DNA from: a virus
Virus record (IMG/VR): IMGVR_UViG_3300022602_000287
Coordinates: 1-31,716 of that record
Length of the DNA: 31,716 bases
Strand: one strand, 5' to 3'
Below the pieces are notes generated by a model. The model did not search any database and was not told the DNA's origin. It saw only the letters and a program-made list of their open reading frames with translations. The position numbers and the translations under genes are program-made. Below, piece by piece: positions 1 through 31,716 of the stretch; the first letter of the stretch is position 1; each line of letters starts with the position of its first letter.

Positions 1-856
1 TTCAATTAATGTTATCTCAAACGTTATTGTTGACAGCAACGGCATTACGATTTTCACGAATACGAACGTATCGGCATCTGTAGGGTCAAAAAGACCGTAT
101 ACGATCTTCCCGTATTTCCGTTCTGTGCTGTTTTTGAACGATTATGGCGTGTATGCACTTGTTGGTAGCACGACAACCAAACTATCAGACCCTTTAGACG
201 GTATTTTCCCTAATATCGACTTCACATACCCGATTTATGCAGGTCAAGTGCTGCTGAACAACATTTTGTGCGCTGCATTTAACTTTAGATACTATGATGC
301 GATATTTACTAAGTCATATCGCTATATTCAGGCTGTTTTCTTTGAAAAAAAGTGGTTTTTGACTTCTCAAGGCGATAATCTGACATATATCACTTCTGTC
401 CCGCTAAATGGTGTAATTACGCTCTTTGGAACGGATGGAAAGACTTTATATCGCCTATATCAGTCTGCTACAACGCCTATCACCAGTAGGATTCAAACTG
501 CTTTGCTTCCGATGGGCGATCCTATCAGAACAAAACAGGCGTTAAAGATCGGTATAGAGGCTACAGCATCAAATTCTAGCGTAGCAGTACTCAATACTAC
601 GGTAGATAATGAAAATCGGTCTAGCAGCCCTTATACGCTTACAAGTAGTGCGATTTGGCAAAACAATTCGTTGCAAACAATTCCTTGGAGCAACAATTCA
701 GGTGTAGTGATCGGATGGGGCAATACCGGGTACAACTTGTACAAAACGGATGCTCAACAGTATGGTAAATACCTTGGAATAACGGTAACATCTGTATCAC
801 CTGAATTTGTTATCAACGGCTTCCAATACGAACATGAATTAAGAGTGAGGTTCTAG
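1..856 (+). CDS. Virion structural protein, C-terminal part (possible beta-propeller head/tail completion protein)
   Basis: The reading frame is open from base 2 to the TAG at 854-856, so the gene starts outside the window and at least 284 residues are visible. The first in-frame ATG (125) has no convincing ribosome site, so I treat it as internal. The protein is rich in short beta-strand-like segments with aromatic residues (for example GDNLTYITSVPLNG and LFGTDGKTLYRLYQ). These resemble propeller-type nozzle or packaged-DNA-stabilisation proteins of short-tailed phages. That assignment is inference from composition and from its position immediately before the tail-fibre genes. The next gene starts with GTG inside this stop codon, so the two are translationally coupled. 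I cannot name the family with certainty. Confidence 0.6.
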   Translation, partial: SINVISNVIVDSNGITIFTNTNVSASVGSKRPYTIFPYFRSVLFLNDYGVYALVGSTTTKLSDPLDGIFPNIDFTYPIYAGQVLLNNILCAAFNFRYYDAIFTKSYRYIQAVFFEKKWFLTSQGDNLTYITSVPLNGVITLFGTDGKTLYRLYQSATTPITSRIQTALLPMGDPIRTKQALKIGIEATASNSSVAVLNTTVDNENRSSSPYTLTSSAIWQNNSLQTIPWSNNSGVVIGWGNTGYNLYKTDAQQYGKYLGITVTSVSPEFVINGFQYEHELRVRF

Positions 857-1437
857 TGACTAAACCTGTTTCCAGCGTAGCCAATACATTTGCAACAGCA
901 GGGTCAACTATCCCACTGTCGTACTTGGATGCTGACTTTTCACAAATTATTGGTTACTTAAATGATCTAAATCTTTATAGTAACTACACAACGGATGTAG
1001 GTACGCCTAACGTTGTGGTGTTGAATTTCCCAAGTGGGATTACAAGTAGCTCAATTAGCACAGGTACGCAGCTTTTATTTAAGGCTTCTAACTTAAATAC
1101 GGGTGCAACGACATTAACGGTTCAAGTTAATTCTGTCACGATTGCAGCGGCTCAACCGATTGTTAATGAAGACGGTGGCGCATTAAGCGGTAACTCATTA
1201 TTAGTAGGCGGTATTTATTCCGTTACGTATTCAGGTTCAAACTGGATATTAGGCGGTGGTGGATCAGGTAGTGGTGGCGGTGCAAGTGCAAATGGATGTA
1301 TTTATCAGAACAATACAAACATTACGTCAAACTACACAATGTCCACAGGTACAAATGGATTTAGTGTAGGTCCTATTACGATTGCATCAGGCGTAACGGT
1401 AACTGTCCCAAGCGGTCAGCGTTGGGTTGTGCTTTAA
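856..1437 (+). CDS. Tail-fibre-like protein with shared C-terminal cap
   Basis: 193 residues, GTG start overlapping the previous stop (TAGTG), with a purine-rich GTGAGG upstream. The body is Thr/Ser/Asn/Gly-rich and beta-prone, with a Gly-Ser-rich linker around residues 132-145 (GGGGSGSGGGASANG). The last ~40 residues end in GVTVTVPSGQRWVVL. The same ending, GVTVTVSSGSRWVVL, closes the fibre gene at 3810-5000; by eye about 23 of the last 42 residues are identical. The family of this ending is common at the C-termini of phage fibre proteins, where it may cap or trimerise the fibre (inference). It probably forms part of the tail-tip receptor-binding apparatus. Confidence 0.65.
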   Translation: MTKPVSSVANTFATAGSTIPLSYLDADFSQIIGYLNDLNLYSNYTTDVGTPNVVVLNFPSGITSSSISTGTQLLFKASNLNTGATTLTVQVNSVTIAAAQPIVNEDGGALSGNSLLVGGIYSVTYSGSNWILGGGGSGSGGGASANGCIYQNNTNITSNYTMSTGTNGFSVGPITIASGVTVTVPSGQRWVVL

Positions 1438-1446
1438 GGAAAACAA

Positions 1447-2565
1447 ATGGCATACGGAACATTAAATGTTGATTCAGTCAGCACAAGTAGCGGTCAAATA
1501 CTTGGTGCTGGTAACGCTACAGGATTCAAGAACCGCATTATCAATGGTGCGATGACGATTGACCAGAGGAATAATGGCTCTCAATTTACTACGGGTACAG
1601 GCACAACTATTTACACGCTAGATAGATGGAATGCTATTTATGCCCAAACCTCTAAGTACACGGTTCAACAAAATGCTGGATCGGTAACGCCCCCGGTTGG
1701 ATTTACTAATTATCTTGGCGTAACCTCATCATCGGCATACTCTGTTGGATCAAGTGATTATTTTTCAGTTAGAGAAATAATTGAGGGATATAACGTTGCT
1801 GATTTGGCTTGGGGTACTGCAAATGCAAAACCTGTAACGCTATCGTTTTGGGTTTATTCTAGTTTGACTGGTACATTTGGTGGCGCATTTGTAAACGGTT
1901 CTGAAAATCGTTCATACCCATTTAGTTATTCTGTTCCTTCTGCAAATACTTGGACATACATTACGGTATCAATTGCTGGTGATACAACGGGAACTTGGGC
2001 AACAAACAATTCAGCAGGACTACAAATACGTTTTGGTTTAGGCGCAGGTTCTACATTTTTAGGTACAGCCGGTGCTTGGGCGGCAGGAAACTACATTCAA
2101 CCAACTGGAACAGTCAGCGTAGTTGGCACTAACGGTGCAACTTTCTACATCACAGGCGTACAACTAGAAGTAGGCTCAGTAGCAACATCATTTGATGTGC
2201 GTGACTATGGGCGTGAGTTGATATTGTGTCAGCGTTATTACATTCGTTATAAGAATCAATCCCCAGCTGGTTACGTTCTTGTTTCTACGGGAAGAACAAT
2301 TAACACAACTTATGGCGATACTTTCTTTTCAACGCCTGTTTCTATGCGAACAGCACCTACATTGAATTATTCTGCTTTAAGTGATTTTCAATCTGCTTAT
2401 GGAACAGCAACCGCTATTTCTTTTGAGCAAACCGCTGCGCCTTTTACAACAATGGGTATATACGTATCGCCTTCTTCTGGTTCTGGAAGCAATCAAGTAC
2501 AAATATTGCAATTTCAAAATGTGAATACCACAACAGCATTTATTGATTTCTCTGCGGAGTTATAA
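1447..2565 (+). CDS. Tail fibre protein with carbohydrate-binding-like domain
   Basis: 372 residues starting at ATG 1447 with AAGGA at 1436-1440. The segment FKNRIINGAMTIDQRNNG near residue 27, followed by YTLDRW and later GVQLEVGSVATSFDVRDYGRELILCQRYY-type sequence near residues 237-265, is the signature layout of a widespread phage tail-fibre domain resembling carbohydrate-binding jelly rolls. The ~100 residues after LCQRYY form a separate C-terminal domain that probably varies with the receptor. It lies in a run of adhesin genes with the same transcription direction. The role in host surface binding is inferred from the family; no enzyme motif is visible. Confidence 0.75.
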   Translation: MAYGTLNVDSVSTSSGQILGAGNATGFKNRIINGAMTIDQRNNGSQFTTGTGTTIYTLDRWNAIYAQTSKYTVQQNAGSVTPPVGFTNYLGVTSSSAYSVGSSDYFSVREIIEGYNVADLAWGTANAKPVTLSFWVYSSLTGTFGGAFVNGSENRSYPFSYSVPSANTWTYITVSIAGDTTGTWATNNSAGLQIRFGLGAGSTFLGTAGAWAAGNYIQPTGTVSVVGTNGATFYITGVQLEVGSVATSFDVRDYGRELILCQRYYIRYKNQSPAGYVLVSTGRTINTTYGDTFFSTPVSMRTAPTLNYSALSDFQSAYGTATAISFEQTAAPFTTMGIYVSPSSGSGSNQVQILQFQNVNTTTAFIDFSAEL

Positions 2566-2566
2566 A

Positions 2567-2740
2567 ATGTATAAGTTAGTTAAAACGGGAAATGGACAAA
2601 ACATTAACCTTGTAGGAACAAACATTCATATACCCGAAAATTTAGACAATGCAGATTATCAAGCCTATTTAAAATGGGTTTCTGAAGGCAACACGCCCGA
2701 ACCCGCTGAAGGCAACACACCTGAACCCGCAGGAGCATAA
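2567..2740 (+). CDS. Small conserved-type protein with EGNTPEPA tandem repeat
   Basis: 57 residues. I place the start at ATG 2567 because GGAG (2556-2559) is 7 nt upstream; a TTG at 2543 in the same frame would run into the end of the fibre gene. The N-terminus (MYKLVKTGNGQNINLV) and the middle (IPENLDNADYQAYLKWVSEGNTPEPA) resemble short phage proteins that accompany tail fibres. The C-terminus is an exact two-copy repeat of eight residues, EGNTPEPA, encoded by a 24-nt tandem duplication. The function is unknown; a tail-fibre accessory role is suggested only by the neighbours. Confidence 0.6.
   Translation: MYKLVKTGNGQNINLVGTNIHIPENLDNADYQAYLKWVSEGNTPEPAEGNTPEPAGA
2684..2731 (+). repeat. 24-nt tandem duplication inside the 57-aa gene
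   Basis: Two adjacent 24-nt units (2684-2707 and 2708-2731) differ at three positions and both encode EGNTPEPA. The differences are synonymous, which indicates that the duplication is not brand new and that the peptide has been maintained. Confidence 0.85.
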
Positions 2741-2743
2741 GAC

Positions 2744-3283
2744 ATGGCATCCAGTATAAATGCAAGCACATCGGCAGGATTGGTATCTACTGCTGATCTA
2801 AGCGGTGTGCTTCAACTACAAAGTAACGGTACAACGATTGCAACGATCAGCTCTACTGGTGTGCAGACCAACGTAGGTGCGCCTGCATTTAGCGCATATC
2901 AAAGTTCTGCACAAACTTTATCAAGCGCAACATACACAAAACTACAATTTCAAACGAAAGAATTTGACACAAACAGCAACTTTGATGCTGTAACAAATTA
3001 TAGGTTTACGCCTACTGTAGCAGGATACTATCAGGTTAATGGTCAGTTCTCGGTTGGTTCTAGTGCAACAAGTATGTCACCTGCTATTTATAAAAATGGT
3101 TCTATTTATAAATCAGGTAACAACTCAACGTCTAATCAAAATACAGCTACCGTTTCTTGTATTGTTTATTTAAACGGTTCTACTGATTACATTGAGTTTT
3201 ATGGATACTTGGCTTCTGGACAAGCATTAAATGCTACAGCTTCAGCGACATACTTCCAAGCTGCAATGGTAAGGAGTGCATAA
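2744..3283 (+). CDS. C1q-like tail/collar protein
   Basis: 179 residues, ATG at 2744 with AGGAG at 2731-2735. Residues 1-45 are a Ser/Thr-rich stalk (MASSINASTSAGL...). From about residue 46 the pattern PAFSAYQSSAQTLSS, then TKEFDTNSNFD, YRFTPTVAGYYQVNG, YKNGSIYKSG and YFQAAMV matches the C1q/TNF-like jelly-roll domain found in many bacterial and phage surface proteins. Such domains trimerise and bind ligands, so this is probably an adhesin at the tail or capsid surface. Its stop overlaps the next start (TAATG), indicating coupled translation. Confidence 0.8.
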   Translation: MASSINASTSAGLVSTADLSGVLQLQSNGTTIATISSTGVQTNVGAPAFSAYQSSAQTLSSATYTKLQFQTKEFDTNSNFDAVTNYRFTPTVAGYYQVNGQFSVGSSATSMSPAIYKNGSIYKSGNNSTSNQNTATVSCIVYLNGSTDYIEFYGYLASGQALNATASATYFQAAMVRSA

Positions 3284-3462
3284 TGACTTTATACGACAAG
3301 ATTATTAAGCTATATCCATCTTTAACGTCTGCTGATTTTTGCCCACCTTTGGGAACAATCATGTTGCAGAACGATAGTGATGGTAAAGGTGACTACATCA
3401 AGTCTTGGACAAACAGCAATCCTGAACCGACAGCGGAACAGTTAGCTGCAATTACTGAGTAA
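3283..3462 (+). CDS. XkdW-like small phage protein
   Basis: 59 residues, starting at ATG 3283 within the TAATG overlap with the C1q-like gene; AAGGAG lies at 3271-3276. The sequence MTLYDKIIKLYPSL, then MLQNDSDGKGDYIKSW and finally NPEPTAEQLAAI fits the XkdW family (PF09636), short proteins next to tail-fibre genes whose exact role is unclear. A role in fibre assembly or attachment is inference from family position. The gene is easily missed because of its length. Confidence 0.65.
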   Translation: MTLYDKIIKLYPSLTSADFCPPLGTIMLQNDSDGKGDYIKSWTNSNPEPTAEQLAAITE

Positions 3463-3470
3463 GGACAATC

Positions 3471-3797
3471 ATGGGCATCAACGCATTTACCAAAACAGGC
3501 AATACGGTAACGTTTACTGCTAACGTAACTGCGCCTACGCCTGTGCAAGTGACTAACAGCACAATTGGCGGTAATCAATATCGCATCATCAATGCCGGAA
3601 CAACCGTTGTGTTTTTAGGTTATGGCAACACTGCATCTGATGCCACCAATGCTGCAACAACAATAACGACTACTGGACAAGCGTTTCCGTTATTGCCAAG
3701 CACCGATGAAATCTTGACGTTTGTCCCTAATGCTTATTTTACGGGTGTGAGTACAGGTGCAGCGGTTGTGTACATCACGCCGGGCGATGGACTTTGA
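3471..3797 (+). CDS. Hypothetical beta-rich tail-region protein
   Basis: 108 residues, ATG at 3471 with AAGGA at 3461-3465. The sequence is Thr/Val/Gly-rich with few charged residues (for example TVTFTANVTAPTPVQV and STGAAVVYITPGDGL), as expected for a compact beta-sandwich virion protein. No known motif is visible. It lies between the XkdW-like gene and the large fibre gene in the same operon, 12 nt before the latter, so a place in the tail-tip complex is likely but unproved. Confidence 0.6.
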   Translation: MGINAFTKTGNTVTFTANVTAPTPVQVTNSTIGGNQYRIINAGTTVVFLGYGNTASDATNAATTITTTGQAFPLLPSTDEILTFVPNAYFTGVSTGAAVVYITPGDGL

Positions 3798-3809
3798 TTG
3801 GAGTGTTAA

Positions 3810-5000
3810 ATGCTAAAGGTTGCTGGCGGCGGTGGAGGTGGCACAGCGGGTGCTGTAGCGTATCAAGGTACTTGGAACGCATCCACTAACAATCCAACAC
3901 TTACATCTGGTGTTGGAACAAAGGGTAACTACTACGTAGTATCCACTGCTGGCACAACTACGCTTGACGGTATCAGTCTATGGAGCGTAGGCGATTGGGC
4001 GGTATTTAACGGAACAGTTTGGCAAAAAGTTAACGGTTCTACAAACGAGGCGTTTGGGAATATTACCGTAACCAGTTTGACAGGATATATGTATGCAAAT
4101 AATACAAGTCCTGTTACAGCATCGACAACCATTCCAGTAGCAAACGTATCAGGTGCGGTCGCTAATACGACATACGTACTTGCCGGTACAGGTTTGTCCG
4201 GTGGCGGTGCGCTAACTGGAAACGTGACATTAACTAACGCTGGTGTGACTGCGTTTAACACTAGAACAGGTAACGTTACCCTTTCCTCCTCAGACGTAAC
4301 CACAGCACTAGGATATACACCCGGAACAGGTAACGGCACAGTAACGTCCGTTGCAACTGGAACGGGGTTGAGTGGTGGACCGATTACAGGTTCAGGCACG
4401 ATCAGCATTGCCAATACAACGGTCACAGCCGCTACGTATGGTCTAGCTAACTCTGTATCTCAAGTTACGTTTAACGCTCAAGGACAGGCTACAAGCGCAT
4501 CTAACGTACTTATTTCAATAGCCAATACTCAAGTGACAGGCTTGGGTACGATGGCGACTCAAAACGCCAATGCAGTAACGATTACAGGCGGCACAGCAGA
4601 TAACGTATCTATTGGTGCAACGACTCCTGCTAACGCTGTATTTATTCAAGCGACTGCTAACAATGGTTTTTATTCCAAGAGTACGTTTGGTGGCTCGTAC
4701 ACAGACGGTATTGTTGTTGATTACGTTACCGGGAACGGACGTTTTAGCGTAGGAACAAACGATCAATTTACTTGGTACAACGGTGGTGTTGCTAACGTAG
4801 CTTTGGCTAATTTAAGTGTTACAGGTGTTTACTCTGCATCTGCGCTTAATGCAACGAATGGTTTAGTCATTAACAATCAAACGGTAGCAACAAGTTACAC
4901 CGTACCCGTTGGATCATCCGCTATGTCTGCCGGTCCAATGACCATTAACAATGGGGTGACTGTCACGGTTTCGTCGGGATCAAGATGGGTGGTTTTATAA
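3810..5000 (+). CDS. Large tail fibre protein
   Basis: 396 residues. The N-terminus has a glycine run (AGGGGGGTAGA, residues 5-15) followed by GTWNASTNNPTLTSGVGTKG and a short W-containing module (LWSVGDWAVFNGTVWQKV). This is a layout often seen in phage fibres before the shaft. The shaft carries two related blocks, GTGLSGGGALTGNVTL and GTGLSGGPITGSGTISI, separated by the NTRTGNVTLSSSDVTTALGYTP element typical of phage fibres. The C-terminus ends in the same RWVVL cap as the 856-1437 protein. Receptor recognition is the likely role. GAGTG (3800-3804) is a plausible ribosome site for ATG 3810. Confidence 0.75.
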   Translation: MLKVAGGGGGGTAGAVAYQGTWNASTNNPTLTSGVGTKGNYYVVSTAGTTTLDGISLWSVGDWAVFNGTVWQKVNGSTNEAFGNITVTSLTGYMYANNTSPVTASTTIPVANVSGAVANTTYVLAGTGLSGGGALTGNVTLTNAGVTAFNTRTGNVTLSSSDVTTALGYTPGTGNGTVTSVATGTGLSGGPITGSGTISIANTTVTAATYGLANSVSQVTFNAQGQATSASNVLISIANTQVTGLGTMATQNANAVTITGGTADNVSIGATTPANAVFIQATANNGFYSKSTFGGSYTDGIVVDYVTGNGRFSVGTNDQFTWYNGGVANVALANLSVTGVYSASALNATNGLVINNQTVATSYTVPVGSSAMSAGPMTINNGVTVTVSSGSRWVVL

Positions 5001-5001
5001 C

Positions 5002-5226
5002 ATGGATCAATTTCAAACTTTCTTTAATCTTATCGTAGCTATCTGTGGCGCACTTGCAGGTTGGGTGCTAAACAACATTACTAAGAGTATTGATCGTTTG
5101 GATGAGGATGTGAGATCAATGCCTCACGATTATGTGTCAAAAGATGATTACCGAACCGACATTACTGAAATTAAAGGTATGTTGTCTGAGATTTATAAAG
5201 AATTGCGTTTAAAGGCTGATAAATAA
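5002..5226 (+). CDS. Membrane-anchored coiled-coil protein (holin or lysis accessory candidate)
   Basis: 74 residues. Residues 6-24 (TFFNLIVAICGALAGWVLN) form one transmembrane segment. The rest is charged and helical with heptad-like spacing (SIDRLDEDVRSMP, then DITEIKGMLSEIYKELRL). The layout resembles small phage membrane proteins with an N-terminal TM and a cytoplasmic or periplasmic coiled coil, including XhlA-type proteins, but no diagnostic motif is seen. The stop codon overlaps the next start (TAATG). A second holin candidate lies at 13010-13411, so a role in lysis is only one possibility. Confidence 0.6.
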   Translation: MDQFQTFFNLIVAICGALAGWVLNNITKSIDRLDEDVRSMPHDYVSKDDYRTDITEIKGMLSEIYKELRLKADK

Positions 5227-5570
5227 TGGATTATGCAGCGTTATCGACCGTAGAATTTGGTGACATCGACTCTTTAGGACAATTTCTCTTTGAAAATGGT
5301 CTACAACACCAGGTTTTTCGGGATACGCTGTTTGCACAAGGCTATATCATCCCTGCATACGACTTAATGGACGCAAATCCTGATAATTTGGACGATTGGT
5401 TGCTCTCTCATCAGGACGAACATCAGGCTATTGCGAACCTTTTACAGCTTGATAATCCTGAAAATATGTTGGATGTAGATTGGAACGTAGAAGATGATTT
5501 TTATGATTGGATCGCTTCTCACTTGTACATTCACGAACAAATTGCGTCTGCCTTGAACATTACAAGCTAG
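5226..5570 (+). CDS. Acidic protein with three W/F-L..H...H repeats
   Basis: 114 residues, strongly acidic. The sequence shows three degenerate repeats of about 25 residues: FLFENGLQHQVFRDTLFAQG (around 19-38), DWLLSHQDEHQAIANLLQL (around 57-75) and DWIASHLYIHEQIASALNI (around 94-112). Each repeat has an aromatic-Leu pair, spaced histidines and a hydrophobic helix end. I recognise the style from hypothetical proteins of other phages but know no function. The paired histidines could bind a metal, but this is speculative. It is coupled to the preceding membrane protein gene by TAATG. Confidence 0.6.
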   Translation: MDYAALSTVEFGDIDSLGQFLFENGLQHQVFRDTLFAQGYIIPAYDLMDANPDNLDDWLLSHQDEHQAIANLLQLDNPENMLDVDWNVEDDFYDWIASHLYIHEQIASALNITS

Positions 5571-5617
5571 ATTAGAAAAAGTTTCCCCCGCCTCCAAAAA
5601 AAATGGGTTTTCGGTAA

Positions 5618-7123
5618 ATGGATGGATATAGTTTCGTTAGTAGTGGTGATGGCTCTGGATACTATGTCGATCCAAATGGCAACATTGTCACGGCTGCTGA
5701 CTATCAAGCGCAGCAACAACAAGCTATTACGCCACAAAATGTTGCGGCTGCATATCAACAAGTTACTGGAAATCAACCGCCTCCAGAGTGGGTTGAGCAG
5801 ACTGTAGCGGCATATAACAATCCAGGCGATACGATTCAAAACGTATTGCAAGATACTGCTACAGCAGCAGTTGCACAAGGCACTCCAATTACTCAGGCTG
5901 CAATAGCTGATACCCCATCTGCTTGGACACAGGGTTATGCTCAAGCGACTGGTCAGCCATATCAGATCAATGATTACACAGGCACGCCAACCATTAACGT
6001 TGATGCTAACGGTAACGTAACGGCATGGCGTGGTGCTTCAGGACAAATTTGGACACCCGCAAGTTACAACAAGGCGGTAGCGACCGGACAGGTTGCTGAA
6101 CCTAGTAATGCAAATCCAGTTGATATTGCTCCTCTACAAAACATACAGACACCAGGAATATTGCAAAGTGTATTGCAAGGTGTATTGTTTGTTGGTGGTG
6201 CTGCGTTAACAGCGGGATTAGGAAGCTCTGTCGCTAGTGCTTTGGGTGAGGCGTTGGGTGCTGAAGCAGGAAGTTCTGCTGCCACACAAATTGGTAATGC
6301 CGTTCTCCAGGCTGCAAAGGCAGGGGTATCAGGAGCGTTATCTAATCAAAATCCTTTGATTTCTGCTCTTAGTGCAGGAATAAACCCGTTTGTTGGGTCT
6401 GGTGTCTCTGACTTATTGCAAGGCGCAGGTGTTGCTGCTGACGCTGCCAAGACGATTGGAAGTGCGGTTGGGGGTGCGGTCAGTGGTGCAGGTGGCGCAT
6501 TAGCAAGTGGAAAGACAGGATCACAAATTGGTCAAGGTGCAGAGTTGGGCGCAGCAGAATCTGGCGTTTCATCTGGATTTCAGACTGCGGCAACTGAGGC
6601 AACCACGCCTGATTGGGTGACGCAATTGATGGAGCAAGATATTGCTCCTGCGGATACAGATTTAGCTATTCAACAAGCTAAAGACGCACAAAGCCTTGCA
6701 AAAGGACTCAGTAATGTTGAATCTTTAGCGCAACAGTATCTAATTAACCCAGAACTTGCTAAATTATTGGGTATAGACGTTACGACATCTGAAACAGAAG
6801 CTCCTGCAACTGGTGCGCCTGGTCAAACTAGTGCGCCAACCACAACCACTAAGATTTCATCATCTGGTACAGGCGGTACTCGTGGCACAAGTGGTGGTGC
6901 AGGTGGCGGTAGTAGTGTTACTTTTGGCGGTGTGACTGAATATGGTCCAGGTGGGGTTAATACGACTGGATCACCGAGTACACAGGCATTAGCAAGCGCA
7001 TTAAACGTAGGATCACCAAGTTCAGCAACAAGTGATGTACCTGATCCTTCAACGGGTGGGCAACAACAGAACGTATGGAATCAAGCATCATTAAGAGTTA
7101 AAGACGATACAGGGAGTTATTGA
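5618..7123 (+). CDS. Large Gly/Ala/Gln-rich protein, candidate internal virion (ejection) protein
   Basis: 501 residues, low complexity. Residues 1-60 carry Tyr/Gln-rich sequence (YYVDPNGNIVTAADYQAQQQ). Residues ~185-310 are Ala/Gly-rich and could form amphipathic or membrane-active helices (LFVGGAALTAGLGSSVASAL, AVGGAVSGAGGALASG). The C-terminus is a Ser/Thr/Gly linker. It has no enzyme motif. As first of four large adjacent proteins after the fibre genes, it may be packaged and ejected, as with internal proteins of podoviruses (inference). No good ribosome site precedes ATG 5618, which follows an unusual C-run/A-run tract at 5584-5603. Confidence 0.6.
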   Translation: MDGYSFVSSGDGSGYYVDPNGNIVTAADYQAQQQQAITPQNVAAAYQQVTGNQPPPEWVEQTVAAYNNPGDTIQNVLQDTATAAVAQGTPITQAAIADTPSAWTQGYAQATGQPYQINDYTGTPTINVDANGNVTAWRGASGQIWTPASYNKAVATGQVAEPSNANPVDIAPLQNIQTPGILQSVLQGVLFVGGAALTAGLGSSVASALGEALGAEAGSSAATQIGNAVLQAAKAGVSGALSNQNPLISALSAGINPFVGSGVSDLLQGAGVAADAAKTIGSAVGGAVSGAGGALASGKTGSQIGQGAELGAAESGVSSGFQTAATEATTPDWVTQLMEQDIAPADTDLAIQQAKDAQSLAKGLSNVESLAQQYLINPELAKLLGIDVTTSETEAPATGAPGQTSAPTTTTKISSSGTGGTRGTSGGAGGGSSVTFGGVTEYGPGGVNTTGSPSTQALASALNVGSPSSATSDVPDPSTGGQQQNVWNQASLRVKDDTGSY

Positions 7124-8511
7124 TGAGTAAGTTATTAATGGAATCGCTTAAGCTAGACCTGCCAGGTTTGGCAGAGCTATTGCGCTCCAAAGGTCGTGGC
7201 AAAGACACGGTGCTTGCTCACATTACGCCTAAAGAAGCTGCTTTGCTCAAGAAAAGGGGTGGTAGAGGTAGTAGAAACCCTGATACAGGATTGCTTGAGT
7301 TTGATGATTCAGGTGATTTGGGAGGCGGTATTAGTTATAGCCCGCAATCGTTTAATTATGACTCATTTACAGGCGGTCTTTCTTCTCCTGCTGACCAAGG
7401 AACGGGTTTAACTCTTCCTCAACAAACTGTTACCGATAAAGGTCAATATGTAACTGATCCTAGTGCATCAGGTTTAGGTATTGACACTAGCCAAGGTGCG
7501 GCACAAACATCTATTCCTACTCCTGACATACAGACAGGATCGGTTGCTGACGTAGCGCAAAATCAAGCAACGCAACAACAAGTCTCTCAAGATTTGTCAG
7601 GTTATCAAGGTGGAACAACAACTGATACCTCTGGAAGCGGTAGCAGTAATTGGTTGAGCCAATTGACTAGCGCACTAGGTGGTGCTGCTGGTCTTGCTAA
7701 ATTGGCTGGATTAGGTGGTGTGGCTGCTGCTGTAGGTAGTCAAGCACAAACGGCTGCTCAACAAGGACAACAAGCGGCACAACAAGTAGGTGCTATTGCT
7801 CCTCAAGTTCAAGCTCAGTCTGCTGCTGCACAACAGCAATTAGGCAATATTGCTCAAAACGCTCAATTGTATGGACAACAAGCAGCCAATCAAGTTGGTG
7901 CGGTTATTCCTCAGTTGCAGCAAATTGGTCAGAACATTTCTGCTTACGGTCAGCCTCTAATTGATACTGGCACACAGCAAATGCAACAAGCATTAGGCGG
8001 TGCATTAACTCCTGCTAATCAACAGGCTTACAATGCGCTGAAAGCACAGGCTGAACAAGGTATCGCCTCTCGTGGCGGTGTTGGTGCAATGCAAGCCGGG
8101 GTTGCAGAACAGAATGCGTTAGCTAACCTTGCTCAACAACAGTTCCAGGCAGGTCAACAGGCTTATCAGGCGGGTGCTGCTTATGGTGTCCAAGGTCAAA
8201 GCATGATGGCTCAAGCAGCTCAATTAGGATTGACGCAAGAACAGATTCAGTTGGCTCAAAACAATCTTGCTAACCAAATTCAGATTGGATCAGTCAATAC
8301 TGCATTGGCACAGAACGGTATTGCAGACGGATACACCGTACAAGGGATTCAGATGGGATTGCAAGCGGATCAACAATTGGCTGCTCAGATGTCTAGCTTG
8401 TATCAGAGTTTGGCTCAGATTGCGTTTAACAATCCAACAACGCCTAAATATAGTGCCACAACGGGTCAACCGTTATACAACACCCAAACTGGTCAGTTCG
8501 TAACGCAATAA
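7123..8511 (+). CDS. Ala/Gln-rich virion protein with DTVLAHITPKEA motif
   Basis: 462 residues; ATG 7123 overlaps the previous stop and has AGGGAG 7 nt upstream, so I prefer it to TTG 7120. The N-terminal segment KDTVLAHITPKEAALLKKRG near residues 27-46, followed by NPDTGLLEF, is a recurrent motif in large virion proteins of aquatic phages. Residues ~190-440 are an Ala/Gln-rich helical region (SQAQTAAQQGQQAAQQVGAI, NIAQNAQLYGQQAANQVGAV) suited to coiled coils. It probably belongs to an internal or ejection complex, by analogy and position. Confidence 0.65.
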   Translation: MSKLLMESLKLDLPGLAELLRSKGRGKDTVLAHITPKEAALLKKRGGRGSRNPDTGLLEFDDSGDLGGGISYSPQSFNYDSFTGGLSSPADQGTGLTLPQQTVTDKGQYVTDPSASGLGIDTSQGAAQTSIPTPDIQTGSVADVAQNQATQQQVSQDLSGYQGGTTTDTSGSGSSNWLSQLTSALGGAAGLAKLAGLGGVAAAVGSQAQTAAQQGQQAAQQVGAIAPQVQAQSAAAQQQLGNIAQNAQLYGQQAANQVGAVIPQLQQIGQNISAYGQPLIDTGTQQMQQALGGALTPANQQAYNALKAQAEQGIASRGGVGAMQAGVAEQNALANLAQQQFQAGQQAYQAGAAYGVQGQSMMAQAAQLGLTQEQIQLAQNNLANQIQIGSVNTALAQNGIADGYTVQGIQMGLQADQQLAAQMSSLYQSLAQIAFNNPTTPKYSATTGQPLYNTQTGQFVTQ

Positions 8512-8520
8512 GGAATAGAC

Positions 8521-10047
8521 ATGGTTGATACTGTAAATACCTCTCCATCAAGCGATGTTGATGTTTCCAATTTGCTCGGTGGCTTACCATCTAGTGTCTC
8601 TTCTATGCTGAGGGCTGGTGGTGCAAACGCACAAAAGAAAGCTGATATTGAAGCAAAGACACAAGAGGCGTTAGCTGAAAAGACTGCACCTATTAACGAA
8701 GCGTATCGTAAGCAAGTTGAGCAACAAGGTCAGACTCAGCAGCGTATTGGCTCACAATTAGGACAGCCATATCAAGTCCCCCAGGAAACGGTATCTGATT
8801 ACGCTCAGTTAGGCGGTATCGTAGCGATGCTGGGTGTCATGCTTGGTAAGTCCGGTAAGCAATCTGCTAACAATGTGCTTGCCGCTATTGACGGTACGTT
8901 AAAAGGCTACCAGCAAGGTCGTAAAGACATGATTGCTACGTCTCAGAAAGAGTTTGAGACAAACATGAAGAGACTACAGGCTGAAGCTCAGAATGCTGCT
9001 GCCATGCTTGAGAATGCTACTAAGTTGCGTTCCGTTGACCTAGACAAAGCCAATCAAGAGATTGCTCTTCTAAAAGCTAAATATGGTCAAGGCATAGCAT
9101 CAAGTGATTACATCATTAACAATGCTCAAAAAGCTATTGAACTGTCTACTTCTATTAGGAACTCTGACATTAATGCAGGAAATCTTGCATTAAGAACTAA
9201 AGAGTACAACGATAGGATTATACAGCAAAAGATCGCAAATACGGACTATTACGTCACCACTGATGGCAAGACGGTTGCACATGATCGGTCGACAAACACG
9301 GTGACCGATTCTAATGGACAAAAACTTGATCCAAATGTTCTTGCTGGGGCATCTAAAGTTGGTGTGGCTCAAAATAGAGGAAGCATGGTTCAGTCTGCAA
9401 TGGCTCAACGTGCTGTTAACGCATTAAGAAACACAGCTTCTGTATCTGAAGTGTTGCAACAACTGCCAGCGAATTCCAATATTGGTGTGCTGAACAACCT
9501 GCAAACCAAAGATGGAATGGTGAACTATCTAAGAAACCAGTTTGCTAGGAAAGTATCAGGAGATGAGGCACAAGCACTAGAGGTTCTTTACACTGGTGTA
9601 TCTCGTAGTTTGGCACAGATTGAATCTTCTGGTGCGGCAACTGGTTTAGTTGGCTTGTCTAAGCAGATGGAAAAGCTAGAGCCTAAAGCAGGTGATTCTG
9701 CATACACGACAGCATTGAAGATTGCTGATATTCGTCGTGTGGCTACAGAAGGTATGGCTGCATACAAAAATTCAGGTTTTGTTCAGCCAGGACAAATTAA
9801 AGAGATTGATGACGCAATTGCTCGTTTAGAGAAAGCTATTCCTTATACGCCTGAAGATGTTGTTAAAGCTAGATTTGGTGGCAAACAAACATTGCAAGAA
9901 AAAGGATCATCGATAACTGGAAAAGGTTCGGTTGGTTCAACATCATTTGCAACAGAAGCAGATGCTGAACAGGCAGCTAGAGAAGGAAAAATAAAACCTG
10001 GTCAAAGAATTACGATTGGTGGTGTAAGCGGAACTTGGAGTCAATAA
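8521..10047 (+). CDS. Large helical virion protein, candidate ejection protein
   Basis: 508 residues, ATG 8521 with AAGGAA at 8510-8515. A hydrophobic stretch near residues 96-114 (LGGIVAMLGVMLGKSGKQS) is flanked by long charged helices (AQKKADIEAKTQEALAEK; FETNMKRLQAEAQNAAAMLE). The C-terminus has GQRITIGGVSGTWSQ, a short beta segment that resembles a folded tail. No catalytic motif is apparent. Its place between two similar-sized virion proteins suggests that it is packaged with them. The stop overlaps the next ATG (TAATG). Confidence 0.6.
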   Translation: MVDTVNTSPSSDVDVSNLLGGLPSSVSSMLRAGGANAQKKADIEAKTQEALAEKTAPINEAYRKQVEQQGQTQQRIGSQLGQPYQVPQETVSDYAQLGGIVAMLGVMLGKSGKQSANNVLAAIDGTLKGYQQGRKDMIATSQKEFETNMKRLQAEAQNAAAMLENATKLRSVDLDKANQEIALLKAKYGQGIASSDYIINNAQKAIELSTSIRNSDINAGNLALRTKEYNDRIIQQKIANTDYYVTTDGKTVAHDRSTNTVTDSNGQKLDPNVLAGASKVGVAQNRGSMVQSAMAQRAVNALRNTASVSEVLQQLPANSNIGVLNNLQTKDGMVNYLRNQFARKVSGDEAQALEVLYTGVSRSLAQIESSGAATGLVGLSKQMEKLEPKAGDSAYTTALKIADIRRVATEGMAAYKNSGFVQPGQIKEIDDAIARLEKAIPYTPEDVVKARFGGKQTLQEKGSSITGKGSVGSTSFATEADAEQAAREGKIKPGQRITIGGVSGTWSQ

Positions 10048-11447
10048 TGCCATTTCAACCAGATCAACCATCTAGCGGCAAATTTGTTGCTGATGAGCCT
10101 AAATTGAAATACGAAAGAGATTCGTCGCAAGATATTCCTGCTTCTGAACAAATTGGTGCGTTTGCTTACGGAGCCGGAACAGGTTTGTTAGGCGGTCTAG
10201 GTGAATTAGAAAAATTAGGTGCTTATACGTTACCTCAAGCATTAGGTTATCAAGAAAAAGGAACAAAACACAATATGGGGTTTGGTAGAGAAACATTGTT
10301 TCCTACTATCTCTGAAGTTGAAAATGTTGCAAGCAAATTTGGGATAGAAAAACCAAGAGAAGAATTGAGTCAGTTAAGAGGAGCAGGAGAAATTATTGGT
10401 GGCTTTGGAACGTCAATTCCTGGGTTGGCAAAAACAGGAGTAAAAGCGGTTTTAGGCGTTCCATCAAAAACGAGTGAAAAATTTGCTCAAGCAGCAGAAG
10501 AATTAGGATTCAAACTTAGTCCTTCTCAAGTTAAGCAAGATGTTCCCGCTGCTGAACGTGGTGCTACTTTTTATGGTGCAAAAAATCAAGAAAAAGCGAA
10601 CCGTCTTGCATCTAAGGCAACTGGAGAAGAAGTTACTGAAATTAGTCCTGATTTTATTCGTGGCAGGTTGTCCAACTTAGGCAGCAAATTTGACGATTTA
10701 TATAAAGGCAAAATATTCAATATTGATAGCGATGCAGTAAATGCTATTCGCCAAATCTCTGCGACAGAAAGCGCATTACCAGGGACGGTAAGTGTTCCTA
10801 CTGTGAGACAAACTGCTGACAATATATTGAATAATTTTGATAGGTTAGCTACACGACCTAATGCAATAAAAGACACATTTGGCATAGAAGGTGAAGCATT
10901 ACAGCGGATGAGAAATGATTTATCTGCAACAGCTCGATCAACGTCAAATCGACAAGACGCAAGACAGATTTATGATTTGATAGATCAAATTGATGCTTCT
11001 ATCGCTAGAAACCATCCTGATATTGCGGAAAAGTTAAATGTTCTTAGACCTCAATATAGAAGTACAGTTATTTTAGAAGATTTATTGGCTAATGGTGGAA
11101 TTAAACAAGGCAACATTAGCCTTGATCGTTTAGGCAATATGCTTGGATCACGGCGTGGCGCAATTCGCAAAAAAGGTGATTTGGATGATCTTGGCGAATT
11201 AGGCAGAGAGCTTCAATTAAAGGCAAGATGGGAAAGCACTGGCGCTCAGGGTGTTCCAGGTGAAGATATTTTAAAAAAAGCATTAGGAACAACTTTAAGT
11301 GGCATAGCGACTGGCACAGGAATGAAGTCAAAAACAGCACGAGCCTTGCAACGCAATTTAGCGCAAAAACCGATTACTTCTGTTGAAAGGGCGGGTGTGG
11401 GAACATCTACAGGTGAACTTGTTGAGCCATTTCAAAGCGAGGAATAA
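10047..11447 (+). CDS. Large virion-associated protein, candidate ejection protein
   Basis: 466 residues. ATG 10047 lies in a TAATG overlap with GGAG at 10037-10040; an upstream TTG (10035) is less likely. The N-terminus has a Gly-rich helix (GAFAYGAGTGLLGGLGEL), then FGRETLFPTISEV and LRGAGEIIGGFGTSIPGLAK. The central part is a soluble helical domain (ARQIYDLIDQIDASIARNHP; LNVLRPQYRSTVILEDLL), a pattern also seen in large internal proteins of other phages. No enzyme motif seen. It is the last of the four large genes and ends in TAATG, overlapping the next gene. Confidence 0.6.
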   Translation: MPFQPDQPSSGKFVADEPKLKYERDSSQDIPASEQIGAFAYGAGTGLLGGLGELEKLGAYTLPQALGYQEKGTKHNMGFGRETLFPTISEVENVASKFGIEKPREELSQLRGAGEIIGGFGTSIPGLAKTGVKAVLGVPSKTSEKFAQAAEELGFKLSPSQVKQDVPAAERGATFYGAKNQEKANRLASKATGEEVTEISPDFIRGRLSNLGSKFDDLYKGKIFNIDSDAVNAIRQISATESALPGTVSVPTVRQTADNILNNFDRLATRPNAIKDTFGIEGEALQRMRNDLSATARSTSNRQDARQIYDLIDQIDASIARNHPDIAEKLNVLRPQYRSTVILEDLLANGGIKQGNISLDRLGNMLGSRRGAIRKKGDLDDLGELGRELQLKARWESTGAQGVPGEDILKKALGTTLSGIATGTGMKSKTARALQRNLAQKPITSVERAGVGTSTGELVEPFQSEE

Positions 11448-11650
11448 TGAGCAAGAAATCAAAAGGCGTTAATCCAGAGTTAGAGAACGCTATTGCTAGG
11501 ATGTTGCAGGATGTGATGGCTGATCCTACTGCTACGCTTGTAGATAAGTGTAGGGTGTTGGATAGAGCGATTAACGTAGAGAAGTTGAAGTTGAAAGTAA
11601 CAGAGGATGAGTGGGGTTCAGGATTTGTTACCCCAGAAGATGACGAGTAA
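11447..11650 (+). CDS. Small conserved phage protein
   Basis: 67 residues, ATG 11447 overlapping the previous stop, AGGAA upstream inside that gene. The sequence SKGVNPELENAIARMLQDVM, then DKCRVLDRAINVEKLKLK and the acidic tail DEWGSGFVTPEDDE form a compact two-helix protein with a conserved feel. I recall similar short proteins in many phages with no assigned role. It shares some style with small helical DNA-binding or terminase-type subunits, but the gene is far from the large terminase, so I leave the function open. Confidence 0.65.
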   Translation: MSKKSKGVNPELENAIARMLQDVMADPTATLVDKCRVLDRAINVEKLKLKVTEDEWGSGFVTPEDDE

Positions 11651-11651
11651 G

Positions 11652-11674
11652 GTTAAACTGTGTATTCGTTTAAC
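11652..11674 (+). other. 7-bp hairpin before the membrane-protein gene
   Basis: GTTAAAC (11652-11658) and GTTTAAC (11668-11674) are perfect inverted repeats around a 9-nt loop. The hairpin ends just before the AGGGG ribosome site (11676-11680) of the gene at 11687. There is no following T-run, so it is not a standard terminator; it may protect or process the mRNA or tune translation. Confidence 0.45.
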
Positions 11675-11686
11675 TAGGGGATACAT

Positions 11687-11908
11687 ATGAACGTCATTGC
11701 TTTTGTTCGGATTGCATTGGATGTGGTGATGGGTCGGTTGCTTGTCATCTTGTCGTTGGGATTGTCATTCTTTCTAGCTTGCTGGGTGATGCACGATCCA
11801 GGTTGGGAGAGATTGGTCACTATGGCTTTTTTCTCAATATTCTCGTATCTTATTATTAACGTGAAAGAAAGGATTAAAAATGATCAAGGGTCACAAGCGT
11901 CCGAGTGA
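11687..11908 (+). CDS. Two-TM small membrane protein
   Basis: 73 residues, ATG 11687 preceded by TAGGGGATACAT. Two hydrophobic helices are visible: ~residues 17-34 (RLLVILSLGLSFFLACWV) and ~45-59 (MAFFSIFSYLIINVK). They are followed by a short hydrophilic C-terminus (KERIKNDQGSQASE). The size and topology fit a class II holin or other phage inner-membrane protein. Another gene (13010) is a better-supported holin, so this could be an antiholin or lysis regulator; that is inference. The last 29 nt overlap the next gene in a different frame. Confidence 0.55.
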   Translation: MNVIAFVRIALDVVMGRLLVILSLGLSFFLACWVMHDPGWERLVTMAFFSIFSYLIINVKERIKNDQGSQASE

Positions 11909-12098
11909 AGTCAATCAGCAGATTGCTAAATCTGTTCGTCCACAATTGCCAAGAGACGGTTCTAGGGATGGCAAGAACACCCATGTAAGCGGTGAGCTTC
12001 CTGCTGGATACATTTCTGTCTGGAATTTTGGTGGGCAGACAAACACCAAAGAATCTCCGACAACTAAGCCAGAGACTAAGCACAGGGTGTACAAATAA
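11880..12098 (+). CDS. Small basic hypothetical protein
   Basis: 72 residues, ATG 11880 with AAAGGA at 11867-11872 inside the preceding membrane-protein gene. The protein is hydrophilic and basic (MIKGHKRPSEVNQQIAKSVR...), with a possible structured centre ELPAGYISVWNFGGQTNTK. No motif is recognised. The strong ribosome site, TAATG coupling to the next gene and co-orientation support it being real. It immediately precedes a virion structural gene. Confidence 0.55.
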   Translation: MIKGHKRPSEVNQQIAKSVRPQLPRDGSRDGKNTHVSGELPAGYISVWNFGGQTNTKESPTTKPETKHRVYK

Positions 12099-12856
12099 TG
12101 GCATCTCCATCTTCCTTCTCGATGACTCAACACGGAAGGACTGAACCATTTGACTTACAAGTGGGTAGAGGTCAGATTCCGTATCATCAAATAGTCAGCA
12201 TCTACGGGTATCAAACTACCGTTGGCAATACGTTTATTCCTATTTGGGAAAACAATACTGTTTATACGTATCCTGCATCTGCTATTCCTATGCTGATGAC
12301 AGGTACAGGTAGCGATACTGCAAAGGTAACAATCAATGGCTTGGATGCTAACTACAATCCGGTTGTTGAGACTGTTACGCTTAACGGTTCGACAGGCGTT
12401 GCAACTGCAAACAATTACTTTCGGGTAAATAGCCTTGTTGTGGCGTCTGGCAACCCAGCGGCTAACGTGACGTTAACTAGCTCAGACGGTAACACGTCAA
12501 ATACGTATGCAAAGATTGTGACTGGTGTTGGTAAGTCACAAAACTCTTGGTACACCGTACCGGCTAACACAACGTTCTACTTAACAAGGTCGCAAGTATT
12601 TTCAACTGCACCAGCTATTTCTCAAAGTACGTATAACAGTTATCAGGTCGTGACCATAAGTAGTACAGGTGTTCAGCAGATTCTTACTCGCAGACCTTTT
12701 ACTGGTAACTTTGAAATTAGACGGGTTGTTCCATCTGTTTATGCAGCAGGAACGGACATCCAATGGCAAGTAAATACCAGCACAGGTAACACAACGATTG
12801 GTGTGTCTCTTGAGGGTTACTTGATTACTAACAGTGCTAACGCAAACGGGTATTGA
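12098..12856 (+). CDS. Beta-rich virion structural protein
   Basis: 252 residues, ATG 12098 in a TAATG overlap. The composition is Thr/Asn/Val/Gly-rich with alternating hydrophobic strands (for example VETVTLNGSTGVATANNYF and TSSDGNTSNTYAKIVTG), typical of beta-sandwich capsid-decoration, neck or tail proteins. Two candidate structural segments are YLTRSQVFSTAPAISQ and QILTRRPFTGNFEIRRVVPS. I recognise this as a type of protein common in aquatic phages, but not its exact place in the particle. It sits just before the lysis genes. Confidence 0.6.
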   Translation: MASPSSFSMTQHGRTEPFDLQVGRGQIPYHQIVSIYGYQTTVGNTFIPIWENNTVYTYPASAIPMLMTGTGSDTAKVTINGLDANYNPVVETVTLNGSTGVATANNYFRVNSLVVASGNPAANVTLTSSDGNTSNTYAKIVTGVGKSQNSWYTVPANTTFYLTRSQVFSTAPAISQSTYNSYQVVTISSTGVQQILTRRPFTGNFEIRRVVPSVYAAGTDIQWQVNTSTGNTTIGVSLEGYLITNSANANGY

Positions 12857-12857
12857 T

Positions 12858-13010
12858 ATGACGATTAAAGAGAAACTACAGGCTGATCTGGATGCTGCAA
12901 AGGCGCAAGTAGCTAGTCTTGAGCAACAGATTGCTAACCTGCCTTCAGAGATTGAAACCCTTGCTGTAGAGGCTTGGGATAAAGTTAGAGATTTCTTTAA
13001 GGCGATCTAA
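12858..13010 (+). CDS. Short coiled-coil protein
   Basis: 50 residues, ATG 12858. The sequence MTIKEKLQADLDAAKAQVAS is followed by LEQQIANLPSEIETLAVEAW and a short end, and is strongly predicted as a coiled coil by its heptad pattern. The stop overlaps the holin start (TAATG), and the spacing after the preceding gene is 1 nt, so it is firmly in the operon. Possible roles are a regulator of the holin or a virion assembly factor; neither is proven. Confidence 0.6.
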   Translation: MTIKEKLQADLDAAKAQVASLEQQIANLPSEIETLAVEAWDKVRDFFKAI

Positions 13011-13411
13011 TGGACCCGATTACCGCAATCGTTACGGTTGGATCACAACTTATTGAACGGTTGTTTCCTGATCCTGCTCAAGCTGCTGAAGCAAAGCTAA
13101 AGCTCGTTGAGTTGCAACAAAATGGTGACTTAGCGGCGATTGCAGGTCAGATGGACATTAACAAAGTAGAGGCTGCTAACAGTTCTATCTTTGTTTCTGG
13201 CTGGCGACCTTTTGTTGGTTGGGTGTGCGGTTTTGGTCTTGGTTATGTAGCAATTGTCGAACCGATTGCACGTTTCGTTGCCACAATGTCGGGTTATTCC
13301 GGCACATTTCCTGCCATTGACACCACTCTGACCATGCAAATACTGATCGGTATGTTGGGGATGGGCGGATTACGCTCTTTAGATAAAGCCAAAGGCGTTG
13401 CGTCAAAATAA
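13010..13411 (+). CDS. Holin of the 3-TM family (Phage_holin_3-like)
   Basis: 133 residues, ATG 13010. The N-terminus is an amphipathic helical region (residues 8-55, with AAEAKLKLVELQQNGD). It is followed by the hallmark GWRPFVGWVCGFGLGYVAIV (64-83) and a second hydrophobic section ~105-122 (TTLTMQILIGMLGMGGLRSL). This is the layout of the holin 3-TM family (PF11351) found in many phages and gene-transfer-agent-like elements. It would form lesions in the inner membrane to release the endolysin. It is followed by an overlapping TAATG to a membrane protein gene and then the endolysin gene. Confidence 0.8.
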   Translation: MDPITAIVTVGSQLIERLFPDPAQAAEAKLKLVELQQNGDLAAIAGQMDINKVEAANSSIFVSGWRPFVGWVCGFGLGYVAIVEPIARFVATMSGYSGTFPAIDTTLTMQILIGMLGMGGLRSLDKAKGVASK

Positions 13412-14067
13412 TGGTTACTGCTAAAAAATCCGCAGTTAAAAAGACGGCGAGGCGCACTACAAGACGATCACCGCCTAAGCAAGATTTTGCCGATAAAGTA
13501 GTTGATTTAATTAAATGGATTGACAGTCCATTTAAGTTGGTCACGGTGGTGCTGATTTCGTTTATTGCATTTGCTGGTTATTTTGCTTGGGATTCCCGGC
13601 AAGTAATTTTGGGTGCGATTGCATCAAAGAAAACCGAAATGAAAGAAGTACCGGCAATCGAGGCAATATCAAAAAATTTATTGTATGACTTAAACGCAGA
13701 TGTGGTGATAGTTAACGCCGTAAACCTTCAAGCAAATAGCCGTAGCACATTGTTAGTATTGAGCAATCAGGGTAGAGATAAAGCCTTGGAAGGCTCAATT
13801 AACGCATTATTTACTAGCATTCCTGAACATAACAAATCAGTCATTACCATGTTCCAGGGTGAAGTTTCCTGTGAACCATTCGTTCCAGCATCAAAACTTG
13901 GGGATTTTGCCGTCAAGCACGGTGTGACATATATGTGCAGAGGTTCTGTTCCGCCTGAAATGGGACGGTTTGTAGGCTATATCGCTGTTGGCTTCGCAGT
14001 CCAACCCAAAGATGTAGCGCAAGTCAAAGCTCGGATTAACCTTGCAAGTACGGAGATGGCTAAGTGA
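13411..14067 (+). CDS. Single-TM protein with soluble domain, lysis region
   Basis: 218 residues, ATG 13411 overlapping the holin stop. The N-terminus is basic (residues 1-24, KKSAVKKTARRTTRRSPPK), typical of a cytoplasmic leader before a membrane helix. The helix lies at ~42-62 (KLVTVVLISFIAFAGYFAWD). The remaining ~150 residues form a soluble domain (LNADVVIVNAVNLQANSRST; HGVTYMCRGSVPPEMGRFVG) containing two cysteines (~153, 172). Its place between holin and endolysin suggests an inner-membrane lysis or envelope function, possibly a spanin-like or antiholin role, but no spanin signature (lipobox, proline-rich) is visible. The soluble domain vaguely recalls GAF-like sensory folds. Confidence 0.55.
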   Translation: MVTAKKSAVKKTARRTTRRSPPKQDFADKVVDLIKWIDSPFKLVTVVLISFIAFAGYFAWDSRQVILGAIASKKTEMKEVPAIEAISKNLLYDLNADVVIVNAVNLQANSRSTLLVLSNQGRDKALEGSINALFTSIPEHNKSVITMFQGEVSCEPFVPASKLGDFAVKHGVTYMCRGSVPPEMGRFVGYIAVGFAVQPKDVAQVKARINLASTEMAK

Positions 14068-14585
14068 TAAGTAATTGGGACAAGTCATTCGATTTTGTGA
14101 TGGATTCAGAAGGTGGGTTTGTCAACGATCCTAATGATCCAGGCGGCATGACGAACCTTGGTGTGACTAAAAAGGTTTGGGAAGCATGGGTAGGTCAAGA
14201 GGTTGAAGAATCAGATATGCGAGAGTTGACGCATAATGATGTTAAGCCGTTATACAAAAAGGAATTTTGGGATGCTGTCCGTGCTGATGAGCTACCTTCG
14301 GGGATTGATTATCTCTGTTTTGATTTTGCTGTTAATTCTGGGGTTAACAGAGCTATTGTCATACTTCAACAGTCTATTGATGTGATTGTTGACGGTCATT
14401 TAGGACCGATCACTATTTCCAAAGTAAACAAGATTTACCAAGAAAATCCTGAAAACTTGATAGAGAAGTACTCTGATGACAAAGAGACGTTTTACAAGTC
14501 TTTAAAGACTTTTCCGATATATGGCAAAGGCTGGCTGAACCGGGTAGATTTAGTTGAGCATCGTGCCAAAATGATGGTGGCTTAA
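14064..14585 (+). CDS. Endolysin, glycosyl hydrolase family 108
   Basis: 173 residues. The start is GTG 14064 with a GTGA overlap to the previous gene and CGGAGA upstream. The segment FDFVMDSEGGFVNDPNDPGG contains the EGG motif of GH108 (PF05838); Glu16 is the likely catalytic acid. The motif MTNLGVTKKVWEAWVGQEV follows, then the C-terminal region resembles the peptidoglycan-binding domain of this family (SSIDVIVDGHLGPIT-like sequence near 105-120). It would cleave the glycan strands of the murein during lysis. Holin and membrane-protein genes precede it directly. Confidence 0.9.
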   Translation: MISNWDKSFDFVMDSEGGFVNDPNDPGGMTNLGVTKKVWEAWVGQEVEESDMRELTHNDVKPLYKKEFWDAVRADELPSGIDYLCFDFAVNSGVNRAIVILQQSIDVIVDGHLGPITISKVNKIYQENPENLIEKYSDDKETFYKSLKTFPIYGKGWLNRVDLVEHRAKMMVA

Positions 14586-14819
14586 ATGTCTAAGAATCCG
14601 AATCTTTCTGTGGGTCGTGGTGAGAAGCTCCCTGTTTCAAGAGGAGCTGGGCTAACTGCGAAAGGTCGGGCAAAAACAAATAGAGCAACTGGTAGCAAAT
14701 TAAAAGCACCAACAAAAGACCCCAAAAATCCACGTCATAAATCATTTTGCGCTCGATCTAAGAGTTGGAAAGGTGAGCGTGGTAAAGCTGCTCGTAGAAG
14801 ATGGGGTTGTAGACGATGA
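14586..14819 (+). CDS. DUF6321-like basic protein
   Basis: 77 residues, ATG 14586 directly after the endolysin stop. It contains GRGEKLPVSRGAGLTAKGRA, then NRATGSKLKAPTKDPKNP and RHKSFCARSKSWKG. This order (sticky basic start, ATGSKLKAP, KSFCAR) is what I recall for the DUF6321 family of short basic phage proteins. The function is not known. Two cysteines are conserved-looking (SFCAR and WGCRR). The next gene overlaps by 4 nt (ATGA). It lies at the distal end of the late operon, where accessory genes often sit. Confidence 0.7.
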   Translation: MSKNPNLSVGRGEKLPVSRGAGLTAKGRAKTNRATGSKLKAPTKDPKNPRHKSFCARSKSWKGERGKAARRRWGCRR

Positions 14820-15076
14820 TGGATTCGCATATTCGTAGCTTAGTCAAAGGCATCACCTGGCGTATAACTGGTAGCCTAGATACCTTTTTTATATCCTGGT
14901 TAATCACTCATAAAGCAGCGATTGCAATCAGCATTACGGCTGTGGAGTTGCTCACCAAGATCACGTTGTACTGGGCGCATGAACGGGTTTGGCTGAAGGT
15001 GAAATGGGGAGTTTCCGAATCCCCAATTGATACCCACACAGAACCAGTTCAGCCTGTTCAGCAAACAAAGTCGTAA
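14816..15076 (+). CDS. DUF2061-like membrane protein
   Basis: 86 residues, ATG 14816 (a second ATG follows at 14819). It reads HIRSLVKGITWRITGSLDTF, then FISWLITHKAAIAISITAVE and LLTKITLYWAHERVW. This is the DUF2061 (PF09834) pattern, a small integral membrane protein with two helices and a conserved WR..gs.DT motif. Its function is unknown, though it is widespread in bacteria. The C-terminal ~39 codons overlap the 3' end of the oppositely directed methyltransferase gene. Confidence 0.8.
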   Translation: MMDSHIRSLVKGITWRITGSLDTFFISWLITHKAAIAISITAVELLTKITLYWAHERVWLKVKWGVSESPIDTHTEPVQPVQQTKS

Positions 15077-15575
15077 ACATATCTATCGCAATCTTTGGTC
15101 TGTGAAGCATTCCTGGCACATCTTGCCAGAGATAATCATCAAAAAGCATGATGCCGTTCTCATTCAATAGTTGCCATGCCATGCAGCCATCTGTCATTAC
15201 GTCTGGTGCTTGGTGAGAACCGTCTATGTAAATGAAGTCGTATTTCTCGTCTTGAGAGATCAAGTTAGCCAAAGCAACACTTGATTTGCCTTTGTAGGCG
15301 GTAACAAGTTGACCTTGTTTGCGTACCCAGTCAACATTTTGCTTCCAACGCTCAAAGAGGAGCGTCAGAGTGAGGTTCTCATGCTCTTCTGAGCCTTCAA
15401 ACGTATCTACACAGGTCATTTGACCGTTATCGTCCAGTAGATTCTCTAGCATCCAACAAGTAGCACGTCCTTCAAAGCAGCCAACCTCTAGGATGCGTTT
15501 GTTTGATGGCAATATCGTCTTGATATGCTCAAAGTTAGGAATGTTGTGTGAGAACCAGTCCTGAGAGAATTCCAT
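14961..15575 (-). CDS. Class I SAM-dependent methyltransferase
   Basis: 204 residues, ATG at 15575, stop TGA at 14961-14963. It has motif I ILEVGCFEGRAT (28-39), an acidic residue after the next strand (CVDTFEGSEEH, Asp57), and a central motif FIYIDGSHQAPDV (~114-126). These match the Methyltransf_24 type of Rossmann methyltransferase. The substrate is unknown; with the glycosyltransferase nearby, a surface glycan or nucleotide-sugar target is plausible. This gene is the last of the minus-strand operon. Its last 116 nt run antisense to the DUF2061-like gene, with no terminator visible between the converging operons. Confidence 0.8.
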   Translation of the reverse strand: MEFSQDWFSHNIPNFEHIKTILPSNKRILEVGCFEGRATCWMLENLLDDNGQMTCVDTFEGSEEHENLTLTLLFERWKQNVDWVRKQGQLVTAYKGKSSVALANLISQDEKYDFIYIDGSHQAPDVMTDGCMAWQLLNENGIMLFDDYLWQDVPGMLHRPKIAIDMFTTLFAEQAELVLCGYQLGIRKLPISPSAKPVHAPSTT

Positions 15576-15578
15576 ACT

Positions 15579-16007
15579 TCACCTTAGTTGTATATAACGG
15601 AAGTACTCTATGGGTACATCATAGAAATACTCATTCTGTGCAACATACTTGTTTTTTACTTCAACCTTGTTGCAGTTTAGTATTCTTTCAGTTATACACA
15701 TATACCCATAACGCAAATCATCATTTAATGCGAACATTAATGTTGGCAGGTTGTTTTTTAACAACTTCTCTTTACGTTCAGCAATATGGATAGTCTTGTA
15801 CGGGCATTTAGACCCGCCCCAGGATCGCATTTCTACTTCTGCGTATGCAACGGGTATGCCTTCACGTTTAAGCAACAGATCGGCTTTGTATTTTTCACCG
15901 TCTTCAGCGAATACTTGCCAGTTGCGCCTGACCCAGAGCTTGACTGCCTCTCTGGTTTCAGGATCGCAAGCCTTATCAAGTTCAGCATCGAATTTCTTGC
16001 GTCTCAT
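15579..16007 (-). CDS. Conserved phage protein, possible PD-(D/E)XK-like nuclease fold
   Basis: 142 residues, ATG at 16007, overlapping the glycosyltransferase gene by 4 nt. The centre reads YKADLLLKREGIPVAYAEVE (40-59), an Asp followed by an acidic pair on a beta-strand (YAEVEMR). It is followed by GGSKCPYKTIHIAERKEKLL and LPTLMFALNDDL. I recognise this order (strand with E-V-E, then PY.TIHI..RK) from hypothetical proteins of T4-like and cyanophages. An Asp...Glu-x-Glu arrangement may be a degenerate nuclease core, but the Lys is replaced, so activity is uncertain. Confidence 0.6.
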   Translation of the reverse strand: MRRKKFDAELDKACDPETREAVKLWVRRNWQVFAEDGEKYKADLLLKREGIPVAYAEVEMRSWGGSKCPYKTIHIAERKEKLLKNNLPTLMFALNDDLRYGYMCITERILNCNKVEVKNKYVAQNEYFYDVPIEYFRYIQLR

Positions 16008-16744
16008 GGTGCGGGAATAAGCCTGCCTTCAAACATATACGTGCCGATATGAGCAAGGACAACCCAAGGTGCGGCATAGATATGACCGCCAATCGCTCTG
16101 TAAGCTGCACAAAAGCCATAATCCTCTGACAATAGGCGTTCAGTCCCTGCTTCAATAGGTGTCGGGAAGTATTCAAATATTTTCTCTCTTCCCTGTAACG
16201 TATTGCCTAAGTCTGCCACGTCATTCATGTAGTATTTGACGTGATCCTGTAGCTTTTCAAACACTTCACGTTTAATCATCATAAAACCTGTACCACCATT
16301 CTGTATTTCAACAGGTTGATCGACAGGAACGGTGACAGACGGTGCATAGTCCACCAGATTCACAACAAAGCTACCTGTGTGATATTTAAGCTGATCGTCA
16401 GGTACGCCATTAGCCATAGCTTGCTTAACGGTTGTCCAGTTGATCTCTTTCTTGGGATAGATACCGCACAGGACATCTTTATCCGTTTGCAGCATCGTCA
16501 GGACATCGTAAGGATTGAATTTGATGTCAGCATCAATGAACATCATGTGCGTGGCATCAGACTTCATAAAGGCTTGAGCAAGGGCGTTCCTAGCACGAGG
16601 TATGAGGCTCTCATTGAACATGAATGACATCAGTACCTCATGTCCTTCCGATTGGAGGATAGAGGACACGTTTAGAAGGCTCTGAGCGTATGCCCCAGTA
16701 CACATTCCACCGTACATCGGTGTAGCGATAAATAATTTACTCAT
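16004..16744 (-). CDS. Glycosyltransferase, GT-A fold
   Basis: 246 residues, ATG at 16744. The N-terminus LFIATPMYGGMCTGAYAQSL leads into the first Rossmann-like strand. RARNALAQAFMKSDATHMMF and then IDADIKF give the DxD motif (Asp71-Asp73), which binds the metal and nucleotide-sugar diphosphate. The later NGGTGFMMIKREVFEKL and SEDYGFCAAYRAIGGHIYA are typical of the acceptor side of phage and capsular GT families. It may modify host surface polysaccharide or virion or host DNA; the substrate cannot be told from this sequence. It lies in the minus operon with a methyltransferase and a nuclease-like gene. Confidence 0.8.
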   Translation of the reverse strand: MSKLFIATPMYGGMCTGAYAQSLLNVSSILQSEGHEVLMSFMFNESLIPRARNALAQAFMKSDATHMMFIDADIKFNPYDVLTMLQTDKDVLCGIYPKKEINWTTVKQAMANGVPDDQLKYHTGSFVVNLVDYAPSVTVPVDQPVEIQNGGTGFMMIKREVFEKLQDHVKYYMNDVADLGNTLQGREKIFEYFPTPIEAGTERLLSEDYGFCAAYRAIGGHIYAAPWVVLAHIGTYMFEGRLIPAP

Positions 16745-16901
16745 TTTCTAGTGCCTCTATCAGTTGTGAAAGGATAAATGAAACGTTCGTAAGCATACGT
16801 TCCTCTTGCGATTGAAGGTATGCAACGAATTGAATGTAAGCCTGGAGTTCTTGCTGTGCTGCAATAGCTTCAGCGATAAGACGTTCTTTCTCTACTACCA
16901 T
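16737..16901 (-). CDS. Small coiled-coil protein
   Basis: 54 residues, ATG at 16901, stop TAA at 16737-16739, overlapping the start of the glycosyltransferase gene by 8 nt. The ribosome site AGGGG (16908-16912) lies 6 nt upstream. The sequence MVVEKERLIAEAIAAQQELQ, then AYIQFVAYLQSQEERML, is one or two amphipathic helices. Nothing is known of its function. The coupling suggests a role with the glycosyltransferase or simply operon co-expression. Confidence 0.65.
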   Translation of the reverse strand: MVVEKERLIAEAIAAQQELQAYIQFVAYLQSQEERMLTNVSFILSQLIEALENE

Positions 16902-16907
16902 GATGAT

Positions 16908-16923
16908 CCCCTGTAAGGTTGAG
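16908..16923 (-). promoter_or_regulatory. CTCAAC/AGGGG leader motif
   Basis: Minus-strand CTCAAC (16918-16923) followed 5 nt later by AGGGG (16908-16912), just upstream of the 54-aa gene. The same pairing of motifs occurs before three other minus-strand genes (20294-20311, 23326-23343, 23570-23584). AGGGG acts as the ribosome site; the function of CTCAAC is unknown. Confidence 0.45.
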
Positions 16924-16969
16924 TAAGGTGGTGACTACCCTAGATACCAGGTCACCGCTGGCTCTCAAC
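16918..16969 (-). other. Nested inverted repeats in the RusA-downstream gap
   Basis: The outer arms GTTGAG (16918-16923) and CTCAAC (16964-16969) enclose inner arms GGTGAC (16930-16935) and GTCACC (16951-16956). Both are 6-bp perfect. On the minus-strand transcript they would form a nested hairpin between the RusA-type gene and the next. No T-run follows, so I do not call it a terminator. It may be a processing site or translation control element. Confidence 0.45.
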
Positions 16970-16973
16970 GCCG

Positions 16974-17363
16974 CTAGGATTCGGTGGGGCTACCTTCCAT
17001 TGCGGAAGGTGAAGCATTTTCTACAACTACGATACAACCGCCACCACCCTTCTTCACTAGCCCCCGTGTGATAGAAACTTGGTGGACTTGCCTGTCATTA
17101 TCAAACAAACCCGCATCTTGCAAAGCATCGAGGATTGGTTTGATACAGTTATCAATGTCCATCAACCTAGCATCTCTTGGACGCAGCACAATATCAACTG
17201 TGACTGCACCACCCCCAAAAGATTGTAATTGGTGCGCTGCAACATACTCTTGTACTGCTAACTTAAAATCACGACCACGTTTAGAGACAAAACGGGTGTT
17301 TCCTCTAGCGATCCAATAATTATTGATGCTTGGAGGGTATGGCAAATGCAGTATATGTCTCAA
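16974..17363 (-). CDS. rusA: RusA-type Holliday junction resolvase
   Basis: 129 residues. The start is TTG at 17361-17363, supported by GGAGGGGAG a few bases upstream; no nearer ATG precedes the conserved part. It has the family signature PYPPSINNYW (8-17) and, at residues 66-91, RLMDIDNCIKPILDALQDAG with LFDNDRQV. The acidic residues Asp69, Asp71 and Asp88 or Asp90 fit the metal-binding site of RusA (PF05866). It would resolve four-way junctions during phage recombination or replication, fitting the adjacent SSB-like, RecT and YqaJ genes. The C-terminal tail is short and Ser/Pro-rich. Confidence 0.85.
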   Translation of the reverse strand: MRHILHLPYPPSINNYWIARGNTRFVSKRGRDFKLAVQEYVAAHQLQSFGGGAVTVDIVLRPRDARLMDIDNCIKPILDALQDAGLFDNDRQVHQVSITRGLVKKGGGGCIVVVENASPSAMEGSPTES

Positions 17364-17399
17364 AATGTCTCCCCTCCGTCAAGAAAAATCGGTTTTCGG

Positions 17400-17681
17400 C
17401 TAAAAAGGCACATCTGATTCGTCAATATTGACTTCACGAGGATAACTGGCTGCTTTTGCTTGTTTAGCAAATTCAGCTTGAGTGACCGATTCGTAAATCG
17501 AGACATATTGCTTACCGTTTTTAGCAGTAGACATATATGCTCGCATATTGAGTTTATCTCCTGCTTTATAGTCCTTTTGCAGGACAATATCGCCTTTAAA
17601 GTCAGGATCGGTTTCCTTGTTCTTTTCCTGTGACCAAAGGTAGCCACGTCCAGGTGGTACAACAAACGCATTTTCAGCCAT
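17400..17681 (-). CDS. Single-stranded DNA-binding-like protein
   Basis: 93 residues. I use ATG 17681 because GGGAG lies 9 nt upstream; an in-frame TTG at 17705 would overlap the RecT gene. The sequence has beta-strand-rich segments (AFVVPPGRGYLWSQEK; KGDIVLQKDYKAGDKLNM; GKQYVSIYESVT) compatible with a small OB-fold. The acidic-hydrophobic end DESDVPF mimics the C-terminal tip of bacterial SSB (DDDIPF), which binds partner proteins. The location beside recombination genes supports an SSB role. The fold is inference. Confidence 0.65.
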   Translation of the reverse strand: MAENAFVVPPGRGYLWSQEKNKETDPDFKGDIVLQKDYKAGDKLNMRAYMSTAKNGKQYVSIYESVTQAEFAKQAKAASYPREVNIDESDVPF

Positions 17682-17682
17682 T

Positions 17683-18534
17683 TTAGTTACTCCCGCAATT
17701 AGCAATAGCTTGGTTAATAATCATTTTCTGTGCTACTGAGAATGTTTCCATATAGCCTTCGTTAGCACGAGCAAGAGCTTTGGCTTTTTCCCGCTTATCA
17801 GCAAAAGAATACTTGCTAGAATTCCCAATGCGCTCACACATTTCAGCAAAAGCATAAATCCAAGCCTCCACATCAGAATAATAACCATAAGGTGCATCTA
17901 TTCCTGGTACGAACATTGGAATAGTAGGTTCTTTAACAACTTCAGCTTCAGAATCATCTCTAGGAGCGTCTAAAACGGCTTCTGAGACGATTTCTCCGTC
18001 TGGGGTAATACTTGGTATAGGATTAGGCTCAATCTTGCCTAAATGCTTGCTTTTAGGTGGTTCAAAATCAGCTACTTCTTCTGGTGAATAGAAGCCGGAT
18101 ACACTTCCTGGATATACGCTTCGTATGCCCTCAGAAATGCAGCGTGATCTAAGCATTGCTCGTGGAAACTTTTGCCATCCTGACCCAGGCTTAACAAGTC
18201 CGATGTTTCTTGCTTGCTCAATAGTCCAAGTAACGCTAAGTGATCCACCATTCGGATGAGAAAAGATTCCTGTAACTTTTTCGTCGTCATAATGTGTCCA
18301 TTCAACTTTGCCACCCGCAGCTTGGAATCGAGCCATCATCGCATCTGCTTTGAGTGCAGGTCTACCTTGTATGACATGATAATCACGTGCAGCAGTAGCG
18401 AAATGATGTCCTTCAGCCTGTGCGACCATACCGAGGGCTAGCACCTGGTTAACATCTGTAATGCCAAATAGCTTAGATGCAGCAATTGCTTGAGCCATAT
18501 TCTGCATTTCTTGGAAAGGTACGATATTACTCAT
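17683..18534 (-). CDS. RecT-type single-strand annealing protein
   Basis: 283 residues. The start ATG 18534 has GGGAG 7 nt upstream; a longer frame starting at 18582 would overlap the previous gene. It contains MAQAIAASKLFGITDVNQVL, then GHHFATAARDYHVIQGRPAL and KADAMMARFQAAGG. Later come the GGSLSVTWTIEQARNIGLV and PRAMLRSRCISEGIRSVYPG blocks. This is the RecT-like annealing family found in many phages. It anneals complementary single strands for recombination-dependent replication and repair. It pairs with the YqaJ-type exonuclease one gene upstream. Confidence 0.85.
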   Translation of the reverse strand: MSNIVPFQEMQNMAQAIAASKLFGITDVNQVLALGMVAQAEGHHFATAARDYHVIQGRPALKADAMMARFQAAGGKVEWTHYDDEKVTGIFSHPNGGSLSVTWTIEQARNIGLVKPGSGWQKFPRAMLRSRCISEGIRSVYPGSVSGFYSPEEVADFEPPKSKHLGKIEPNPIPSITPDGEIVSEAVLDAPRDDSEAEVVKEPTIPMFVPGIDAPYGYYSDVEAWIYAFAEMCERIGNSSKYSFADKREKAKALARANEGYMETFSVAQKMIINQAIANCGSN

Positions 18535-18724
18535 CGGTTTTCTCCCGTTCTGTGAGCATACAATCAGCCATAACATAGGCATCTATTGCTACCAAGTGAT
18601 ACGTTTGTCTATTTTGAGACAATAAACCCTGCATAGCTGCTGCCGCAAAATAATCCCGTAATGTCATACCTTCCTTCATGTCTTTATTGCTGCGCCATGT
18701 GGGAAATGCTGGTGTTTCGTTCAT
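18527..18724 (-). CDS. Small conserved phage protein
   Basis: 65 residues, ATG at 18724 with TAGGGG (18731-18736 region) as ribosome site overlapping the stop of the exonuclease gene. The centre KEGMTLRDYFAAAAMQGLLS is a common pattern in small phage proteins of unknown role (often G.T.RDYFA..AMQGL). The 3' end overlaps the RecT gene start by 8 nt, so translation is probably coupled. It lies between exonuclease and annealing protein, hinting at an accessory role in recombination. Confidence 0.65.
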   Translation of the reverse strand: MNETPAFPTWRSNKDMKEGMTLRDYFAAAAMQGLLSQNRQTYHLVAIDAYVMADCMLTEREKTDE

Positions 18725-18733
18725 AATTAACCC

Positions 18734-19633
18734 CTATTTAATGAGAAATCTTCTACTACCTGGTTGTTCAACACAAAACTTTTCGTACAGATCACCCATA
18801 CTGGATTGAAAGAGTTTTGCATCGAATCTTTTGCTTGGTTTAGCTGATTTCCAACTCACCAATGTTGTGCCGTCTACAGACCGGATTTCAGAGTTATCAG
18901 ACATATAGTTGCGTATTGCAACTTCTAATGCCTCCACCTGATCTTCAGCCTCTTTAATGCGTTCTTTATACTGTTTCAACAGTAGGATTTGCTGCTCGAT
19001 CTGCTGCGTTGCTGTAACCACGCCTTCTGTTGATTGCGGATAGAGCAATTTCGTCTGCTCAATCGTCTCTGGCTCTGGCGTAGTGTTTGCATGGACGTGT
19101 CCCCAGAAAACAGCCATTTGTCGAATGAGGTCGTCCTTTTGATCCTGAGTAATTTCATACACAAAATATTTAAATTCTTGTCCACCGAAAAGTACAGCGA
19201 GACAGATTTTTTCAATGTTGTGTACAGCCGCTTCATGTACAAGTTGTGCATAGTCAGCCGCAGGTATCCTGCCTGTTTCAAAGTCGAATTTGTTGCGTAC
19301 CGAGGCGTTGTAGTTTTTAGCTTCCACGAGCATCTGTCCATCAGCCGTGATTCCGTCAAAATGCGATCTAAACCAACTTTCTTTCGGGTGGGCAAGCGAG
19401 TAATCGGCATCTTTAATCTCCATTTTGAGTGCATTCTGAGCAAGATTGAGAATAGTAGGCTGCATCACCTTCCCCATTTGAACCGCCTCTATTGCTGATA
19501 AGTCCGGTATTGGCATTTTTCCTTGCTTGGTTAACACCACGTCCAAAGCTCTGCCGTTAGCTACTTTCCTACTATCCCCCGACCACCAACTTGCGTTTCT
19601 TATCTCAGGTAAAAAGTCTTGTTCATCATTCAT
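18734..19633 (-). CDS. YqaJ-type viral recombinase/exonuclease
   Basis: 299 residues from ATG 19633. I reject the upstream start at 19681, which lies inside the HNH gene. HFDGITADGQMLVEAKNYN (residues 91-109) has Asp93 and Glu104-x-Lys106, the PD-(D/E)XK core of the YqaJ nuclease family (PF09588). In other members a Glu precedes this in a helix; here the comparable QMGKVMQPT segment shows Gln, which could reduce activity or shift the catalytic residue. Residues ~215-250 are a coiled coil, and the tail SWKSAKPSKRFDAKLF is typical of the family. It should resect DNA ends for RecT-mediated annealing. Confidence 0.8.
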   Translation of the reverse strand: MNDEQDFLPEIRNASWWSGDSRKVANGRALDVVLTKQGKMPIPDLSAIEAVQMGKVMQPTILNLAQNALKMEIKDADYSLAHPKESWFRSHFDGITADGQMLVEAKNYNASVRNKFDFETGRIPAADYAQLVHEAAVHNIEKICLAVLFGGQEFKYFVYEITQDQKDDLIRQMAVFWGHVHANTTPEPETIEQTKLLYPQSTEGVVTATQQIEQQILLLKQYKERIKEAEDQVEALEVAIRNYMSDNSEIRSVDGTTLVSWKSAKPSKRFDAKLFQSSMGDLYEKFCVEQPGSRRFLIK

Positions 19634-20087
19634 GGCAAGCAAACTCCTTGTGCATTTGTTCTCTAGCTTGTTTGGCAACAAGCGCAGCGGTATCTAATTC
19701 TTTGTAATAACCAAAATCTCTGCGTTGCTTATCGAATTGCACCCGAACACGCCATTTAGATATTTTTGGTGTCCAAAAAACATCTTTTACGCCAGAAGTG
19801 TTTTTTACAGATTTCTTTTGGTTAGATTGATTTTCTGAAGCTGTGCATTGACGTAAATTCTGAATACGGTTGTCAACTCTGTTGCCGTTTATGTGATCTA
19901 TGCGATTTGGCACTAATCCCCAGTGCATTTCAAAAACAACACGATGAACTAAATAAATTTTTTGTTCATATTTGAACATTAAGTAACCAGAACCATTAAG
20001 CGTACCTGCTTGCTTTCCTTTTCTGTTGCCTGTTTTCCATGTAAGGATTCCGTTTTCATAAAAAAACAATTTTTTCCAATCATTCAT
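19626..20087 (-). CDS. HNH endonuclease with AP2-type DNA-binding domain
   Basis: 153 residues, ATG at 20087. It has LVHRVVFEMHWGLVPNRIDH (46-65), INGNRVDNRIQNLR (66-79) with catalytic-type His48, Asp64-His65, Asn67 and Asn73, followed by an AP2-like domain (GVKDVFWTPKISKWRVRVQF, 99-118, then FGYYKELDTAALVAKQA). This is a free-standing homing-type nuclease. The start overlaps the stop of the zinc-finger gene (ATGA), and the stop overlaps the exonuclease gene by 8 nt, so the gene has been neatly fitted between two operon members. The strongly AT-rich Lys/Asn-rich coding differs from neighbouring genes. Confidence 0.85.
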   Translation of the reverse strand: MNDWKKLFFYENGILTWKTGNRKGKQAGTLNGSGYLMFKYEQKIYLVHRVVFEMHWGLVPNRIDHINGNRVDNRIQNLRQCTASENQSNQKKSVKNTSGVKDVFWTPKISKWRVRVQFDKQRRDFGYYKELDTAALVAKQAREQMHKEFACHE

Positions 20088-20287
20088 GCTTGTCCCCCAA
20101 ATGGAATTTCGGAAAAGATAGATTCAAAGTAATTCGCTTGAGAGCCACACCCAGTATTTGATAACGTGCGTTCTATTTCCGCATAGACATTGCGAGAAGA
20201 TGCAACACCCGTCACCAGGCTAACACCTGTAGGACGTTGACAGAGTGGTGCTTGATAATGCTTACAGTTGACACAGAATTTGGTCAT
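20084..20287 (-). CDS. Small Cys-rich protein (zinc-binding type)
   Basis: 67 residues, ATG at 20287. Cysteines at 5, 8, 16 and 47 (FCVNCKHY, LCQRP, TGCGSQA) are spaced like a small zinc ribbon. The conserved-looking parts VSLVTGVASSRNVYAEIERT and CGSQANYFES fit a family I remember from other phages without a known function. The ribosome site AGGGG (20294-20298) follows the CTCAACTCAAC leader. A promoter candidate lies just upstream. The short distance to the HNH gene suggests joint expression. Confidence 0.65.
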   Translation of the reverse strand: MTKFCVNCKHYQAPLCQRPTGVSLVTGVASSRNVYAEIERTLSNTGCGSQANYFESIFSEIPFGGQA

Positions 20288-20293
20288 TTATAG

Positions 20294-20311
20294 CCCCTAA
20301 GTTGAGTTGAG
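20294..20311 (-). promoter_or_regulatory. CTCAACTCAAC/AGGGG leader motif
   Basis: Minus-strand CTCAACTCAAC (20301-20311) followed 2 nt later by AGGGG (20294-20298), upstream of the 67-aa Cys-rich gene. It is almost identical to the copy at 23326-23343. The AGGGG is the ribosome site; the upstream part may be bound by RNA or protein, which is untested. Confidence 0.5.
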
Positions 20312-20327
20312 ATGTACTACAGTTAAT

Positions 20328-20356
20328 AATATACAGCAATTAATTAAGTAATGCAA
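20328..20356 (-). promoter_or_regulatory. Candidate sigma-70 promoter for the zinc-protein/recombination operon
   Basis: On the minus strand, TTGCAT (20351-20356) and TATATT (20328-20333) are separated by 17 nt. The -10 matches five of six consensus bases, the -35 only three. It is the only gap of notable length (72 nt) between 17 kb and 21 kb of minus-strand genes, so a promoter here for the exonuclease-RecT-SSB-RusA block is plausible but unproven. Confidence 0.4.
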
Positions 20357-20359
20357 CTA

Positions 20360-21007
20360 CTATGTGTTTTTCTCCTTTAATTTGGCTTCTGCTTTTTTAA
20401 TATCGACTAAACCACCACGCCTACAATCAAGTATGTTTTTTATTTCCTCATCCGTCAGCCCGACCCATTTTTTGCGTGGTGATGATGTGTAAAGTGGCTT
20501 CCATTTCAAAACATCGCACCTTGTATATTCGTATTGATTATTTCCTTCATGTATCAAAACAATATCGTCTTCGTCTTCATTTAATTTGTATTTAACTACA
20601 ATTACTTGTACATCCCTTCCTTCTAAAAAACTGTCACCATCTGTTGAATAGCTGTACCAATCAACAACAGCTTTGCAATAAGTGTTGATAGGCATTTCAT
20701 CAACATTTTCGTTCCACGCTACAGGTTTTTGCTCGGGCCTAGCTAACTCTGTGCGTGGTGGTGATGTGTAGAGTGGGCTTACATCAAGATTTGCTAAATC
20801 TTCAAGCGGGATGTCCGCAATCCAATAACAAGCTTTTGTATCACGCCAGTAATACGCAACAGGCTTTTGCTTCTCTGCTTGCTCAGGCTTGGCTAACTCT
20901 GCCTCAAGGGCTTTCATTACTTCATAAGGCGAGTATTTATTTGTTCCGCCTGTGCTGTATTCACTTTTTAATACATCCAACGCTTGTTGTAATAGTTCAC
21001 GGTTCAT
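20360..21007 (-). CDS. Phage protein with repeated PLYTSPPR-like motif
   Basis: 215 residues, ATG at 21007, AGGGG (21014-21018 region) 7 nt upstream. The N-terminus LLQQALDVLKSEYSTGGTNK and two copies of a KPVAY/KPVAWN....PLYTS(S/P)PR module (49-84 and 95-188) are typical of variable phage proteins of unknown role. The end WVGLTDEEIKNILDCRRGG resembles a small helical C-terminal cap. Between the two modules a WYSYSTDGDSFLEGRDV-type block is inserted. The gene follows the PAPS-reductase-like gene, and transcription probably continues through it. Confidence 0.6.
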   Translation of the reverse strand: MNRELLQQALDVLKSEYSTGGTNKYSPYEVMKALEAELAKPEQAEKQKPVAYYWRDTKACYWIADIPLEDLANLDVSPLYTSPPRTELARPEQKPVAWNENVDEMPINTYCKAVVDWYSYSTDGDSFLEGRDVQVIVVKYKLNEDEDDIVLIHEGNNQYEYTRCDVLKWKPLYTSSPRKKWVGLTDEEIKNILDCRRGGLVDIKKAEAKLKEKNT

Positions 21008-21024
21008 ATCTATCCCCTATAAAG

Positions 21025-21873
21025 TTAATCACCACAAAAACACGCTATACCATCCTCATCTTTATCAAATAATGAAATTTGATCATTCGTAAACTGCAAC
21101 ATACTTGCATAACCAGGTCTATCCTTCCTAAACGTAGCACCATCGGGTCGGGACGCTAACGCTAACGCTAACGCTTCCATCCTTGCCCACCATATCGCCC
21201 TTTCTGGCTTCTCTGCAATCAAGGTGGCAACCTGATTCATAGGCTTTAAAAAACACAAATCACAGTTACCCGCTAGTGTTCTACCTTTATATGTTGGTAA
21301 CTCAAGATTAAATTCTTGTTTATCCCAAAATTCAGCAATATCCGCTACCGTTACCCCTGCTGTATAAAGCGGTATCCTGCGTTTATCAGCAATCTTAGTT
21401 GCCCGTCTTGCTTCATCATATCTAAGCCCTATCCAAGAAGCGTTTTCCAGCTCTGACTTTGAACAATCATCAAATAATCCTGTTTGCTTCAAAAAACACG
21501 CCATTGTGCGTATCTTTAATTCACTCGTACAGAATCTAGTAACAGGGTTCGGTAAGTAATTACGTTTACGTATCAATGCTTCAAATGGTTCACCATTCCT
21601 ACTTGCAGTTTCATACGTAACATTCTTATATCTTTGCAACGGGTCTTCATGGTCTTGAAATTCCACCCAGTTGATCTTTACATTCCAATTAACAGAACAA
21701 TCATTAACAAACTTTAATGTAGCTTCTTCTTCTTTACCCGTATTAGCAAAGCAAACGATTGCATCCTCTGGCAAACCATTGTTGGCTTGTAATACTTGAT
21801 AGAGCATATAGGCTGAAGTTCTACCACCACTAAAAGATATACAAGTTGGTTCTGTTATTAAATATGGATTCAT
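21025..21873 (-). CDS. PAPS reductase/ATP-pyrophosphatase-like protein
   Basis: 282 residues from ATG 21873 (AGGA ten nt upstream). A longer frame from 21924 would start within the structured RNA. SFSGGRTSAYMLYQ (13-26) is the PP-loop of adenine nucleotide alpha-hydrolases (PF01507). Later motifs are RNYLPNPVTRFCTSELKIRT, WIGLRYDEARRA, and the Cys-rich CDLCF and CFCGD that may bind a metal or cluster. Enzymes of this family activate a substrate with ATP (sulfate, tRNA or nucleotide thiolation). The phage version has no known target. An unusual in-frame (GCGTTA)3 repeat gives ALALALA near residue 240. Confidence 0.8.
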   Translation of the reverse strand: MNPYLITEPTCISFSGGRTSAYMLYQVLQANNGLPEDAIVCFANTGKEEEATLKFVNDCSVNWNVKINWVEFQDHEDPLQRYKNVTYETASRNGEPFEALIRKRNYLPNPVTRFCTSELKIRTMACFLKQTGLFDDCSKSELENASWIGLRYDEARRATKIADKRRIPLYTAGVTVADIAEFWDKQEFNLELPTYKGRTLAGNCDLCFLKPMNQVATLIAEKPERAIWWARMEALALALASRPDGATFRKDRPGYASMLQFTNDQISLFDKDEDGIACFCGD

Positions 21874-21913
21874 GTATATATGTCCTAAATAGATAACTGC
21901 TTTTTGGTGGACG

Positions 21914-22085
21914 AACCTAGCCATTCCTAGACTAGGTTAACCTTCATCCATGCTTTTCGGAGCCACGGAACCCGTAAGCCTTTCGTGCCTGGACGCTTAC
22001 TTCGCCATCCGCTCTAGTTCTCAGCACTAATCCCATAGTCTAGATTTCCCCTAATCGCTACCGTCACTCACTCCGAACAATTAGG
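21914..22085 (-). ncRNA. Possible structured, pseudoknotted leader RNA upstream of PAPS-reductase-like gene
   Basis: No gene is seen in this stretch. On the minus transcript, CCUAAUUG (22085-22078) can pair with CGAUUAGG (22057-22050). The directly adjacent UUCGGAG (22077-22071) pairs with CUCCGAA (21962-21956), which gives an H-type pseudoknot with coaxial helices. A GUAAGC/GCUUAC hairpin (22000-21995 with 21979-21974) lies inside. Near the 3' end, AACCUAG/CUAGGUU (21938-21932 with 21920-21914) competes with an 8-bp long-range pairing CUAGACUA/UAGUCUAG (22043-22036 with 21934-21927). Mutually exclusive helices ~40 nt before the start codon suggest a switch. These are hand-found; no known riboswitch matches. 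Confidence 0.4.
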
Positions 22086-22103
22086 CGGTTGTACATGAGG
22101 GAC

Positions 22104-22176
22104 AATAAAAAAGCCGCTTTTAACAGTATCCCGGTGAGAACCCCAGTTGGGGGCGAGACACTGATAAAAACGGCTT
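22104..22176 (-). terminator. Rho-independent-like terminator of the small RNA
   Basis: A long inverted repeat (22111-22127 with 22160-22176, 15 of 17 paired) is followed on the minus strand by TTTTTTATT (22112-22104). This is the usual stem plus U-run layout. On the plus strand the stem is followed by TTAAATATT, so it reads poorly in that direction. It would stop transcription before the PAPS-reductase-like gene unless readthrough is regulated. Confidence 0.6.
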
Positions 22177-22202
22177 AAATATTGTTGCTTCTCACGACAA
22201 CA
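22104..22202 (-). ncRNA. Possible stand-alone ~100-nt small RNA
   Basis: The minus strand has its own promoter candidate (22208-22237), a first hairpin UGUUG/CAACA (22202-22198 with 22187-22183), then a long hairpin (17 bp, two mismatches, 22176-22160 with 22127-22111) containing a CCCC/GGGG inner stem. It ends at a T-rich tract. The loop of the first hairpin, GUGAGAA (22195-22189), is perfectly complementary to UUCUCAC (22140-22134) within the second, a possible 7-bp kissing interaction. The precise ends are inferred. No ORF with a ribosome site lies in this stretch. Confidence 0.45.
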
Positions 22203-22207
22203 TCCGC

Positions 22208-22237
22208 ACAATATCAAACTAAATCAATGCTTGTCAA
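22208..22237 (-). promoter_or_regulatory. Strong sigma-70 promoter candidate, minus strand
   Basis: On the minus strand TTGACA (22237-22232) exactly matches the -35 consensus. The -10 TATTGT (22213-22208) matches four of six and is preceded by TGA, making an extended TGn element, with an 18-nt spacer. It overlaps the last codons of the 57-aa gene, which points to it being a genuine site for a new transcript start near 22201. Confidence 0.55.
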
Positions 22238-22397
22238 CTACCTTTTGCTCACTAGGCGGTTTAAATCCAAATTTAGCCCATGTCTTGCGTATATCTGTCT
22301 TACTGGCAGGTACATATTCCCATTTAGGATTTAACAAGCTAGCGTTATGTTGTTGCACTCTCTGTGCGTGCGCTATTTCTCTATCAAAATCATCCAT
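22224..22397 (-). CDS. 57-aa protein with PASKTDIRKTW motif
   Basis: 57 residues, ATG at 22397, AAGGGG (22403-22408 region) as ribosome site, stop TGA at 22224-22226. It reads MDDFDREIAHAQRVQQHNAS, then LLNPKWEYVPASKTDIRKTW, then AKFGFKPPSEQKVVDKH. The K-W-x-Y-V-P...DIRKTW.KFG..PPS core is one I associate with short phage proteins of unknown role. Its 3' end contains the -35 box of the next promoter. No DNA-binding motif is certain. Confidence 0.65.
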   Translation of the reverse strand: MDDFDREIAHAQRVQQHNASLLNPKWEYVPASKTDIRKTWAKFGFKPPSEQKVVDKH

Positions 22398-22407
22398 TTT
22401 TATCCCC

Positions 22408-22560
22408 TTAATTACACGTAGTTACACAGTTTTGGTTATTCTCACCAGTACAACAAGTAATACATATATGCACTTTACCATCTGATCCCATAAACGAATT
22501 ACTGCTACAAGCCCAAGCAACACCAGATACAAACAACAAAACAATAAATAGATACTTCAT
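22408..22560 (-). CDS. Small secreted Cys-rich protein
   Basis: 50 residues, ATG at 22560 preceded by TAGGGG. The N-terminus MKYLFIVLLFVSGVAWACSS looks like a signal peptide with cleavage after AWA or a weak lipobox (VAWAC). The mature part is short and holds six cysteines in all (ACSSNSF; KVHICITCCTG; NCVTTC), enough for three disulfides or metal binding. Such small exported proteins in phage early regions may act in superinfection exclusion or on the envelope; I know no family. A TATAAA-containing stretch upstream may be its promoter. Confidence 0.6.
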   Translation of the reverse strand: MKYLFIVLLFVSGVAWACSSNSFMGSDGKVHICITCCTGENNQNCVTTCN

Positions 22561-22630
22561 AACATACCCCTAAAAATAAACCTTTATAGGCGTTGAAAAG
22601 AAAAGTAATAGCAATACATATACAAAGGGT

Positions 22631-22669
22631 AAAAAAAGCCCCTAGAGCCGTTTTAATCAATTCTAGGGG
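22631..22669 (-). terminator. Rho-independent terminator
   Basis: CCCCTAGA (22639-22646) and TCTAGGGG (22662-22669) form a perfect 8-bp stem, followed on the minus strand by seven T residues (22637-22631). It lies six bases beyond the stop of the 57-aa gene at 22676-22849. It should end transcription of the first early genes, so a new promoter is needed for the genes below. Confidence 0.8.
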
Positions 22670-22675
22670 TATTGC

Positions 22676-22849
22676 TTAGATATAACCTAAGAATCCATCC
22701 TCATCCGATACTTTTATAGTCCAATACTTATCCCCCCAAGGGATAGCCTCATATGTCCAATCATCATTGGCTTGGAGCATAGCTGCCGTACTTTTTGCTT
22801 TGTGCTCTGATAAGAGAGACAGTGGTGTAACTTTGTCATGTAATCTCAT
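22676..22849 (-). CDS. 57-aa hypothetical protein
   Basis: 57 residues, ATG at 22849 with AAGGGG upstream. It begins MRLHDKVTPLSLLSEHKAKS, then TAAMLQANDDWTYEAIPWGD, and ends KYWTIKVSDEDGFLGYI. The last part resembles a small beta-hairpin with W/Y residues. I do not recognise a family. It is the last gene before the terminator at 22631-22669, and its start lies 9 nt after the stop of the 31-aa membrane peptide gene. Confidence 0.6.
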   Translation of the reverse strand: MRLHDKVTPLSLLSEHKAKSTAAMLQANDDWTYEAIPWGDKYWTIKVSDEDGFLGYI

Positions 22850-22858
22850 GTTATCCCC

Positions 22859-22954
22859 TTAGTTTGTTGCGACAAGAAAGAACCATATAAAAATAATTGA
22901 GCATATTGCTAGTGATAGTGCCCAACCAAGTATTTCTTTGTGTTTGTTAGTCAT
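22859..22954 (-). CDS. 31-aa single-TM peptide
   Basis: 31 residues, ATG at 22954, AAGG a few bases upstream, 8-nt overlap with the 3' end of the preceding gene. MTNKHKEILGWALSLAICSI followed by IFIWFFLVATN is a single membrane helix with a basic N-terminus. Small membrane peptides of this type occur in phage early regions and can act on host membrane proteins. No homolog is recognised. Real because of coupling and ribosome site, but short. Confidence 0.5.
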   Translation of the reverse strand: MTNKHKEILGWALSLAICSIIFIWFFLVATN

Positions 22955-23210
22955 GGTTAGCCTTCTCAATTGACGGATTGTGGTAATAATATTTTGCTAT
23001 ACAGCAATCGCTTAATAGACCGATAATTTCACAGGTAGCAAAGTTTTCTGTGTAGTCATCGTCAATAGACCAAAAACCCTCGCTTACTGGCAAATATTTG
23101 ATAAATAAATTTAATTGAGTTTCCTCGCAATCATCTAGCCCCGAATAATCGTTATTGATAATTGCTGACATAAAGTGCTTACTGATTGTGAATTCATAAT
23201 AGTCATTCAT
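22947..23210 (-). CDS. Acidic hypothetical protein
   Basis: 87 residues from ATG 23210 (AAAGGG 8 nt upstream; TTG 23216 is less likely). It has FTISKHFMSAIINNDYSGLD, then LNLFIKYLPVSEGFWSIDDD and ENFATCEIIGLLSDCCIAKY. The combination of a hydrophobic/acidic core with a terminal CEIIGL...CC is like small DUF6926-type phage proteins, but I am not confident. Acidic small early proteins of phages often inhibit host enzymes or mimic DNA; this is speculation. Confidence 0.6.
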   Translation of the reverse strand: MNDYYEFTISKHFMSAIINNDYSGLDDCEETQLNLFIKYLPVSEGFWSIDDDYTENFATCEIIGLLSDCCIAKYYYHNPSIEKANHD

Positions 23211-23212
23211 GA

Positions 23213-23320
23213 TCAAACCCTTTCAATTGAGTATTTTTTACGTGTTAAACGAAATAGCAGCTTGACGTATTGCTCGGCTTGGATGAAGTCATCGAAGTAT
23301 TGTTGACATACTTTGAACAT
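23213..23320 (-). CDS. 35-aa basic/aromatic peptide
   Basis: 35 residues, ATG at 23320 with AGGGG (23326-23330) five bases upstream, part of the CTCAACTCAAC leader. The sequence MFKVCQQYFDDFIQAEQYVK then LLFRLTRKKYSIERV is amphipathic with a basic end. The longer open frame extending to 23416 lacks a ribosome site. It is followed immediately by the next gene. The function is unknown. Confidence 0.55.
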   Translation of the reverse strand: MFKVCQQYFDDFIQAEQYVKLLFRLTRKKYSIERV

Positions 23321-23325
23321 ATAAA

Positions 23326-23343
23326 CCCCTATGTTGAGTTGAG
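23326..23343 (-). promoter_or_regulatory. CTCAACTCAAC/AGGGG leader motif
   Basis: Minus-strand CTCAACTCAAC (23333-23343) plus AGGGG (23326-23330), upstream of the 35-aa gene. It is nearly identical to 20294-20311 and related to 16908-16923 and 23570-23584. The hairpin at 23346-23366 lies directly before it. Confidence 0.5.
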
Positions 23344-23345
23344 AG

Positions 23346-23366
23346 TGCCAGTTTGAGGTACTGGCA
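23346..23366 (-). other. 7-bp hairpin in early leader
   Basis: TGCCAGT (23346-23352) and ACTGGCA (23360-23366) pair perfectly around a 7-nt loop. It lies between the 60-aa gene and the 35-aa gene. No T-run follows, so an mRNA processing or stability element is more likely than a terminator. Confidence 0.5.
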
Positions 23367-23381
23367 GACCTGTAAAGCTTA

Positions 23382-23564
23382 TTAAACTTCCAAGTAATGC
23401 GCCTCAGTTGATGCAATAGGTTTGCACAATGATGCGCTATACACTTCTTGCTGGTTAATCAAATTATCGTATGCAAACTTTGCATCATTAATTGATTCGA
23501 ATACAGTGTAATGATCAGTAAATAGCTGATCGTGTTTAATAGTCCAGCATAATATTGTCATCAT
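23382..23564 (-). CDS. 60-aa hypothetical protein, first gene of leftward operon
   Basis: 60 residues from ATG 23564 (AGGGG at 23570-23574, with CTCAAC upstream). It reads MMTILCWTIKHDQLFTDHYT, then VFESINDAKFAYDNLINQQE and VYSASLCKPIASTEAHYLEV. The VFESINDAKFAYDNLI section resembles an alpha-helical pattern. I do not recognise a family. As the promoter-proximal gene of the minus-strand operon it is expected to be expressed early. Confidence 0.6.
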   Translation of the reverse strand: MMTILCWTIKHDQLFTDHYTVFESINDAKFAYDNLINQQEVYSASLCKPIASTEAHYLEV

Positions 23565-23569
23565 ATAAG

Positions 23570-23584
23570 CCCCTATTGGTTGAG
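23570..23584 (-). promoter_or_regulatory. CTCAAC/AGGGG leader motif
   Basis: Minus-strand CTCAAC (23579-23584) followed 4 nt later by AGGGG (23570-23574), upstream of the 60-aa gene. An additional CTCAAC lies at 23596-23601. This is the fourth example of the leader type on this strand. Confidence 0.45.
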
Positions 23585-23616
23585 ATATATACGCTGTTGA
23601 GTTAACGTATATATAG

Positions 23617-23645
23617 ATAGTAATCAATTAATCTATATCTATCAA
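23617..23645 (-). promoter_or_regulatory. Candidate early promoter, minus strand
   Basis: On the minus strand, TTGATA (23645-23640; five of six) and TACTAT (23622-23617; four of six) are separated by 17 nt. They would start transcription of the leftward operon a few bases later, about 45 nt upstream of the first gene. AT-rich surroundings make chance matches likely. Confidence 0.4.
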
Positions 23646-23652
23646 TACAATA

Positions 23653-23675
23653 ATATTGAATGGCTTATTCAATAT
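23653..23675. repeat. Perfect 9-bp inverted repeat
   Basis: ATATTGAAT (23653-23661) and ATTCAATAT (23667-23675) flank a 5-nt loop. It lies 24 nt from the parS site and upstream of the leftward promoter. It could be a repressor operator, an origin hairpin, or a terminator for stray transcripts. Confidence 0.65.
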
Positions 23676-23698
23676 AATCTAATAATCTACTAAGTAAA

Positions 23699-23714
23699 TG
23701 TTTCACGTGAAACA
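23699..23714. promoter_or_regulatory. Perfect parS site (chromosomal ParB binding sequence)
   Basis: TGTTTCACGTGAAACA is a perfect 16-bp palindrome identical to the canonical parS site to which chromosomal ParB proteins bind, load and slide as CTP clamps in many bacteria. The match is read directly. No ParB, ParA or Noc-like gene is present in the window. A chance exact match to a 16-mer is very unlikely in a phage-sized sequence, and its location in the divergent regulatory region supports function. Either host ParB is recruited, or a phage ParB-like protein is encoded outside. Confidence 0.85.
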
Positions 23715-24004
23715 CTATATACTTATATAACAGTAAGGAATACTTAGGACTATATATTTATATAGATATAGATTTTATAAATAAACTATATCTATCTATA
23801 GTAGTTGTCTATAAATATATATATCTATATTAGTGGTTATATATCCTATATATAAATCTATTAAGGGACAGGAGAGTATTCCTAAAGTACGTAAAACCAT
23901 ACTACTTCCTTACAACTACCTTACAAAGGGTATGGGTATAAGTATAAACCCTATATATATATATTATCTATCCACACACCAGAACCGATAGTCACCCTGG
24001 CAAT

Positions 24005-24043
24005 GGAATGGGTTTAGGGGGCTGTAGGGGGGAGCCCCATTCC
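24005..24043. repeat. G/C-rich inverted repeat with alternative hairpin
   Basis: GGAATGGG (24005-24012) pairs with CCCATTCC (24036-24043). The internal GGGGCT and AGCCCC can form a competing smaller hairpin. The strand between holds three G-runs of three to six, and a C6A9 tract follows (24049-24063). The location just before the rightward promoter suggests an origin or regulatory structure. Confidence 0.5.
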
Positions 24044-24072
24044 TATATCCCCCCAAAAAAAAATCAGGTTTA

Positions 24073-24081
24073 TGCTATTAT
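24073..24081 (+). promoter_or_regulatory. Extended -10 promoter candidate, plus strand
   Basis: TGCTATTAT (24073-24081) has the TGn element and a -10 matching TATAAT at five of six positions, placed 27 nt before the first rightward ATG. No good -35 is visible in the C/A tract upstream, which is acceptable for extended -10 promoters. Confidence 0.45.
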
Positions 24082-24107
24082 TTGCACAATTCATTAAAGG
24101 AGTAGAT

Positions 24108-24320
24108 ATGCTCACAGTAGAGAAAGGGTTAGATGTACCAAAGAGTATTATTAGGAACAAGTACCCATATAAGATTATGGAAGTAGGTGATTCATTCTTT
24201 GTACCTGACGGTAAGCTGAATCAGATATGCAATGGGAACTATCGGGTTGGTAAGCAATTGGGATGGAAGTTTGTTGCTCGTACTGAGAATGGGGGGGTAA
24301 GAGTGTGGAGGACAGAATAA
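24108..24320 (+). CDS. Small conserved phage protein (DUF7303-like)
   Basis: 70 residues, ATG 24108 with AAAGGAG seven nt upstream; the longer frame from 24072 overlaps the promoter. The core is KYPYKIMEVGDSFFVPDGKL, followed by GKQLGWKFVARTENGGVRVW. This pattern (KYP...MEVGDSFFVP...G.KF..R..NGGVRVWR) is shared by small proteins in many phages that I associate with a DUF7303-like domain of unknown function. It is the first gene of the rightward operon. Confidence 0.7.
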   Translation: MLTVEKGLDVPKSIIRNKYPYKIMEVGDSFFVPDGKLNQICNGNYRVGKQLGWKFVARTENGGVRVWRTE

Positions 24321-24469
24321 ATAGCTTGGTTGACAAGTTAATGCTTTGCCGTCTAGAAGAGGTGATGGATTTGCTTGAGGATGACCAGAACGAGGAAGTA
24401 GATGAAGCGGTCTATGAGGCTGCTAAGACCTTATACGTTTATTTTGGTGGGGAACTAGATGAGTATTGA
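24305..24469 (+). CDS. Small acidic protein
   Basis: 54 residues if it starts at GTG 24305, where a G-run of GGGGGGG lies 6-12 nt upstream; ATG 24341 is an alternative giving 42 residues. It overlaps the previous gene by 16 nt and the next by 11 nt. The sequence LVDKLMLCRLEEVMDLLEDD, then EEVDEAVYEAAKTLYVYFGG, is acidic and helical. It could be a regulator or a small-terminase-type helper, but no motif supports this. Confidence 0.5.
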   Translation: MEDRINSLVDKLMLCRLEEVMDLLEDDQNEEVDEAVYEAAKTLYVYFGGELDEY

Positions 24470-24680
24470 AACGAATGGACATGACATCACATATGTAGAG
24501 CCACCAGACCAGGTTCAGAAGAACAAGTATTTGGATTTGGTGTGGCAGATGTCTAAGGAACATATGTTTAAAGAGTTGATGCGAGTTCATGCAGAGTCTA
24601 CTAGACTACTGACTGAGGCGCAGATAGAGATCGATACGTTGAGAATGACGATTGCCAAACTTGATAAATCAATACAGTGA
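24459..24680 (+). CDS. Hypothetical protein with helical region
   Basis: 73 residues, ATG 24459, GGTGGGGA a few bases upstream. HDITYVEPPDQVQKNKYLDL is followed by a helix-rich part HMFKELMRVHAESTRLLTEA and QIEIDTLRMTIAKLDKSIQ, a likely coiled coil. No function known. Precedes the terminase genes in the operon, overlapped by the upstream gene. Confidence 0.55.
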   Translation: MSIETNGHDITYVEPPDQVQKNKYLDLVWQMSKEHMFKELMRVHAESTRLLTEAQIEIDTLRMTIAKLDKSIQ

Positions 24681-24717
24681 ACAATTACTGGCAACAAGGA
24701 AAGACTTTAAGGCTCAG

Positions 24718-24870
24718 ATGTATGCTGCATTGAGATGCAGGACAAAGGCTCAGAAACGCAAGCTAGCAGCCTATTGGAAAAAGACATACTCAGATATAGG
24801 CTACAAAGAATTGATCGCTTGTGCGAGAGATACAAAGGTCAGAAGTGCTATTGCTAACTGGGAACTATGA
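24718..24870 (+). CDS. Short basic protein before the large terminase
   Basis: 50 residues from ATG 24718 (AAGG 5 nt upstream). Non-ATG starts TTG 24652 or TTG 24661 would give 69-72 residues but lack a ribosome site. It reads MYAALRCRTKAQKRKLAAYW, then KKTYSDIGYKELIACARDTK, and overlaps the terminase start (ATGA). Basic small proteins here may contact DNA; a small terminase subunit is possible but it is shorter than usual. Confidence 0.5.
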   Translation: MYAALRCRTKAQKRKLAAYWKKTYSDIGYKELIACARDTKVRSAIANWEL

Positions 24871-26645
24871 GTAACTTTAATCTTCAACAGTTTTATCACT
24901 TCTGCCGACAGCTCAAGATTGAAACCAAAGAGCATGGCTTAAAGAAGATGGATAAGCTATTAGGTACTCAAACCTATGTCATGGGTGAGATTGCTAAAGG
25001 CTTAGAGGAAGGCGTTCATTTCTTCACGATCCTCAAGGGGCGGCAACTTGGTATCACGACCATCTCTCTTGCCCTCGATCTGTATTGGCACTTTGTTAAC
25101 CCTGGTCTTCAGGGAACATTGACAACGGATACGGAAGAGAACAGAGATATGTTTCGCTCAACCTTGGCGATGTACATGGATGGGTTACCCAAGGAATACA
25201 AGATTCCTCTGATTGCTCACAACCGTACTCAGATGAGTTTGAAGAACCGCAGTCGATTGTTTTATCAGGTGGCAGGAACTCGTTCAAAAGGAACACTAGG
25301 TCGTGGCAAAGCAATTACCTTTTTACATGGAACAGAAACAAGTTCTTGGGGTGATGAGGAAGGTCTTGCTTCCCTACTGGCTTCGCTTGCTGAAACCAAC
25401 CCAATGCGAATGTACATCTTTGAATCTACTGCCCGTGGGTTCAATATGTTTCACGATATGTATACGACAGCTAAACGGGCTAGAACACAAAGAGCTATTT
25501 TTTGTGGTTGGTGGCGTAACGAGTTGTATTCACTAGACCCCAATGGACAAACCTACAAAGTCTACTGGGATGGCAAACTCACGGGTGAAGAGAAAGAGTG
25601 GGTGCGTGATATTAAGAAACTCTACAACGTAGAGATCAATTCTCGTCAAATCGCCTGGTGGCGTTGGAAACTCTTTGAAGGCATCAAGGACGATAGCCTC
25701 ATGTATCAGGAATTTCCTCCCACTGAAGACTACGCCTTCGTAATGACAGGCACATCCTACTTCTCTAACGCAAGGTGTACTGATGCTGCCAAAATCGCTA
25801 AAAAGACCACACCGGATTACTACCGCTATCTGTTTGGTGCAAACTTCCAAGACACCAATGTCCTCAAGTCCACCGAACGACTTGCGACCCTTAAGGTATG
25901 GGAAGAACCGATTGACACAGCCTACTACGTTATTGGGGCTGATCCTGCATACGGCTCTTCTGATTGGGCTGATCGTTTTTGCATTCAAGTCTACAGAGCT
26001 TATTCCGATGGACTCGAACAAGTCGCAGCATTCGCAACGTCGGAAATGAACACCTATCAGTTCGCATGGGTGATTGCTCACCTTGCTGGCGCATACAAGA
26101 ACTCCACCTTAAATCTTGAAGTCAATGGTCCAGGTCAAGCAGTCATCAACGAGTTGCGTAACCTCAAGCGTCTTGCAGCGTCTATGGGCGGTCAAATGGG
26201 ATCAGACTTGATGAACGTCTATGGCTCAATGACCAACTACATCTGGAGAAAGAACGACTCATTAGGCGGGATGTCAGCCTCGATGGGTTGGCTCACCACC
26301 TCTGCGACCAAAGAGAGAATGCTCTCCTACATGAAAGACTACTTTGAGCGTGGCATGATGGATATCTTTGATATGGAAACCATTGAAGAGATGAAGACTG
26401 TTGTTCGTGATGGGGGCGCAATTGAAGCCTCTGGGCGCAACAAGGATGATCGGGTCATTGCGTCAGCCCTGGCTGCTGCTGCATACGCAGAACAAGTACA
26501 GCCTCAACTCATTGGCAGACGTATTTCTAAAGACATCAGCAAGAAACAAGAGGAACTTACCCCTGAAGAAGTGGCAATGGGTAAGAACGTATCAAACTAT
26601 CTCAAGCAAATAGGTATTTACGGTGGCAATACCCGTCCTATCTAA
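24867..26645 (+). CDS. terL: Terminase large subunit
   Basis: 592 residues, ATG 24867. The ATPase domain has the Walker A-type KGRQLGITT (57-65). A possible Walker B region is AITFLHGTETSSWGDEEG (149-166), and the coupling motif is ESTARG (186-191). The nuclease domain is marked by IGADPAYG with Asp359, LNLEVNGPG with Glu418, and KDDRVIASALAAAAY near the C-terminus, an RNase-H-like set. It is the packaging motor and headful-type nuclease that cuts phage DNA and drives it through the portal. The next gene begins 23 nt before its stop. Confidence 0.92.
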   Translation: MSNFNLQQFYHFCRQLKIETKEHGLKKMDKLLGTQTYVMGEIAKGLEEGVHFFTILKGRQLGITTISLALDLYWHFVNPGLQGTLTTDTEENRDMFRSTLAMYMDGLPKEYKIPLIAHNRTQMSLKNRSRLFYQVAGTRSKGTLGRGKAITFLHGTETSSWGDEEGLASLLASLAETNPMRMYIFESTARGFNMFHDMYTTAKRARTQRAIFCGWWRNELYSLDPNGQTYKVYWDGKLTGEEKEWVRDIKKLYNVEINSRQIAWWRWKLFEGIKDDSLMYQEFPPTEDYAFVMTGTSYFSNARCTDAAKIAKKTTPDYYRYLFGANFQDTNVLKSTERLATLKVWEEPIDTAYYVIGADPAYGSSDWADRFCIQVYRAYSDGLEQVAAFATSEMNTYQFAWVIAHLAGAYKNSTLNLEVNGPGQAVINELRNLKRLAASMGGQMGSDLMNVYGSMTNYIWRKNDSLGGMSASMGWLTTSATKERMLSYMKDYFERGMMDIFDMETIEEMKTVVRDGGAIEASGRNKDDRVIASALAAAAYAEQVQPQLIGRRISKDISKKQEELTPEEVAMGKNVSNYLKQIGIYGGNTRPI

Positions 26646-27027
26646 AGCCGAATTAGAGTTGATTATGGATCGGTTCGTTGCCGACCCCAATCGTGGTATC
26701 GGTATTAATATGTTTTGCGAACTCTGTGGTGTGCCTATATCCACATTTCGATTGATGTTCATAGATAAAACCTACCCTATGAACGAAACCATGCAGCGCA
26801 GAGTCTCAAAAGGTTGGAATGCTTGGCGTAATGGCGAGGTCGCTATTATGAAAAACCAAGACAACACCAAATTCTTGGAGTACCGTAAGGTTGCCAAACC
26901 AAGGATAGCTCGTGGCTATGGGCTAGAAGTTGTTGATAGCCAAATCAAATTGAAGATTGGAATTGTTAACCGTGCCGACTACGGGGAAACCCTAGTCGAT
27001 CAATTAGGGGATAAAGTAAATGTCTAG
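26623..27027 (+). CDS. Conserved phage protein, possible HTH-like
   Basis: 134 residues, GTG 26623, overlapping the terminase end by 23 nt. It contains INMFCELCGVPISTFRLMFI, a Cys-x-x-Cys and helical region, then QRRVSKGWNAWRNGEVAIMK and KPRIARGYGLEVVDSQIKLK. I have seen similar proteins after terminase genes in other phages. It may be a DNA-binding small packaging factor, but this is inferred. The start is uncertain; ATG 26665 is an alternative. Confidence 0.6.
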   Translation: MAIPVLSKAELELIMDRFVADPNRGIGINMFCELCGVPISTFRLMFIDKTYPMNETMQRRVSKGWNAWRNGEVAIMKNQDNTKFLEYRKVAKPRIARGYGLEVVDSQIKLKIGIVNRADYGETLVDQLGDKVNV

Positions 27028-27577
27028 GATACTAAGGGATTACAAATGCCAGGAACATGGCTTTTTTGAAGGTTTTGAACCAATTTGTCCAGAGGGGTGT
27101 ACCGATTATGTTCTCCAAGTTTTTCTCCAGGCTCCTGGGTTTAAGAGTGAAAAGTCTAAAGCTGCCGACAGACAACTTAAGCAGCTTGCCAGCGAATTCG
27201 GAATGTCTGACATCAAGTCCACCAAAGAAGGCGAGAACCAAAGCGGCTACCTCACCCGCAACAACAAGTTCACCGAAAAAGAATACGCAGACGCAGAGAA
27301 ATACGCCACGCCCAAAAAGAGAGGCAGACCTCGCAAAGGCAAAGCCGCAGCCGAAACGCCGCAAGCCCCGCAAGAAGCCCGTGCTGGTGACGCAGCAATC
27401 TGGGGCGGTGGCTTCCAAGGGATGAATATGGCGCAAGTCTTAGCCGGAAAGTTCGCTCAACCAGTCAGAGGTGAGTCTGTGGGCTTGACACCGAGGGATG
27501 CGGGGATCAATAATGGTCCTAGAATAGACCCTCGTGCAACCATGCAAGACCCTGACGGACTAAAGATTAAGACATGA
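27020..27577 (+). CDS. Protein with N-terminal zinc-ribbon-like motif and AT-hook-like basic stretch
   Basis: 185 residues, ATG 27020 with TAGGGGATAAAG upstream. The start DYKCQEHGFFEGFEPICPEG (residues 7-26) has Cys-x-x-His and a later Cys-x3-Cys that could bind zinc. A middle segment PKKRGRPRKGKAA (~97-109) contains the AT-hook core RGRP. The C-terminal part is low complexity. It probably touches DNA or RNA. It overlaps the previous gene by 8 nt and the portal gene by 4 nt. Function unknown. Confidence 0.6.
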   Translation: MSRILRDYKCQEHGFFEGFEPICPEGCTDYVLQVFLQAPGFKSEKSKAADRQLKQLASEFGMSDIKSTKEGENQSGYLTRNNKFTEKEYADAEKYATPKKRGRPRKGKAAAETPQAPQEARAGDAAIWGGGFQGMNMAQVLAGKFAQPVRGESVGLTPRDAGINNGPRIDPRATMQDPDGLKIKT

Positions 27578-29208
27578 GAATCCCACCAAACCATGACGAA
27601 CGTGAAAATTTCTACCTGGAATTAGCACAAAAGTGCATGGTTTCAAGGGAGGAGCGTAAAGAGGACTACCGGGTTTTACGCTCTTACTATTTGTTTGGGG
27701 CAGGATCGGAAGAACCTCCTGCCTACTTCAACAAGATTCATCCGCACATTGATCAACTCACCTCTTTTCTTTATTCCGCTGAAACCACACGGTTCTCTAT
27801 CGCACTTGGTGCATCTGTACCTGTTGCCGAACAAAGAAAGACTCCAACACTGACAGGCGCACTCAATGATGAGTGGCTAAATAGCAACGCAGACCAAGTT
27901 TTTTCTACTGCACTTACTTGGTCTTTGGTGTATAACACTACGTTCATTAAATTGGTTCAGAACAACGGTATCCATCCGTACATGATTGAACCAGGTGCAA
28001 TGGGTGTATTGCGTGAAGATACACCGTACACAGACAGACAAGAAGCAATCTGTCAGCGTTACTACATCACCAAATCAGAATTGTATGCACGACTCTACTC
28101 ACACCCCAAGCGTGAGAGTATTGTTGCTCGTGTGACAGGCGGTATACGCAACACAACCAATGATGGTGCGAACGGCGGCGATGGTGTTGCCCGTGTCATC
28201 TTATCGGCAACCAATCCAACCATCTACGGTAACGTCGAGTTGGACTTGTATGGCATGAATCGCTATCAAGCCCGTGTTGCTGAAGAAACCATTGAGATGC
28301 AAGAACTATGGGTGTGGAACGATGAAACAATGGATTACCAAGTGGTCACCATTGCGTCACCAGATGTCATCATCTATGACCGCCCCGGTGCATCACTCTT
28401 CCTTAAAGGCGAATGCCCCTTTGTGCAGATTTGCCCCAACCCACAGTACGATTATTTCTGGGGACAATCTGAAGTACAAAAACTTATGCTCTTGCAAGGT
28501 TTGCGTAACAATCGCATGACTGAAGTGTTGGATATATTATCCAAGCAAGTCTCGCCCCCTACAGCATTGTCAGGCTTTACTGGCATCATTGATGAAAAGA
28601 ATTTTGCACTGAACCGAGCAGGTGGTTTGCTTGCGTCGGATATGCCTAACGCAAAAGTTGAGCGTCTTGCTCCCGAAATGCCAAACAACTTGTTTGAGGT
28701 GTTGCATGAAATTGATGATATGTTTTCTGAGGTTTCTGGAATCAGTAACGTGTTATCTGGCAAAGGGGAGTCCGGCGTTAGATCCACTGGTCATGCCTCT
28801 CAGCTTGCTCGTCTAGGTTCTTCTCGTGCTAAGAAACGTGCCTTAATTGTTGAAGACAGTCTGGAAAAAGTAGCAACACTCTATCTTAAATTGATGCAAG
28901 CCTACGATGCCACGCACTTCAAAGACACTGAAGGTACGCCCTTTATTGCTGAACAATTCACAAAAGATTTTGTTGTGAAAGTTGACGCACACAGCAATAG
29001 CCCAATCTTTACTGAAGACACAAAACAACTTGCATTTAACTTGTTTAAAGTGGGTGCTATTGATAAGATGGGCTTGCTTGATTTGGTTGAACCACCAATG
29101 AAGCAATTGTTGAAAGAAGATTTGAAGAAGCGTGAGGAGAAAGAAGCTGCGATGCCTAAACCGCAAGCACCTGCTCACAAACCGAAATCTGTTCCTAAGG
29201 CGGCGTGA
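27574..29208 (+). CDS. Portal protein
   Basis: 544 residues, ATG 27574 (ATGA overlap). The N-terminal part has REERKEDYRVLRSYYLFGAG, then PAYFNKIHPHIDQLTSFLYS and a dense central fold (EIDDMFSEVSGISNVLSGKG; STGHASQLARLGSSRAKKRA). The length, central loop and location after the terminase fit phage portal proteins of short-tailed types. The dodecameric ring is the DNA channel of the capsid vertex. The C-terminus is Pro/Lys-rich, typical of barrel tails. Adjacent genes are in the same direction. Confidence 0.85.
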   Translation: MRIPPNHDERENFYLELAQKCMVSREERKEDYRVLRSYYLFGAGSEEPPAYFNKIHPHIDQLTSFLYSAETTRFSIALGASVPVAEQRKTPTLTGALNDEWLNSNADQVFSTALTWSLVYNTTFIKLVQNNGIHPYMIEPGAMGVLREDTPYTDRQEAICQRYYITKSELYARLYSHPKRESIVARVTGGIRNTTNDGANGGDGVARVILSATNPTIYGNVELDLYGMNRYQARVAEETIEMQELWVWNDETMDYQVVTIASPDVIIYDRPGASLFLKGECPFVQICPNPQYDYFWGQSEVQKLMLLQGLRNNRMTEVLDILSKQVSPPTALSGFTGIIDEKNFALNRAGGLLASDMPNAKVERLAPEMPNNLFEVLHEIDDMFSEVSGISNVLSGKGESGVRSTGHASQLARLGSSRAKKRALIVEDSLEKVATLYLKLMQAYDATHFKDTEGTPFIAEQFTKDFVVKVDAHSNSPIFTEDTKQLAFNLFKVGAIDKMGLLDLVEPPMKQLLKEDLKKREEKEAAMPKPQAPAHKPKSVPKAA

Positions 29209-29369
29209 TGGCAACACAAGTCCAACCCAAAGCGGATCAACCAAGAGTTTCAACTGAATCGTTGAAAAGAGGTGACGCTTCACCTTCTGTGCAGTATCGT
29301 AATGTTGCACCAAAAGATTATTCTCGTAACTCCGCTTCAATGAGAAGTTATGGGCGCAGTAAAAGGTAA
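29208..29369 (+). CDS. Short basic protein after portal
   Basis: 53 residues, ATG 29208 overlapping the portal stop (TGATG). MATQVQPKADQPRVSTESLK, then RGDASPSVQYRNVAPKDYSR and SMRSYGRSKR is hydrophilic and basic. It resembles, in size and disorder, the gene at 30179. The role is unknown, perhaps head assembly. Confidence 0.55.
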   Translation: MATQVQPKADQPRVSTESLKRGDASPSVQYRNVAPKDYSRNSASMRSYGRSKR

Positions 29370-29380
29370 AGAATTCTCCG

Positions 29381-29415
29381 TTCAGGGAATCGGGTATGGC
29401 TGCTTTCCCGTTGAA
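29381..29415 (+). other. Hairpin upstream of the 13-aa gene
   Basis: TTCA-GGGAA (29381-29389) pairs with TTCCC-TGAA (29405-29409 and 29412-29415) with a 2-nt bulge. It ends ~30 nt before the ATG of the micro-ORF. With the hairpin at 29488-29516 it frames the micro-ORF in structured RNA. Confidence 0.45.
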
Positions 29416-29447
29416 ATAAGTGGCCGCTGCTTAAAGGAGTCATTAAC

Positions 29448-29489
29448 ATGGCACGCAAAGCTCGCAAAGGTCGTAAAGCTCGCAAGTAA
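29448..29489 (+). CDS. 13-aa highly basic peptide (possible leader peptide)
   Basis: ATG 29448 with a strong AAAGGAG (29433-29439) upstream encodes MARKARKGRKARK, eight of 13 residues Lys or Arg, stop TAA 29487-29489. The ARK/GRK repeat is nearly perfect. It lies alone in a 259-nt gap between head genes. It is too short to be found by standard gene finders. Either a small nucleic-acid-binding peptide or a leader peptide whose translation tunes the following genes. Whether it is translated is not shown. Confidence 0.5.
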   Translation: MARKARKGRKARK

Positions 29490-29516
29490 TTAACTGGGGA
29501 GTAATCCCCGTTAATT
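29488..29516 (+). other. Strong hairpin on the 13-aa gene stop codon
   Basis: AATTAAC (29488-29494) and GGGG (29496-29499) pair with CCCC (29506-29509) and GTTAATT (29510-29516), an 11-bp stem with a single bulged T and 6-nt loop. It includes the last two bases of the stop codon. There is no following U-run, so it is not a standard terminator. It may stabilise the mRNA or pause ribosomes. Confidence 0.6.
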
Positions 29517-29628
29517 GCGGCTAACACCGTCTAGTCCTGCCGAGGGTCGGGAAACTAAAAAATAACTCCTCCCACTTGACTTTCATAGAATTAGTATTAA
29601 CCTACACACATTCTGATAGGAAATAACT

Positions 29629-30168
29629 ATGGCAGTGCCACCCGACCAGTTGATGCAGTTGATGAAAAGCCAAAAGGATGCCGCAACTCCTGGTGGAGTG
29701 CCTCCTGCTGACGCAGCCCCGACCACGATGTCCGACAGTGCGACACCTCCCATGGGTTCGCCTATGTCTACCCCAGAACCCAAGATGGGTAATCGTGAAG
29801 CCTCAATGATTAACATTGGTATGGCTACCGATTTGTTAGAACAAGCTCTTCCCGCACTTGGTAGTGAATCGCCAGAAGGTCAGAAGATTCTGAATGCCAT
29901 TCGCACCATCTCCGGGATTATCGGTCCTCGCAAAGCGAGAACAAACGAATTGCAACAATCAGAAATTTTACAGTTGCTGCAAAATCTGCCTCAAGCAGGT
30001 GGCTCATCTCCAGAAGCAAAAGTTATGGCGGGTGCGCCTTCAGTTCCCGGTATGTCACCAACGGGTCAACCCACTCCACCACCTCCAGTTGCTCCTCCCG
30101 GTGGAATGAAACCTCCTGGTGCTCCTGGTCTTCCCCCTCCCGGAGGCGGTTTGCCTCCTCCAATGTAA
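29629..30168 (+). CDS. Pro/Gly-rich head-region protein
   Basis: 179 residues, ATG 29629 with ATAGGAA upstream. Residues 1-55 and 125-179 are Pro/Gly/Met-rich disordered stretches (for example GAPGLPPPGGGLPPPM at the end). The centre, 60-115, is helical (SMINIGMATDLLEQALPALG; SEGQKILNAIRTISGIIGP). The organisation, between portal and scaffold, resembles head-assembly proteins of other phages. Function is unknown. Confidence 0.6.
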   Translation: MAVPPDQLMQLMKSQKDAATPGGVPPADAAPTTMSDSATPPMGSPMSTPEPKMGNREASMINIGMATDLLEQALPALGSESPEGQKILNAIRTISGIIGPRKARTNELQQSEILQLLQNLPQAGGSSPEAKVMAGAPSVPGMSPTGQPTPPPPVAPPGGMKPPGAPGLPPPGGGLPPPM

Positions 30169-30178
30169 AGGAATCAAA

Positions 30179-30364
30179 ATGGACTTATTTAAACCACGTG
30201 GTGCGTCTGCTCCCCGCAATCCAACAGACAACAACCAGAAAAACGGTCAAATCGTTAACACGCCCCGTTATTCACAGTTTGGTGGTCTGACTTCAGCTCC
30301 TAAAGCTGGGTACAAAAACATGATGTCGATGTCCCGTCCTGGTGACACGAAGAAAGTTATCTAA
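30179..30364 (+). CDS. Small basic head-region protein
   Basis: 61 residues, ATG 30179 preceded by AAAGGAA. It reads MDLFKPRGASAPRNPTDNNQ, then KNGQIVNTPRYSQFGGLTSA and PKAGYKNMMSMSRPGDTKKV. An upstream in-frame start at 30119 overlaps the previous gene and is rejected. No motif; hydrophilic and basic, with a tyrosine-rich centre. It is in the head operon between the Pro-rich and scaffold-like genes. Confidence 0.6.
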   Translation: MDLFKPRGASAPRNPTDNNQKNGQIVNTPRYSQFGGLTSAPKAGYKNMMSMSRPGDTKKVI

Positions 30365-30383
30365 AGCATTCTAGGGGATAAAC

Positions 30384-30917
30384 ATGAGTAGCTTAGAGAA
30401 CATGGATCAAAATCAGATTTACGAATTGGCTAAATTGACCAAGACGCTATCTGACAATCCTGAAACCCGCAAAGAACTCTTACGGATGACGAAGAAAGTT
30501 AATCCTGACTTAGTTATTCCAGAACTGGAAATCGAAGATTACACAAACCAAAAAATTACCGCTGCTGAAGAAAAAGTTATAGCAATGGAAAATAAGTTGC
30601 GTGAGCGTGAGATTCGGGATCAGTTGGAGTCTAAGCGTAAAAAACTCAAAGAGACTTATAACGTGGATGATAATGCTGTGAGCGAAATTGAAAAAATCAT
30701 GCTCGATCAAGGCATCACCAATCACGATACAGCAGCACAACATTGGGAATGGATGAAGCAAGCTGCTGAACCCACGCCCACTGGCTACAACCCTAATGCA
30801 ATGAACAAGTTTGACTTGTCAAAGTATTGGAAAAGTCCGCAGCAAGCGGCTCGTAATGAGGCAGCTACTGCATTGCAGGAAATTCGTAACATTGGTCGTA
30901 GACCAATTGGTGTGTAG
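30384..30917 (+). CDS. Scaffold candidate, coiled-coil head protein
   Basis: 177 residues, ATG 30384 with TAGGGGATAAAC upstream. It is acidic-basic alternating and strongly helical (ITAAEEKVIAMENKLREREI, RDQLESKRKKLKETYNVDDN), then a C-terminal region with KFDLSKYWKSPQQAARNEAA. Position directly before the capsid gene, helical content, and size fit scaffolding proteins of phages that shape the procapsid. A virion-internal role cannot be excluded. The HNH gene lies between it and the capsid gene. Confidence 0.65.
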   Translation: MSSLENMDQNQIYELAKLTKTLSDNPETRKELLRMTKKVNPDLVIPELEIEDYTNQKITAAEEKVIAMENKLREREIRDQLESKRKKLKETYNVDDNAVSEIEKIMLDQGITNHDTAAQHWEWMKQAAEPTPTGYNPNAMNKFDLSKYWKSPQQAARNEAATALQEIRNIGRRPIGV

Positions 30918-30922
30918 TGAAA

Positions 30923-31498
30923 ATGAACTTTGTAAATAAAACTTGCGTAAATTGCGGAAAAGATTTTTCTGTTAAACCAAGTCTTGTTAACAAAGTTCAT
31001 AATTGCTCAAAAGTTTGTGGTTATGAAACTAGAAAGAAAAAGCATTTAATTCATACTAAATGCGGAGCTTGTCAAAAAGATTTTTCTTTTACCAAAAGTT
31101 CTAGAAGGGTTAGTAACGTTTATTTTTGTTCTAATAAATGTTCAACTAAAACAAATGGCAATGGAAGATCATCTGATTGGAAATTGAGTGTTGACGGTTA
31201 TGTTTACAAAAGCATAAACGGAAAAAAAGTTTTGCAACATCGAATTGTCGTTGAAAATTTTTTTGGTAGAAAACTGATGCCTTATGAAAATGTGCATCAT
31301 ATCAATGGAATCAAAAACGACAATAGAATTGAGAATTTGGAACTTTGGTTAACACAGCAACCAAAGGGTCAAAGGATTGGGGATAAATTAAATGCGGCAA
31401 TTGAGTTGTTAAGAGAACATGGTTATATTGTCCATGAACCTTTTAATGGTTTAGTTGATGGTTTACTTTCTGGTGCGGATACGCATCTTTTAAATTAA
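30923..31498 (+). CDS. HNH endonuclease with two zinc-finger-like motifs
   Basis: 191 residues from ATG 30923 (GTG 30917 is also possible). The N-terminus has two Cys4 units: CVNCGKDF with CSKVC (8, 11, 28, 32) and CGACQKDF with CSNKC (47, 50, 69, 73). The HNH core LQHRIVVENFFGRKLMPYEN, VHHINGIKNDNRIENLELW has His106, His125-His126 and Asn128. This is a free-standing homing-type endonuclease inserted between scaffold and major capsid genes. Its codons are markedly more AT-rich than its neighbours, supporting a foreign origin. Confidence 0.85.
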   Translation: MNFVNKTCVNCGKDFSVKPSLVNKVHNCSKVCGYETRKKKHLIHTKCGACQKDFSFTKSSRRVSNVYFCSNKCSTKTNGNGRSSDWKLSVDGYVYKSINGKKVLQHRIVVENFFGRKLMPYENVHHINGIKNDNRIENLELWLTQQPKGQRIGDKLNAAIELLREHGYIVHEPFNGLVDGLLSGADTHLLN

Positions 31499-31508
31499 GG
31501 AGCTTGCT

Positions 31509-31716
31509 ATGCCAATAGGCGGCGGCATTTTGCCACAAAGCGGCACGTCACAGTACAACGAGTTAACCTATGTTACCAGACGTGCATTCATTCCCAAGCT
31601 GGTTGTCCAGCTTTACAACTCAACCCCCCTTATGGCTGCTTTGATTGCCAACAGTCAGCAAGCATCAGGCGGTGTGAGCCAAGTAACTGTTCCTGTTCAG
31701 GGCGCACAGTTCGTAA
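31509..31716 (+). CDS. Major capsid protein, N-terminal part
   Basis: ATG 31509 with AAGGAG eight nt upstream; the gene runs out of the window, 69 codons visible. MPIGGGILPQSGTSQYNELT, then VTRRAFIPKLVVQLYNSTPL and MAALIANSQQASGGVSQVTV resemble the start of HK97-type major capsid proteins with an N-terminal arm and first strand. The location after portal and scaffold supports this. Only part is visible, so fold details cannot be checked. Confidence 0.75.
   Translation, partial: MPIGGGILPQSGTSQYNELTYVTRRAFIPKLVVQLYNSTPLMAALIANSQQASGGVSQVTVPVQGAQFV

Follow-up and report, generated by a model that had tools for sequence, protein, structure and literature searches.

An exact chromosomal-type parS site in a phage without recognised partition genes: a probable borrowed loading site for host ParB

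The phage DNA analysed here (the window; one entire IMG/VR record of 31,716 bases) carries, at positions 23699–23714, an exact 16-bp palindromic parS of the chromosomal type, TGTTTCACGTGAAACA, located by a scan of the sequence. We consider it probable (approximately 0.65) that this site was borrowed from a bacterial chromosome and does load ParB, which would provide the phage genome with a host partition complex. Since an exact parS is present and partition genes of the phage's own are absent, the phage probably borrows the ParB of its host; judged from the sequence, recruitment of host ParB by the site is likely, whilst genome retention or positioning as the main benefit of such recruitment is proposed tentatively, at somewhat less than even odds. 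Recruitment of host ParB through a borrowed parS is well supported, albeit indirectly: a complete sister genome lacks ParB, a consensus parS occupies the same gap in a second lineage, parS is strongly enriched in phages at large and tends to lie between genes there, and two precedents have been published. The features of the window to which we refer are as follows.

14961..23627, minus strand: leftward early-type block (RecT, RecE/YqaJ exonuclease, RusA, HNH, methyltransferases, a PAPS-reductase-like gene and small ORFs)
23628..24071, no strand: AT-rich divergent intergenic region holding parS, with degenerate TATATCTATCTATA-type repeats; the same gap is present in L126 and L133
23699..23714, no strand: parS, TGTTTCACGTGAAACA, by sequence match; identical in L122/G001 (30494–30509) and in L208
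23999..24060, no strand: conserved G/C-tract element, GGAATGGGTTT ... GGGAGCCCCATTC ... CCCCCCAAAAAAA; conserved in L126, L133, L269, L271 and L273
24072..31498, plus strand: rightward block (small genes, terminase large subunit, portal and further virion-block genes)
24867–26645, plus strand: terminase large subunit
27574–29208, plus strand: portal

At every position the site agrees with the 16-bp consensus TGTTNCACGTGAAACA, which is that of B. subtilis parS (PMC7022226). A scan of all 31,716 bases revealed no second site within three mismatches. From base composition, an exact parS is expected approximately 1e-5 times per window (1.1e-5), and 8e-8 times in a 400-bp AT-rich gap, which bears out the low chance probability given in the preliminary description of this DNA. 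The 444-bp gap that contains the site (23628–24071; GC approximately 32%) is non-coding and separates two diverging gene blocks, with AT-rich repeats surrounding parS; the divergent regulatory location beside AT-rich repeats that had been reported is thus confirmed. Promoter-like matches within the gap were no more numerous than in shuffled sequence, and in a GC-skew test for an origin the skew followed gene orientation and was therefore uninformative. The gap is more safely called a 'divergent early/late promoter region'. The G/C-tract element (23999–24060), distinct from parS, is positioned between it and the first rightward gene, directly upstream of the latter; it is kept in relatives although their surrounding gap is not, and may act in packaging or regulation.

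Profile searches of the window returned Pfam or PHROG matches to RecT, a YqaJ/RecE-type exonuclease, RusA, HNH nucleases and methyltransferases, and to an SU10/P22-like portal, a terminase, a GTA-type holin and a GH108 lysozyme. The gene at 21025–21924 is PAPS-reductase-like and that at 16004–16744 belongs to PHROG 1574; MW202753 has, at the equivalent position, a protein annotated as 'dpG-synthase-like', and a role in DNA modification is possible for the PAPS-reductase-like and PHROG 1574 genes.

No match to ParB_N (PF02195; E up to 1) was obtained in the window, G001, L126, L133 or MW202753, and none to TIGR00180 (E up to 1), the ParA-type ATPase PF13614 or the tyrosine integrase PF00589 in these sequences or in MW202825; control genomes did give matches in the ParB, ParA and integrase searches. 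The claim that ParA and ParB are absent from the window therefore stands, and extends to its complete sister. Among the 47 ORFs of the window there was no repressor-like Pfam match, and no HTH regulator was recognised. The term 'switch region', by which the gap had been called, is not supported, as no repressor, tyrosine integrase or lysogeny gene was found, and a prophage switch was set aside on these grounds: the tyrosine integrase and repressor of an integrating temperate phage were not found, nor were the parA and parB of a phage-plasmid with its own ParABS. A parS on a phage encoding no ParB, the hallmark of a phi29-like hijack, is what both the window and the complete G001 possess.

Freshwater samples are rich in relatives of this phage. 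The closest, L122 (G001; 35,697 bp), is regarded as complete because it has a 100-bp end repeat; it matches the window in mosaic blocks of roughly 74–99% nucleotide identity over much of the window, which, judged against it, is approximately 4 kb short of a whole genome. Exact parS with a matching downstream flank is present in G001 (30494–30509) and in L208. A more distant relative, L133 (approximately 76% nucleotide identity in structural genes), has TGTTCCACGTGAAACA in the corresponding gap; this is a full match to TGTTNCACGTGAAACA, and the same variant as in phi29. By chance, 0.008 sites within one mismatch of parS are expected in all 722 kb of relatives. parS is missing from L125, L126 and about 20 other gap-bearing relatives, and from the complete circular relatives MW202753 and MW202825 (34–36 kb), the latter having just one match with two mismatches, inside a gene. 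Across the family, then, the site is kept in L122 and L208, present as a variant in L133, and lost or replaced in approximately 20 relatives, and it is for this last reason regarded as accessory, not essential. Absence from close relatives counts against an essential function, yet not against a real one.

These comparisons bear on the preliminary description in two ways. Its suggestion that conservation be sought was borne out for L122, L208 and, as a variant, L133, but not for the approximately 20 gap-bearing relatives without parS; likewise, no ParB was found in the relatives searched, but non-conservation of the palindrome beside conserved flanking genes, which it had named as evidence against itself, was in part observed.

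At the place of parS in L133 (columns homologous to L133 8375–8390), its nearest relatives, L269, L271 and L273, carry another 16-mer, CACGTTATGTAAAGTA, identical in all three although their flanks are only approximately 78% identical to one another. Read without gaps, the L133 slot differs from that of these relatives in 10 of 16 columns; as a short indel could reduce this figure, we claim no exact mutational path. The parS sites of L133 and of the window lie at unequal distances from common landmarks, and these observations are suggestive, though not proof, of separate acquisition in the same regulatory gap by the two lineages. Other perfect palindromes occur upstream of the terminase in relatives (TAAACCGTACCGGTACGGTTTA, ATCTCGAGCTCGAGAT and GTATAGACGTCTATAC, among L136/L283, L138/L286 and L279); it looks as if one binding site could be exchanged for another in this region. 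Near-parS matches (TGTTTCACGTGTAACA and TGTTTCGCGTGTAACA) are also present in L135 (5423), L137 (3488) and L138 (5946), with the terminase start lying approximately 3.27 kb upstream in each case, and probably within the portal gene; being coding matches that the window does not share, they were set aside.

Beyond this family, a scan for the exact site found parS in at least 120 IMG/VR viral contigs, which fall into 116 unrelated clusters among the matches listed, compared with 0, 33 and 2 contigs for three control palindromes. In a phage collection, 286 records contain exact parS (412 sites, with BLAST counting each site on both strands) and 147 contain the phi29/L133 variant; the same controls gave 0, 5 and 0 records, the five representing a single Erwinia jumbo-phage lineage in which the palindrome lies inside an RNA polymerase gene. 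Placement is also biased: of 146 parS sites in the viral loci among the matches listed, 66 are intergenic, where approximately 9% of bases are non-coding, versus 0 of 33 sites of the second control palindrome (Fisher p = 4e-8). Two or more copies are present at 17 of 120 loci, again among the matches listed, versus 0 of 33 for the control. ParB_N was matched in only 5 of 100 parS-bearing viral records; within this set, 27 of the 32 records longer than 30 kb are without it. Some short parS contigs could be bacterial fragments miscalled as viral, a problem from which isolate phages are free. Isolates with parS between genes include Lactobacillus Harbinvirus, Gordonia Orchidvirus, Arthrobacter Korravirus, Enterococcus Athos, Bacillus Chedec 11 and Butyrivibrio Arian. 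Other arrangements occur: Pseudomonas Otagovirus phiPsa374 (L266) has a phi29-type parS at 389–404, in its terminal repeat, the unrelated Vibrio phage phi 3 (KP280063) has parS within its direct terminal repeat, and the 5910-bp inovirus bajarodino virus 6 (L262) has six exact sites, most of them intergenic.

Our scan of phi29 (NC_011048) gave four TGTTTCACGTGGAACA sites, the same variant as the TGTTCCACGTGAAACA of L133. Meijer (2005) is said to have ascribed to these parS sites a role in the entrapment of phi29 in spores. The window resembles phi29 in being from a phage without ParB that carries a host-type parS; it differs in having a single exact TGTTTCACGTGAAACA, in a divergent gap, and in belonging to an unrelated lineage. 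According to PMC9437464, which cites Meijer et al. 2005, host Spo0J traps the phi29 chromosome in spores, and entry into the spore is Spo0J-dependent. A spore outcome of this kind is unlikely here, as the presumed host is a Gram-negative, non-sporulating freshwater bacterium. SGI1, likewise a mobile element without ParB that carries parS, has parS mimics which bind the ParB of IncC plasmids and stabilise SGI1 (PMC10954446), which shows that a parS can function on an element lacking ParB by recruiting that of another replicon; SGI1, however, uses a plasmid ParB and also expels the plasmid concerned, whereas the present site is of chromosomal type and on a phage. Compared with chromosomal parS near oriC the 16 bp are the same, but the phage site is single-copy and not beside parAB. 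Phage-plasmids such as P1 and the extrachromosomal mycobacterial prophages also have parS on a phage genome, together with a ParABS of their own (PMC7157519), whilst here there is no parA or parB. An analogy may also be drawn with phages in which lytic deferment relies on sites for host CtrA or Spo0A (PMC9437464), in that a host cell-cycle DNA-binding protein would be co-opted via phage intergenic sites; ParB, however, is a partition clamp and not a classical transcription factor.

As regards the host, four MAG contigs encode relatives of the terminase; they come from mixed phyla, two of the four being binned with freshwater betaproteobacteria. Both betaproteobacterial MAGs have exact parS 2–4 kb from a chromosomal parB on the same contig, the link between phage and host being one of binning only. 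A likely host class thus uses the identical 16-mer.

On the preferred reading, host ParB would bind the phage parS upon infection; the bound ParB, as suggested by the ParB literature, would close as a CTP-dependent clamp and slide onto adjacent phage DNA. The phage genome would thereby acquire a host partition complex, which host ParA and the SMC machinery could then position or retain, and the presumed benefit is that the genome stays in the cell, or passes to daughter cells, while lysis is delayed. Such retention or positioning would be analogous to the carriage of phi29 into spores by Spo0J and to the stabilisation of SGI1 by a plasmid ParABS. A single site makes a weaker centromere than the clusters found on many chromosomes, though one parS is reported to be sufficient (PMC7022226).

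Silencing or timing of transcription is the nearest rival to retention or positioning, though an unlikely one. Here ParB loaded at parS would spread over the divergent promoters and repress or time early and late transcription, the site being a host-dependent operator and not a centromere. The position of parS between two divergent gene blocks accords with this, as does the ability of P. aeruginosa ParB at parS to silence an adjacent promoter (PMC7022226); the L133 slot, with parS where relatives have another conserved 16-mer, also looks as if regulator sites had been swapped. In B. subtilis, however, genes beside parS are unchanged upon loss of Spo0J (PMC7022226), the parS sites of other phages are often distant from a divergent promoter, within genes or in terminal repeats, and the promoter-like matches in the window gap do not exceed those in shuffled sequence. 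Next comes ParB titration, which we judge improbable: replicating phage copies would draw host ParB from oriC and disturb chromosome segregation or SMC loading, as a form of host takeover. Many parS-bearing phages, phi29 and Herelleviridae among them, do seem virulent, and multiple copies occur in some (four in phi29, six in bajarodino virus 6), but this phage has one site per genome, and titration would favour many sites, placed anywhere rather than mainly between genes.

It is more doubtful again that a regulator encoded by the phage uses the palindrome as its operator, the agreement with parS being accidental. Perfect palindromes commonly serve as operators, others are present in the same region of relatives, and the small uncharacterised ORFs leave room for a regulator; yet the window yielded no recognisable HTH regulator, and with a near-universal parS found exact in unrelated phages while the three control palindromes are rare or absent, convergence is hard to credit. 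Chance, or a neutral leftover of, for example, recombination with host origin DNA, is very improbable. The patchy distribution of parS in the family is as such a leftover would have it, but against it stand two apparently separate occurrences in the gap of one family and the global enrichment and intergenic bias of parS; a chance origin is rejected by the expectation of approximately 1e-5 and the three control palindromes. Least probable of all is that the phage is a phage-plasmid whose own ParABS lies beyond the window. Relative to L122, approximately 4 kb of genome is indeed missing, and a phage ParB outside the window had been named as the main alternative to the use of host ParB; this is contradicted by the complete sister L122/G001, which has no match to ParB_N, TIGR00180 or ParA and so makes such a ParB very unlikely.

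Taken as a whole, the original observation was right and is unlikely to be due to chance, and its interpretation is plausible and has precedent. The core idea, recruitment of host ParB, is upheld by the ParB-less sister, the second lineage, the enrichment and the precedents, but a choice among the possible benefits cannot be made from sequence; we regard the interpretation as only partly supported. Conservation of the site does not extend through the whole family, and its function is putative.

The excess of parS in phages lacking ParB is the more interesting result than the single site. We found no description of it in the open literature searched, a body outside which most subscription journals lie, and its novelty is accordingly uncertain. 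At close to even odds, borrowing of host parS may be a widespread strategy of ParB-less phages, encompassing tailed phages of Gram-positive and Gram-negative hosts, microviruses and inoviruses, in which the site is easily gained and lost in regulatory gaps and host ParB, ParA and SMC serve to position or retain the genome or to set timing, a use extending far past the phi29 sporulation case. Culturable carriers of parS exist, including Listeria P100-like phages, Lactobacillus Harbinvirus, Arthrobacter Korravirus and phi29-like phages. If the reading given here is real, a phage without partition genes would exploit the centromere machinery of its host outside the spore formers, and, to judge from the excess in ParB-less phages, ParB clamps on phage DNA may be a general, little-studied part of infection.
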